From positions 1 through 64,000 of the forward strand of contig NBIV01000230.1 of NCBI GenBank assembly GCA_003194525.1: DNA of 64,000 nt, given 5' to 3'. The translations under genes and the position numbers were made by a program. Below the pieces are notes generated by a model. The model ran no database searches and had not been told where the DNA came from. It worked only from the letters and a program-made list of their open reading frames with translations. Positions 1-64,000 of this stretch are shown in pieces (the first letter of the stretch is position 1; the number at the start of each line of letters is the position of its first letter). This DNA is from Gracilariopsis chorda. Taxonomy: Eukaryota > Rhodophyta > Florideophyceae > Gracilariales > Gracilariaceae.

Positions 1-248
1 GCATTGCCCAGCAGATTGTGCAGAACGTGCAACAGCAGAATATTCAGGTATCCGGATCGCTCACAGCGTTCGGAACTAGTTTCATCCCGACAACTGTGTT
101 TGCTTTCGTTCGCATTGCTCGCGTCACGCTTCAAGACGGCAGCACGATGACTGTTGTGTCGCAGAGCGGTAGCGATCTGGTTGCTGCTGATGCCGGTGGA
201 AACACTGTCCCGTCTTCCGGCGGTACCATCAACACTATCCCGCTCTAA
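1..248 (+). CDS. 3' end of a small secreted-protein family gene (cut by window edge)
   Basis: Only the last ~82 codons are present; base 1 is codon position 2, so the first full codon begins at base 3. The stretch aligns without gaps to positions 9938-10185 of the complete family member at 9454, and the similarity continues through the 3' UTR to about base 540. The C-terminal domain (hydrophobic strand ending in FIPTTVFAF, then TLQDGSTMTVVSQ) matches both full copies. The function is unknown. The near identity to the 9454 copy, including non-coding sequence, points to a recent duplication. Confidence 0.8.
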   Translation, partial: IAQQIVQNVQQQNIQVSGSLTAFGTSFIPTTVFAFVRIARVTLQDGSTMTVVSQSGSDLVAADAGGNTVPSSGGTINTIPL

Positions 249-401
249 GCGACCGGCTACCTGTAACTCTCAACTTTCGTGTACTCATTGAAAGCTTGAC
301 AACGTCTTATGCCACAGCAATATGTGTGCATGAAAGATTAGCGTGGTTTGGACTGTTTGTGGAAGTGGTTGTAGTATACGTCTGTTTTGCAAGTCCAAAG
401 C

Positions 402-407
402 AATAAA
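402..407 (+). terminator. AATAAA polyadenylation-like signal
   Basis: An AATAAA hexamer lies about 154 bp after the stop codon of the partial gene. The same hexamer in the same context occurs at 10340-10345 after the paralogue. This is the usual eukaryotic signal for 3' end formation; actual use is inferred. Confidence 0.45.
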
Positions 408-2109
408 GAGTTGCTCCGTTTTCTAAACTTGATGAATGCGTCCTTAGAAATATCGTACTCGTAAGATACTAAATGAAAGCTACCCGTTCACATATCTTTG
501 TTCTGGATTTATTTGAATGATTATTGCGTATGTTGGTGGTCCGCCCATGAACAAACAACAACAACATACTACTATCTGGCATACCCATCGGGGTAGTGTT
601 GGTGCATGCTTCATTGTGGGGTAGAGCATGGTTGCGTGGCTACCACTAAAACGGAGTGTTTCCTTCTGTGTGTATCCGTATCCGCCAGTCGCGTTGTCTT
701 AGCCACAGGAATGGGGCTGGAGAGTGTGTTCTGAACAGCTCAGAAAGAAGGCTGTCCAGTTCAAAACTTTTGAGCAATTCCGGGTGCATGTTGAATAAAA
801 GATTTGCCAAAAGTATTTATCTCGGGGTAAACGGTAACGTCACCGCTTCGTAACCACTTCAACAAAGAACAGATATCGCATCATCCGCCTACACTGGCCG
901 TGTAGAAGAGCCATGAACGACAACTCGAAGAAGCACAACCACGAAATTCACCAGCACACGCATCAAAAAGCGCCGTGACACGCGTCATCCTCTCCAGCAG
1001 TGCGAAAAGTTTCGCGCGACGGACACCAGCCAGCGTCCGCACTGTAGCGCTCTCTGACCAGCAACTGCGGCATCGATGCTACATACATGCATTATGAACG
1101 ACCATTGGAACGGGGCTGGACTGACCGACCGTTCCACTGGAGGACACGACGTAAGAGTAGCCGGCCAGGGGTGGCATTGCTGCCCCTTGCGGCGGCAGGG
1201 AGGTGAAGTGCTCAAGCACCTGCAATCGAGTCTTACCTTAGAAGAATATCCACGCGCTCTCTCTGTTGTAGACTGGCAGTGCCGAAGATAATGAGAATTA
1301 CTCTGACGTGCTTTGATCCCTTTCACCAGTCTCGCATGTCGGAGCTCCCACAGTTTCTGTATGACATCGAAAGCTCTGCCTTTCCATATAGAGAACCCTT
1401 TGCAGTTTTCAGACAGCACGTGCGGAGCTGACGAATCGTTTGTGCGGTTTCAGTAATTTGTGCGGCTTCAGTGATGTGATGATGCTGTTCCAGAAACCCC
1501 ATCACGTCCAGCGATGAACACTGATGGGGAGGACCGCATAGACCCATAATGTCAACGTTTTCAGTTAGTTGAGAATGCCAGATGTGGGTATCACGAAGAG
1601 ATACATGGGGTGACTACATAAATAAGACCTTGTTTGTCGAAGGGCAGCTTTCCTCTTTGTCTTCAAAATATGTCTTTCCGTAGTCAAAGTGAGATATGTG
1701 TAATGAGTCTGTCTACAGCAAGCAAGTTCTTGCGCATCACTAGCACAAGATTCAATGATGAATTCGAGGCAATTAGTCATACCGTATCTGCGCCCTGTAG
1801 TAGCTGTAATGGTGCCATGTTCGTGTTCTTAATTATCCTTCAATGAACCACGCAAGCAAAAAGGAGAGTGGACGCAGACCAATTGCTGCTTTCACCAAAC
1901 GAACAGATTATTGCATCTCTTGTTGAGCGCTCACCATGTCACTGGTAATAACTTCTCATTCGAGACCCTGGTCCTCACGGAATTGATCGATGTTACATGG
2001 TATGAAGATCAAAATTTGCAAATGTCATGGAAGTACTATGAAGGCCGAAACTCATTGCCCATTCGCCTGAACTCCTCCTCCGTGCACTCGACAACTCTTT
2101 CTGATACAA
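408..2109. other. Intergenic region with duplicated upstream block
   Basis: I see no convincing gene here. Bases about 1290-1560 and 1920-2100 are recognisably similar to 8190-8420 and 9130-9290, so the upstream flank of the family gene was copied together with the coding part. Base 966 starts one of three copies of the short motif AGCGCCGTGRCACGCG (others near 5523 and 11263). Confidence 0.5.
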
Positions 2110-2117
2110 TATAAAAG
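2110..2117 (+). promoter_or_regulatory. TATA box of the 2231 gene
   Basis: TATAAAAG starts 121 bp upstream of the ATG. The paralogue at 9454 has the identical octamer at exactly the same 121-bp distance (9333-9340), which supports it as the core promoter. Confidence 0.65.
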
Positions 2118-2230
2118 TAACCTTCATCGAGAACTCTTTCTATCTCACTTCCAGCTATAGCCTCATCTGCATTTGCAAGGAACAGCAGTCTCCGCTTCTC
2201 ACCGAATTCAAACTCTCTGCGCCTTTCACC

Positions 2231-2962
2231 ATGAACGCCTTCGCCGCTATTCTTGCTATTTGTTTTGCAAGTTTGGTTGCCTCTTCCACATTCGCCCACC
2301 CTATCCAATACGCCAAGCTCCCAATTTTGAAGATCGAAGAGTCTACGATCGCCGTGCCGCTCGTCCGCCAGCAAACAGAGGAAGCCGTCTTCGCCGTCAA
2401 CAGTTCCCAAAGCGGATTCGCCCGCACCACTGAGACTGGGCTCACTGTACAAATCGGCACCAGCGGAACCTTATCATTCTCTTTCAATGTGTTCGCTGTC
2501 GAGTCTGAGACGCTTGCTAATCTTGACCAAGAATTTGAGTCCTCTCTGACTGTCTCGGAACGCGAAGAATATGAGAGCTTCCGATCCGAGTACAACCGGG
2601 GCTTGAACATCCCGTTCCTGAGGTGGATCGGAGTCAACCTTGGAAACTCGCAGGTCACTCGCGAAGAAATGGAGCGCAGCTTCGAACTTCGTGAAAACTA
2701 CAACACCCAGTCCAGCATTGCTCAGCAGATTGTGCAGAACGTGCAACAGCAGAATATTCAGGTATCCGGATCGCTCACAGCGTTCGGAACTAGTTTCATC
2801 CCGACAACTGTGTTTGCTTTCATTCGAATTGCTCGCATCACGCTTCAAGACGGCAGCACGATGACTGTTGTGTCGCAAAACGGTAACGATGTTGTAGCAG
2901 CTGATGCCGGTGGAAACACTGTCCCGTCTTCCGGCGGTACCATCAACACTATCCCGCTCTAA
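2231..2962 (+). CDS. Small secreted protein, lineage-specific family, copy 2
   Basis: A 243-aa single-exon ORF with ATG start. Residues 1-22 form a clear signal peptide (MNAFAAILAICFASLVASS followed by TFA), so the product is probably secreted or enters the endomembrane system. The mature part has a strand-rich section (TSGTLSFSFNVF), a charged helix (SEREEYESFRSEYNRG), the motif NIPFLRWIGVNLG and a Gln/Asn-rich stretch (QQIVQNVQQQNIQVSG). There are no cysteines in the mature part and no enzyme motif that I recognise. It is about 90% identical to the copy at 9454, with most changes near the N terminus. A TATA box sits 121 bp upstream. The function is unknown; tandem copies of a secreted protein would fit a cell-wall, defence or adhesion role, but that is a guess. 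Confidence 0.85.
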   Translation: MNAFAAILAICFASLVASSTFAHPIQYAKLPILKIEESTIAVPLVRQQTEEAVFAVNSSQSGFARTTETGLTVQIGTSGTLSFSFNVFAVESETLANLDQEFESSLTVSEREEYESFRSEYNRGLNIPFLRWIGVNLGNSQVTREEMERSFELRENYNTQSSIAQQIVQNVQQQNIQVSGSLTAFGTSFIPTTVFAFIRIARITLQDGSTMTVVSQNGNDVVAADAGGNTVPSSGGTINTIPL

Positions 2963-5668
2963 GTGACCGGCTACCTCAACTTAAGATCGAGTATGCAATT
3001 TTTGAGAGCAGGACAAAGCTTACCGTCGGGCTTGAAGCTACCTTTATTGTAGTAGATGAGGATAGATCTTATTTGGTGCGCCTCTCTAGATTTATACGAC
3101 AGAACCGATAAAGCTATCTATACATGGCAAACAACCGTGCAGACATGGTCCAGTTGGTGAGAAATCTCTTGTACCTAAACTTGCCTTTGCATTTCGGCAG
3201 TAAATGAGCACTCAATTGAAAGAGGGCTGTTTACTGGTTTCCTTTGTGCATTTGCAAAATTCCTTAAACTTCATGTTCACAAGGTCGTTGGAAGGTGCCC
3301 GTCATCAAGAGAAACCGCTTAGCGATGCAGACGTTCAAACATTATTCTACACCTGATGCTCTCAATTAGAACGGAAGCGAAAATCCTTTTTGGTAAGAGT
3401 TTCGCAACATGTGACGATGGGGGTACTTTTGCAAATCTACATTGCACGCAGAGACAACATAGGTCTGCGATTTATAGATTTTATTCCTGAGAATCAAAAA
3501 GCATTTAGTTAATTCAGCAGCCAAAGTGTGTAAACAAAGCATTCAGGCAACACTAAAGCGATTGGGATGGACATTTTCGCAAGGACTGCGAGAGCACAAC
3601 GTGTTACAATATCATATGTGCTGCTCTATGGGTGATGCTGCTGCAATGTTTATCAATAGGTGGCGAAAGCTTCGCTTGTGGTGAGGGCACAAGGTGGACA
3701 AGAATATCGTTTTAGGGGTAGGGAGTTTATGCCACGCTGGGTGAATCGCCGATGGGTTCTTGATTGGCGCTCAAAGGGAGTACGCAGATTATGGAGGCAT
3801 GTGTACAGAGGCGTTAAAATTGATAACCTTCATTTAAGGGCAGAGCGGTAAGCTGCGGCAGGCGGATGCATTGAGTCGGAGTTAACACAAGCGGCCACGG
3901 CTGTCTTGCTTTGCCTACCCACTGTAACAGGTGACACTGTCTCGAATTTGGAATTGAAGAAGTATAGTTCCAAATGGGTGCAGCAGGTCTAAGTGGTCGA
4001 ACACACGCGAAAGTATGGGGTACAAAAGGGGCAGGAATGTCGCTATGAGTTGTAGAAGAGATGATCATCGACCTGTCAGAAGAACAGATTCTAGTAAAGT
4101 ATTTCCCAGTCGTTGCACCCACAGCGCTCACATTTGCTGGGTCTCTCGTTCCCTGATTAACATTTTCTCTGAACCATTCTCTCTCATCGCTTGACGCGTA
4201 CTTCTGCTTCATAAATATTTAGCTGTTGCGTTTTTTACAACCTCTAACTCTGCGCTTCTTTTTTTGTTCACGTGCTCACGTCAAGTGCTGCTTCATCCAC
4301 CTGGAACTTTTGACTCACCAAACCGTACTGAGATCTAACCAGAGGTTTTGAATGTCTATCCCCGGTTATTAAACATGGAAATATTGCGACAGAGTCGCTC
4401 CGAATATTGCAGATAAACGACGTTCTTGTATTTGGCCTTCTACGTTAGCATTCTTCTGCTTTTTTTGTCATGCGATATGTCCTTTTGCACACGAGTGTTT
4501 TTGCTGTTCATCGAGGTTTGGACAATAATCAAGTTGTTTGAAACTGCAGTTTTTCTTTGTTATGAATCCCTTTGCAAAGGGTACTTTTGGGTGTTCTATT
4601 CTCTCACTAACATGCAGAAAATACGTATCATTACGTAACCGCAAGAACTACTAGCACAGTACATGCTGTGTCATCGACCATAACCTATACAGTGGCGTCG
4701 CGGTCAAAACCTCTGCGTGGCTAGTAGACTTTATTCTCAGCATCTGTTCTGCAATGGATATAGAAATCCAGAACCTAAAAACCAGGAATGGCTTGTTTGG
4801 GATGGGAAACGAAACGAATAACTGTTGCGATAGCTCGGCATAGATACCGAGCAGGGACTTCTTTCCATGCCACTTTTGGCTTGGGTTTGATGCCCTCTTC
4901 GCGGAGCCGACGCCCTCTCTGAGTGAAGTGTCTGTCTACAAAACCTAAACGTTTTCGAAGCAAGACGAACTACTTGTTTGCCCGGTATCACAAGACTGAG
5001 ATTCTGGATGTGGGATTTGCGGAATGATGCAGACTCTTGCACAACTGTCCTGTTTGAGAGAGTTGAACGATGACGATGGGGTGTTGGACGCAGGTCTTGG
5101 TGAAGCCGGTGCCTTAACAATTGGAAATGCCGCCAAATCGTAACAACTTCATTCAGGAGGAGGCGCCGTCTGTCATCCGCTCAGGTGCCCGCTCGGATGT
5201 GGGCTCAAAATACTTAATAGTGCAGACCATTTCGTTCTTAGATGCCACCGAAGAGCGGCATCCCGGCGTCGAGAGCTCCCGCCTCTCCGTGAGAGGCAGG
5301 GCTCTGACGCCGAATCAATAGTAAGGACATGGCCAGAAAAGCTGTTGGTTTATCTAGAGAGAGAGGGGTTCTTTTCAATGTAACCCCTACCGTAGTCTTG
5401 GAATTAGAGACACGAGCTCATACAAACACACACACAATCCGCTCAGAAAGGCCAGCCAAAGAAGTGACCCACGACGACAACAACAACGTACCACAAATGC
5501 ACCCTACATAACTCATTCGAAAAGCGCCGTGGCACGCGCCATCGTTTTCCAACGGCGCGCCTCGCTTGCCAACTGTCACCTGCTGTATATATCTTACATC
5601 CTGCACAAGACATTGTGTGGAGTCCCGCCATCGTGCTCTACGAGCAGCAGCAGCATCGAGTGTATTTG
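2963..5668. other. Intergenic, no supported gene
   Basis: Only short ORFs without recognisable features or promoter context. A 62-residue reading frame on the - strand (4775-4963) has protein-like composition but no start codon and no identifiable homology; it may be a gene remnant. A copy of the AGCGCCGTGGCACGCG motif lies at about 5524. Confidence 0.45.
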
Positions 5669-5928
5669 TTAGGCATTCCCCCCCAACTGTTGCCCTAAGT
5701 GAAAAAGACTGGGAGGGGGTGGAGTCCCTATGAGATTCGATCTCATTCTAAGGGCCAACCCCTCTCGCCGCTTCCACCCCAGGCGCGTCCGCCTCAGCAG
5801 ATGCGCGCGCTGCAACAAGGTTGTTCAGCTTTGTCGTGTGGAACGCCGCCGTCCAACGCTACCTTGTAAACCGCCCCCGCCTTTCTCACTCACCTGCAGC
5901 CCAACGACAGCAAACGCTGAACTTCGTC

Positions 5929-6168
5929 ATGAGAGGAGGAAACGGAGCTAAAGACACCACCAACCGCGAGTGCAATGCCGCAAAGAACAAGAAGGCCAAG
6001 GGCTCTCAGATCGATTCCAATCAGTCCGCCATGAACATCATTTGCAACATTTGTCGCGCCACCTTCATGTGCACTATGAAAGAAGCCTCCCTGTGCCAGC
6101 ACGCTGAGAGCAAGTATCCCAAGCATCAATTCACCGACTGCTTCCCTCATCTTGCCAAGTCCAAATAG
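5929..6168 (+). CDS. Small zinc-binding 4F5/zf-met2-like protein
   Basis: A 79-aa protein starting at the ATG in the context GTCATGAGAGG. It has the layout of the short eukaryotic family typified by plant At2g23090 (4F5-like N terminus followed by a zf-met2 zinc finger): a GGNG start, a basic N-terminal segment with an NKKAKGSQ-like core, then CNIC, the FMCT stretch, HAESKYPK and a terminal CFPHL motif. Family length is about 75-80 aa, so it looks complete. The second zinc-ligand His of the usual HAEAKHPK motif is Tyr here (HAESKY), with another His three residues later, so metal binding may be altered. The role of the family is poorly known (nuclear or RNA-associated). The sequence just upstream resembles 46,921-47,060 in the second repeat region. 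Confidence 0.75.
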   Translation: MRGGNGAKDTTNRECNAAKNKKAKGSQIDSNQSAMNIICNICRATFMCTMKEASLCQHAESKYPKHQFTDCFPHLAKSK

Positions 6169-6829
6169 CCGCCATATCAGCAAGCGCTATCCTCACACCC
6201 CGTATCCGAACGTCACATTACTGCGCATGTACATCTCTGTCCGCATTGCTTCGCTTGCGCTTGGAAACCTTTCAGTTCGAGTCAAAACCATTTGCCTTCG
6301 CTCCCAACCTTCGCCACCTGCCTCTTCTGCCTGGAACACCAAGGATACCCGTGGAAATGAAAAGCGCTAGGACGATTGAGAGCACCAGGGCGGCAAAAGC
6401 ATTAGTGAGGCGACCAGCCATGGAGTCGTGAACGTCGCCCACATGGAACGAGGGCAAGTTTTTGCTACCGACCCGACGTCAGCGTGAAGTGGACGTAGAC
6501 GTCCGCGAACAGTGTGAGGGAAACTTCTCCGTTCTACACCTACGTAGTCTTGGTAGTCACACCACTAGGCCCGGTTCTACCAAAGCGAAGAATATACGGA
6601 GCAGACAGGAATACAGCCCAAGTTATCGATTGCCCATTTTGAAGTCTCTTTGAGCTTTTGTCATCGTGTGTAGAAACAGAAGAGACACGATAGCTGCCAC
6701 CGCGCGCGATCGCGCAGCCATGTCGTCTCACCACCGCCGCCACCATTCGCAGTACCGCATCTTTATTGCAACGTATACACGCAAGAAGAAGCAGTTTATT
6801 GACATCATAAGGAAAGATGGTAGCATATA
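6169..6829. other. Non-coding spacer
   Basis: Downstream flank between two convergent small ORFs. I see no gene, RNA or repeat here that I can support. Confidence 0.4.
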
Positions 6830-7258
6830 TTAGTCCTCCCTCTGCAATTCTTCATCTATTGCTGTGGCCACCGCAAGCATAACACCCCTCACAAGGGGAC
6901 GCCGACGAATCCGCGCCACGAATACCATTCCTTCGAGAATCCCTTGTATATATAAAAGGGGAAGGCGCTCCAAACGATATTGAAGGGAAGGCTGCAGCTC
7001 ACCTACTTTCTGATGGCCATCCGCTAGAGCCAGGAGTAGGCCACCAAACTGGGCAACATCGTGAGATGGGTTGATGGCGCTGTCCTCAGGCATCAGACCA
7101 TACTCTGCCTGAATTGAGAGCGCCTCTTCGGTGGAAGGCCCGGCCTCGGAAGCTTCGTCATCGATGAAACGATTGCGTTTACAAGGTGGTTCCGGGGACG
7201 AATCGTCGGATATCTCTCGAACAAGCCTGGTGACATTCGGACGTGGATGTTTAGGCAT
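6830..7258 (-). CDS. Hypothetical protein, 142 aa
   Basis: An ATG-initiated ORF on the - strand with balanced composition: a basic, Ser/Asp/Pro-rich N terminus with SDDSSPEPP, an acidic middle, and a helical C-terminal half with hydrophobic periodicity (FGGLLLALADG, GILEGMVFVARIRR). A TATA-like sequence lies about 55 bp upstream on the same strand. No family recognised. It ends just where the 0.7-kb dispersed repeat begins on the other side of its promoter, so it may belong to a mobile element rather than being a host gene. Confidence 0.45.
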   Translation of the reverse strand: MPKHPRPNVTRLVREISDDSSPEPPCKRNRFIDDEASEAGPSTEEALSIQAEYGLMPEDSAINPSHDVAQFGGLLLALADGHQKVGELQPSLQYRLERLPLLYIQGILEGMVFVARIRRRPLVRGVMLAVATAIDEELQRED

Positions 7259-7311
7259 AGTGGGGTGGTTGGAACAATGTTGCTGGAATCATCTGGTGTG
7301 GGAACAACGTA

Positions 7312-7319
7312 CTATATAG
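7312..7319 (-). promoter_or_regulatory. TATA-like element for the 142-aa ORF
   Basis: CTATATAG is palindromic and sits 54 bp upstream of the - strand ATG at 7258. It also lies next to the start of the 0.7-kb repeat, so its direction of use is uncertain. Confidence 0.3.
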
Positions 7320-7323
7320 ACTC

Positions 7324-8014
7324 AAAAATACCCTAGGAGGTACAATGCCTTTCGCCAAACTGGTCCGTCATGGCGAGGAAGTGTCCCATGACCGATTGTT
7401 ATGAGTTGTTACTTCAACCTAGTATGCGAAACTAGAGGGTATTCATATAGAACGATTGTCTATAAAAGCCCGAGTTCGGTGGCCTCCAAGCCAACTCGGG
7501 CCAGACCACTTCTCCTCTCTTCGGCAACCCCCACCTTCTCTTAGAGCAGTCTGCTCCTCCCTGCCATCAATCACACTTTTCCCCACCTACCTTTAAACGT
7601 GCTTTTACTAACACCGCCCTTGTTTGGGCTCATCATCTGTGGCATGGTGCACTTCGGCCGCATACTAGACCTAAAGTCTTGATCGTGCGTGTTGGCCGTG
7701 GTGCTATATCAGGAGTGGTCATCAGCACTACGCTAGATCTAAGGTTTTGATCGCGTAGGTTATCCGCTGGTGCAGTCTCTTCGCTACATTGTCCCAAGCT
7801 TGTTCGCTTATTATACAATCACTACCTAGTTCCTTTGCTACGTAATACATTGGTTATTTGACGCAGTTTGTTTCTGTTTACTACATTGGCATTGCACGCC
7901 TGTGCTGGTACTCTCGAGCTACGATTCCATTTCTGACCTGCACTCCAGTGAACAAGGGTACAAAAAGGACTGTCATCGTCCAGTGTCGTGACAACGTGCA
8001 ACATGACACTCACA
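7324..8014 (+). repeat. Dispersed 0.7-kb repeat, copy A (possible solo LTR)
   Basis: This stretch is homologous along its length to 47395-48121. It contains TATAAAA (7461-7467) followed at once by a hairpin-forming block, CCCGAGTT ... AACTCGGG (7469-7500), that is nearly unchanged between the two copies. A TATA box inside a repeat of this size suggests an LTR or a non-autonomous element with its own promoter. No TG...CA ends or target duplication were found, so the class is uncertain. Confidence 0.55.
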
Positions 8015-9332
8015 GTATTCTTGGGAACCGGTTACGTATCTAGGGTTCCATACTCGCGCTCCCTAACAGTCTGATTCAGCAAAAAAAGTCATAAGAAAGC
8101 ATTGGAAAGTGGAACTACCATCGGCGACACTCACTTTCAATGGGGTGTAATTGCTACAGCAGAGCAGCTCTATGTTGCCGAAAAGAATGTGAATTACTCT
8201 GACGTGCATCTTGGATCACTTACCGTAAGTCCGTCAGTCCAAAGCACTTTTGAGCTCCTGCCGGTTTCTATGACATGAGAAGCATCTTTGCGTTTCGAGG
8301 TAGAGAACCCTTTGTAATGCTCACTCTGTACGTTTGGAGCTGACGAATCATTGGACCAGCTCCAATGACAGAATTGCTGTTGCATGTCCATTGATGAATG
8401 CCGATGACGCGGTGTGATAGTAAAAAAATGATGACGTACGTACTGGTTTCGATCGAGTGCGCGTACGGATACGCGAATTGCAAAAGGATACACGAGGTGG
8501 CCTCCATACATGGTAACTTTCTATTGTCAAAATGAAGCTATACTCCCAAGCTTCAAAAACAGGGAAACTGATGGAACTGAGATCCACTTGACCAGGTAGC
8601 ACAAATCATTTGCCAGTTTTGTTTTATGAGATTACGTGGAGAAAACTGTACTTTGAAACTTGATAGAAGCGTCATCTCTATCCCTCTGTCTCAAAGGTCC
8701 TTCTGCTCAAAACATATTGAAACAACCTTCAGGGGCTGATTTGTAATACCAGCAAACAAAAGCAAAAGACCACAACAAAAAGCAGACCTTTATGGTGAAC
8801 ATGCTCAGCGACGCATTTCAAGTATGACGTTCGCAATTCTGTAGAATGACCAGTCCGCACAGAACACATACTGTTGTACATCAGTACACGAATTCAGCCG
8901 AGAATTTTTGCAAAGTAGTACTACTCCATCCGACTGCTGAAGCAGATGCAATGGTTTCACGTTCTCGCTCTCATTTCTCCGTCATTTACATATCTTCTTT
9001 GATAATGTAAATAGGCGGAGAGGAGAATGGGCAAAGAACTGTTATACTATTTTCGTCAAAGGAACATGGGATTACATATATGCGCTGTAACACGCAAATA
9101 TGTCGTGTACTCCATCTCTTGTACTCTTGCCCAGTCAGCGTCTCACCGGTAACGACTTCTCACTCACGGGCTATGTCCTCATCGAATTGATCTGACTGCA
9201 AGAGGGTGAAGATCAAAGCTTGCAAATGAAATGAAAGTACTTTGAAGGCTGAGTGTCATGGCCCGAACGTTGAAGCTCCTCCTCCTCCTTGTCCTCCTCT
9301 TCGATGGACCCAACGATGTAGTTCCAAAGCAC
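8015..9332. other. Upstream flank of the 9454 gene
   Basis: No gene seen. Bases about 8190-8420 and 9130-9290 are diverged duplicates of 1290-1560 and 1920-2100, the matching upstream flank of the 2231 gene. Confidence 0.5.
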
Positions 9333-9340
9333 TATAAAAG
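9333..9340 (+). promoter_or_regulatory. TATA box of the 9454 gene
   Basis: TATAAAAG at 121 bp before the ATG, the same octamer and distance as in the 2231 gene. Confidence 0.65.
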
Positions 9341-9453
9341 ACCCCTTCTTCGACCACTCTTTCCGTGTTCACCCTCTCCACCATCCTCATCTGCAACACT
9401 AACCAACACACCTCTCGCTTCTAACACGGTTCAAACCCTCAGTACCTTTCACT

Positions 9454-10185
9454 ATGAACGCATTCACTGCTATTGTTGCTATGTTCTTTGCCAGCTTGGC
9501 TGCGTCCTCTGCACTGGCCCACCCGGTCCATGGCGCCAAGCTCCCAATTTTGAAGATCGAGGAGTCTACGATCGCCGTGCCACTCGTCCGCCAGCAAACA
9601 GAGGAGGCTGTCTTCGCCGTTAACAGTTCCCAAAGCGGATTCGCCCGCACTTCTGAAACTGGAATCACTGTGCAGCGTGGTACCAGCGGAACACTCACCT
9701 TCTCTTTCAATGTGTTCGCTTTCGAGTCTGAGACGCTTGCTAATCTCGACCAAGAATTTGAGTCCTCTCTGACTGTCTCAGAGCGCGAGGAATATGAGAG
9801 CTTCCGATCCGAGTACAACCGGGGCTTGAACATCCCGTTCCTGAGGTGGATCGGAGTCAACCTTGGAAACTCACAGGTCACTCGCGAAGAAATGGAGCGC
9901 AGCTTCGAACTTCGTGAAAACTACAACACCCAGTCCAGCATTGCCCAGCAGATTGTGCAGAACGTGCAACAGCAGAATATTCAGGTATCCGGATCGCTCA
10001 CAGCGTTCGGAACTAGTTTCATCCCGACAACTGTGTTTGCTTTCGTTCGCATTGCTCGCGTCACGCTTCAAGACGGCAGCACGATGACTGTTGTGTCGCA
10101 GAGCGGTAGCGATCTGGTTGCTGCTGATGCTGGTGGAAACACGGTCCCGTCTTCCGGCGGTACCATCAACACTATCACGCTCTAA
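9454..10185 (+). CDS. Small secreted protein, lineage-specific family, copy 3
   Basis: A 243-aa single-exon ORF with a signal peptide (hydrophobic run MNAFTAIVAMFFASLAAS) and the same architecture as the 2231 product: TSGTLTFSFNVF strand, SEREEYESFRSEY helix, NIPFLRWIG and the C-terminal TLQDGSTMTVVSQ block. Differences from copy 2 cluster in the signal peptide and in RGTSG versus IGTSG. Its 3' half and 3' UTR are almost identical to the partial copy at the window start. An AATAAA signal follows at 10340. No function recognised; probably extracellular. Confidence 0.85.
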   Translation: MNAFTAIVAMFFASLAASSALAHPVHGAKLPILKIEESTIAVPLVRQQTEEAVFAVNSSQSGFARTSETGITVQRGTSGTLTFSFNVFAFESETLANLDQEFESSLTVSEREEYESFRSEYNRGLNIPFLRWIGVNLGNSQVTREEMERSFELRENYNTQSSIAQQIVQNVQQQNIQVSGSLTAFGTSFIPTTVFAFVRIARVTLQDGSTMTVVSQSGSDLVAADAGGNTVPSSGGTINTITL

Positions 10186-10339
10186 GCGACCGGCTACTGT
10201 AACTCTCTCAACTTTGGTGTACTCATTGAAAGCTTGACAAAGTCTTATGCCACAGCAATATGTGTGCATGAAAGATTAGCGTGGTTTGGACTGTTTGTGG
10301 AAGTGGTTGTATTATACGTCCGTTTTGCAAGTCCAAAGC

Positions 10340-10345
10340 AATAAA
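10340..10345 (+). terminator. AATAAA polyadenylation-like signal
   Basis: Hexamer 155 bp after the stop codon, in the same sequence context as at 402-407. Confidence 0.45.
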
Positions 10346-11334
10346 GAGTTGCTCCGTTTCTAAACTTGATGAATGCGTCCTAAGAAATTCCTTAGTACCG
10401 AATGACTGTTACCCGTTCACATGCCTGGTTTCAGATTTAGTCGAAAGAAGGTTGCGTGTATTGTTGGTGTTATCCTTTCGTGTTACTGTATGCCGGTATC
10501 TGTGCTTTAGGCTGGCAGAGGTTGGTGCCCAGTTGGAGCAGTTCCCATACCAGGAGGATAGAAACCGGGAGTTGGAGATGACAGGCACCACCGCAACCTA
10601 TGAAGAACTGCATTATCCTGGTGAGGTTTCGGGAAGATGCAGGAACTTTGGTGTCTATGCGCTAGTATGAACTCGGTGCAGCGAAAGTGTAGGTGTGTTG
10701 CTAAGGTAGCGTTTCTACATTTAGCGACCTTCATGTTGGGTGCCAGCTCCCTTTTCAGCATGGCGAAAGAACTTTGAGACAAAACCGACGAAAGTTGAGA
10801 TGGGCACATCTGCGTGGAAAAAGTAACATGTGGGCCCAGTACCGCAAAATTTTGGCGTGGTGTATCGTCTACAGTATGTGCTGGAATCTATGGTGGGTCT
10901 GCACCACTTTCCACAGGGGTGTGTGTGACAGGTGTGCGAAAGTATCGACGGGGAAATAATGACTTGGGGTGAACGTTTCGAGCGTGGGAATGGTACAGTA
11001 AGATATCCGTTCTTGTGCGGATGAAGACGTCGGCAGAAGGATTGCTGACGAATGATGCTGGAGGCTTCACAACGCAAGAAGATGCGATATACAACAAGTT
11101 GAACGATCCTATACAGATGTCACATCCGTTACTGGCGAAATCGGTGTGTCCACCATGGGAAGCTTGGGCGCTTCGTAGCGCACGAGGAAGGCAGCACCAC
11201 GCGCCCGTTGAAGCCAAAGCAAACAAAGTCAGCGACATGCCGAAAACAAAAAAAGGCGAAGAAGCGCCGTGACACGCGTCGCGCCTTTTCAGCAGAGCCA
11301 AACGGTGGCCGCGTGCCGCTTCGCCCGCGAACCG
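10346..11334. other. Intergenic, no supported gene
   Basis: Similarity to bases 408-540 continues to about 10470. The rest shows only short overlapping reading frames. A third copy of the AGCGCCGTGACACGCG motif lies at about 11263, some 70 bp beyond the stop of the alpha/beta-hydrolase gene. Confidence 0.45.
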
Positions 11335-14300
11335 TCAGCCGCCAACCTCCACGTCGTCTTGTTCCTCGTCAAGCAGCCGCAGCATTGAGTCCGCGCCGCC
11401 ATCGCCGTCGCTCTTCGTCGCCTTCCCGCCGAGCCGCCGACGTTCTTGCCCGCCCGCAACAATCTCATAAGCGGCTTCTCGCCTTCCACCAAACCAAACG
11501 CCAAGCGCACCTCCCACCGCCACAAGCGCAAGCGCAACCACCAACTCCCTCCACGTCCACGCATTCCCCGAGTCGCACCGCTCCGCCATACCGCCAGCAT
11601 CCCCGTCATCAAAGTAAGAAGCCGTCGGCAGTATCCGCCACCTCTCATCAAAGTAACCTGCCGCCCGAATCGCACCCACTCCCTTAACACGCCATAGCCG
11701 TGCATCAACAATAGCCCATTCAGCGCCGCTCGAGTCCGGAGACTCCGGTAACAAATCCATTCCCGCCAAGAAGCCCTCTCGGTCAACGCCCACAACAACC
11801 GCAACAACCCCATTTTGGACTCCTTTGCCAATCCACGCAGCCCCCGTTCCACTCTCCCCGAAGCATTTGTCTCCCGCACTCAAAGAGACACACACCCGAT
11901 TCTCAGAGTCCATTCGCACTGCTCCCTCACGCATGTAGTGCCTTGTTGCATGGTTTGTATTTACGTCCCCGAGAAATATAATACCCATTTTGCTGCTGTC
12001 CATTCCAGCTTTCACCGCTTGCGTATCGCTCACCACGTGCGTGTTAACTCCGTGAAGATACAGTACGTTCGCATAGTCCACTGCTCTTGAGAGAATTTCA
12101 TCATCGCCATCAGGGTAAACAATCATTGTTTCACCCTTTCTCAACACCGCGCTAAGCGGACCATGCTCTCCAATCGCCCGTCTGTTACCATCGTGACCAG
12201 CAAGATCACAAACCTTCCAAACTGGTTCGTTCACCAAAGCACCATCCCTGCAAAACCTCTCAACACGATCCGATGTACTTAACCGAGTGAGGTCCACCTC
12301 GAATCGCGAGCCATCTATAATGAGCGCAGAAGCACGGTCTTTCAAACGATGCACCACGCCATACTCAATGCGTGCAACATTCTGCGTTCGAATCCTCCAT
12401 ACAGAGTTTGACGTGCGCTCAACTTGAAGTCGACCCAGTTGTGTGGGCAACAACATTTGCGTGATTCTCAATCCGCCTTTCGAACCACTCGTGTCCGGGT
12501 TCATTGTAACCACCGAAAAAGATTGTGGTAAGCGTGCATTGTCGACCTGCTTCAAAATGCTCATCCAAAAACGGTTGCAACGCATCATCATCAACCACGC
12601 CATCAAACCAATGGCCCTCGTCACGAACTTCACTCAGCTGTACAAACGTTTGCGACAAGTTATGGATCAACTCATTCTGATGCAACAAACGGCACATGTG
12701 TCTCAGCTCCGATGCTACAGCACCACGCAAATACGCAAAAAGAAATTTTGTCGTCAGTTAGCACATGCATCACACAGGCCTACCACACAAGTAGTTGATG
12801 AAACCAAACCCAGGAGAACAAAAGAAGAGGAACATGACGTACGTGGAACACTCTCATCTTGTGATGCTACGCGCGCCAGAAACGGAACACCCAGAAGATT
12901 TTCGTGGTACAAATCAGCCGCATATTGTTCCTCTCCCGCAGAAAGCAGCGCTCTAAGCGGCGCGTTCGAGAAGGACAAAGCCTCCTTAAAAGCATGCTCA
13001 CCTCCATAAGTGGACAATCTCATCCAGCCCATCGCCGGAAGCACGGCGACAACCGAGTCCACATAGTGCGACGCAATTAACAAGGCGCCATGTCCACCCA
13101 TACTATGTCCACTTTGCAACCAACAGTCGTTTCGAATGGCGTACTTGTGACGTTCATCTGCTGGCACACCTGGTAACTGCGTGGAGAATGTGCGAAATGA
13201 TTTTAGGGCGGATCGCAACTGGGCGCCTTCCCAATTCATCCCGTAGCGTCTTCTGCCGGTTGGCAAGATGACCCAGCTGGTGTTTTGAACGCGGTATGAG
13301 TCGGACCAGGCGGAGGCAGTGGCATCCACTCCGGCGCCGTGCGTGGACAGAATGGATGCGCATCCTTTTGCATGCGCGCAGTGATGCTTCGGGGGGATGA
13401 CAGCTGCGGATTGGACGGAGTTGTCCTCGTCGATGTAGGTGAATGTGTACGCTCTGTCTCGGCGCCAACGTCGGATGCGAAACGACTTGGATAGCGTGAC
13501 GGACACAGGAGACTCGGCAATGTGATAGGTTATGTTGAAAGTGAGGGTGAGTGAGGTTTGGTTTGGCGGCGCGCGCCATTCGGGGGTGGTGATGATGTGA
13601 ATGGGTAGAGCACGCGTTTGTCGCGGCGCCAAATGCGGAGCGGAGTGCGAGGAGAGCGAAAGACCGGACGGCGGGTCGGTGAGCGACACTCGTGGACGCG
13701 TAGCAAAGTGGGTTCTATCGGCGTTGAGCAGCGGGACGGAGAGGTGGTTTCCGGCAAAAGAGGCGGAGTACGGGTTGTGCCGGACGACTATGTCTGGAGT
13801 GACGGTTTGATTGAGCACTACTAGGGCGTGTTGGTGGTGTGCTCGGGCGGGGTTAGATAGGATATGCGAAAGTAGGATTGGTTACCCTCCGCGACGACGT
13901 GCACAAGGAGGGTGTGGTTGTGCGAGGGGTGCAGTGTGAGGGCGCAGGGCAGGCGGTTGTTCTGAGTCAAGTCTGGGAGGCAAGTTTGGCGATAGGTTTG
14001 GGAAGCGCGATTGGGCGGGTGCGAAACAAGCGTCAAGGCGTCGGTGGCGGAGAGCACGACGACGGCGCGGCGTTGGAAGAGGTGCGAAAGGTCGGCGACG
14101 GCGTAGAAGAAGAAGGGGGTGCGCTGATCGGCATGGCGGAACAAGCAGCGTACGGAGGCGTGTGAGTGGTTGAAGGCGCACGATGTCCAGGAGGCGCAGC
14201 CGCCAGTGGCGGCCTCGCTGCGGGCGCGCGGCAGGGCGGACAGCGCGGCGACGAGCGTCGGGGAGCCGGCGAGCAGCGGGTTGACGTTGGACTCGGTGAT

Positions 14301-14444
14301 ATACGGCAGCGGGCCGAAGGCGCGGAAGCGCGTGAAGAAGGGCGAGTGGCGAGTGGGCGCGGGCGCGACGACGACGTGCAGCAGCGGCGGCAGCAGCAGC
14401 AGCGGCAGCAGCAGCGGCAGCAGCAGCGGAGCGGCGCGCATCAT
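11335..14444 (-). CDS. Secreted, membrane-anchored alpha/beta-hydrolase (three exons, one frameshift)
   Basis: Exons 14444-13886, 13820-12843 and 12714-11335 give about 971 aa if one frameshift near 12550 is bridged. The start is the ATG pair at 14444/14441, followed by a poly-Leu signal sequence. The hydrolase core shows STHGAG (oxyanion region), the nucleophile elbow GHSMGGHG (Ser codon at 13104), the acidic loop SQDESVP and GHWFDG with the likely catalytic His. The layout resembles large secreted alpha/beta-hydrolases that I recall from fungi. Near the C terminus a hydrophobic helix (WRELVVALALVAVGGALG) followed by basic residues suggests a type I membrane protein. A +1 shift is needed between FLDEHFEAG and LPQSFSVVT, both of which read as native protein, so this is either a one-base sequence error, a recent mutation or real frameshifting. 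The substrate is unknown. Confidence 0.75.
12715..12842 (-). other. Spliceosomal intron (128 bp) in the hydrolase gene
   Basis: On the - strand it starts GTACGT, has the branch point TGCTAAC and ends TGTAG. Removing it joins the SQDESVP loop to ELRHMCRLL in frame and removes a run of non-protein-like sequence and a stop. Confidence 0.75.
13821..13885 (-). other. Spliceosomal intron (65 bp) in the hydrolase gene
   Basis: On the - strand it starts GTAACC, contains ATCTAACC as branch point and ends CCCTAG. Its length is 3n+2, exactly the shift needed to move from the signal-peptide exon frame into the catalytic-domain frame and to skip two consecutive TAG codons. Confidence 0.75.
14382..14430. 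repeat. CAG/CGG trinucleotide repeat coding poly-Leu
   Basis: Imperfect GCAGCAGCGGCAGCAG repeats on the + strand, read as Leu/Pro codons in the signal peptide of the - strand hydrolase. Likely length-variable. Confidence 0.6.
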
Positions 14445-14971
14445 TGCGAGCGGTCGGCGTTGGGGGGCGGTGTGTGGGCGCGGCGCATGGCGCATGAGCG
14501 AGAGATGAAGATGCAGAGCGCGCGGCTGACAGCGCTTGCACACGTGTGGCGCGTGGACGCGTGGGCACGTGCACAGGTTGCGGCGCCACGGTGGTTGAAA
14601 TTTGGGCAATGGCGTGCGGTGGCATCGCTGACGTGGGCGTGGCGTAGGTACGGCAGAGCAATGCGCGCAGCGCTGATGGATAGTGCATGTGGTGTACATG
14701 TGCGTTGTGATAGGGGGATGTAGGGATAGATACTGCCATGGTTGACAGCGGAGTTGTGGGCTAGTGGTTTTTGCTGTCACAGTGTACTACAGGTACTGCT
14801 GGGGATGCAGCGGTGCGTGCCGTACGCCAGCTGGCGCCTGTGACTGTGAGAACTCTAACGGGGTGGCGGCGAGAGAGGCGGCACATTGGTGGGCGAGAAT
14901 AGATGGCGTTTACTGCTGTTTGTTGTTGTTTTGTACAGTGAGAGGACGGGTAGCGAGGACGGCAACCATAG
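14445..14971. other. Promoter/spacer between two - strand genes
   Basis: GC-rich spacer of about 0.5 kb; no gene or clear promoter motif seen. Confidence 0.4.
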
Positions 14972-15670
14972 TTAATGCACAGTGGCGAAGAGGCCGCCTT
15001 CCACGGCACACTCGCCCAACCAAAGGTGTTGCATGCTCTCTTCCTCCACCTCATCGTCCTCGTCAGAGTAGTGCACAGCGACGTGCTGCGCCATGTCGGC
15101 GCGGCGCTTGAGCACCTCCATCTCGAGCAGCATACCATCGCGCTGCTCATGCGCCTGGCGCTTGAGCTCGTGCACGGCGCGGGAGAGGTCATCCACCTGC
15201 GCTCTCAGCGCCTCGTTCTCCATCTCGGTCATGGCCAGCTCGCCCAGCCGCGTGGACAGCAGGTCGCGCTCCTGGCGCGCGTCGCAGGCGCACTCCATGG
15301 TGGAGCGACTGCGCGCGGTGAAGGCGGCGGCGCGCCTCACGCCCTGCTCCAGACGCGACAGCGTGCGCGTGGTGGCGGGCGCGGCGGCGCGCCCGTGCGG
15401 CGCGCTCCGCGGGCGCGCGTGCACGTGGCGCAGGCGCGCGGGCGGCGACGGGCGCGGCCGGTCCGGCGTGCGGGCGCTGTTGGATTGCGGCGACGCCGTC
15501 ACGGGCGAGACGCTCGGCAGCTGTGCGGAGCGCGCGGGCGACGAATCGCGGCGGTGGTGGTGCATGTGGTGGGCGGCGTGGTGGGGGCGCCTGTGGAACA
15601 AGGCGGCGACTCGGCGGAGGAGCACGGCGCGTCGTTTGGACGGCGAGGCGCTGGGAGCGGACGGCGACAT
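14972..15670 (-). CDS. Coiled-coil protein with basic, disordered N terminus
   Basis: A 232-aa ATG-initiated ORF. Residues 1-110 are rich in Ser, Pro, Arg, Ala and His (HHAAHHMHHHRR), probably disordered. Residues ~125-200 show heptad periodicity (LGELAMTEMENEALRAQVDD, then SRAVHELKRQAHEQRDGML), predicting a coiled coil, followed by an acidic patch (SDEDDEVEEE). The C terminus is short and hydrophobic. No catalytic domain. Very high GC, with long overlapping frames on both strands; this frame was chosen for its ATG and coiled-coil logic. Possible structural, cytoskeletal or scaffold role; not identified. Confidence 0.65.
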   Translation of the reverse strand: MSPSAPSASPSKRRAVLLRRVAALFHRRPHHAAHHMHHHRRDSSPARSAQLPSVSPVTASPQSNSARTPDRPRPSPPARLRHVHARPRSAPHGRAAAPATTRTLSRLEQGVRRAAAFTARSRSTMECACDARQERDLLSTRLGELAMTEMENEALRAQVDDLSRAVHELKRQAHEQRDGMLLEMEVLKRRADMAQHVAVHYSDEDDEVEEESMQHLWLGECAVEGGLFATVH

Positions 15671-16767
15671 CTTCGGGTGGTGAACAACGCGCGACGGCAG
15701 ACGCGGCGTCTCGCGACGGAGTCGGGGGGGCGGGACGGCTGGCGAGGCGCGCGGCGACCGCTTTTAGGCGCGGCGCGGCGCGCGCGCGAGTGGCCTGCGT
15801 GACGCGGGCGTGACTGCAACGCGCCGTCACGGCGGGGCGCGTCGTTTCGCTGGCGCGCCAATGAGGCGCGCCGCCGCGCGCGTGTGATCGGGCGCCTTCG
15901 CTCCGCCTTGCTCCCGGCGGCCGTTGGGTCGGCGCGCCTCCGCGCCCGATCGCCGCCCCGGCCCGCTTTACACTGACGTAGCAACAAGTCCTCACAACGT
16001 CATCCCAAAGTGTGCAGCGCCAGCCCGCCAACCATTACCCTTTTGAGGGTTAATGCTTCCCAACTGCAACCACACAAAAGGGTTAAACCCCCCCGCGCTC
16101 AACGAAGACGCTGCTGAGCATCCACCCATTCGCCAGCCACTGCGCGCCGCGCGCGCGCACAAATCTCACGGCGGCGCGCCTCACCACACGGCCGGCGCGC
16201 ACTGGCCGCAAGCGCTTCGACGCATGTTACGCCGCGCGCCGTCATTCCACCGCGCCGCCCGAGCGCCTTCCATTTGGCCGCTTCCTCCGCCCTCCAAATC
16301 TGCGCCCTCCTACACCAAATCTCACGCAAGCGCTCCACGCCAACGCTCCTGCCCGTCACGCCGCGCTCACAGCCCGACGCGCACACGCGGCCCCGTGCGC
16401 CACGCTCGCCACGCTCCCACGTGTGCCACGTCGCTGTCCACAGCCGTTGTCAACAGCGCCCATGCCGCACACAGCTGCACAGCAACGCACATCCGCGAGT
16501 TAAATACACGTGCATGCTGTCGGCGTCGCGCGTGTAAACGCCCCAACTGGCGCACAATACAATGATCCCCTTACAAGCGTATCACTTGTTGCAAATCGTC
16601 AAATTGTTGTGCACCTCAAGCTCCACGTCACCGCTCCCGTCTTCCTCCACCATCATCATAAATAGAACACCCACCCCACATCCTCACCACCCCCATCACC
16701 ATCCCATCACCATCCCGTCCCCATCCCGCCCCCATCCCGCCCCTCTCCACGCCCCGCCGCGACAGTC
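15671..16767. other. GC-rich divergent intergenic region
   Basis: Lies between the start of a - strand gene (15670) and the start of a + strand gene (16768), so it holds both promoters. High GC makes many long chance frames; none has protein-like features. A TATA-like ATAAATAG at 16658-16665 lies 110 bp before the + strand ATG. Confidence 0.5.
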
Positions 16768-17235
16768 ATGTCCCGTACCACCGTCCTCATACCCTTCCTC
16801 ACACTGCTCCTGCTCCACACTGCCTGCGAAACAACCGCAACCGCCACCCCGTTACACGTCGCACCCCCGCGCTCCGCACATCAAGTCCCGAAAACTCAAC
16901 TTCGAAGCCCTCTCCAAAGGCGATCTCTTCTCGTCGTGCCCTCCTCCTCCTCCTCCTCCTCCCGTTCCGACCATCAACGCTCCAAGTCGATAGCGAAATG
17001 GGTTTGGATAACACTGGGCGTCACCTTATCCATCATCTTCCTCGCCGTCACCGTAATCCTCTTCAAGTTTTCTAGAGAACGCGCCGCCTATTCAGTCAAA
17101 CCCAAAACCAACTCCAACCCGCAAAAGCCTTCTTCTTCCACAACCTCCTCGCAATCTTCTTATCCCGATTTTGACCGCCTTTCCAAGCCGCCTCCAGTCC
17201 ACCGCCCTTTCAAACTGAACCCCCTAAAAATCTAA
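16768..17235 (+). CDS. Small single-pass membrane protein
   Basis: A 155-aa ORF with ATG at 16768. Residues 1-25 look like a signal peptide (VLIPFLTLLLLHTACETT), followed by a Ser-rich luminal segment containing a TCC-repeat-coded Ser tract, a strong transmembrane helix at about residues 76-98 (WVWITLGVTLSIIFLAVTVI) and a basic, Ser/Pro/Lys-rich cytosolic tail. This is type I topology. A TATA-like box lies 110 bp upstream. No family recognised. A frame +1 alternative coding poly-Pro exists but lacks the signal/TM logic. Confidence 0.6.
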   Translation: MSRTTVLIPFLTLLLLHTACETTATATPLHVAPPRSAHQVPKTQLRSPLQRRSLLVVPSSSSSSSRSDHQRSKSIAKWVWITLGVTLSIIFLAVTVILFKFSRERAAYSVKPKTNSNPQKPSSSTTSSQSSYPDFDRLSKPPPVHRPFKLNPLKI

Positions 17236-18332
17236 ACTTCGCCCCCCATACTTCACAGCTGCAGCTACACCACCATGTCTAAAACAAACCCCTCCCTTAC
17301 CTCGTCATAACAGCACACAATTTCCGCAACCCCACCAAGTAAACTGCCTTTCGAAACTCACTTATCTGCGCTCCATCACCCCAACACAGCCCCACTTTGT
17401 ACCAAACTTGCAAATGCATTATGCACTCCGCACACACCTCGCACAACTTGCACAACTTGCACCTGTATTCCCACCTCCCCCTCCAAAGACAATCGCACAA
17501 AAACAATCGCACAACTAGGCGCTGCTAAACATTACAACATTGCATCGAGTAGCCTAATCCTTGCATCAACCCCCAATACCAAAAGGCAACGAGCGCTTCC
17601 CCCTCTCAGATATCCTCTCTCAATTTTACACACATCTAAAACACACAACAAAACGAAAAAAAGCCATCCCCTTCTAGACACAATAAGCACACCTGCATCA
17701 CACTACTCTCCGCCTAAGAGAGAAACCCCAAAACAAGCCATACAACGTGCGTACACAAAAAACAAAAAAAGCAACGCATGAGCTAACTCACGTCGGCTCA
17801 TCGCTCACCAATCATCACCTACAGCTCTCGTGTCTCTCTGATTAGCACTGCTCGATGCTCTCAAATACAACAACAACGCCCCCCTCCTCCCCACGCCTGT
17901 GCTTCCAATGACGGTAGTACGCATCACCTATCATCCAACGTCAAGTACATCCGATTACACCAACCACAAAAGCATCGCATGCTATGGCGAAAGAGCAACA
18001 TCAGTTTGCACCAACTCGAGGGAACACCGTTTTCGTGTGCTGTGCAAATGATGCATCCAAAACCCTCTGTGCTTTTTAGGTTGTACAACATCAGAAGGGT
18101 CCATGCCAACAGAGACCGCTTTTTAGTGTTCCTACCAATCTTTTCTGAGTTTCCCCTGTAACTTCATCAACGAAACGAGAAAATAAAATAAAAAGAAACA
18201 GATACCCAGAGCTCTGAGATTTCAATTGTTATCCAAGCACAGAAAACGCACGTCTACTATAAAGGCTCATCTTCAAAAAACCAGCTGCAAAACAGAACCT
18301 TCTTCCTTTGATGTCCTCTCTAAATTCTTTAT
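17236..18332. other. AT-rich non-coding region
   Basis: Downstream flanks of two convergent genes. No ORF with protein character; low-complexity A-rich tracts around 17640-17770. Confidence 0.5.
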
Positions 18333-19079
18333 TCAGCCATCAATCGTCTCAACGATGAATTCATCAGCACCTGTATCAATAACCCTATTGTTCGTCGAAC
18401 CTACAATGACAGCATCATCTCTGTTGGAGACAACTCGCTTGCAAGTACCGTCCGGCAGAGTAACCTGCGCCACCTGAATAAACACCAATGCCGTCCGTGG
18501 AATGAAGCTCGTTCCAGTTATGGTCCGTCTGCCAGATATGCGAAGCGTCTTGATCTCGCTTTCTTGCAAGATTTTATTCGCAGCTCTAGCATTCGACTCG
18601 TAATTCGGTTGGGTAACCCTCACCAGTTGCATGTCACATTCCGTAACATTCTTCCTCAGATCAGCGCCTACGAAGCGAAGAAACGGAACGCCGAGATCTC
18701 CAGTATAGCTTCGTCTTTCTAACTCATATGCAGAACGGTCAGCGAAGCTGAGAGAATCAATGAACTCGGCATCCATGTCTGCCAATTCGTCCGCCCTAAC
18801 CCCCTGAAGCGTAACAGAAAAACTTAGAGTGCCGCTAGTACCTCTCTGCACGGTGATACCTGCCCCGATAGTACGTATGGCTCCAGAAATGCTGTTCAGG
18901 AGCGGGTAGATGACTCCACTTTCGTCCCTGCAATCATTTTCAAGAATTTTCATCGAACACGTGCTCGAGTCATCTGTCGTTGTGTTAACCTGCCTGACAG
19001 AGGCGGTTTCAAACCCATCGAATACCATAGACCATGTTAAGAAGAACAAGACCAACAATATCGAAGTGATCTTCATCAT
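18333..19079 (-). CDS. Divergent secreted-protein family member with cysteines
   Basis: A 248-aa ORF; the ATG pair at 19079 begins MMKITSILLVLFFLTW, a strong signal peptide. The central region aligns with the 2231/9454 family: GITVQRGTSGTLSFSV, then ADLADMDAEFIDSL-like acidic turn, FADRSAYELERRSY helix, GVPFLRFVGADLR, and the C-terminal TGTSFIPRTALVFIQVAQVTLPDGT. Unlike the tandem copies it has several cysteines (SSTCSMKILENDC, TECDM, DGTCK), so disulphides are likely in the mature protein. It shows the family extends beyond the recent tandem duplicates and that the conserved core is real. No known function. Confidence 0.75.
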   Translation of the reverse strand: MMKITSILLVLFFLTWSMVFDGFETASVRQVNTTTDDSSTCSMKILENDCRDESGVIYPLLNSISGAIRTIGAGITVQRGTSGTLSFSVTLQGVRADELADMDAEFIDSLSFADRSAYELERRSYTGDLGVPFLRFVGADLRKNVTECDMQLVRVTQPNYESNARAANKILQESEIKTLRISGRRTITGTSFIPRTALVFIQVAQVTLPDGTCKRVVSNRDDAVIVGSTNNRVIDTGADEFIVETIDG

Positions 19080-19447
19080 TGATAACACTCAACAGTTGAC
19101 GGGGAGGCAACGGAGTTCGTTCCGCGAACTTTACAGGGTTTGCAGTTGGGACCCCACTTTTCCTTAAATTGACTTCCAGGGCCATGGAGAAATGCGAAAA
19201 CAATCTAACTCACGCCGATGAACATTGTATCATAGAACCTGCGATTATCGCACAAACATACGTTCGCCGCTGCTACGCTCATTCGTCAATACCCAGCACG
19301 AATCTTACACCAGACAAAGCTCGTAGGAATTTACGAAAGAGGGGAACAATAATGCCTTGCTTTGTCCGTGGCAGAATTTAATAGTTTGGCATGGTCACTG
19401 CAGACAAACAGTCCTTGCGATGCGACTTACACTTCGCAACCTGACTG
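19080..19447. other. Host flank before the copia tandem
   Basis: Contains the presumed promoter of the - strand gene at 19079. No gene seen. The first copia LTR begins at 19448. Confidence 0.5.
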
Positions 19448-19657
19448 TGCAAATTGGCCGCCTGTGACACTGCACTGCTGGCCAAGATTTGCCTCGAATC
19501 TCCGGCTACTGAGAGCTCGGCACCTGGGCGCCAAACACCTCCGGCTACTGGGAGCCCAAGCACCGCACCGGCCGTCAGAGTAAAAACCACTGCCCAACCG
19601 GTCCTCACTCACCGACGCGAGGAGGCAACCGCTTGGGAGGGACTTTGTGCCCGCTTC
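19448..19657 (+). repeat. Copia LTR 1 (210 bp)
   Basis: Starts TGCAAATTGGCC and ends CCCGCTTC. The length is defined by where similarity starts on the left of unit 1 and ends on the right of the third copy (46780). Contains an internal direct repeat of CTCCGGCTACTGGGAG. No primer-binding site recognised just downstream. Confidence 0.65.
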
Positions 19658-19779
19658 ATAAAACAATTTTCGCAACTCTTGGGCTCCAGCTTTACGACAG
19701 AGCTCTAACCGCTGCACAAAAGTCTGTTTTCGACGAAGCACAAGCCGAGGGCTCGATTGGGCTAAATTAAGACGACCAA

Positions 19780-20858
19780 TTGAAAGTGGTGCGTCAAATT
19801 GTTGAGTTTATTGCCGTCAACCCGCCAATTGCTGTTGTATCATGTCTAATAGCATCATTCAATCTCGTTACAACCTGCCATCTCCGAAGAGATGAACCTT
19901 TGGCTAGCTTTATTTCCCGTTTCCAGGGTTTTGCAGCAGCTCAACTTATGCATGGTAGCCTTTTGTCTTCCTCGCAATTAGGAGAGGTACTAACCATTAC
20001 CCTTCTCAACAACTCTTCGCTTAATGAGAAGACTTTGACCAATGCAAAGCTTCAACTTATCGCTCTTGTTGAGGCAGGCATGGAAAAAGGAGATTCGTCA
20101 GGCTCTGAGAAGCTCCCTTTCAACAAATCTGCTTTTGAAAAGTGCGTGGAAGAATTGAAATAAATGGTTAATAAACCGCATCTTCGACTTCTTAAGCGTG
20201 ATGACAATGCTGTAACAAAAGAAAAGTTGCCATACACTAAGAAAAGGATTTCAGAAGTGGTAAATGCGCTGGAAAGTCTTCCAAACTTAATTGAGGATAC
20301 AAACGCGCTTCACACGCAAGACTATAGCATTCAAAAGCCATCTCCATGTTGTCTACTCAACTTGGGCGACGCTGTGACCGTCATAAAGAATTTCTCCTTT
20401 CCTCCTGGCAGTTCAGTTCTTCATCTCAAGTCAATAATGCTGACCTGTAAAATATCGTTGGCAAAGAGTTACAGACTGCCCTCTATGCCATATCTCATAG
20501 GAACGTAGGCAGCATGTTCTCCCGCATTGGTGAACGCACTGCAAAGCCATCATCGTCAACTTCTAAGCCCCGCTCGTCTCGAAAGAGAACGGCCGGCAAG
20601 AAAAGAAGAGATGAGTCTCCTTTCTGTTTTGATTGTGGTGATCCTACTCATTTAGCTGGAAATAATGCTTGCCAGTCTCCGTCCTTCTTCACTAAGAAGA
20701 GGAAAATGGAGCACCAGTTTCCCAACCAGGGCTCATCCCAGGTCAACAAGACCGTCACTCAGCCAACGACGAACCACGATGCGCCACGTAATAATAACCG
20801 TGATCGCTCTTCGGGTTTTCAGACAGGCACCGGCCTATACAAACGCAAACATGCCTAA
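19780..20858 (+). pseudogene. Copia gag, unit 1
   Basis: Gag-like helices in 19780-20163 (RRDEPLASFISRFQGFAAAQ), stop TAA at 20161, same-frame continuation to 20508, then a frame change into 20514-20858, which carries a nucleocapsid zinc knuckle CFDCGDPTHLAGNNAC (CX2CX4HX6C, slightly longer than the usual CCHC) in a Lys/Arg-rich setting. An additional stop precedes it at about 19770. Not translatable as one protein. Confidence 0.75.
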
Positions 20859-20899
20859 CAGCATGGGTTGGGGCGCCTTCTGATGTTTTAGAAGGCTCA

Positions 20900-23800
20900 G
20901 TGGATCCTAACCCCATCATTAATGTTCGCTGCTCGCGAAGTGTTGGCGGAATACTCTCTGCGGCTAAGTTGGCGATCGCTATGGGGATAATGCTGGTAAT
21001 CAGCGAACTCGATTGTCAGCCATTCTATCATGGCTTTGGTCTTAAATGTGAAAACCCCAAGCTTTTATTTGCCGTGTGGAAGCTCTGCGTGACGTCTTCT
21101 AATGACGAGAATGTTACGCTAAATTTCTACCTTACTGAAGGAAACGATCCCCTTCTACTAAGTAACGATGTGGTCTCGCATTCAAACTTGCCCGGTTCGG
21201 ACAATGCTTTGGTGATTCTGTCAACGCTCGGACTATGTGAGCGCGATGCCAGACTCCCGACGTACACCCTTGGTGATGAAAACAATCGACGCACACATCT
21301 AGCCGTTGTACCTGCGGTGACCAAGTCATTCAACTCTTTCTTCACAGCTCATAAAACTCTTCTCTCTAATATAGAAATTCAAAAACAGTCCCTTAAGGAA
21401 GCAAAGCGCTTTGCAACTAAACTCCACGTGCAATCCCACTTTAATCTTCGCGACATGAAGAAGCTTTGCCGCCGTGGTGGAATTCTGAATGAGAACCTGT
21501 CGAAGAAACTCCAGAAAGCGAGTGACTCTTGCCACTCGTGCCATACGTCTGGGAGACCACTGCACTCGCGCAAAGTATCGTTAAACCGAATACTTGCAGA
21601 GTTTAAAGAGCATCTTCAAGTGGACTTTCTCTTCATTCGTGAGCTCGGCAACTCACCGATTCTGCACATGAAAGAAGTTGCTACTGGACTTTCCTCCACC
21701 TCCTTAATGACTTCAAGGGACATGAACGCCGCTGCCCGAATTATATCGGTCAAATGGTTTGACATCTATGGACCTCTGCTGAAGCTTTCTGCTGACCCCG
21801 AGTTTGACAACAGCATTATCACCGGAATGTGTGCTCGGTTCCACACAAACTTCGAGCCTCGTCCTGCAAGAAGGCACAATAAAATCGGCAGTGTTGAATC
21901 GGACAACGAGACAATACGAAGACTGGTAAAACCCTTCTAACAGACGAGCCCCACTTCCGTCAAACTCGCCAGCTATTCCGAACGGACTTCGAGATCCTCT
22001 ACAGTGCCACATTCCTAAAGAATGTGCTGTACGGAAGCAAATCCGTCAGTAGTTTTGAACAGGCTCACGGCTACACACCCTCGATTTCTGGTCTTCGTAA
22101 ACGTCCAGTGTCACTTGAAGTTTTGTCTTCTTATCATGAACAAGTTTGTCGAAGAGCTTTGCACACTCTGCTGCACTCTCGACCTGTTCATACGGTATCG
22201 CAGCATCTATTGCCTGCTACCACCCCTATATACTTCTACAAGAAACAAGGAAAGTACGGTTCCTGGTGCAAGGGGTATATGGTCCATGCCTCAGATCATG
22301 TGGTGGTCGTTTCCCACAGAAAAAACCTTCAAGGAGTTCGCTTGCATATTGCTTATGAGGATATTCGGCTCGTCCTTTAGTCTTCTCTACTCGCCGAACT
22401 AGACAAGCAAGAACTTGGATTGGATTCCTTTCCCATTTCTCAAGCAAACAATGAAAGTGTTGAACCAGTGGAAACAAACTCTGAATTTAACGACGAAGTC
22501 CCTTCTAATTCTCTCCCAACCACAGATCTCATTCCTGACCCATCCAATATATATCAGATCCTCTTGGATTTGATCCACAAGTCCTCGATGAACCCAGCAT
22601 GTGGTCACTCCATCCCCTATCTTCATCATTATTGGCACACAATGCTCTCTCTATCGACGTTCCCTCTTTAGATGTTGGGGATGGCTTGCTTCAGAATGAT
22701 ATTCGAACTACTCCGCTTCGTTTTCCACCAAATGGCGAAAGTCTTCAATCTACTGAGCAAATGATCCTTCGAGACATAAGATCCGTTATTGGAGACCAAC
22801 CTGTTTTAGAATCGAAACTGCAGTTTGCCCCGAGATGGATAGTCAGGAAGACTATTGATGCTGAAAAGCAAAACTACATGAAAGCAGATGCATACAAACC
22901 TGTTGCTATTCGGGACCTTTTTCGGAATGCAAACGTCATCTCATCACACCCCTTTTTTGTGCTAAAGTACCATGGTCAATGTGAAATGCTCAGACTCAAG
23001 TGCCGACTCGACCCGCATGGAAATCGAGACGCAGAGAAGGATTCGATTCATTCCGATTCTTCAACTGCACAATTTACTTGCATCCGATTGTTATTGTCCC
23101 TGGCAACACTGTTCCACTTCAACCTGGGAAGTATCGACATATCACGCGCATATCTACAGGCCGGGGATCTGAAGCGCGATATCTACATGCGTCCGCCGCG
23201 TGGCTGGACAACTCACACCGATGAAGTCTGGAAACTTCTCAAGCCTGCATATGGTCTCGGAGAGTCTGCTCGTCTCTGGCAACTGTGTATTGAAGAATGG
23301 TTTACTGATTACGGATTTGCAACAATCCCTGGGATGCCACAACTATTCGTTTTGCGAGATGAGAGAAATGACATCGCGCTCTCGCTGGCAAAGCTGGTAG
23401 ATGATCGTCTCCTAGCTGAGAAACCCGCTACAATCGAACGCTTCTATACAGACCTCTCCAAACGATTCAAGCTTAACCGTGCACTGGCACAGAGGAATCT
23501 CATATTCAGCCGTCTTTGGATAAAGATGTACACTGACCACTCCATAGATATTTCCATGGCCGAGTTCATGGACACTATCTAGTCCATTCCAATCCCGAGA
23601 CAGAGGAGGAAAAATTCGGAAGCTGTGTGCACCTCCGATGAGATCAAAGCCTTACAGTCTCTCGCTGGAAAACTCAACTATCTTGGACACGGGGTGCTGC
23701 CACAAGCTGCGTTTTGCCCTAGCTACGTACAGCAACTCGTGCCTTATATGCGAGTCAAGCACCTCACGAAAGCAAACCAACTCTTAACCCTACTGAAGAA

Positions 23801-24401
23801 ACTCACTCCAATGATTCGTTATAAAGCACCTCAAACACCTTCTCAGGACTTGTCTAAATGTCAACTGCTTTCCTACTCAGATGCCAGTCCTGGTAGGACT
23901 TCGTATGGTCAAACTGGATATCTATCCGGAATTTCTTATTTCCAAGACTCCCAAAGCGTCTACCACTTGATTGACTGGCATAGCTCAAAACAAGGGCGGA
24001 TCTCATTTAGCGCGATTGGAGCAGAGATTCTTGCTGCCGCGGAATCTGCAGATCGTTCGTTCCTTCTCAGAGAATGCCTTCTTGCATTAACACCATCATT
24101 TGGCTCTCTTGTAATGCTAATTGATTCTTTTGGACTCTACTCCACCATAACGACACTGCACGAATGTCGAGACTATCGTTTACGTCCAACCGTATCGCGA
24201 CTATGTGACTCATTCGAATGCAGATACATTGAATCATTCTTATGGGTATCTGGATTATCTAATCTTTCGGACTCTCTGACGAAAGCCAACGCACAAGCGT
24301 TTCATGTTCTTTCAAAAACTCTTAACGTTGGCATCATTGATGCAAAACTATTGCGGTCTATCGGAAATAAGCTTCGTTCTTGGACGCCCTATGCTGCTTA
24401 G
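20900..24401 (+). pseudogene. Copia pol (integrase, RT, RNase H), unit 1
   Basis: 20900-21940 holds a GAG-pre-integrase and integrase core: HxnCxxC zinc region (HFNLRDMKKLC ... CHSC), DFLF, SADPEFDNS and SVESDNE as candidate D, D, E positions. A frameshift near 21940 leads to 22024-22380, the integrase C-terminal part. 22599-23582 is RT, with DISRAYLQAGDLKRDIYMR, a GLGESARLW block and the catalytic LVDD. A TAG at 23580 separates it from 23625-24401, an RNase H (SYSDASPGR, GAEILAAAESADRS). No clear D-S/T-G protease motif. Defective. Confidence 0.8.
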
Positions 24402-24910
24402 TAGTTGCCCTTTCAAAAGATTTTACTCAATCATTTTTCTGTTCAAGAAAAGAAAAAAAAGCATCACTTCATACACGAGATCGCCCCCTGCTGCGCAGTT
24501 CCCGCTATCACGTCGCATCGCATCACCATCGCAGAGGCGAGTAATTACAGCCGAACTGGAAATACCTGCCCCCACAATTAGGTAGGCTCTCAATGCACCT
24601 GTCGGTGGTCAGCCTCTGCAATGAGGTTTTTGACACGGGAACTAGTTTCGTTCCATGCGTCGTGATAGCTTAACAGTCTCATTTCGTAAAGCTGCTGTTG
24701 CCGAGCATCGAATTCGGACTTTCTTTGTTCAGAATTGCCAGTGATACCACTTGAATACTTGAACCAATTTCTGTTCAGCCTCAGGCTTTTACGAAGTATA
24801 TATACTAGCTACATTGGTCGTGGTCTACTCCATGCTCAGGAAGATGCAGTTGAGCTCCATTGGCTGTGTTGACTGGCATAAACTGGTGATGCCAGCCAAA
24901 GAAGGGAGTA
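24402..24910 (+). other. 3' non-coding region of copia unit 1 with polypurine tract
   Basis: Non-coding stretch between RNase H and LTR 2. Ends in the purine run AAAGAAGGGAG (24898-24908), directly before the LTR, as expected for plus-strand priming. A TATATA-containing segment lies near 24800. Confidence 0.65.
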
Positions 24911-25120
24911 TGCAAATTGGCCGCCTGTGACACTGCACTGCTGGCCAAGATTTGCCTCCAATCTCCGGCTACTGGGAGCTCGGCACCTGGGCGCCAAACA
25001 CCTCCGGCTACTGGGAGCCCAAGCACCGCACCGGCCGTCAGAGTAAAAACCACTGCCCAACCGGTCCTCACTCACCGACGCGAGGAGGCAACCGCTTGGG
25101 AGGGACTTTGTGCCCGCTTC
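24911..25120 (+). repeat. Copia LTR 2 (shared between units)
   Basis: Equivalent of LTR 1, differing at two bases. Serves as 3' LTR of unit 1 and 5' LTR of unit 2. Confidence 0.65.
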
Positions 25121-25242
25121 ATAAAACAATTTTCGCAACTCTTGGGCTCCAGCTTTACGACAGAGCTCTAACCGCTGCACAAAAGTCTGTTTTCGACGAA
25201 GCACAAGCCGAGGGCTCGATTGGGCTAAATTAAGACGACCAA

Positions 25243-26321
25243 TTGAAAGTGGTGCGTCAAATTGTTGAGTTTATTGCCGTCAACCCGCCAATTGCTGTTG
25301 TATCATGTCTAATAGCATCATTCAATCTCGTTACAACCTGCCATCTCCGAAGAGATGAACCTTTGGCTAGCTTTATTTCCCGTTTCCAGGGTTTTGCAGC
25401 AGCTCACCTTATGCATGGTAGCCTTTTGTCTTCCTCGCAATTAGGAGAGGTACTAACCATTACCCTTCTCAACAACTCTTCGCTTAATGAGAAGACTTTG
25501 ACCAATGCAAAGCTTCAACTTATCGCTCTTGTTGAGGCAGGCATGGAAAAAGGAGATTCGTCAGGCTCTGAGAAGCTCCCTTTCAACAAATCTGCTTTTG
25601 AAAAGTGCGTGGAAGAATTGAAATAAATGGTTAATAAACCGCATCTTCGACTTCTTAAGCGTGATGACAATGCTGTAACAAAAGAAAAGTTGCCATACAC
25701 TAAGAAAAGGATTTCAGAAGTGGTAAATGCGCTGGAAAGTCTTCCAAACTTAATTGAGGATACAAACGCGCTTCACACGCAAGACTATAGCATTCAAAAG
25801 CCATCTCCATGTTGTCTACTCAACTTGGGCGACGCTGTGACCGTCATAAAGAATTTCTCCTTTCCTCCTGGCAGTTCAGTTCTTCATCTCAAGTCAATAA
25901 TGCTGACCTGTAAAATATCGTTGGCAAAGAGTTACAGACTGCCCTCTATGCCATATCTCATAGGAACGTAGGCAGCATGTTCTCCCGCATTGGTGAACGC
26001 ACTGCAAAGCCATCATCGTCAACTTCTAAGCCCCGCTCGTCTCGAAAGAGAACGGCCGGCAAGAAAAGAAGAGATGAGTCTCCTTTCTGTTTTGATTGTG
26101 GTGATCCTACTCATTTAGCTGGAAATAATGCTTGCCAGTCTCCGTCCTTCTTCACTAAGAAGAGGAAAATGGAGCACCAGTTTCCCAACCAGGGCTCATC
26201 CCAGGTCAACAAGACCGTCACTCAGCCAACGACGAACCACGATGCGCCACGTAATAATAACCGTGATCGCTCTTCGGGTTTTCAGACAGGCACCGGCCTA
26301 TACAAACGCAAACATGCCTAA
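25243..26321 (+). pseudogene. Copia gag, unit 2
   Basis: Same sequence as the unit 1 gag, including the stops and the frame change before the zinc knuckle. One residue differs in the part compared (AAHLMH here, AAQLMH in unit 1). Confidence 0.75.
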
Positions 26322-26362
26322 CAGCATGGGTTGGGGCGCCTTCTGATGTTTTAGAAGGCTCA

Positions 26363-29300
26363 GTGGATCCTAACCCCATCATTAATGTTCGCTGCTCGCG
26401 AAGTGTTGGCGGAATACTCTCTGCGGCTAAGTTGGCGATCGCTATGGGGATAATGCTGGTAATCAGCGAACTCGATTGTCAGCCATTCTATCATGGCTTT
26501 GGTCTTAAATGTGAAAACCCCAAGCTTTTATTTGCCGTGTGGAAGCTCTGCGTGACGTCTTCTAATGACGAGAATGTTACGCTAAATTTCTACCTTACTG
26601 AAGGAAACGATCCCCTTCTACTAAGTAACGATGTGGTCTCGCATTCAAACTTGCCCGGTTCGGACAATGCTTTGGTGATTCTGTCAACGCTCGGACTATG
26701 TGAGCGCGATGCCAGACTCCCGACGTACACCCTTGGTGATGAAAACAATCGACGCACACATCTAGCCGTTGTACCTGCGGTGACCAAGTCATTCAACTCT
26801 TTCTTCACAGCTCATAAAACTCTTCTCTCTAATATAGAAATTCAAAAACAGTCCCTTAAGGAAGCAAAGCGCTTTGCAACTAAACTCCACGTGCAATCCC
26901 ACTTTAATCTTCGCGACATGAAGAAGCTTTGCCGCCGTGGTGGAATTCTGAATGAGAACCTGTCGAAGAAACTCCAGAAAGCGAGTGACTCTTGCCACTC
27001 GTGCCATACGTCTGGGAGACCACTGCACTCGCGCAAAGTATCGTTAAACCGAATACTTGCAGAGTTTAAAGAGCATCTTCAAGTGGACTTTCTCTTCATT
27101 CGTGAGCTCGGCAACTCACCGATTCTGCACATGAAAGAAGTTGCTACTGGACTTTCCTCCACCTCCTTAATGACTTCAAGGGACATGAACGCCGCTGCCC
27201 GAATTATATCGGTCAAATGGTTTGACATCTATGGACCTCTGCTGAAGCTTTCTGCTGACCCCGAGTTTGACAACAGCATTATCACCGGAATGTGTGCTCG
27301 GTTCCACACAAACTTCGAGCCTCGTCCTGCAAGAAGGCACAATAAAATCGGCAGTGTTGAATCGGACAACGAGACAATACGAAGACTGGTAAAACCCTTC
27401 TAACAGACGAGCCCCACTTCCGTCAAACTCGCCAGCTATTCCGAACGGACTTCGAGATCCTCTACAGTGCCACATTCCTAAAGAATGTGCTGTACGGAAG
27501 CAAATCCGTCAGTAGTTTTGAACAGGCTCACGGCTACACACCCTCGATTTCTGGTCTTCGTAAACGTCCAGTGTCACTTGAAGTTTTGTCTTCTTATCAT
27601 GAACAAGTTTGTCGAAGAGCTTTGCACACTCTGCTGCACTCTCGACCTGTTCATACGGTATCGCAGCATCTATTGCCTGCTACCACCCCTATATACTTCT
27701 ACAAGAAACAAGGAAAGTACGGTTCCTGGTGCAAGGGGTATATGGTCCATGCCTCAGATCATGTGGTGGTCGTTTCCCACAGAAAAAACCTTCAAGGAGT
27801 TCGCTTGCATATTGCTTATGAGGATATTCGGCTCGTCCTTTAGTCTTCTCTACTCGCCGAACTAGACAAGCAAGAACTTGGATTGGATTCCTTTCCCATT
27901 TCTCAAGCAAACAATGAAAGTGTTGAACCAGTGGAAACAAACTCTGAATTTAACGACGAAGTCCCTTCTAATTCTCTCCCAACCACAGATCTCATTCCTG
28001 ACCCATCCAATATATATCAGATCCTCTTGGATTTGATCCACAAGTCCTCGATGAACCCAGCATGTGGTCACTCCATCCCCTATCTTCATCATTATTGGCA
28101 CACAATGCTCTCTCTATCGACGTTCCCTCTTTAGATGTTGGGGATGGCTTGCTTCAGAATGATATTCGAACTACTCCGCTTCGTTTTCCACCAAATGGCG
28201 AAAGTCTTCAATCTACTGAGCAAATGATCCTTCGAGACATAAGATCCGTTATTGGAGACCAACCTGTTTTAGAATCGAAACTGCAGTTTGCCCCGAGATG
28301 GATAGTCAGGAAGACTATTGATGCTGAAAAGCAAAACTACATGAAAGCAGATGCATACAAACCTGTTGCTATTCGGGACCTTTTTCGGAATGCAAACGTC
28401 ATCTCATCACACCCCTTTTTTGTGCTAAAGTACCATGGTCAATGTGAAATGCTCAGACTCAAGTGCCGACTCGACCCGCATGGAAATCGAGACGCAGAGA
28501 AGGATTCGATTCATTCCGATTCTTCAACTGCACAATTTACTTGCATCCGATTGTTATTGTCCCTGGCAACACTGTTCCACTTCAACCTGGGAAGTATCGA
28601 CATATCACGCGCATATCTACAGGCCGGGGATCTGAAGCGCGATATCTACATGCGTCCGCCGCGTGGCTGGACAACTCACACCGATGAAGTCTGGAAACTT
28701 CTCAAGCCTGCATATGGTCTCGGAGAGTCTGCTCGTCTCTGGCAACTGTGTATTGAAGAATGGTTTACTGATTACGGATTTGCAACAATCCCTGGGATGC
28801 CACAACTATTCGTTTTGCGAGATGAGAGAAATGACATCGCGCTCTCGCTGGCAAAGCTGGTAGATGATCGTCTCCTAGCTGAGAAACCCGCTACAATCGA
28901 ACGCTTCTATACAGACCTCTCCAAACGATTCAAGCTTAACCGTGCACTGGCACAGAGGAATCTCATATTCAGCCGTCTTTGGATAAAGATGTACACTGAC
29001 CACTCCATAGATATTTCCATGGCCGAGTTCATGGACACTATCTAGTCCATTCCAATCCCGAGACAGAGGAGGAAAAATTCGGAAGCTGTGTGCACCTCCG
29101 ATGAGATCAAAGCCTTACAGTCTCTCGCTGGAAAACTCAACTATCTTGGACACGGGGTGCTGCCACAAGCTGCGTTTTGCCCTAGCTACGTACAGCAACT
29201 CGTGCCTTATATGCGAGTCAAGCACCTCACGAAAGCAAACCAACTCTTAACCCTACTGAAGAAACTCACTCCAATGATTCGTTATAAAGCACCTCAAACA

Positions 29301-29864
29301 CCTTCTCAGGACTTGTCTAAATGTCAACTGCTTTCCTACTCAGATGCCAGTCCTGGTAGGACTTCGTATGGTCAAACTGGATATCTATCCGGAATTTCTT
29401 ATTTCCAAGACTCCCAAAGCGTCTACCACTTGATTGACTGGCATAGCTCAAAACAAGGGCGGATCTCATTTAGCGCGATTGGAGCAGAGATTCTTGCTGC
29501 CGCGGAATCTGCAGATCGTTCGTTCCTTCTCAGAGAATGCCTTCTTGCATTAACACCATCATTTGGCTCTCTTGTAATGCTAATTGATTCTTTTGGACTC
29601 TACTCCACCATAACGACACTGCACGAATGTCGAGACTATCGTTTACGTCCAACCGTATCGCGACTATGTGACTCATTCGAATGCAGATACATTGAATCAT
29701 TCTTATGGGTATCTGGATTATCTAATCTTTCGGACTCTCTGACGAAAGCCAACGCACAAGCGTTTCATGTTCTTTCAAAAACTCTTAACGTTGGCATCAT
29801 TGATGCAAAACTATTGCGGTCTATCGGAAATAAGCTTCGTTCTTGGACGCCCTATGCTGCTTAG
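26363..29864 (+). pseudogene. Copia pol, unit 2
   Basis: Integrase, RT (LVDD) and RNase H arranged and broken exactly as in unit 1, including the integrase frameshift and the TAG between RT and RNase H. I saw no base difference from unit 1 in the translated parts. Confidence 0.8.
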
Positions 29865-30373
29865 TAGTTGCCCTTTCAAAAGATTTTACTCAATCATTTT
29901 TCTGTTCAAGAAAAGAAAAAAAAGCATCACTTCATACACGAGATCGCCCCCTGCTGCGCAGTTCCCGCTATCACGTCGCATCGCATCACCATCGCAGAGG
30001 CGAGTAATTACAGCCGAACTGGAAATACCTGCCCCCACAATTAGGTAGGCTCTCAATGCACCTGTCGGTGGTCAGCCTCTGCAATGAGGTTTTTGACACG
30101 GGAACTAGTTTCGTTCCATGCGTCGTGATAGCTTAACAGTCTCATTTCGTAAAGCTGCTGTTGCCGAGCATCGAATTCGGACTTTCTTTGTTCAGAATTG
30201 CCAGTGATACCACTTGAATACTTGAACCAATTTCTGTTCAGCCTCAGGCTTTTACGAAGTATATATACTAGCTACATTGGTCGTGGTCTACTCCATGCTC
30301 AGGAAGATGCAGTTGAGCTCCATTGGCTGTGTTGACTGGCATAAACTGGTGATGCCAGCCAAAGAAGGGAGTA
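29865..30373 (+). other. 3' non-coding region of copia unit 2 with polypurine tract
   Basis: Same as 24402-24910. Purine tract AAAGAAGGGAG at 30361-30371 precedes LTR 3. Confidence 0.6.
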
Positions 30374-30445
30374 TGCAAATTGGCCGCCTGTGACACTGCA
30401 CTGCTGGCCAAGATTTGCCTCCAATCTCCGGCTACTGGGAGCTCG
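30374..30445 (+). repeat. Copia LTR 3, left part
   Basis: First 72 bp of the LTR, identical to LTR 2, ending AGCTCG at the transposon junction. Confidence 0.7.
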
Positions 30446-30463
30446 TCGGTGTTCTCGGAATGC
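30446..30463 (+). repeat. Left terminal inverted repeat (18 bp)
   Basis: 16 of 18 bases pair with 46619-46636. GCTAG-type subterminal motifs follow at 30461, 30474, 30532 and 30625. Confidence 0.75.
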
Positions 30464-30677
30464 TAGATAGAGGTGCTAGATCGCAAGTTTCTTAGGCAAA
30501 AGCTCAAAAATACTACGAAAATGATAGATTCTGCTAGTTTCTGGCGCTTGCCAAGTTAAAAAGAATTTTTTGGAACTCACACTTCCACATCTTACAGAGC
30601 CTCGCCTCACCTGCACTGCGCATCGCTAGTTTCAAGTTTGGAGCAAGTTCATTCTCCACTAAAAGCTAGATACAGAT

Positions 30678-30720
30678 CTCGAAATGGCGCTGGCCGCTGC
30701 GCGGCCAGCGCCATTTCGAG
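30678..30720. repeat. Perfect palindrome, 20-bp arms, 3-bp loop
   Basis: Arm CTCGAAATGGCGCTGGCCGC (30678-30697), loop TGC, then the exact reverse complement (30701-30720). GC-rich and mutation-free, about 230 bp inside the left end. It could be a transposase-binding or replication/termination structure; role unknown. Confidence 0.8.
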
Positions 30721-30918
30721 CACCCAACCAAAACTAACATTTTCATTTCTATCTTTTGAATTTCAAACTTCATACTGCCCTAGTTTGACTTCCAACTCAT
30801 CCTCACGAACTCATCTGGGTACCTCTCTCCGTTCTCACACACCAGACGCACCGCGCATCAGATTCCAGTACCACCCATTCCGTCGTCCTAACAGCCTCAG
30901 CGACACTCCTAAACATCA

Positions 30919-31540
30919 CTAGCCTTCTTCTCCCTCTTCCCTCTTTCCATGCCTCCTCTTCAACCGACTCTTAACCTCCAATCCTTTTTCGTCCTTCTCC
31001 TCCAACCTCCTTTTCAATCCCCCTCTACCCCCAGGAGTAACCGGATACCCACTCCCGACAGCACCTCTAACCCCACCTTCCCCTCCACCTCCATACACCT
31101 TGTTCCGCATATCCTCGACTTTATGCACAGCCCTGTCCACCAGTAAAAGCCGCTTCTCCAACTCCATAATCCGTCCTCGCAACTCCTCATTCTCCCTCCA
31201 TAGCCCCCCTCACCCTCCGGCGCAACACAGCCACAGCACCCATCGGCACTCCTTCCTCCGACGCACTCAGAACCATCCCTCCGAACTCCACGACAACCTC
31301 CTCAATACACTCATCCAAACGCTTCTTAAGCCCGCCCCCAGCGCTCCTCAATAGTTCCTTCACATCGCGGTAGAACCCATTCATTCGTCTCCCTCCACCT
31401 CCCCGTACCCCTCCTCCTCGACCACCCTTGCCCGCACCTCCCTCCCCACCATGCCCTCCCATCATCGTCCCAACCCCAAGCTCACTGACCGAAAATTGCA
31501 AATAGTAGTCATGGTGCGTGTGGATGTTCTCAAATGACAT
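30919..31540 (-). pseudogene. Coiled-coil/basic protein of the transposon (one frameshift)
   Basis: ATG at 31540. The N-terminal part has a Gly-rich segment then helices (GFYRDVKELLRS, KKRLDECIEEVVVEF). The frame changes near 31190 at a six-G run into 31182-30919, which continues as a coiled coil (ELRGRIMELEKRLLLVDR) and ends in a Lys/Arg-rich tail (LKRRLEEKDEKGLEVK) suited to nuclear or DNA binding. Last gene before the left end. Not recognised as a known family; a DNA-binding accessory protein is a reasonable guess. Confidence 0.5.
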
Positions 31541-31610
31541 GAATCTTCAAGAGTCGTGAATGAATGTTCAAGAGTCGTGAATGAATTTTCAATAGTCAAT
31601 AATGAATGTC
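31538..31610. repeat. Short tandem repeat (about 3 x 20 bp)
   Basis: Imperfect repeats of GAATSTTCAAGAGTCGTGAAT lying just upstream of the - strand coiled-coil gene, overlapping its ATG. They could be promoter or transposase-binding repeats. Confidence 0.5.
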
Positions 31611-32193
31611 CCACCTCTTCACTTGAACCAACTTTGTCACTGCTTAAATGCACAGCTTATCATCTTCTCATTTGCTCACCGCTTGTCCTTCCCAATACAC
31701 AAAACAATATTTTGAACCTCTACACGATAATGCCTTCGCCCTCTTCACTCTTCTTCATACATCAAGTACGCCACAATGCATTCATGTGTGAAAAGAACCA
31801 GTACTTTCTATATCAACAGAATGGACAATCGCGGTATTTGGCTATAACAACGGGATCCTTCACATCCGTACAATCACCTTCAATTCTCATACATAATCAC
31901 ATACTCAATTTTACATCCATTCGTGTTTCATATGAGCTGCCCCTTCATTCTCCCCTCCAATACACCCATCCCAAGTTTCTTCTCATACTTGTAGACCCTT
32001 TTTTTTGGAATATAACAAAGCGAAATCTTTGTAGACATCATCCCTTCATTATTACGCATCATTCGAATGAAGCCGCATAAAAAGTAATCCCCATCGTAGT
32101 AAACCTCTCCCATTCACTATAAACATTCACTATAAAGATCAAAAAGCAATCATCAGATTTAAAAAACGTATATCACAAGTTTACTTATCATTA
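31611..32193. other. AT-rich spacer inside the transposon
   Basis: A 174-codon + strand frame starting at 31556 spans it, but its composition is not protein-like and no context supports it. It probably carries the promoter of the coiled-coil gene and the 3' end of the oxygenase-like gene. Confidence 0.4.
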
Positions 32194-33509
32194 TCAATCG
32201 CTTTCATCGTCCTCACCTATCAGACCCTCTGCTCCTTTAGGAACCATTTCACCCTCATCATCATCTTCCTGTTCATAATCTCCATCAGTGTTCATTTCCG
32301 CTGGTTTCAGTATATTCTCATCGTCCTCCTCATCCGACGGGTTCTCACTTTCGGCTTCTTGCATAACTACATCTCTATCGTCAGCTTCATCTCCCCGCTC
32401 CTCTTCCCCTCCTCCCACCTCACATAAATCGCCACGGTCCTCTTCATCATTAAAAAAGGGAGGGCGGAAACCGCTTTGCCTATGCACCGCATCCGGGAGA
32501 TTGTATCCCTCAGGTAAAAAGTACATATGGTATCGCATGCAATAGCCTTTCGCTATTGCATCATTGTACCCAGCCCCAGCATGAAATACATCCCCTCTTC
32601 CAATGAACACAGAAAACGGTGGAACCCTGAACTTCCGAACCATCATAGAAGCCAAAAGCTCTTTCAAGTTACCCCATGTCATTGTTAGATTATGTGACCG
32701 TTCACAAACCCAAATCATGAACGCATCCGGTCCCGATGCCATTGCAAAATACCCCGGGTTCACATTTCTCATCCTGTCATTCTCCGTCAAACCCCTGAAA
32801 TCCGTGTGTAGCACCTGCCTCGGACAATGCTCTCCAGTACAAAGGATACGGCCACCCGTGTGAGGGGAATATATCGTTCCACCTTCAGACAACCCGAGAG
32901 CAGCTGCAATGTGACCGAGCCTTGCATCCAACATGGCTCTCTTTCGAGCAAGAACCACACCGTTTTCAAGCTCCTCAATTCTACCCGCAATCCCTCGTTT
33001 GGTTGTGATGAAACGCCCCACCACCTTGATACCATTCTTAACATCTTTACCCCTCCTACATTGATGATCATATTCCAGAAAACACGATTCGCTTCGTTCG
33101 TGAGATCCGGTTGCGAAACAAAGTCGCGTTCGAAGAAGTCCATCAGTTCTCCTATCACATCTTCGTCCATTTGCAGTCCCCTCTTCGAAGCCTCACTCGC
33201 CATGTCTTCATCTGTCCCGAAATTCTCCAGCACACAAAACCCTCTCTCCGACAGCTCCACTCTCTTCTTCGCAAAGTAAACACGAGCCAAGTCCTCTCTC
33301 TCAAAAGTGGCCATCCATAACGCTTCCTCTTCTTTCGATGCCGTTGCTGATGACGGCATCTTCACGCCCAGCACTGCACGTGTCGTAGTACACATCTCTT
33401 TGAGCATGTTGCGCGACGCACGCCAGTACACAGGATGATGAACCATTCGGAATTCATCAGGTGATAGGCACTCCGCCCGATGGTGCTTCCTCAGATTTAT
33501 CCTCTGCAT
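32194..33509 (-). pseudogene. 2OG-Fe(II) oxygenase-like protein of the transposon
   Basis: ATG at 33509. The N-terminal part has helices (EREDLARVYFAKKRVELSER) and a conserved-looking ERGFCVLENF strand typical of the start of dioxygenase domains. The frame shifts near 33050 at a GGAGGGG run. The second frame holds the double-stranded beta-helix signature: HTD (H codon near 32808), FSVFIGRGDVFHAGAG with the distal His, and a following Arg in YCMRYHMYF, giving HxD...H...R for iron and 2-oxoglutarate. The C terminus is a long Asp/Glu tail. Widely spread algal and oomycete proteins share the GDxxHAGAGY block. By family, such enzymes hydroxylate proteins or oxidise bases. Beside a DNA methyltransferase, a modified-base or demethylation role is plausible but unproven. 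Confidence 0.7.
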
Positions 33510-33851
33510 CTATGGATGGGAATGCTTCACTGCATTTCCGCTTGCAGGCCACTCACTCGGCAACGAGTATACCAGGTCCACCCAAGACATGTCCGCTCCC
33601 ATAGCCAGCTCTCCTGACGTACTTAAGCCAGCTGGAAGCTTGTCAGGATTCTTATCGTCAAAGCTTCCTGCGGTTCGCTGCTCCTCTGCCTCGTCTTCCT
33701 CATCATCCACAAAGTCCTCCTGAGCTTCATCCTTGCTTGACTCGAGCACAATGATCTCCTGTGCTGTCAACCACCTCTTCAAATCTCTCCTTTCCATACT
33801 ACGCAGCACCTCCACCACCTCCTGCAAGATACCAAAGCCAGGTCGCTTCAC
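33510..33851 (-). CDS. Acidic ORF between ParB-like and oxygenase-like genes
   Basis: Same reading frame as both neighbours, bounded by TGA (33879) and TAG (33510). It contains a helical basic part (EVLRSMERRDLKRWLTAQEI) and an acidic stretch (DFVDDEEDEAEEQ). There is no ATG near the start, so it is more likely an extra exon of the ParB-like gene (a 75-bp GTGAAG...TTGCAG segment at the junction would remove the stop in frame) or read-through of a broken gene than a gene of its own. Nothing recognised. Confidence 0.4.
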   Translation of the reverse strand: MKRPGFGILQEVVEVLRSMERRDLKRWLTAQEIIVLESSKDEAQEDFVDDEEDEAEEQRTAGSFDDKNPDKLPAGLSTSGELAMGADMSWVDLVYSLPSEWPASGNAVKHSHP

Positions 33852-33878
33852 ACCAGGTGCAGTCGGCTTACGATTCGA

Positions 33879-36068
33879 TCATCTCTGCCTCTTCACCGGT
33901 GGCTCAAAATCAACTGACTCTTCATCTTCATCTTCGTCCAGGACCTCCACTTTAAGCTTCTTTGATATTCGTTTACTTCTTCGAGCCTCCTGGTCAGCGT
34001 TTGAAGGGTCCTGAGCAGCTTCCTCATTCAGACCAAGCAACTCGATCACGTCCACATCGGCCGCAGAGGGAGCAGCAGCAGTAGCATCCTGTCCCTGCAT
34101 GCCCGACAAAGCGCTGGACAACGTCCTACGAACCTCTTTCACCTTATTACTCACTCTGGACTCTATTGAACTGCGTTTCCCTTTCGTATACCACTTCCCC
34201 AGACGAGATATGATATACTTTGACACAGTCTGGTCAGAATCGCCGATGGTAACCGTGGTATTCATCACTTCCTGTACATTCTTTTTCTCCTTCATGGAAC
34301 TCCTCAGCTCACTGCAAATGTCATACGTTCTAGAAGCGCAGTCGAAGAAGTACTTTCGGAAATCCTCAAACGGTCCCATCTTCACAGTGGCCACCGACCT
34401 CACCCGAACATGCGCCTGTAGACATTGCATAGTAAAAAGAAACTTATCCCCTGACATTCCAAGCAGAATATCACTAGACACATGAGTGATTCCAATTTGA
34501 GGCGTCTCCTGCCACACCACATCGAAGAACTCTAACAGACCGGGATTACGCACAAACTTCAGAGCAAGAGCAGAATGGCGATTGAAATGACGTATCTTCC
34601 CTTCTTTCCCCTTCGTCTCACTGCTCCACAACACCCCCGTGATTTGGCTTGGTTTAGGCTTCGACAACTCATACCCATCCTGCTCTACGGCATTACGAAT
34701 AAACGAAACAGCAGTGTGAATCTTATCTTCGAAGGACATCACCAGAATATTGGAGCTCAAATCATTCAACGTCTTCCCCAGCCACAACACCTCATTCAAT
34801 GTCATTCTCTGGCCATCGTTCCGTTCCCAAAGCGTGACGTTCAAACCAGCAGTAATCCGTGCCCATCTCGCACCATCCTGCTCGAGGTCCAGTAGAACAA
34901 TCACTCGATGGAAGCCGTCCACCAAAACCACAGGAACAATCAAACGCCCACTTGCATCAATAGCGTCACGAACCGGCACATCCTCCAACAGGGCCACCGC
35001 AATCGACCCAAGAGAAGGGAGCCATCCGAATTTCCTCAGTTTGTTCGAATTATCTCGAAGATGTTTGTCATTCTTCGAACGAACCATGTTCTTCGGAAAT
35101 CGAATGTTGTGGATATCGATTACGCAATTGTGCTGGTCATAATCATCTCGATTGATGTCTAAGACCCCCAAGCTGTTATCCACCTCTTCCGAAGGAACAG
35201 CATCACTGTCATCATATAAAACCCTCTCCTCCGGATCAAGATCGTTCCTGGAGAGTACAGGGACCTCTATGACGTCATCATCGGAGCTTGCTTCGATTAT
35301 AGGGCCTCCTCGGTTTCCAGAGCCGCCCGCGAGATCACCTGAGGTTCCTCCACCGCTCTGACGGGTTTTCACCGGAGCCTCTCCACCGCTCTCAAGGCTC
35401 TTCACCGGCGCTTTGGTCACCAAAATGCTTGATGGTGTACCAGCAACAGCGGGAAGGCGCTTGACTTGTCTTGCAGTGGTCCTGGAAGCTGTATTTCTGT
35501 GTACAGTCTTCACATTTGCTCCTGACTGCGGTGGAACCGACTCATTCCCCTCTCCGCCTTCATTTTTGACACTCATCATCGCAGTTTCCCATGCATATAA
35601 ACCCGCTGAAACCATCTCCTTCAAAGTTGCGGGCGGTTCCTCGGGACCCCCAAAAACATAAGGGTACTTCTCATCTTGGTGTGACGAAATATTTGTCTTA
35701 AAGATACCCACCAAGTCCTCTCCAGGTCTCTACGTAGAGGACAGGAGATGGTTGTGTAGAGAACGACAGAGTCTCGTCCCCAGCCCCCCAGCAACCCCCA
35801 CACCGCGCAATTTGGCCTCTCCTAACGTCACCTTCGCATCACTACCCCCAACTCGTACGAACAGATTGACCTCCGCATCGCCCTTATGCACCTGAACCGT
35901 ATTGACCCCAATTGATGGCTCAGGGTGGCTGGCAGTTCGTGTGGCGCCCCGGCTCTTCGCTTTGCCTCGCGTGGTCAGCATGTCAATAACACGTCTCTTC
36001 GGCGAAATAGGCTTCCTCGGAGTCCGTTTCCGTGATGACGCGTTTATCTTAAACCCAGTGGAATCCAT
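33879..36068 (-). CDS. ParB/sulfiredoxin-like domain protein of the transposon
   Basis: ATG at 36068. The N terminus is basic and NLS-like (SSRKRTPRKPISPKRR). An in-frame TAG at 35730 may sit in a short intron; after it a 611-residue frame continues. The core resembles ParB N-terminal/Srx domains: IDIHNIRFPKNMVRSKND, LRKFGWLP and the box VDGFHRVIVLLDL, comparable to the G-x-R/H-R nucleotide-binding box of ParB. A long helical region follows (DKIHTAVSFIRNAVEQDGYE), then an acidic/basic tail with KRISKKLKVE. ParB-type domains bind and hydrolyse CTP or act as nucleases. Here a role in element segregation, DNA sliding or guidance of the modification enzymes is inference. It is transcribed away from the methyltransferase gene, across the palindrome pair. 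Confidence 0.6.
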
Positions 36069-36127
36069 GGCTGAGTACTTCAAAGGTCGCGCTTGCGTTT
36101 TCTTGGCACCCGCTGACGTCGAATGTT

Positions 36128-36452
36128 CCCGTGATCACGTATGCTTGGTTCCAAAGAGATGGACGTAAGCACCATATATCGTTTTCAAGACGTTTCATGA
36201 CATCCATTATCGTCAACGTAGCATCCCTGCAATTCCCCTCCCAATTACTTGCATTGCAAAAAGAATTTGATAATTTTTTGGTCGAGGACCATGGTCCAAG
36301 TTGTCGCGGTGCTCCATCGCGAACACGATGGAGCGCCAGGAGGCGAAATTTTAATTAAAATTCATGCCTGGCGCTCCATCGTAATCGCGATGGAGCACCA
36401 TGACATCTCGGACCACAGACCTCGACTAAAAACGAAGAGAAACATAATCCGT
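36128..36452. repeat. Tandem palindromic unit, copy 1
   Basis: Direct repeat of 36614-36938 (offset about 486 bp). Its right half is a ~147-bp imperfect palindrome (36281-36427) centred on AATTTTAATTAAAATT. Each arm contains its own small hairpin (GCTCCATCG...CGATGGAGC at 36311-36334 and again at 36373-36396), so single strands could fold into a cross shape. Confidence 0.8.
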
Positions 36453-36613
36453 GGCAACTAAGCCAAAAGCAACTTGCGCATTCTTCGCACCCGCATTCGT
36501 TGCGTCAGTTTGGGCGATTGAAAACTTCTATTGAACACGAAGAACAACTTTTTGTTGTCAAACAAAGCACCGGAGTGGTCGTATCCAAAAGTGTTACCCC
36601 TTTCTTTTGAAGC
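36453..36613. other. Spacer between the two palindromic units
   Basis: About 160 bp of unique sequence; no feature seen. Confidence 0.4.
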
Positions 36614-36938
36614 TCCCATGATCACGCCTGCTTGGTTCCAAAGAGATGGATGTAAGCACTATATATCGTTTTCAAGACGTTTCATGACATCCATCCGTCG
36701 TTATCGTAGCATCCCTGCAATTCCCCTCCCAATTACTTGCATTGCAAAAAACATTTGATAGTTTTTTGGTTGAGGACCATGGTCCGAGGTGTCGCGGTGC
36801 TCCATGGCGAACATGATGGAGCGCCAGGCATGAATTTAATTAGAATTTCGCGTCCTGGCGCTCCATCGTGTTCCGGATGGAGCACCATGACACCTCGGAC
36901 CACGGTCCTCGACCAAAATCGAAAAGAAACATAATCCG
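36614..36938. repeat. Tandem palindromic unit, copy 2
   Basis: Contains the palindrome 36768-36914 centred on an AATTTAATT core, with arms starting GTTGAGGACCATGGTCCGAG and nested GCTCCAT...ATGGAGC hairpins. Base changes in one arm are often matched in the other. It ends 22 bp before the methyltransferase ATG, so it probably contains that promoter. Confidence 0.8.
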
Positions 36939-36959
36939 GAGGAAACGGGTTAATTCAAG

Positions 36960-39900
36960 ATGCACGGAACCGGAGAAGAGCTTATTGATGCTTATCTTGC
37001 AGTTCGTGATGACTACGCAGCGACGAGGCAAAATGTGGATGAGCCGAGATGTTTGAAGCACACCGACTTTGTGGAGTTCGCGGTACAAAGTCGCAACGTT
37101 CATGACTCTGCCAATAAAATGTTTCTCACTCTCATCGGACCGGATTACATCTCGTATTCGGACTCCGAGCTCTGTAACATGTCTCTCAGAGGCCCTCCAC
37201 GTCAACTCTATCTTATGGCAAGAGTGGTGGACGTAAAGGACCGTGAAGAAGACAGGCGTGTAAGGGACCTTTGGAAGGTTTATTGTAAAAGGGAAGGGCT
37301 TAAAGGAATTCCCCGTAACGTGTTGCATCTGTCTTTTGCAAGTCCCGTGTTCTGGGAGCAACCGAGAAATCTTCCGCTTTCCACACAGATCCTTGCACCG
37401 ACTTTGAAATGGTCATTGGGTTGTCTATGGTGCAACAGATTGCCGTGGATAAGAAAGGAAGTGGTAGGAAGAGGAAAAGAGGCATGGCAGCTAAGAAGTT
37501 CTCGAAAGTGAGTTTGTCGGACATGACTCAGAGTAAGAGAGTCGGGTTTGGTGTGCAGCTGGTGACCAGGGCTTGGGATTGTTTCGCCCAATTCCTCGGG
37601 TTTCCCAACGTTGAGGTTATGATCTTGCCCTACATTCGACTCGACTATATCAGTGTAGTCTTCACCAATATCGCACAACGCTCCATGGGCTTCCAACACA
37701 AAGATTGTTCCAAACAGTTTGTGGAGTAGAAGAACGTCACCACCGTAGAAGAAAACGTTACCTAATGGGCATGGAATCTGCCGGACCCAGTGGATAGAGC
37801 GCTTCGACTTTTTGCCAAAGAATACCTTGGTGACCTTTCTAATGTGGTGGTACAAGAGAAACTGTTCGACATCTCTGCTCCCAGCAAATAGGATGCCCTC
37901 AAAAGGTTCATCATCACGAGAACGAGACATTTCCCTCTGCGGTTTGAGAACTTTAGTGAATCTCTTGTCACTACGGTTCAAGAGGCCATAAAGCCTCTGA
38001 AGCTCATTGCATTGCATGGAAGCAATGTCAAAGTACATCAAGCTGTGAAACCAGAGCCCGCAGAAGACGTTGACATCATTATGGAGCTGGTAGAAACTGG
38101 TACGGCTGGTGGTGGGAACGAACGTGCTGAGGGTGTGGAAGGTGGTGATCAGGGTGAGTCGGAAGAAGTGGAAGAGATAGAGATGGTAGAGGATGCGGAA
38201 CGTGGTACTGCGGAACGTGGTACTGCACCAAAGGCCACTGAAGGACTGCAGACAACAGCTTTGTCGCAGAACTTATCGTATGATGTCGAAGGCACGGGGA
38301 TTCGTGCACCACCGTACCCTACGACTTTGGATGATGTGATAGCTTACAAGTATTGTGAGAAGGAGATGTCCCGCAACTTCCATCTCCACAACTGCAAGTG
38401 CAAAAATCTCATCGAAGTTGACGACAACAAGTCTGGCGAAAGCGAGGTATCTATTGAAGGAAGGGTACAGTTCCTGCTTTCCGATCCGCCATATGGGATT
38501 CATTCTGAGCGTCGTCTGGAGAACAGCGAACACGATATTCTGATCGAGAAGGGCATAAGCAGGTCAGCGAGGAGGTCTTCAAAGCTTCTACGTCCTGGTG
38601 GACATATTATACAGTTCTGCTCATGGGATCAGGTACCGTTGTGGCGGGATGTGCTACGGAAAGTTACCTACATGGATGACTCTGATACGAAGCGTTACTC
38701 TTTTGTCGTCGACGAACAGCCCCTCCATTTCGTACGGTCTTTAGGTAATACGACGGGTAACGTTGGGAGATGAAGTTGCCGGTTGCACCGGACGACAGAA
38801 TACGCTGTACATGATGTTCGTTGTGGAGTTCCTTATGCACAAAAGCACCGGATGGTCAACTATGAGAACTTCAATTATGTTGCTTCACGATATCCAGCGT
38901 ATCATGCAATCATGGATCAGGTGCCGCCGATGTCAAATAGTGAGATGCTCATGTGGTCTGTGAAAAACCCGGATGGGAAGTACACGAGGAAGAGGGTGCG
39001 ACCGGAACAGAAGTGTAGGGCACTGTTGGAAGAGCTGATTTGCAGGTTCAGTCACCCAGGAGACCTCGTGGTAGACATGTTTGCCGGAACGTTCTCGACA
39101 GCGATGGCGTGCATGGAACTGCCCAAGCATCGGAAGTTTGTGGGGTGTGAACCAGACAAAGCTTGCTTTGAACACGCCAGGCATGCCGTTATTGTTCGCT
39201 TCGCTTCCATAATACGGGAAGGACACACGGATATTGAGAAGAGCCAGGAGCTTCGAAAGAACGCCAATTGTGTTTCCTCTGCATTCCCAATGGGAAGAAG
39301 CAGACACACCGTGTTATGGAGGGCTGTTGACGGATTTCCACCCTACCAAATTCTTCCCCCACACCTTGTCGATTTTCTCTCCACTTTTTGGCAAAGTGAA
39401 ATTCTAGGGATTTTGGGAAGGAAGAAAGCTGTGGATGGATGGCCGAGGGAGCTGCAGGGAAGAATGAATCTGGAAAACAAAAAGTCTCTATTGGCAGTGG
39501 AGGCTGTGCAATATGGGTTGCGAGTGGGCAAGTCTACTATTCGTCACGGAAAGGCTGGTGTTGGAGTGTTTGCAACTCGTCGAATTACTGCAGGCGAGGT
39601 AGTGTGCTATTTCTACGGGACGTTGGTTTATCATGACGTTTCGAATCGGAAAGAAGTGCACAAGACCTACGGGGAGGGAGTCATGGGTGTCACGAAGGAT
39701 CGCTTCCGGAAGTATGCGGTGGAGATAGAAGTCTACGGTCAACAGTTCCAATCACTTCCGCATCGAAAACAGCTGACGAATTGGCATGGAAAACAAGCAA
39801 ACCCCATTTTTTGGGTGGTTACTGCCCTTTTTTGTATTGCGGGGTATATCAACGATCCAAAGTACGTGGAAGGGGATAAACAGTTAGATGCCATGGTGGA

Positions 39901-40112
39901 TGGCCTCGTGAAAAAAAAGGGAGGCTAATGTGCGAATGAAACGGACACCGGGAGTAGGACGAACACCAGGGGGAATAACGGACTACAAACTTATTAAGAT
40001 GGAGGCGGCAGCCAACATAGAGCAAGGAGAGGAACTCTTCGCCGGATACGGTGATGTTTATAACTGGCAAACCCATTTGAATGTGGAGGATGGAACGATA
40101 GTCATTGATTAG
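36960..40112 (+). pseudogene. DNA amino-methyltransferase fused to a SET domain
   Basis: ATG at 36960. An N-terminal region of unknown fold is broken by a frame change near 37395; from there one frame runs to 39928. A 73-bp intron (37726-37798, GTAGAA...GGATAG) fits the protein; one TAG near 37900 looks like a nonsense change and a TGA at 38771 may lie in a ~54-bp intron. Cys-rich HNCKC precedes motif IV DPPY (38483). Motif I DMFAGTFST (39074) follows, the IV-then-I order of beta-class N6-adenine/N4-cytosine methyltransferases. Next comes a SET-like domain from about 39545 (GKAGVGVFATRRITAGEVV ... YINDP), ending after a shift at an eight-A run with IEQGEELFAGYG. The usual NHS motif of SET is not evident. 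Likely nuclear: modifies DNA and perhaps histones at the element. Confidence 0.75.
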
Positions 40113-40409
40113 TTTGTTGTTATAAACCTTTGTCCACAGATTGGGTAAATGGCAACGTTTATTATTTGAACGGATGTGTAGTCCTAACTTAGGAGAACAT
40201 CACTTTTCAGTAAGGATAGAAGATACAAAGCGATATAGATTTGACACAGAAACGTCCATTTTCGGTACCACGGAGGATTGTATTCTCAAGATTTCACAAA
40301 AAACAAAGATTTTTGTGCGCATTGGGTGGCGAGATTTTCCCGGACAACACAGGGCGTGCGCCATTCCAGAGCGTCACTAGCCACTTGCGCAAGAGTTTTG
40401 ACTCCAAGA

Positions 40410-41309
40410 ATGGCGCCGAAGGGAAAAGAGCGAGGCCCGGCAAGGGGTGGTGCGGCGAGTGCGCCTAAGACGCGGCGAAAGGCTATTGAGGAGCGAACTG
40501 CAAGTGGAACGAAATCGAAGTCATGTGTTCCCAGGAGCGGATTATCGGGGAGGAGGTCAGGAGAAGGTGCTGCGAAGAGAGGGGGAAGAGGTGGGGCAAA
40601 GAACGTCGGATACGAGCGCACGACGAGTGAGCGCACAACGAGTGAGAATTTGAAGGCTGATGGCCATGCGCATGTAGCACGCAGGAGAGATTCGGTTCGG
40701 GGACAGCGATCTATGCCTAGGTCTGGTGGTGGGGTGGAGGGTAAGAAAGGGTCTGTTGCTAGGAGGAGAGAAGAGGTACCACATCACGGAGGGTTGAAAG
40801 CAAATGTGCGGGTCGAAGACCGAAATAAAGATGAAGAAATGCCGGAAAGGAAACAAATGGAAGAGGCAGTTGCGCTGAAGAGAGGTGGAGCCCCACGGGG
40901 AAATCAATATGGAGTACAGGTAAATGTCCCTTTGGTAGAGAGTGATGGGGACGAAGAGGATCACATTGTGAAGGGGAGATGGACGAGAGAGAGAATAAAG
41001 GAAGGATTGGAACGCCGCTCTGATTTAAAGGAGACGAGAGAAGTGGAAGAAGTGGTCAGAGCGACGGATGGAATACAGGAAGCATCGAAAAGCCGAGAAC
41101 GTACGAGCACCCCGGTACGGGCGCGAAAGGTGCAAATGGCTCAAGACTTGGAAAGTGATAAAGGACGCATAACGCCGCGGACTCCGGAAGGAATGCCAAA
41201 GAGGAAACGAAGTGTTCATCGGTCGCCAAGTGAGCCTGTTCAGGAGCGACGGCTGCCTGTCAATATTTTGGGAGATGCAGGGAATGACGACATCTGTGTG
41301 ATGTCTTGA
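40410..41309 (+). CDS. Basic, disordered protein of the transposon (299 aa)
   Basis: ATG at 40410 (context AAGAATGGCG). The whole length is Arg/Lys/Gly/Glu-rich and low in hydrophobic residues (APKGKERGPARGGAAS, RTTSERTTSE), with short helix-like stretches near the C terminus (RWTRERIKEGLERRSDLKET). Probably intrinsically disordered, with several NLS-like clusters (PKRKRSVHR), so a DNA- or RNA-coating role is possible. The next ORF continues in the same frame after TGA at 41307 and begins like a coiled coil, so the two may once have been one protein. No family recognised. Confidence 0.5.
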   Translation: MAPKGKERGPARGGAASAPKTRRKAIEERTASGTKSKSCVPRSGLSGRRSGEGAAKRGGRGGAKNVGYERTTSERTTSENLKADGHAHVARRRDSVRGQRSMPRSGGGVEGKKGSVARRREEVPHHGGLKANVRVEDRNKDEEMPERKQMEEAVALKRGGAPRGNQYGVQVNVPLVESDGDEEDHIVKGRWTRERIKEGLERRSDLKETREVEEVVRATDGIQEASKSRERTSTPVRARKVQMAQDLESDKGRITPRTPEGMPKRKRSVHRSPSEPVQERRLPVNILGDAGNDDICVMS

Positions 41310-41324
41310 TCTTCGTTAGTTGAA

Positions 41325-42133
41325 AGGGTCAATGAGTTCAAGGCAGAACTCGGGCAGATCAAAGGGGACCACTGCAGCCTAAAGATGTCGCTGAAGCTGA
41401 CGCAAGAGGAACTGAAGAGGATGAGAGAAGAGATGAGCGAGAAGAATTTGCTGATAGATAGCTTACGGGAAGGGATGAAGGTGAGACGAGGGGAGAGAAA
41501 GGGATCTGAAGGCGAAAAGGAATTGCGAGGGCGTAAGAAGTATGTGGTTGATGTGCAAGAGGGTTTTATGGGTTTTCCAGGGTATTATATGATAGGTTGT
41601 TGTACTATGCGAAGGTGGAGGTATCGGAGCTTTGTTTCAATTCGAAGGGTGTGGAAAAGAACTGGACGAATCGATGCGAAGTATTGGGGAAGGGAAAAGA
41701 GGGGAATGTGTTTGTTGTGGGAGGAAAGGAGATTGTACCTCGATGTCCGTTTGACATTGCGTCTGAGATGAGGTCATACACGCCTTCGTCGCGAGGAGGA
41801 AGTAATGAACTATTGAAGTACTTGGTTGGCGTTGAGATTAAGGGGGGGAGATGGGAGTCGATTCGTGAAGCGAGTAGGAAGGATCAATACGTGCGGGAGG
41901 TTGTTGCGCACAGGTGTTTGAGGCAACCTATGAAGCGGAAGTTGAGTGATGTGATTGGGGTTCGGAAGCGTGTGGCACGGGACAAAATGTTTTCGTTGCT
42001 TGGATATGACTTGATAGCCAGACGTGTGAGACCGCGAGAGGGGACGGGGCTAGACATTGAGTTGAAGAAGCAGTTAGAGGAAGTAAAGAAGAAGTTCAAG
42101 GAGGATGGGGAGGCGAAGAGCGGTAGTTTATAA
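41325..42133 (+). pseudogene. Coiled-coil protein with unknown C-terminal domain (one frameshift)
   Basis: The first frame (to about 41575) is a coiled coil (TQEELKRMREEMSEKNLLID) then a basic hinge. The frame changes at CCAGGGT near 41580 and continues in 41597-42133 with a folded-looking domain (CEVLGKGKEGNVFVVGGKEI, FDIASEMRSY, GGRWESIREASRKDQYVREV) and a Lys/Glu-rich helical tail. Spacing of helices around a conserved Arg/Lys face is reminiscent of small DNA-binding modules, but I cannot name the family. It sits between the basic ORF and the 42143 ORF in the same direction. Confidence 0.45.
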
Positions 42134-42142
42134 TCTTGGAGG

Positions 42143-42718
42143 ATGAAAACAATCGAAGATCTTACGTATTCTGGATTTCAGGTTGCTGAGCGGCTGGGAG
42201 AGTTTAGTGAAGGGGACATGTACTTCAAGAACGGGGCTGCGGTGGAGGTGTTGGAAGAAGTCATGGGATATGAGGTGGGAACGGAAAGGGAGGGAAAGAT
42301 GGAGTACGTTGATGGGACAGTGATGCATTTGGCTCGTTTGGATGCGTGGATCGGATGTGTTTTGACGGCAATGGACACAGATGTGGGGCGTGGAGGAATA
42401 CGGAAGTTGTTATTTTCTACGTTGTACGGTGAGTATCTTCCGCTCGCGGTAGAGAATATACTTGGTGTGGGGTGGGAGAGGGTGAGAGAGCTACATCATG
42501 AAGAATTGGGGAATGAAGGTTGCGATGAGCGTGACCGGTGTTGTATAGCTGGCAATGGGGATAGAGAAGCGACGGTAGCGCTGTGGATACCATCGAAGTG
42601 GAAGGTATACTTGGCCGTGAAGGATGAATACTTTTTGGGACATATGACGAAACGGCTGGGAGGGGTGCTGGACTGTCATGTTGCTGCGTGTCAGCCAGAA
42701 GATGTGTGGATGGGATGA
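42143..42718 (+). CDS. Unknown protein, 191 aa, transposon cargo
   Basis: Intact ATG-initiated ORF, nine bases after the previous stop. Mixed alpha/beta composition with YFKNGAAVEVLEEVMGYEV, VMHLARLDAWIGCVLTAMDTD, an acidic/Cys segment (EGCDERDRCC) and a C-terminal FLGHMTKRLGGVLDCHVAAC block. No signal peptide or transmembrane segment. No family recognised. It is one of few cargo genes without frame damage. It converges on the transposase gene, whose 3' end lies 136 bp away. Confidence 0.55.
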   Translation: MKTIEDLTYSGFQVAERLGEFSEGDMYFKNGAAVEVLEEVMGYEVGTEREGKMEYVDGTVMHLARLDAWIGCVLTAMDTDVGRGGIRKLLFSTLYGEYLPLAVENILGVGWERVRELHHEELGNEGCDERDRCCIAGNGDREATVALWIPSKWKVYLAVKDEYFLGHMTKRLGGVLDCHVAACQPEDVWMG

Positions 42719-42853
42719 AGAGGTTGGTCAAAGAGAGTTGAGATGTTCGGAGAGTTGAGGCGACGTATCATGTCGAGGCGCAGTGGGAGGAAGGTCTGGG
42801 AGGTTATGAAGAACAAGTTGAAGAAGAATAGTGTTACTGGTGGATCGGGTGGT

Positions 42854-45800
42854 TTACTGATGTGTTGTAGATTGTGGGTTGTAAGGCTTTGAAGAGGTGT
42901 CACGATAGAATCGGTTGATGTAGAAACGATGGAAGCGCCAGTGAAGACGAGGAGTGAATGGCGGGGCGGGGTAGTTTTCTCGAATGACTTGGACTGCACC
43001 TAGAATGGAGGTGGAAGGAATGAGGCCGAACCAAGGAGATACCTTGTCGTCGGTGGAAGGTTTGGAGATGGGAACTGAATCGGTTGTGTGGTCCCGCTCG
43101 TCATCGGTTGACCACCGAAGGCAGACGCAGTTGAGGGTGATATCGATATTGTCGCGGGGTGGTACGAGTTCAAGGAATTGTACGAAAGCGAATTCCTTTG
43201 TAATGGGGGTGGAAGAGCTTGAAGAGGGGGAAGGTAGTTTGACGCGAACTAGGGCAATGAGCTTGGAGACCCATACAATGGGTGTGGATCGAGAGGAGGA
43301 GTTGGTTCCTGCGACAAGGATATGGGAGAACTTTGGTGATCTGGAAGGTCCGAATGATGGAACGGTGAAGATGCGCTGGAGGAGAGGGACGGAGGGTTAT
43401 TGGAGGACGAGTTCGTTTCGTTCTTGGTTGTAATTGTGTAGTGTTGGGATGTAACCGCCGACGACGTATGCGGATTTGACGAAGGTGAAACGAGTTTGAC
43501 GTAGGTTGTTGGGTGAGGGATTTAGCTTGAGATATTCGATGGAAAGGGAGACGAAGGAATGAAGTGTGGTGGGACCTAGTTGTGAGATGATGGAGAGCGT
43601 GTCTGAGGAGAAGAGTTCTTGAAGAAATTTTGGACTTGCGTTGGGGGTGGATGCAAGATACTTTGCGGCGGTGAAGATGTCGTAGAAGGAAAGATGTTTT
43701 CCGTGACGTACGAAGGAGGGTTTGCATGGTTGCGGTTGAGTTTGAGGTTGAGCATGGGAGGATAGGGAAGGGTCTGCGGAAAGTGCATTCCAGTCTTTGA
43801 AGAGATTGGACCGGTCTATAGCACGGATGGTTTCTGTATGGGCGGTGGCTCTTCGCTTGGAAGTTTTGGAGTAATGTGATTCGAAGAGGACGTGGGCGTG
43901 CTCGAAGATTCTTGCGTCGTTGAAGTGGAGACCCCCATATCGGCGTATTTCTTAGACGATGTGGTCGAGGAGATGGGACTTGAGGATGTCGAGGTAGGAG
44001 GAGTGGTAGTGTCCGAGAATGGATGCAGCTGTGACTTTGAAGGATCTGATGTGTTTTTCGAGAGATAGGAGGGAGGTGTCTGTCCATTCGTGGGAGGAGT
44101 TGTATCGCATAGCGGAGAGAAGGAGGTCTGTGTACTTGGTAAAGACAGAAGTGATGGGGAAGGAGTCGGTTTCTTTGCAGCATCTGTCGAAGAAGGCGCC
44201 GATAAAGGGGAAGACCATGTCGAGGGTGCGGTAATCCTTTGCTTCCAGCATTCCTCGTAAGCCTTCGGTGGTGAAGAAGCCGTTGAGGGCTTGGGAGTTG
44301 TCGGTTGTGGAGAAGTCGATGTGGAGGCCGGGTGCGGGGGAGTCCTTTTCGATGGCGGCGAGGATGGAGTTGGAGTGTTTGAGGATTGAGGTGCGGATGG
44401 AATGGAAGGAACGTTTGGTGTTGTTGGGGCCGACTGTGGTGAAGAGTGACTCGGAGCGGAGTCGTTCGATGGCGGTGGCTTTGATGAGCTTTGAGACGCC
44501 GATGTGGAAGTTGTGAAGGGGTTCAAAGGCGAAGATGTTGTAAAAGGAGAGAAGGGGAGTGATGTTGAAAATTGCGTAAGATTCGAAGAGAGAGGGATAC
44601 TTTGCGAGGGAGAGAGAGTGGAGGACTCTGGTTGCTTGTAACTTTTTGGTGCGAGGGACTTTTGGCTTGTGGGCAAGCTGGGCTTCGTCGGACTTGCGAA
44701 GGAGAGCGGCGTGTTCTCTGCGTTTGTATCGAGTCTGGGATTGTGTGCCGAAGTGGATGGGGTTTGTGTTGAGGGAGAGGTGTTCGCGGGGGACGGTACA
44801 TCTGGGGCAGGGGTGATGTGGTCGTGTTCCGTGCGAGATGGCGAGGATGTTCTTTGCCTCTGGGATATCTGTGCAGTAGCTGGAGAGGATGGGGTGGCAG
44901 TGGCGGAGTACACCGTGGGCGTCCCGGAATGAGAAACCGAGGAGGGCGGAAGGGAGGAGTGGGTTGAGGATTGCAGAGATGGCGCGCTGAATGAGGTCCA
45001 TTCTTGTTTCGCGTGGGATGTTGGAGGACGAATGTGGGATGAAGTCTGCGTGGTCGGGGGAGGAAGAGGGGGAGAAGAAGGTTGGGAGGTATCCAAGGAG
45101 GGTGAGGTTTTCGGAGATACACTTTCGGCGGAATGCGTCTGAGAAGTTGAGAAGGGTGATGTGAAGGGGATATGAGTTGATGGAGGAGCTCTTGAGTGAG
45201 GTGGCGGACTTATCGGAGTATAACTGGACGAGACCGACGAAAGATTCCATACCGGTTGTTTCGGGGGTGTGCCAGACGATGTCATTGATGTGGCACTGCA
45301 TGATGGCTTGTTTGAAGGCAGGAACGACTTTGTTTCCAAATGCTGCGGCCATAGGATGGGCGAAGGCGGGTGTGGAAGAGGAGGAAGGGGAAAATTGTGA
45401 GACGGGTTGGAAGAAGGTGTTGTTGAAGTGTGCGAGAGCGAGTTGTTGCTTCAGGACATCTGTGGCGCGTTTTTGGAAGAGGGTTGCGGAGAAGGAGTTG
45501 TGCTTGTCGGTGAGTGTGAGAGGGAGGAAGCCGGTGGAGCTGATGCATTCCTTGAGGAGGTGTTCTTGGAGTGCGAGGCACTGCTTTGCAGAGGAGATGG
45601 ATTTCTGGAAGGATGACTTGGAGAAGTCTGGGTGGTTGAGAAGGGAGATGAGTTCGTCGGCTTTGCGTGTGCTGAAGGAGGAAGCGATGGAGGAGATGCA
45701 GAGGACGAGTTGCTCGAGATAGGGGTTGTTGAGGAGAGGGGAGGGGGATTGGGACGAGGTACGGGGAGGTGAGTTTGAGGAGGAGACTGAACAGAGGGCG

Positions 45801-46108
45801 TGACTTGCCATATGGTGTGCGTCTTGGGTTTGGAGGGAAAGGGAGGCCTGTTGGATCTGATAGGGTTCATCTTCGGCGAGGGGGACGTTGTCGGAAGGGC
45901 GGTGCGAGGGAGTGGGAGGAGGAATGGTGGAGAGGTTTGGAACGGATTTTCGTCGCTTGGTCCTTGGAGGGAACTGGACAGGAGCGTTGGCGGAGGAGGA
46001 AGGGCGTTTGTTGGGGGTGAGTCGATGAGAGCACCTGCGTTGGTGACTCTGGAGAGAGAACGCGGTGCAGTCATAGAAGGTGCAACGGGGATGGCAACAG
46101 GGTATCAT
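42854..46108 (-). pseudogene. Plavaka/KDZ-like transposase (two in-frame stops)
   Basis: One frame of 1085 codons from the ATG at 46108 (open without ATG to 46306). It begins with a zinc finger (CCHPRCTFYDCTAFSLQSHQ), the usual N terminus of Plavaka-type proteins. The central region includes ALLGFSFRDAHGVLRHCHP, then HGTRPHHPCPRCTVPREH, the CPRC..P block typical of the family, and SLFESYAIFNITPLLSF. After TAA at 43952 the same frame continues with EIRRYGGLHFNDARIFEHAH, matching the conserved helical end of the transposase domain. After TAA at 43394 it goes on to a C-terminal domain ending RFHRFYINRFYR. The stops interrupt otherwise well-kept sequence, so inactivation is recent or they lie in unrecognised introns. 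Convergent with the cargo genes. Confidence 0.75.
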
Positions 46109-46306
46109 GGCGGGGGAAGGAGAACGGAGAACGGGATGCTTGGAAACAGAGAAGGGAGGGTGGTGGCGGAGTGGGATATCGGGGAGTGTAATATTATCTC
46201 GCACGTAGATGAGGTGGTGCACGTGATGCAGAGCGTCTTTTCGTAGAGCGTGGGGTAGAGCATGCGATGCAGGGAGCAGGTCGGGCAACGGGTGAAAGAA
46301 AGCCAA

Positions 46307-46636
46307 ACCTATTGGGTTATTTAAACGCTATGTATCTATTCTATCTATTATATTTTGCTATTTGAAGGGGCACTCGCTCAGGACCAGTAAGATTTGGATT
46401 CCACGTGCACCTGAGAGGGTAGGTATTAGTGTAGTCTGGTGCTAGTTTTACCTCCAAAGAAACTGGGAAATGTCTAGTATACTGCTAGTCTTTTGTCCCA
46501 AGCAAACTAGCTCTGTGCTATGTATGGAACTATTTTGCGAAATTTGATTCATTCAAAATTGGGTTTGAAGAGTCGTTATTCGTTCATTTTAATTCTTTGC
46601 CTTTTGAATGCCAAACTGGCATAACGAGAACACCGA
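46307..46636. promoter_or_regulatory. Right end of the transposon: transposase promoter and subterminal repeats
   Basis: Non-coding. Contains TGCTAGTTTT (46440), CTGCTAGTCTTTT (46482) and the inverse AAACTAGC (46504), matching motifs at the left end, then the terminal repeat ending CGAGAACACCGA. These repeats are typical transposase-binding sites. The transposase promoter must also be here. Confidence 0.6.
46619..46636 (-). repeat. Right terminal inverted repeat (18 bp)
   Basis: Reverse complement matches the left end in 16 of 18 positions. Confidence 0.75.
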
Positions 46637-46780
46637 GGCTCGGCACCTGGGCGCCAAACACCTCCGGGTACTGGGAGCCCAAGCACCTCGCCGGCCATCA
46701 GAGTAAAAACCACTGCCCAACCGGTCCTCACTCACCGACGCGAGGAGGCAACTGCTTGGGAGGGACTTTGTGCCCGCTTC
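46637..46780 (+). repeat. Copia LTR 3, right part (with target duplication)
   Basis: After the duplicated GGCTCG, sequence equals the last 138 bp of the 210-bp LTR and stops at CCCGCTTC, where LTR 1 passes into its internal region. It carries about six differences from LTRs 1 and 2, unlike its identical left part. Confidence 0.7.
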
Positions 46781-47394
46781 TTGGTCGGATCGACGCGAGC
46801 ACGACTCGGTATCCACGAACGTTACCCCTTTCCTGCGCTTGCTGACGTTCCCTACGCACTGCTTCTACCTCACTGACATACGAAGACCAAAGGTCTTCTT
46901 CCTATGTCAGGTTGTGTCATCTGTTTTACAGCCCCCCATCTTTTGCCCTAAGTGAAGAAGTACATATGAGATATGATCTCAAAATCTTTTGGGGACAATC
47001 CCTCTCGCTTCTTCCACTAAACCCACCCCTCTCTTCGTTTTTTTCACGATCACCGCCTCCGCCACCAGAAGATAAGCGCTGCCGCTGCGCCCCGCGCACC
47101 GAACCGCATTCTCGTCCGGCCCTCGCCCACAAACCCAACAAATGCGCATCAACAACAACCAGCACCCCACCACTGCCGGTTTTTCCTACTCCACCGCTCC
47201 TTCTCCGCCGCTTTAGCACGCCAGCTATCTGCCGCCTCAGCCTGCACTCCCGAATCATACTGTGCATTATTCGCAATCACTCGGTCAGTTACCGCACACA
47301 GTTCATGTCTTCTTTATTGCTCAACATGCCGCGTATGCCCCTCGTCAACGCCGAACCACCGCCGCCCCGCGCTATCGTCCGATCAAAGGCACGA
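46781..47394. other. Flank with hairpin and region related to 5669-5800
   Basis: An imperfect hairpin at 46873-46910 (CTGACATA...GAAGACC, AAA loop, GGTCTTC...TATGTCAG). From about 46920 the sequence resembles the upstream part of the 5929 gene, including a short palindrome TGAGATATGATCTCA. It lacks the zinc-finger coding part present there. No supported gene. Confidence 0.45.
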
Positions 47395-48121
47395 AAAAAT
47401 ACCCTAAGAGGTATAATGCCTTTTGCCAAGCTGGTCCGTCATGGCAAAAATGTGTCCCATAACAGGTTATTATGGGTTGTTCCTTGGACCTAGTATGCAG
47501 AACTAGGGGGTATGCAAATAGAAAAATTTTCTATAAAATCCCGAGTTCGGCGGCCTCCAAGCCAACTCGGGCCAGACCACTTCTCCTCCCTATGGCAACC
47601 CCCACCTTCTCTTAGAGCAGTCTGCTCCTACTTTCCATCAACGACACTCTTGACCACTCACCTCGTCACTTGTTGCGGCTCGGTCTCCCGCATTTTCCCA
47701 CTTGCTTGTACTACACTTCCTTTGTTTGGGCCCGTCTTTTGTAGCACGGTACACTTCGGCCACTTACCAGACCTAAGGTTTTGGTCGTGCGTGTTGACCA
47801 TTGTGCTATACAAGGACTTATCATCAGCACTACGCTAGATCTAATGTTTTGATCGCGTAGGTTATCCGCTGGTGCAGTCTCTATGCTACATTGTCTCGGG
47901 CTTTGTCGCTCGTTGTGTTTTACGGTCACTACCGGGTTTCTTTCCTACCTTTCATATTGGTTCTTTGTCGCAGTTTGTGCCTATCTAGTACATTGGCATT
48001 GCACGTCTGTGCTGGTACTCTTGAGCTAGGAATATATTTTTAATCTACTCTCCAGCAAATAAGGGTACAAATAGAACTGTCATCTTCCTGTGTCGTAAAA
48101 CCGTGCAACATGACACTCACA
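47395..48121 (+). repeat. Dispersed 0.7-kb repeat, copy B (possible solo LTR)
   Basis: Homologous to 7324-8014. TATAAAA at 47532-47538 and the CCCGAGTT...AACTCGGG hairpin at 47540-47571 are conserved, as is the ~60 bp that follows. Confidence 0.55.
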
Positions 48122-48599
48122 TCATCCCTGTCTATGGGTGAGCTTCCACTGTTCTGTAAGAGAATGCAAGCGAGTGGTCAGGTACAACAGGTTTACCTGA
48201 TGGTCAACAGCTCAGAGCTGCAGAGCAACTGCACATGACTAGAACTACGATGAGTGTCATTCTCAGAATGACCTCAGTACTTATACTAGTTAAAGGGTTG
48301 CGATGTAGTTACATCTAATGGTCGTATGTCTTAGTGGGTACCACCATATTACATCTTCCTCATCTTCTATTGACGATTGAGCGTATAGATAAATGAGGGC
48401 CGGTATTGCACTTGGGAAGACAGATATTACAGCACAAAAGCATTTTGTACTCATATATTTGCTACAGAAGTTTGCGAAACATGACAAAACTTCGAAACCG
48501 CCGCTTTCCCTTCCTTCAAAAGTAACTCTTACCTTTAGTAATTCTTTTCATGAAATTAGTCGCTGGTTTTATCTTTTACCATGAACCCCCACTACCAGT
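48122..48599. other. Flank of the Ty3/gypsy element
   Basis: No gene seen. The last five bases before the LTR are CCAGT, matching CCATT after the far LTR in four of five positions. Confidence 0.5.
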
Positions 48600-49125
48600 T
48601 GTAGGAGAATGACAATTGGGCAGATGCAGTGGTGAAGTAACCATGGGGCTGGGCTGGCAGAGGTCAGAACATTGCTGGCCGAAATATTCCACGTGGCCAA
48701 GCTAGGTGCCTGTGCAGGAGATACGAGGGGACAGTGCGAGTGCCAAGGCACTGTGGCCATAGGTTTTATTATGTAGCTAATTTTATTTAATTTGTTAGGA
48801 TAGTGCCCGGAGGTCAGAGCGCCTCGCCAGCCATATAGGCTGGCTCGAGTGCCGCCGATCTCCGAAGTGTAAAGACAAGCACCCTCACCATTTTCTTGCA
48901 GCCATATGCAGCCAGTAAGACTCCAAAGGCCTACAAGCCATCGCTACCATTCTCCCGACCTGTAGGGACTTGAGATAGCGCCCGCCCATTGCGCCTCGCG
49001 GCCAGTTGGTGCCCGCGTTACTAATAGATTCAATGGATTGTCACCACAGTGGTTGGCTCTCTGCCACTACTAACCCCTAGTACACTACTACCCCAGTTGG
49101 CCAAAGGACGTAGTATTCTACTACA
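48600..49125 (+). repeat. Ty3/gypsy 5' LTR (526 bp)
   Basis: Pairs with 57482-58007 at equal length with a modest number of base differences, so the insertion is fairly young but not new. Confidence 0.9.
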
Positions 49126-49127
49126 AC

Positions 49128-49145
49128 TGGCCTCCCGACCTAGAA
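49128..49145 (+). promoter_or_regulatory. Primer-binding site
   Basis: TGGCCTCCCGACCTAGAA starts with TGG (complement of tRNA 3' CCA) two bases after the LTR, as in many Ty3/gypsy elements. CTCCCGACCTAGAAG recurs at 62333 in the second element. Confidence 0.65.
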
Positions 49146-49251
49146 GCCTACAGGAACAGCCGTTTGGACCTTAAGGAAAGAAGTTTATGCATAGGACTTC
49201 TACCACTGAACTATTAGTCGACGCAACTGGCTCGAAAGCAACACCGACCGT

Positions 49252-51009
49252 ATGGGTAACCAACAACCAAACCCAAGGAACGAAGACCAACAAGGAACCC
49301 CGGGAGCAGCCGCACCTCCCGCAGTCGCCGTAACCCCATTGTCCGCCCAAGTGGACAATGATAGTGACCGTAGTAGTACCCGCAGCCGCTCCAGTGGACG
49401 TGTTATAGACCCTGTGGACAATCCTGAAAGCATAACCAGAGATTCGCCATTTGTTGCTCGCCTCCGCGAGAGGATGGATCAGCTCAATTTTCCGCAAGGC
49501 CCAAGGAATGATGGAGAACAGCCTCAGGACTTAGCTGCTACCGTAACCACCCGCCGTATGGGGGAAGATGTTGCCGCTCTCCTATGGCCGCAATTCCACT
49601 GTTGGTGCAAAAGCCAAGTGGAGCAGTTCCTTAGTGACCAACTGGATAGAGCACTACGGGAGCGCCTCTCCTCTTTGGCAGACCAACTGGTTCCTCAGGT
49701 TGTGCAATCAGATGTCCTCGTGGAGTCCATTGCCACGAACATCCAAGGGGATATCACCCGCCAGGCAGGCACATTTCACAGCCCTCGTGCTATTTCTCAA
49801 AGTTTACCATTGGATGTCCATCGGTCAACACACACCGGACCTCAGGGAGCAGCTCTAGAAATAGCCCCTCGCCTGGTTACAGCACAGGAAAGCCCATTGG
49901 GTTATATACCGCCTGGAGAAGAGAGACTCCAGAGGCAAAGAGGCCGTGCGGGAGATAAGACCAATGGACAACATGGCGTTCGGTACGCCAACGAGTACCT
50001 CCAGGACGATGAAGAGCTCGCCCAAAAGGACCTCGTAGATACCGAGACCCATAGGAAGAAGAGACGCAGCCGAAGGCGTAAGTCGAGGACGAACCATCGG
50101 AAGAGGCACCACTAGGAGTCGAGCGATGACCATTCGGACTCGTCGGACTCGTCCGATACCGATACGGATGAGGCGGATGTTCGGCGCCTCAAACCATTGG
50201 TCACGACTAATGAGCTTTTCCAGAAGGTCTTAGACGTGAACACGTACCGTTTGATGGATCGGTCCACGCGGTACACCTCTTCGGTCGCCAAGAAGATTGC
50301 CAGGTGGGCGAAAAGAATGCAACTGACCGACACGGACAAGTTTTCTGGGAAGGACCCATTACAGTCCTTAGATTCTTGAGCTCGTTCCAGGTGGCCTGTA
50401 ACCAGAACGGAGTCCATGAAGGAGCGGCGCGTTTTTTGCTTCCAGTTTTTCCTAAGTGGACAAGCGAAGGATCAAGTGGTTGCCAAGGTCTCCGGCTCGG
50501 TCAACCCCATTGATGCCCGAGATCGGGAGCTCCTAAGGACCTATCCAGAGGTTGTTCATTACCTGTTGGAAACTTATGCGACTGATGACCACATAATGGA
50601 CGCCTATCAGGACGTAATTGGATACCATCAGAGTTCCAGCACGTCCGAAACGGATTACGCCAACCAACTTTGGACTAGAGCCCGCAGGTGCGGGAATGTG
50701 TTCTCCGAAGGTCAGCTGAAGGGACATGTTATCGCGGGATTGCTCCCTGCGATACGGACTCATGTTCGAAACCACCACACTGCCCGTCTGAACTTGACGC
50801 TGCGTCAACTGGTGGCGTATGCCGAACGATACGGTAAGACCTATAGGACTTCCCGTCGAACGGGTGACGCGGAAACTCGGGCTCGCACAAGACCCCTGAC
50901 CAGAGGAGTGAAGGCCCACATGGTAGGGTCCCCGTCAGAGTCGGACTCGGCCTTTGGAAATTCAGACACCGCAGATGCTCTTGCGGTGAGCTTCTCATCA
51001 GCTCCGTGA
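49252..51009 (+). pseudogene. Ty3/gypsy gag
   Basis: 49252-50115 is a polar N-terminal region (MGNQQPNPRNEDQQ, then a Lys/Arg-rich end) closed by TAG. Capsid-like sequence follows: NELFQKVLDVNTYRLMDRST, FSGKDP, then a +/- frame slip between about 50345 and 50430 and return to the first frame at CFQFFLSGQAKDQVVAK, then the conserved ANQLWTRARRCGNVFSEGQL and AIRTHVRNHHTARLN. Related to the gag at 63284 onward. No zinc knuckle was recognised. Confidence 0.7.
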
Positions 51010-51626
51010 GGAGCACCGTCGGCCTTTTCGTCAGGAACGACCACCCCATCGGCCCCGGTGACACCCCGTTATTCTCTGATTGCCCCCAGGAAGGACGTCA
51101 TTACGAAGTCCAATCAGGCCTGTTATATTTGTCTTTCCACGGCCCGGCCGTGTGACCGCATAAAGTATATGCCTGAAGACATCCGCAATGGCATTATGGC
51201 GCGAAGGGAGGAGAACTATCAGGTGCGCCGAGCCTAGGGTTACTTCCGTAGGACCTTCCCTCCGAGCACCACTGGAACGCCAGGGAGCTCAAATTATGTG
51301 ACTCCCCTGACCACACCGGTGAAGCAACCTGAGGTCAACATGGTTGAAGACCCAAGGAATAGCGTCGAATACCGGGACCGACAAGGCGATCTTGCGGTGC
51401 CCACGCCGCAGGAAAACGACCAGAGGGACGCATAGAGGCCTGTCGTTCCTCTTATAACTGCCGCCTCAAACCATCGGACCCGCAGACCACAGGAGCTGAG
51501 AAAAGAAAGAAACCAGAGGACGAAATGACAAGGGTCTCGAGTCGGGTGTATGCTGTGAACCAATGAGAAGACCTGGAGAACGCTGTTTGTGCCCTGAGGA
51601 AGGATAACTACAAGGTATAGGGAACC
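51010..51626 (+). other. Gag-pol junction of the Ty3/gypsy element
   Basis: No long frame; presumably the decayed nucleocapsid and protease start. Short gag-like fragments with CYICLSTARP near 51120 hint at a zinc-binding segment. Confidence 0.4.
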
Positions 51627-54600
51627 TTGGGACTACAGGCCAATACCATAAGGACGTTTACGGCCGTATTGGATACTGGAGCAGGCCCCAATCTGGTACA
51701 TCCGAAGGTCTTACCATTGGGCTGGGAAAAGATGATACAGGAAAAGAAGTCAACGAAGGTAACGGACGCATCACGTCGGCTGATGGAAATTCGCGGAATA
51801 CTTCCGCTTTACGTCCAATTGGGTCACCTGAGTGTTAAGACTTGGTTTCTTGTTTGTCCAAACCTGGGGGCAGAAAGGATCCTAGAGACGAGCTTTATTG
51901 ATAGATATGTAAAGGCAATCTATCCTGGCCAAAAAAGGGTCGTTTTCCATCGAGGACCACAAATGGCGATTGTCGGCTCGCGCCCTGGACCCGAGGCTGC
52001 CCCATCTAAGGTCAAGTTTCCCACGAGGACCGTGTCCAATAAGGTCAGATTGGCAGAAGCGATAGTCATACCGCCTATGACCCAGGTAGCCGCTGCCGCG
52101 GTATGCGAGTCCTCAGGTCTGATTTTGTTGCAAAAGCATCCCAAGTTGGTAACGAAACACCTTTCTCTCATGGCCAATGGAATAATGAATGTGGTACGCA
52201 ACCGGCCCATTGCGGTCACCATGAGCAACTTCCGTGACAAGCCTACACAGCTACCCAAGGATGCAGTTGTGGGGGTATCTATGCCTGCCCCAGTGGCCAT
52301 TCTGGAGATTGACGCGGAGAAGTTGCTTCCTGGGGGTGAACCACCGGCCAATTGGGAAAACTACGTCAACCTTGGGGATGACTTTGAACCCTATAGGAAA
52401 GAAGTCATTGATCTCCTCAAGGACTTTGCTAGCATGTTGAGTGGAAAGCTGGGTGAGATCGATGCCACGAGGCATCGAATTGACCTTAAGGACGGGGCCA
52501 CGCCCCAATATCAGCATCCATATCGGACTGGGCTAAAAGGACAAGAGGTGGTAGCCAAGGAGGTTGAGAAAATGAAGTCCGCTGGGGTCATTGAGCGTGA
52601 ACCATCCACTGAGGCCGAATGGGCTAGACCTTTTGTCCTAGTTGCCAAGAAGGACGGGACCATACAGTTTTGTATTGATTACCGCACACTAAATGCAGTG
52701 ACCAAGAGGGATACTTATCGTATCCCCCGTACGGACGACTGCTTAGATTCCCTTGGGGACGCCCTAATTTTCACCACGTTGGATACCAATTGCCAATTGT
52801 GGGTATTGGCAGGTTCCCATGGACGACAAGGCGAAGTCGCTGACTACCTTCACGACCAACGAGAGATTATTCCGATTTACACGGATGCCCTTTGGTCTTA
52901 TGAATGCCCCAGCTGCTTTCCAGCGGGCCATGGATATCAATTTGTCCAGGGTCAAATGGAAATTTGCCTTGGTCTACCTAGATGATGTGATCATCCTTTC
53001 CAGGTCCAGTAGGGAACACTTCACACATGTGAAGGCAGTCCTTAGGTTACTCCAGCATGCTGGTGTCACACTAAAATTGAAGCAGTGTTTCTTCTTCCAG
53101 CCCTCCGTGGACTAACTTGGCCATGTGGTCCTGCCGGGTAAACTCCAAGTGGCCCAAGTTACAACAAAGGCTATACGGGAAGCACGACCCCCTAGGACCC
53201 ATACGGAATTGCGCTCCTTCCTTGGCCTTTGTAATGTTTACCGTAGGTTTGGGACCCCTTCGGAATTTGACGACCTCACGGACGAGCAGTATGAGGCCTA
53301 TCAGAACCTCAAGGACCATTTGGTTAATCCGCCGGTCTTGGCGCTACCCAAGGCCAATAAACCGTATATCCTAGATACGGACGCATCTGCGACCCAAGTG
53401 GGCTGTGCCCTTCTACTCGAGCAGGAGGCCGCTAAGGATTATCGCCCAATTGGCTACTAGAGTAGGTCCCTGACCAAGGCCGAAAGGAACTATAGCAGCG
53501 CGGAAAAGGAATGTTTGGACATCGTGTGGTCAGTGCTCCATCTTCGGCCTTATTTGGAAGGAACTCGCTTTACGATTAGGACAGATCACCACTCCCTCCG
53601 CTGACTACTGAACATTACGGACGCATCCTCCCGTCTGGCCCCGATGGAGATTGCGCCTGGCCGAATTCGATTACGAAGTGACCTATAGGCCATGGCAGAA
53701 ACATGAGGCCGCAGATGCACTGTCAAGCATCCTGACCGATGGTACGGACCAAACTCCCCTGGACGGCTGGACGATGAGATTCCCACCATCTGGGACGGAC
53801 CACAGTACACTGATGACAAGGGAGAGGAACCACCGATGGCTGAGGTGAGAATGGCCGAATGGACGGACGGACACGGCGCAGCGATCTTATGTGCCGTGGA
53901 CTGGGAAGATCCACCGTTGGATATTCATATGGCCCAGTCGGAAAGCGCGGATCTTACCCCAATACCCCTCGAGGAATTCCTTCAGGCCCAGAAAACGGAC
54001 GATTACTGCGCCCAGATAGGAGAGAAAGTAGGGACCCCTGGGTGGCTGTTTGATTATGAAGGCCAAGGCATATTATGTCGCAGGTCACCATTGGACGGGG
54101 CGATACAGCGGGTAGTGCCTAAGGCCTTTCGGGCACGCCTTCTTTACCTCGCGCACTATCCGAGGTTGTCTGGCCATCTTGAAGGGACTAAGATGTATCA
54201 GACCCTGAGGAGATACTTCTACTGGCCCCTGATGGCCAATGACATAATGGAGACCGCAAGGACTTGTGCAGCATGCGCAAAGACCCGAAAGACAAGAGCG
54301 GTACATCAAGGGAAACTGAAGTTAATCCCAGCGGCCGGGCCTTTGGAGTTCATTGCTATGGATATCCTAGGGCCATTTCCGAAGTCGACCCTCGGCAACC
54401 GATTTATATTGGTGATTACCGATCGGTTTACCAAGTTGACCCGGGCAATTCCACTCAAATCAACAACCGCCACGGACGTCACCATGGCTTTCCTTGTCCA
54501 TTGGATTTATCCCTATGGACTGCCACTCTATCTCCTTACGGACAATGGCTCCCAGTTTATCTCCAAATTCTTTGAGCATGAGTGCGCTACAAAGTCCGTT

Positions 54601-54891
54601 GATATGGCTATGAGCCCAAGGACGATACTTCGGTTCCGAAGTCAGACATCCCGGATAATTTTGTGGCCCGCTATTGGTCAAAAACAGGCCACACGGAGCG
54701 TGATCTTAAGGAGGGGGTATCCCTGGCCACAAATTTGGGCCAGCACGGGCCCAATCCGCCTCCACCCAATAGGAACACTGCTTTTGGCCACGGCGCCCAC
54801 GAAACCGGCTCCCACGCCGCCCCACTCGCTGGCCGCGCGCCAGTTCTTCCGAAGGGTTACCGCGAAGATGACCAACTTGGACGCCATATAA
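51627..54891 (+). pseudogene. Ty3/gypsy pol (protease, RT, RNase H, integrase)
   Basis: Protease motif VLDTGAGPNLV near 51670. The RT starts in the same frame (GVIEREPSTEAEWARPFVLV, FCIDYRTLNAVTKRD), shifts near 52790, and continues at 52819 with FRFTRMPFGLMNAPAAFQRA and the catalytic YLDD (52975). RNase H (ILDTDASATQVGCALL; RTDHHSLR) is broken by TAG at 53458 and TGA near 53602. The integrase (53836-54600) keeps the HHCC part (CAACAKTRKTRAVHQGK), DILGPF and LTDNGSQF, but the region with the third acidic residue is missing or scrambled, suggesting a deletion near 54600. Confidence 0.8.
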
Positions 54892-55123
54892 CTCTGAAGT
54901 CCCTGGGTCATGAAAGCCGAAATCCTCAGGAACAAAGCGCGGACGGCTCACCTATACAGTGTGCCAAAACCCCAGGGACTTGTTTTAAAACTGACCTAGT
55001 AGTATTTAAGGGTAGAGATGAAGACCAATGGAGCGCGACAGAGAAGACGCACACCTTGACGCTAGAAGGGCCAAAAAGGGAACCATAGTGTTTACTGAGG
55101 ACTACTGGCCATAATAACGACCA
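54892..55123. other. Spacer between pol and antisense ORFs
   Basis: No ORF supported on either strand. Confidence 0.4.
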
Positions 55124-55609
55124 CTAGGACGACGCAGCCGGTTGAGAAGGGGATCCCGTGCGGGCGCGCTTGCGAGCCGGACTCCGGGCGGAAGAGGACG
55201 AGGCACCACCAGCGGACTCCGTGTCCGAGAGGTTAAGACCAAAGCGGCTATCAAGGTCTGTCGCGACACGCCCGGACAACATCTTAGAGTTATCCTCCAG
55301 GATGGTCGCTAAGGCTTCTTTGACCTCTTGGTTACGCTGAACCAGCCAGTGGTACCGCGAAGCCCGGCGAGCCCAGGATTGGGCGGAACGAAGAGCCTCT
55401 ACGATACCAGTGGGCTCAAAGATACCGATGAACGTGCATACCTTCTTCAGGTCATCGAAGGCCATCGTAATGACGTCTGGAATGACCGGCACTGGAGGCG
55501 GAGGAGGGACCACAGGGGCGGAAACCGTCATGGTAGTAGGAGGTGGGGAAGCCAAGGGACCGATGGACGCCTCTGGGGGCTCTTCCACGGCAACCTCATG
55601 CGCTGGCAC
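55124..55609 (-). CDS. Antisense ORF 2 of the Ty3/gypsy element (161+ aa)
   Basis: The frame is open from a stop near 55699 and has no upstream ATG; the first internal ATG is at 55531. It has a Pro/Val-rich linker (VSAPVVPPPPPVPVIP), a helical domain (MAFDDLKKVCTFIGIFEP, ALRSAQSWARRASRYHWLVQ, EVKEALATILEDNSKML) and an acidic-Ser then basic tail (ARSPARKRARTGS) that looks like an NLS. It lies downstream of the 400-codon antisense ORF, in another frame. It may be a 3' exon of it or a separate protein. No family recognised. Confidence 0.45.
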   Translation of the reverse strand: MPAHEVAVEEPPEASIGPLASPPPTTMTVSAPVVPPPPPVPVIPDVITMAFDDLKKVCTFIGIFEPTGIVEALRSAQSWARRASRYHWLVQRNQEVKEALATILEDNSKMLSGRVATDLDSRFGLNLSDTESAGGASSSSARSPARKRARTGSPSQPAASS

Positions 55610-55829
55610 GAAAGACGGCGCTACCGATGGGGCCGGTACAGGAACTACCGCCTGCTCCCGGACTGGAGGACGAAGACAATCTTCGTGAAACCCAATTGCC
55701 TAAGGATAGTAATCCGGCACGGATTGACGCGGCTCATTCACGGGGACAGCCAGCAATGGTTTGGCCTGGTAGACGTTCCCGTCGTCATTGCCTAAAGGAT
55801 GTCGCGGGATCGGAAAGAAGGTGTCGGTG

Positions 55830-57032
55830 TCAATCGTACCAAAGGAACCCGAGGGTCTGCGCCCAGTAGACCTGAAGAACATAATCCAATAGGGCCTCGG
55901 CCTCTTCACTCTCGTACTTACCCCGGACAATGTTCTGCACCCCCAACTCACGGATGAGCCGGATCAAGGGCGGCGGAAGGGGCACGAGTCGGCCTTCAGT
56001 ACTGAGAAGAACCCGTTCGTTCCAGATACGGCAGTCGGCCTCCCGGAAGTTAGCTTGGACCCCATAGCGGGCGGTATCCAGAAAGGCCATCAAACAGAAC
56101 ATGGCCCATTCGGCAAAAAGAACCTGCCAGGTCAGCCAGAGGAGACGTTTAGTGAAGTCCCCCTGGAGCTGATAGGTGCGATAGGCCACCACGGGCAGAG
56201 TAGGGACCATAAGGAGATTGGAAACATGCCACATGGCAGCCTCAGGTCCAGCGCTAAGTGACGGTAGCATGAGATATAGAGAAGGCCTGCGGGACGGAGG
56301 TATGTAGTGAAATTTCACTTTGTGCCAACAGAAGAAGTACTTAAGGTTGGTTCGAATACGACCATCGGGTTCGATCATATCGTTCCAATAGGTCCGGTTC
56401 GATAGCCAGTACAAGCGGTCGTATGGAGGCCTGAAGCAGACTAACCCCAGGAAGCTATGACCAGAGGGAGGAAAGAGGGCCTTAAGGTCACTATGCATCG
56501 AATACAAGGCCTCCAGAAGCTTGTTTACTCTCCATTGGTAATCAGACTCCTCGCCGCAGCGTACGAAGGGCATATCCGGTAGGACCAGAGCGCGGCAACG
56601 CGCGACCGAACGGGCATCAGCAGGAAGGTGGAGCCAACGGTTGTACCAGGAGTCCTCTTGGGAGTTGTACTTCGCACGGGCATAGTTGGGGATCGCAGCG
56701 AACCGCCGGGCGTCCAAGTATTGATCAGCATACCGCACAAACTCGGCGACCGAACTGGGTAGATGGGTACTCCTCACGGCCATAGGATTCCGACCCAAAG
56801 TGTGGTCGTACTTGTCCCCGGGGTGGACATATGCGCTGCTGGAGACTAGAACCATGTTGGTCGAGTCTACAGTTATTGCCACCCGAGGGATACGCTCAAA
56901 GCCGTCATAGTCCAAGAGGTAGCCATGAGAGCCCTTATATACCCCCGAGGACATGGCGTAGACGCGATCGACAAGCCGGCACAGCGGACACGGCGCCAGA
57001 GAAGACCAACGGTCAGGAATCTGAAAGGCCAA
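55830..57032 (-). CDS. Antisense ORF 1 of the Ty3/gypsy element (400 codons, intact)
   Basis: Open for 400 codons in an element whose gag-pol is full of stops. The first ATG is at 56954 (MSSGVYKGSHGYLLDYDGFE); the frame extends further upstream. Content is rich in aromatic residues and folded-looking: AEFVRYADQYLDARRFAAIP, SWYNRWLHLPADARS, ALFPPSGHSFLGLVCFRPPY, a hydrophobic stretch RLLWLTWQVLFAEWAMFCLM and a C-terminal VLQVYWAQTLGF. A weak CPLC occurs near the N terminus. No match to retroviral-type envelope features or enzymes that I know. Antisense ORFs between integrase and 3' LTR are known in some plant Tat/Ogre-type gypsy elements. The function here is unknown. Confidence 0.6.
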   Translation of the reverse strand: MAFQIPDRWSSLAPCPLCRLVDRVYAMSSGVYKGSHGYLLDYDGFERIPRVAITVDSTNMVLVSSSAYVHPGDKYDHTLGRNPMAVRSTHLPSSVAEFVRYADQYLDARRFAAIPNYARAKYNSQEDSWYNRWLHLPADARSVARCRALVLPDMPFVRCGEESDYQWRVNKLLEALYSMHSDLKALFPPSGHSFLGLVCFRPPYDRLYWLSNRTYWNDMIEPDGRIRTNLKYFFCWHKVKFHYIPPSRRPSLYLMLPSLSAGPEAAMWHVSNLLMVPTLPVVAYRTYQLQGDFTKRLLWLTWQVLFAEWAMFCLMAFLDTARYGVQANFREADCRIWNERVLLSTEGRLVPLPPPLIRLIRELGVQNIVRGKYESEEAEALLDYVLQVYWAQTLGFLWYD

Positions 57033-57481
57033 GGGAATGCACCACGATCTACTGAAGGGGCGGGTATGGTGGATACACCAAGGCGGTATGCGAATAAAAG
57101 AGCGACCGGAAGGACGAGGTAATCTATAGGGAAGTATGGGCGTCCGTGCCAGGGGTCAGTGAAATGCAGGAGCACGAGGAGCGCCTTGCAGTTGAGACTC
57201 ACTAATTAATGAGACCCCCTCGTTGGCGACCAATGGCATGGTAGCGGCCACGTGCCACTTGCCGAAAAAGCGGCCAAATGGACGCAAACCGGTACCGCCG
57301 CCGTACCTGCTGTGGAAGGGCCTACCAGCCATGTCGACCAGGAGGCGAGAGACCTAGTCGGGAGAGAGGACGCGAGAACAACAACCCTATTGGGCGGGAG
57401 GAAAGAACGCCAGCGGAAGAAAAGGATAGCTCACCGACGTGGAAGTTTCTGACGGGACGTCGGATCTTGAGGGGGGAGGTC
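57033..57481. other. Region before the 3' LTR with polypurine tract
   Basis: A - strand frame (57202-56873) begins with a hydrophobic, signal-like segment and could be a shifted N terminus of antisense ORF 1. The purine tract GAGGGGGGAGG is at 57469-57479, directly before the LTR. Confidence 0.55.
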
Positions 57482-58007
57482 TGTAGGAGAATGACCATTG
57501 GGCAGCTACAGTCGTGAGGTAATCATGGGGCTGGGCTGGCAGAGGTCAGAACATTGCTGGCCGAAATATTCCACGTGGCCAAGCTAGGTGCCTGTGCAGG
57601 AGATACGAGGGGACAGTGCGAGTGCCAAGGCACTGTGGCCATAGGTTTTATTATGTAGCTAATTTTATTTAATTTGTTAGGATAGTGTCCGGAGGTCAGA
57701 GCGCCTCGCCAGCCATATAGGCTGGCTCGAGTGCCGCCGATCTCTGAAGTGTAAAGACAAGCACCCTCACCATTTTCTTGCAGCCATATGCAGCCAGTGG
57801 GACTCCAAAGGCCTACAAGCCATCGCTACCATTCTCCAGACCTGTAGGGACTTGAGATAGCGCCCGCTCATTGCGCCTCGCTGCCAGTTGGTGCCCGCGT
57901 CACTAATAGACCGAGTGGGTTCTCTCCCCAGTGGTTGGCTCTCTGCCGCTACTAACCCCTAGTAGAATACTACCCCAGTTGGCCAAAGGACGTAGTATTC
58001 TACTACA
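57482..58007 (+). repeat. Ty3/gypsy 3' LTR (526 bp)
   Basis: Same length and ends as the 5' LTR; followed by CCATT, the partner of CCAGT before the 5' LTR. Confidence 0.9.
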
Positions 58008-58742
58008 CCATTTCTTGCCGGGCAGCATCGCAAAAACAGATTTGGAGCACATCGTTTTGTTCTTAGCATTTTAAAACAGTCTGTTGACCTCCAGCAACGT
58101 TTTAATCGTGCCGCCCAAGCAATCCGCCATCTCTTTCTTATAAAAGAGCTCGATTTAAGTAGCTGACGCTACCTCTGAAACTATGCATCATAACACAGCT
58201 CTTATTCGAACGTACAACTATTTGTTGCGATACCATTGCAAGAGTGAGAACGTCAAGGCGGAAAGCTATGCTTCTTGAAAATGTATCTGTAAGCTGCCCG
58301 TGGATAGATTTCAAGTGTCAGCATATTGGTCGTTTTCCAAATCTTATGAAACCTTTAAGCGAGAAACATACAAGCTCAATTTCACCACTATTTAAAAGAA
58401 AAAATTTGACTATGCACCCAACCTTAGTCAGCAAAAGACTTAATTTTCGGTTAGGCAAAACCTTACTCAGCCGACGTCTCGCAAACTGTGGGCCCCATTA
58501 TGAAACCATGATGCAAGATGGGCCTAACTTTGCAAGAATGTAGGCTACGAAAGGTGTCCTTGTAGCTGAAAGCCCGGCAGAGATAAGAATGATAAACGAA
58601 GAGCACAGAAAAAATGGTACTACAGGGACAAAAAGGAACCAAATAGACTCAACCTGAAGTGCAATACCCTCAGGAAGAGATTTTGGTACTGGGTTGGTTG
58701 GTTGATTTCCTAAATGTTTCGGTAATGTAGTCATTTCAGGAA
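58008..58742. other. Flank between gypsy element and Helitron remnant
   Basis: AT-rich, no supported gene. If the Helitron were complete its helicase should lie here on the - strand; I see no helicase motif. Confidence 0.45.
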
Positions 58743-61700
58743 CTACAAGGAAAAGCGGCCTTCGGCTGCAAGCGGAGCTTCGCGCCACGGCCCAAGGTTT
58801 GCATAATATATCCGCACAAATTTTGGTTTACGCATAAAGTAAAATATGTCAAATTTATGACGCCCATGTACAAAGTCTTCAGCTTCTTGTAGAACAGGAG
58901 TTTTGATGCTTACCGGCATTGGATGGAGATCATGAGCATTTCGGGGCGTGTCGTGTTCATTATGAAGCAGTAATACATCATCAGATATTCTCACACGCAA
59001 GAGTCCAAGAGTCCAACATAGATCACGCTCGACGAATAAATTTTTTTTCGAAAGTCCATTATCATTTTTTTCAGCGTTTGTCTCGTAGTACGTCATGTAG
59101 TTAAAGTCCGTGTACCGGGAGGGTCGTTTGAAATATCTTTCCGGCAGGGAAGATGTCAGACGCCTAGCCAGTTTTACGTTTCGAATCAAAACCTGTCGCT
59201 CTCCACGGAGATGTATGTCAAGTGCATGTACACTTTGATTGGTGCGAACACGCCTGAACTCAAAGAGATTCCATGCAGCTTCAACCGTGCGCACCACTCT
59301 CGCTCTCCTGTACGCCCTGATGTCATTTTGAAGCATGTCGTCTGTGCACTTGATTGACTTTCCGTTCGACTTGATACAACTAAATCCTGTTCGTTGGCAC
59401 TCTTGAAAGCATACTTCATCAAGTATGTGACAGCGTTGACACCTTGAGTTCTTTCAACATTGATGTGAGTCTTGTACTTCATTGTGAGATCTGGATTGTA
59501 GGGAACCACTTTCAAATCTTCTGTCCTTTTTCTTCCGTAGATCATTCGGTTTTTGTACTCATTTATCGTGGTTTCAGCCACAATTTCTTGTCGATCATAC
59601 CCAAATCTGCACCTCCCGTCAGAGGTACGACCATGGCAATATGGAGAGTGTCTGTGCATATTGAATTTCTTCACCAATTTCGGGGATCGTGGTCCTCATT
59701 CGAGTCACCCCGAGGCAGTTTGGCTTTGATCAAAGTGTCAACGATCTCAAGATCTTCAATTACGCCCCCCTTCAACGAAAGAAGGATGTGATGATGTGGA
59801 GTACTTATCTCCTGGAACTGAAGTTTGGCGCCAATTCCAATGCATTTCAAGCCAAAGAGCTCTTCTGAATTATTCTGTAGATCCTCCATGATTGAATTTG
59901 CATACTGGCTGTACACTACTTCAATAAGATGTGGCCTATCATAAAGACGGCTTCTGTTTCCCTGTGGAGAAAATGCCCCGGTGTTTTCGTTGTCCATACT
60001 AAGCCTTTTCATCGCTTCCCGCCATAAGTTCATTGTGAATGTGACGAAAAGAGTCGGGGAACCCAGTTGAACGACCACTGCTTGCACATCCAGTCTTTTT
60101 TGTATCCAATACGCTGGAGAGTTTTTTTGATGACCTGGAAGGAAGACATTAGCGGGAGGACCAAGTTCATCTGTTCTGGTATGGGTTAAAGCGTGCAGCT
60201 CCCGTTCTTCAACCATTCTCATCTGTTCTGTTTCCAAATAACGAAGTCTCAAGTCTTCAATGTTTGTGCTAGTACGAAGCAACCATTGCTGAAGAAGAGT
60301 ACCAGAGTTCAGCAACACATTATCGGTGTACAGTCCTCGCTTAGAGTGTTCTACCGATGTTAGGCTCCTTTCGTCTCGGTTGTTGGCATCCCTTGATGAA
60401 ATATATGTTGCTGCATCCTACAGGGCATGAATCTCACCGTAAGGGTAGAGCAGTGAAAAAGCTCCTTTCTTAGAGTCCATAGAATCAGGCTTCAAACGCT
60501 TGTACTTGACAACACGACGTCGAAGATTTCCGGTTGACATGTGATGGGATTCTCTTCTCCCTAACAGCTGGGCAACTGGGGCTTCCGATCTGAACAGTCC
60601 ACTTGGCTCTACCACGAAAGCTCTTATCGCAATAGTTATGCCTCGGCTGTCTTTTTGTAACGGTCCTGCACCGGAGCTCACCTCTATTCGCGCTTCATGG
60701 GCATCTGGATACTTCCGAACAACTAATCCTTCCTGAATAACGTCTGCAGAGATGTCCAGAGTACACTCGTCCGCGTTTGATCTCCTTCGAACACTTTCGT
60801 CTGGTGTGAACAAATTTCTATATCTCTGTCAGACAATACCTGGTCTTGGTTGCATGAGATCCTATAACTTTGGAACCAAGTATCGAATATTCGGGTTAGA
60901 CACCATTCTTCTCATGAAAGAAGAAGAATAATCCCGTGAATTAAGACTTAGAGGACCTTGCGAGCACAAATATATGTAGCGCACGTCCTGGCCTGGAACA
61001 GAAAGAGACAAATTGCCTTGAAGTCGAAGAAATGATGGACCTCCACCCCGAACGTACTTCATATCCATGACTGTTAGAACGGTTGCAAATAACACATTTA
61101 AGTGTGTTGATAGCTTTTGAAAAGAACGCAAGTGATATATGTCTTCAAGTTGCGAATTGATATGCAATCGTCTGAAAGACACTCCAAGTGATCTGGAGCT
61201 TTTATATCCACAGCATGTTCCTTCGGTCTCTGCACCAAGCATAACTGCGTAACAATATTTGCACATACGAATACGAAGCATCCACCCCGAATATTTGAGA
61301 GGACACCGAGGTGCTCGACTGCAGTTTGTACTGCACGTCCCGCAACACGCTGGAAGTGTGCCAGTCAATGGTTGGTACTCCGGATATGAAGAGCTTGGAA
61401 GTGCGAGGCCTTGACGTATATTTTCTGCCCTTGCATCCCAGACATATTTCGCTCCATATTGAATGCCTTTGCGAGGTCTCCCAGCGAACCGCATAACCCT
61501 CATATCTCGTTCCTGCTGAATTTCGGAGGAATAAGAGCAGTTCAAGTAAATATTTTCAGGGTTATGGGGCTCCATAACATTTTGGGGAAGCTTGGTTCTC
61601 GTTCCTAAGTCCACCTGCGCAAGCTCATCGGTTGTGTCTTGATGATGCACGGGGTGTATATTCTCTCTTGGACGACTGTCGTAGAACGACGATACGGGCG

Positions 61701-61791
61701 TCAGATCATGATAGACGACAGAGGAAACCGATGGGCGATGACGTGGGAGACCGGACGGTGGACAGATGGCAAGAGTGCACCTGACCGGCAC
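58743..61791 (-). pseudogene. Helitron Rep/helicase protein, N-terminal and Rep parts only
   Basis: Five fragments in consecutive order on the - strand. 61791-60862: CKYCYA...CCG zinc-type region and GGGPSFLRLQG. 60813-60418: the segment ending SLLYPYGEIHAL. 60318-59671: the Helitron_like_N domain (VFLPGHQKNSPAY, GSPTLFVTFTMN) with the HUH motif TPHHHILLSL (about 59796). 59677-59186: CHGRTSDGRCRFGYD, VVPYNPDLTMKYKTHINVE and the catalytic-Tyr region YLMKYAFK. 59336-58743: the EAAWNLFEF block. Small frame changes and stops separate them. The helicase half is absent, so this copy cannot move by itself. Confidence 0.85.
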
Positions 61792-62326
61792 GGTGCATCA
61801 GGGGACTGTTGGGACGCGATACACGTATACGACCGGAAGGAAGGGCAGGCGTGCCTGCAAGGCCCTAGAGAGTTTTAACTAACTTTTAGGTAGTGCGTAC
61901 GCAGGCCCGCTATTGGCACATATCTGACGAGGCGCTTCGTCACCGAGGTGCATCTCGGGGCTGGCGGGTCTACGTAGGATGAAAGTACCCCCCGACTCCC
62001 ACTAAAGAGTAAAGGCAGACGTCATCCCACCAAACGGACTACTTTCTTGTTCTAGTTGGCGATACAGACTGCCCACTAGCTTGTACTTCTACTCCGCACG
62101 GTAAACCACGAGCGGTACATGACCGCCAACACTGTATGCGTGCTTCCTGACCACGCCTGACGCAGTTGCCGGTCTGGTTCCGCAGCTCTCGACCGGCGTC
62201 TCCTGACTTCTACCGTTTGGATCACAGAACCCATCTTCCGCACGGGCTTTCTAGGAAATCCTTCTACTGACCACTGAGGCATGTACGACGGATCAGCATC
62301 TTGTGCTAAAGCGTTGCGCTTCCTCA
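61792..62326 (+). repeat. Probable 5' LTR region of a second Ty3/gypsy element
   Basis: A primer-binding site follows at 62329 with a two-base gap after CTCA, so an LTR should end near 62326. Its start cannot be fixed because no second copy is in the window. Confidence 0.4.
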
Positions 62327-62328
62327 CA

Positions 62329-62346
62329 TGGGTCTCCCGACCTAGA
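62329..62346 (+). promoter_or_regulatory. Primer-binding site of the second Ty3/gypsy element
   Basis: TGGGTCTCCCGACCTAGA; shares CTCCCGACCTAGAAG with the site at 49131. Confidence 0.55.
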
Positions 62347-62366
62347 AGACCAATCACGGACCGAAA

Positions 62367-64000
62367 ATGGAATCGAAACTTCCGAAACCACCGAGTCAGA
62401 AAGGTTCGCAGGGCAGAAAAACAGCGCAGCCCCTTACGGAGTGTCATGCAGCTTCGGCGGCAGTATCTGACACCGCTTCGGCCTCAAAGCAAAGCACCAG
62501 GTTGCCCCAGCATTCAACACGTCCGTCCTGGATAACCCCGAGTCGCTCCGTCGCACAGGAAGTGCGGCAGCGTCGTCCTCTAGACTGCAAGGTTTGCCGG
62601 CATCTCAGCTGCCAACCGCAACTACTGGGGCAGCTGCGTTTTCAAGCGATACACAGATCGAGAAGATTGGCTTCGACGACTTTTAGGACCTTATCTGCAC
62701 TCACCTGTCGGTATTCGTTCGCACGGAACTCGAAATAAGGGTCCCAGTAGCGGCTGAAGAGTATCTTGCCGATCGGATGCCCCACATATTAGAGCGACAG
62801 GCCTCTGAGACAACCCGCATGGTTACCAGGGAAGTGATATAACGCCTCCAGCAAAGTGTCGACTGCACAGAAATCCAGCCAAATCGGACAAATCAGCCAT
62901 TATCTGCGGGAAAACATGTCACCCAGACCATCTCAAAGTTTGACACAAACCGTACGGGCACGGCACCGGCCCTAGGGTCCGGTACAGGTATTCCGGATGG
63001 GAATTAAAGAGGAAATTCCCGAAAGATCTATCTACTGGCAATCACCAGTCATCCAGATCCAAACGGAGATCCTCACGATAGTACCTCCGACGAAGGGAGG
63101 TCAGACCACGACAGACGCGGCCGTCGGGATAAACCGTCCTGTTCGGATAGTAGAACCAGCGGCAGGAAGAAAACTTCCCGTCGCAAACGCAGGCCTAACC
63201 GTTCGGACTCAGATACAGACCGAACGGAGACTTCAAAGTCCGAAGAAGACCTTTCGGATTCGGACGAAGGAGCGAGCGAAGAATTGCGAGGTTCGCATCA
63301 CCGTTCGAGCAGGAGGTCGCCTAACCAGCTGAAGCCACTTAACGACTTGTTTCGGGGGGCCATAGGCTACAGGTCATATCGCCTTCTCAAGAAGTGCGCA
63401 CGGTATGATGCCCGGGTGGCCAGGAAGATTGGCCGCTACCACAAGAAGCTGGATGTCCAGCTGAAGGGGCGCCCGTTCTCCGGATCGGATCCCATTGCCG
63501 TACTGGGCTTCTTGCAGCGATTTAAGATCGCATGCGACCACAAAGGAATGACAGAGGGCGCAGCCTTCTGGTACGTCCAGTTTTACTTGACCGGGCCGGC
63601 ACACGGGCTGCAATCCCATATCACGGGAGAAACCAATGCAGTCGACATCCGTAAACAGGAAACGTTGCACAAATAATCAGAGGTGGTGGACTTTTTGAGC
63701 CACGTATGCGACTGAAGAGGTAATCGCGGACGCATACGCCGAGGTGACGACCTATCGCCAGTCCTCAGGTATTTTCGAAACGGAATTCGCCCAGAAACTC
63801 TGGGATAAGGCACTCCGCTGCTGGAACGTGTTCTCAGATCGACGTGTGAAGTACATCTTCGTAGACAACCTGCTGCCCGCCATACGGTCGAAAGTCAGAA
63901 ACCATGTGAAAAATCACCCGCCCATCGGACTGAACGCATTGGCCCGATATGCGGAATCCTACGGCGACACGCACCGTGCGACCAAACGGCAAACAATCCG
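62367..64000 (+). pseudogene. Ty3/gypsy gag of the second element (runs off the window)
   Basis: Starts with MESKLPKPPSQKGSQGRK after the primer site. Several frame changes follow. At 63284-63676 the capsid-like part reads LFRGAIGYRSYRLLKKC, FSGSDPIAVLGFLQRFKIAC and FYLTGPAHGLQSHI, clearly related to the gag at 49252-51009 (FSGKDP...). The last frame (WDKALRCWNVFSDRR, AIRSKVRNHVKNH) matches the capsid end of the first element. Decayed; it continues past base 64000. Confidence 0.65.

Follow-up and report, generated by a model that had tools for sequence, protein, structure and literature searches.

Can a DNA transposon carry the enzymes needed to mark its own DNA and chromatin? The question is raised by a locus within a 64,000-nucleotide stretch of DNA (here, the window), described in the original prediction as a transposon with a DNA methyltransferase, a SET domain, a possible 2OG-Fe(II) oxygenase, a ParB-type domain, and a transposase. 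Our analysis suggests that the element may indeed mark its own DNA and chromatin, a reading made more plausible by palindromes within the element and by selection on its cargo.

Element boundaries and genomic copies

The locus is a large transposon and a genuine mobile unit. Sister copies place its termini (5'-CGTCGGTG..CACCGACG-3') at 30444 and 46638, a span of 16,195 bp (30,444-46,638) with a 2-bp target duplication, CT, on both sides. The element proposed at 30446..46636 thus stands, with its exact ends moved to these positions. The target duplication, previously described as imperfect, is clean, as it is in all five sister copies fetched with both ends (TC, AC, TA, CT, and CG). Inverted repeats at 30446-30466 and 46616-46636 are 86% complementary across 21 nt. 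The window copy differs from the sister-copy terminus at the penultimate base of its right end.

30444..46638, no strand: whole Plavaka-type element (ends, duplication, empty site)
30442..30443, no strand: target duplication CT, left copy (sister-copy comparison and empty site)
46639..46640, no strand: target duplication CT, right copy (sister-copy comparison and empty site)
30444..30466, plus strand: left terminal inverted repeat (end comparison)
46616..46638, minus strand: right terminal inverted repeat (end comparison)
29801..30443, plus strand: split target repeat (LTR-like), left part (empty-site match)
46641..46780, plus strand: split target repeat, right part, at least (empty-site match)
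24338..25120, plus strand: uninterrupted target, or empty site (joined-flank match)

The insertion split an LTR-like repeat. When the flanks are joined with a single CT, they match window positions 24,338-25,120 unbroken (99.4% over 783 bp), and further unbroken copies of the joined target site occur elsewhere in the genome. The repeat had been called a copia LTR; its splitting is borne out by the unbroken copies, but the copia label was dropped because a Pfam scan of two of the target element's three long frames gave no match.

Among the 40 best ends of each side, left and right, 15 places pair the two on a single contig in the correct orientation. At least 12 of these carry one or more cargo genes and at least four carry all three, with none detected in three; these linkage counts are lower bounds, taken from cargo lists typed by hand. 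The same ends therefore enclose cargo in other genomic copies, and the empty-site copies are contiguous, both in agreement with an element defined by its ends. Overall, a search with the methyltransferase matched at least 110 places, and near-identical copies with open frames exist within this one genome. Scans of the whole window for tRNAs and Rfam families found none.

Transposase and host

The transposase matches PF18759 (Plavaka) at 76.5 bits (cut-off 26.3), and the corresponding protein of a relative (C332) scores 77.3. A CPRC motif is visible by eye, and the 2-bp duplication of the sister copies and the window agrees with the 2 or 3 bp expected of Plavaka elements.

43397..46327, minus strand: Plavaka transposase, with one stop inside its main stretch (Pfam match)

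According to the accessible text of PMC12730594 (Kojima 2025), Plavaka subgroup A has termini TGT..ACA and subgroup B CATCA..TGATG; CGTCGGTG..CACCGACG fits neither. By these sequence features the element is Plavaka-type, outside both of the subgroups given there. The same text places Plavaka outside KDZ, so of the label "Plavaka/KDZ-like" we retain the first half and drop the second. A KDZ search of the element's own genome gave no match, yet the controls gave none either.

A red alga is the most likely host, because the genome contains matches to light-harvesting (15) and phycobilisome linker (7) genes. The original prediction had drawn a parallel with fungal TET/JBP genes, a setting that does not carry over to such a host or to a cargo protein that gave no match to Tet_JBP even with E values up to 10 allowed. 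Fungal transposons with base oxidizers are thought to counter 5mC silencing. No C5-methylase match was found in the genome, and thus the standard account based on 5mC may not hold here, although related seaweeds are reported to have methylated cytosine.

Cargo genes

In intact relatives the cargo includes two giant genes, divergently read, with palindromes in the gap between them. Each is a single frame there: one joins the methyltransferase to SET (protein 1; 1065 codons in C332), and the other joins the "ParB" region to the possible oxygenase (protein 2; 1417 codons in the relative L041). Being broken, the window copy cannot make the proteins: the methyltransferase-SET gene has four stops and two frame changes, and the ParB-like/oxygenase gene, the start of which is one of two candidate ATGs, has three stops and one frame change.

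36957..40109, plus strand: DNA methyltransferase-SET fusion gene, broken here (frame in C332)
38483..39178, plus strand: methyltransferase domain, bounded by the DPPY motif and the end of the Pfam match (Pfam and motif)
39557..40109, plus strand: SET-type domain, from the start of a sub-cut-off Pfam match (Pfam, relatives, profile)
32194..36068, minus strand: ParB-like/oxygenase gene, broken here (frame in L041)
32197..33509, minus strand: possible 2OG-Fe(II) oxygenase region, HTDF ... GDVFHAG ... RYH (motifs by eye)
34470..35147, minus strand: putative, so-called ParB-like region, LVDGFHR (motif by eye)
40380..42514, plus strand: further protein, broken here; 748-codon frame in C332 (relative frame)

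In the protein at 40380..42514, conservation lies in the second half.

The methyltransferase is well supported as a beta-class (CcrM-like) DNA amino-methyltransferase, as originally proposed: it has an N6_N4_Mtase domain with DPPY ahead of the AdoMet motif, and methyltransferase domain matches fill the best 50 structural matches of the fusion protein (SET is absent from these, which are uninformative on that part). The SET domain is moderately supported. Taken alone, the PF00856 scores fall below the cut-off of 22.4 bits (18.2 in the window, 16.2 in family B, a related family introduced below); the case is stronger with relatives, as PF00856 is found in six of 13, which align over the SET part of the window, and a profile search matched KMT2C/SETD8 at E 0.003. 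Across the 13 relatives the domain list comprises PF01555 and PF00856 only, and the methyltransferase-SET stretches scanned, outside of which lie the last 60-90 residues, have no chromodomain match. Viral contigs match at 15 loci, all confined to the methyltransferase region (22-49% identity in the best segments), and a PHROGs search returned mostly methyltransferases plus chance-level matches. The oxygenase query found none in viral contigs.

Protein 2 did not fare as well. The predicted ParB-type domain is not matched in Pfam, even with E values up to 10 allowed, and no ParB turned up among PDB sequences, the best PDB profile match being an unrelated entry (E 0.094); what can be seen by eye is a DGxHR motif only. 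Profile searches likewise gave no match for the 2OG-Fe(II) oxygenase, which we retain as possible on the basis of its HxD..H..R motif, read by eye in the aligned proteins (HxD in 6/7, the second H in 6/7, R in 5/7). A fold model of the oxygenase was discarded for low confidence (pLDDT 35.6). The 1417-codon frame found no protein among the best 8000 candidates, and a shorter oxygenase query found at least six, of which the two that carry an organism name are both from Gracilaria domingensis.

Families and selection

We refer to the kind of element in the window as family A and to its relatives as families B and C. Compared with the sister family, the cargo domains have dN/dS of 0.12-0.18 and the transposase 0.24, indicating purifying selection on the cargo genes between the two families. 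Within family A, dN/dS is 0.73 over 20 copies, which points to near-neutral decay after spreading; 17 of the 20 best family A matches of the methyltransferase search have stops inside. Family B includes derivatives without the ParB-oxygenase gene, and at least 11 B matches have their 608-codon frame. The structure was read in five, three of which have an unbroken transposase match. Because such derivatives spread, the ParB-oxygenase is not needed in cis. Family C, found at four or more places in the methyltransferase search (and at more according to oxygenase matches and locus L043), has the same cassette with no Plavaka match. Its methyltransferase is probably dead, given that the catalytic DPPY reads DAPT or DAPA in four of four copies.

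The low dN/dS of the cargo, below that of the transposase, argues against host genes carried without use to the element, as do the number of matched places and the recurrence of the cassette in family C without a Plavaka match; we consider such passengers highly improbable, even with three of the 15 paired copies having no detected cargo.

Palindromes and possible mechanism

36275..36432, no strand: first long palindrome in the gap separating the divergent genes; arms 66 nt, 85% (self-complementarity)
36764..36918, no strand: second long palindrome in the same gap; arms 65 nt, 88% (self-complementarity)
30678..30720, no strand: subterminal palindrome with 20-nt perfect arms (self-complementarity)

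Long palindromes lie between the divergent genes in three families, with the same placement, and are kept in 9/9 family B sequences. The family C sequence shows no similarity to that of A or B. Copies are spaced 236 bp apart in family B, 215-255 in family C, and 487-488 in family A. The subterminal palindrome has a self-complementary match in 40/40 left ends scored. Additional palindrome centers 118 bp apart were rejected as trivial mid-points of repeated palindromes. The long palindromes resemble operators, putatively of the cassette promoters.

Our preferred reading, to which we give a probability of about 0.4, is that the palindromes serve the cassette as its cis-acting site of control and loading, and that the cassette proteins mark the element against silencing. 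The palindromes would be bound by protein 2 or by the long region at the N terminus of protein 1; protein 1 would then methylate both the element, at adenine (or cytosine-N4), and a lysine of histones or other proteins nearby; and marks would be removed or altered by the possible oxygenase. Chromatin at the element promoter might then stay open, or be recognized as the element's own, despite host silencing, allowing transposase to be made. Counting against this are the DAPT/DAPA replacement in family C, the spread of B derivatives without ParB-oxygenase, the decay of family A, and the broken window copy, as well as the sub-cut-off SET scores in the window and B and a ParB-like/oxygenase protein with neither profile match nor usable model.

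A rather unlikely alternative is self-restraint, in which the methyltransferase-SET protein places a silencing mark on the palindromes, so that transposase and copy number stay low. It would suit palindromes located at the cassette's own promoters, the stops in most of the best family A matches, and the accessible account in PMC8885841 of a bdelloid rotifer beta-class amino-methyltransferase, N4CMT, linked to a silencing histone mark. However, B derivatives that keep the methyltransferase are numerous, and the unbroken transposase match in three of the five read is not expected of a strong self-repressor.

Unlikely, too, is that the palindromes are products of local rearrangement unrelated to the proteins, their role being limited to shaping the promoter or forming RNA hairpins. 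Palindrome arrays can expand by unequal exchange, and their sequence does differ between family C and families A and B, yet placement is alike in all three families and the palindromes persist throughout the B sequences (which shared descent may explain). We think it quite improbable that the cassette faces outward, modifying DNA against a nuclease or rival element, or making host cells dependent; palindromic sites with a CcrM-like methyltransferase do resemble modification systems, but no nuclease domain was recognized in the frames scanned.

A broader reading, and an unlikely one, is a mobile selfish epigenetic locus, comprising a palindromic nucleation site, a bifunctional writer for DNA and histones, and a site-binding eraser or regulator, on at least two red-algal backbones (one Plavaka-type, one with helicase genes).

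Comparison with known systems

We recognized no report of transposons carrying a methyltransferase-SET gene in the literature covered, a scope that leaves most subscription papers outside. One of the closest parallels is PMC12730594, in the accessible text of which fungal DNA transposons, some of them Plavaka, carry TET/JBP genes. As here, a putative base-modifying enzyme sits beside the transposase and the target duplication is small, but those hosts are fungi and the enzyme is a 5mC oxidizer, whereas the present element most likely comes from a red alga and carries an amino-methyltransferase-SET protein. Its main text, where accessible, mentions ParB 0 times and methyltransferase seven times and does not describe an N6/N4-SET fusion. 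Also cited there are Phytophthora HarbingerS and MuDR elements, which likewise captured a SET methyltransferase; they belong to other superfamilies, and a fusion with a DNA methyltransferase, as found here, is not mentioned in that citation. The accessible part of PMC11244446 describes Plavaka giant repeats of Amoebidium, with matches in red algae and dinoflagellates noted by its authors; many of the genes in those repeats are said to encode tyrosine recombinases, in contrast to the methyltransferase-SET and ParB-like/oxygenase cargo reported here. N4CMT, as presented in the part of PMC8885841 available, is a host gene with a C-terminal chromodomain (a reader), whereas the present enzyme is transposon-borne and has a SET domain (of writer type).

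Transposons that carry epigenetic modifiers are thus known, and the methyltransferase-SET fusion is a variant of this theme: a putative writer as cargo, versus the base oxidizers of the fungal elements, with operator-like palindromes alongside. With near-identical open copies in one genome, the writing of 6mA or 4mC by a transposon on itself is directly testable.

Element ends and target site

The element extends from 30,444 to 46,638 of the window, and its two ends form an inverted repeat. Comparison with sister copies sets the termini as CGTCGGTG..CACCGACG, one right-hand terminal base being altered in the window copy. The original prediction included an imperfect target duplication; we find one of 2 bp, CT at the window copy and TC, AC, TA, CT, and CG at the five sister copies for which both ends were read. 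Joined with a single CT, the flanks correspond to an unbroken stretch elsewhere in this window, at 24,338–25,120 (99.4% identity across 783 bp), and they have 35 genome matches in all, several of which cross the join. The split LTR halves are thus contiguous at empty sites, as had been anticipated. The target looks like the final LTR of a tandem retroelement, because a three-frame set at 20,804–24,401 recurs at 26,267–29,864 (offset 5,463 bp). It had been labeled copia; scans of two of its three frames yielded no Pfam match. Features at and beside the left end are:

19448–30443, tandem retroelement: equal-length three-frame sets and an LTR-like stretch (24338–25120), the last repeat being the one split by the element
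30678–30720, subterminal perfect palindrome with 20-nt arms

A self-complementary match occurs at this palindrome in all of the best 40 left ends of family A (the window's kind), and is absent from the single left end tested in the sister family, B. A separate retroelement, with integrase zinc-binding and rve domains, lies at 53,707–54,891.

Copies in the genome and linkage of cargo

In the 91.3-Mb genome, the methyltransferase-SET frame has at least 110 matched places (107 of 294 candidates scored), the ParB-like frame at least 82 (71 of 262), and the oxygenase at least 129 (121 of 200), some places being pieces of a single copy. Most, with a few exceptions, sort into family A (~80%–94% identical; stops in 17 of the 20 best matches), family B (~75%; most rows free of stops), and family C (~46%).

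Among the best 40 left and best 40 right A ends, a cargo match lies within 16 kb inward of 36 and 29, respectively. These ends form 15 same-contig pairs spaced 4.7–17.6 kb apart, with cargo in at least 12 (all three genes in at least four) and none detected in three. The ends therefore belong to the large element, rather than to a short one with unlinked cargo, and copies without detected cargo occur too.

Five B copies (contigs C34, C37, C232, C144, and C253) are near-identical (about 99.5%–99.8%) deletion derivatives of ~7–8 kb, which we read as signs of recent spread. All five retain the palindrome and methyltransferase, and the transposase match is unbroken in C37, C232, and C144. Some B derivatives lack the ParB-oxygenase and the methyltransferase N-terminus; those with a shortened, 608-codon methyltransferase frame additionally lack the end of SET. 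DPPY is unchanged in seven of eight B copies read (DPRY in C34).

A probable second backbone

Family C copies again have the pair of divergently read genes, with palindromes between them. Of four (C637, C263, C9, and C172), the last was read for the cassette only and the others beyond it; the C9 copy begins at the contig edge, without the second gene.

L036–L040 and L043 (loci read in the genome), family C cassette, with DEAD-type helicase neighbors in three copies

Downstream from the cassette there are DEAD helicase matches in three copies, DEAD_2 matches in C9 and C263, and OrsD-like matches below the cut-off. Neither a Plavaka match downstream from the cassette nor element ends were found in C637, C263, and C9. 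With the same genes beside helicases and no Plavaka match there, the cassette seems to sit on two backbones. Replacement of DPPY by DAPT or DAPA in all four copies suggests that the methyltransferase probably died on this one.

Selection on the cargo

Between the window copy and intact B relatives (C332, L041), dN/dS is 0.18 for the methyltransferase, 0.17 for SET, 0.12 for the ParB-like region, 0.14 for the oxygenase core, and 0.24 for the transposase; the third protein, an unassigned frame, gives 0.15 in its second half and 0.37 in its first, and the linkers and second-protein N-terminus are looser (0.19–0.26). These values are rough, given high dS (about 0.6–1.7) and dN inflated by the broken window copy. 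Within families dN/dS is high, at 0.73 among 20 A copies and 0.59–0.88 among C copies (0.32 for the methyltransferase part of one C pair), which points to decay of A and C copies after spreading. Together, the two comparisons argue that the cargo stayed functional in the source lineages, whereas many individual copies degenerate.

Palindromes between the divergent genes

Long palindromes occupy the gap separating the divergent starts in all three families: two in A (arms of 65–66 nt, paired 56/66 and 57/65), two of 86 nt in B (L041), one perfect, and repeat units in C (five to six in C637, three in C172). Single-palindrome scores are 36–41 in A, 38–43 in B, and 17–31 in C (C637, C172), and none of the 20 shuffles made of each region scored above 11; copies are spaced 487–488, 236, and 215–255, respectively. 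The gap of A can be aligned with that of B (score 78, against no more than 30 for shuffles), and the C gap aligned with neither. The exact B core persists in all nine B sequences read, including derivatives lacking the ParB-oxygenase and methyltransferase N-terminus. Mere shared descent may explain this retention, because five of the derivatives have identical junctions.

The second protein

"ParB-like" and "oxygenase" are working labels. A ParB-type domain had been predicted; LVDGxHR and further residues are common to four family members, but neither Pfam nor PDB profiles identify the region as ParB. For the predicted 2OG-Fe(II) oxygenase, the motifs stand by eye (HTDF, GDVFHAG, RYH; across seven aligned proteins, HxD in six, the second H in six, R in five), but Pfam, PHROG, and PDB profiles do not recognize the region and the structure model was unusable. 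Among the matches listed, relatives with an organism name come solely from Gracilaria domingensis, a florideophyte. An extra ParB-like/oxygenase copy of intermediate type (L037:5776–9187, on C263; 44% to B) adjoins a C copy and is perhaps a recombinant. Another oxygenase copy (L042, C70:34000–43999) has partly inverted repeats on its downstream side (4549–4804), and the frame ahead of it appears gag-like by eye, with no Pfam call.

Host genome

The genome has 15 chlorophyll a/b-binding protein matches (best 8.5e-36) and seven phycobilisome linker matches (best 9.4e-41), and two linker contigs, C144 and C60, also carry element copies. We take a nuclear genome with both gene types to be that of a red alga, and the matches point to such a host. 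A six-frame search for C5-cytosine methylases gave no matches (control positive in 10 of 14 prokaryotes), and as it proceeds exon by exon, a spliced gene may escape it. Cytosine methylation is nevertheless reported for related seaweeds: reviews give about 8% in Gracilariopsis chorda (PMC8566409) and describe methylation changes in G. lemaneiformis (PMC9861306).

Interpretation and known systems

This is a transposon family with selected cargo, a writer-type fusion, and palindromes. The cassette could be an autonomous epigenetic module, with the palindromes as its putative site of action. From sequence, our first choice of role is anti-silencing, held tentatively (probability roughly 0.4). Self-restraint, in which the cassette would curb its own element, is our second choice and seems rather unlikely. 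Literature searches of limited reach found no transposon with a methyltransferase-SET fusion. The nearest known systems are fungal Plavaka elements that carry TET/JBP genes (PMC12730594), the giant Plavaka repeats of Amoebidium, for which distant red-algal matches are reported (PMC11244446), and, in rotifers, a host gene that joins a methyltransferase to a chromodomain (PMC8885841).
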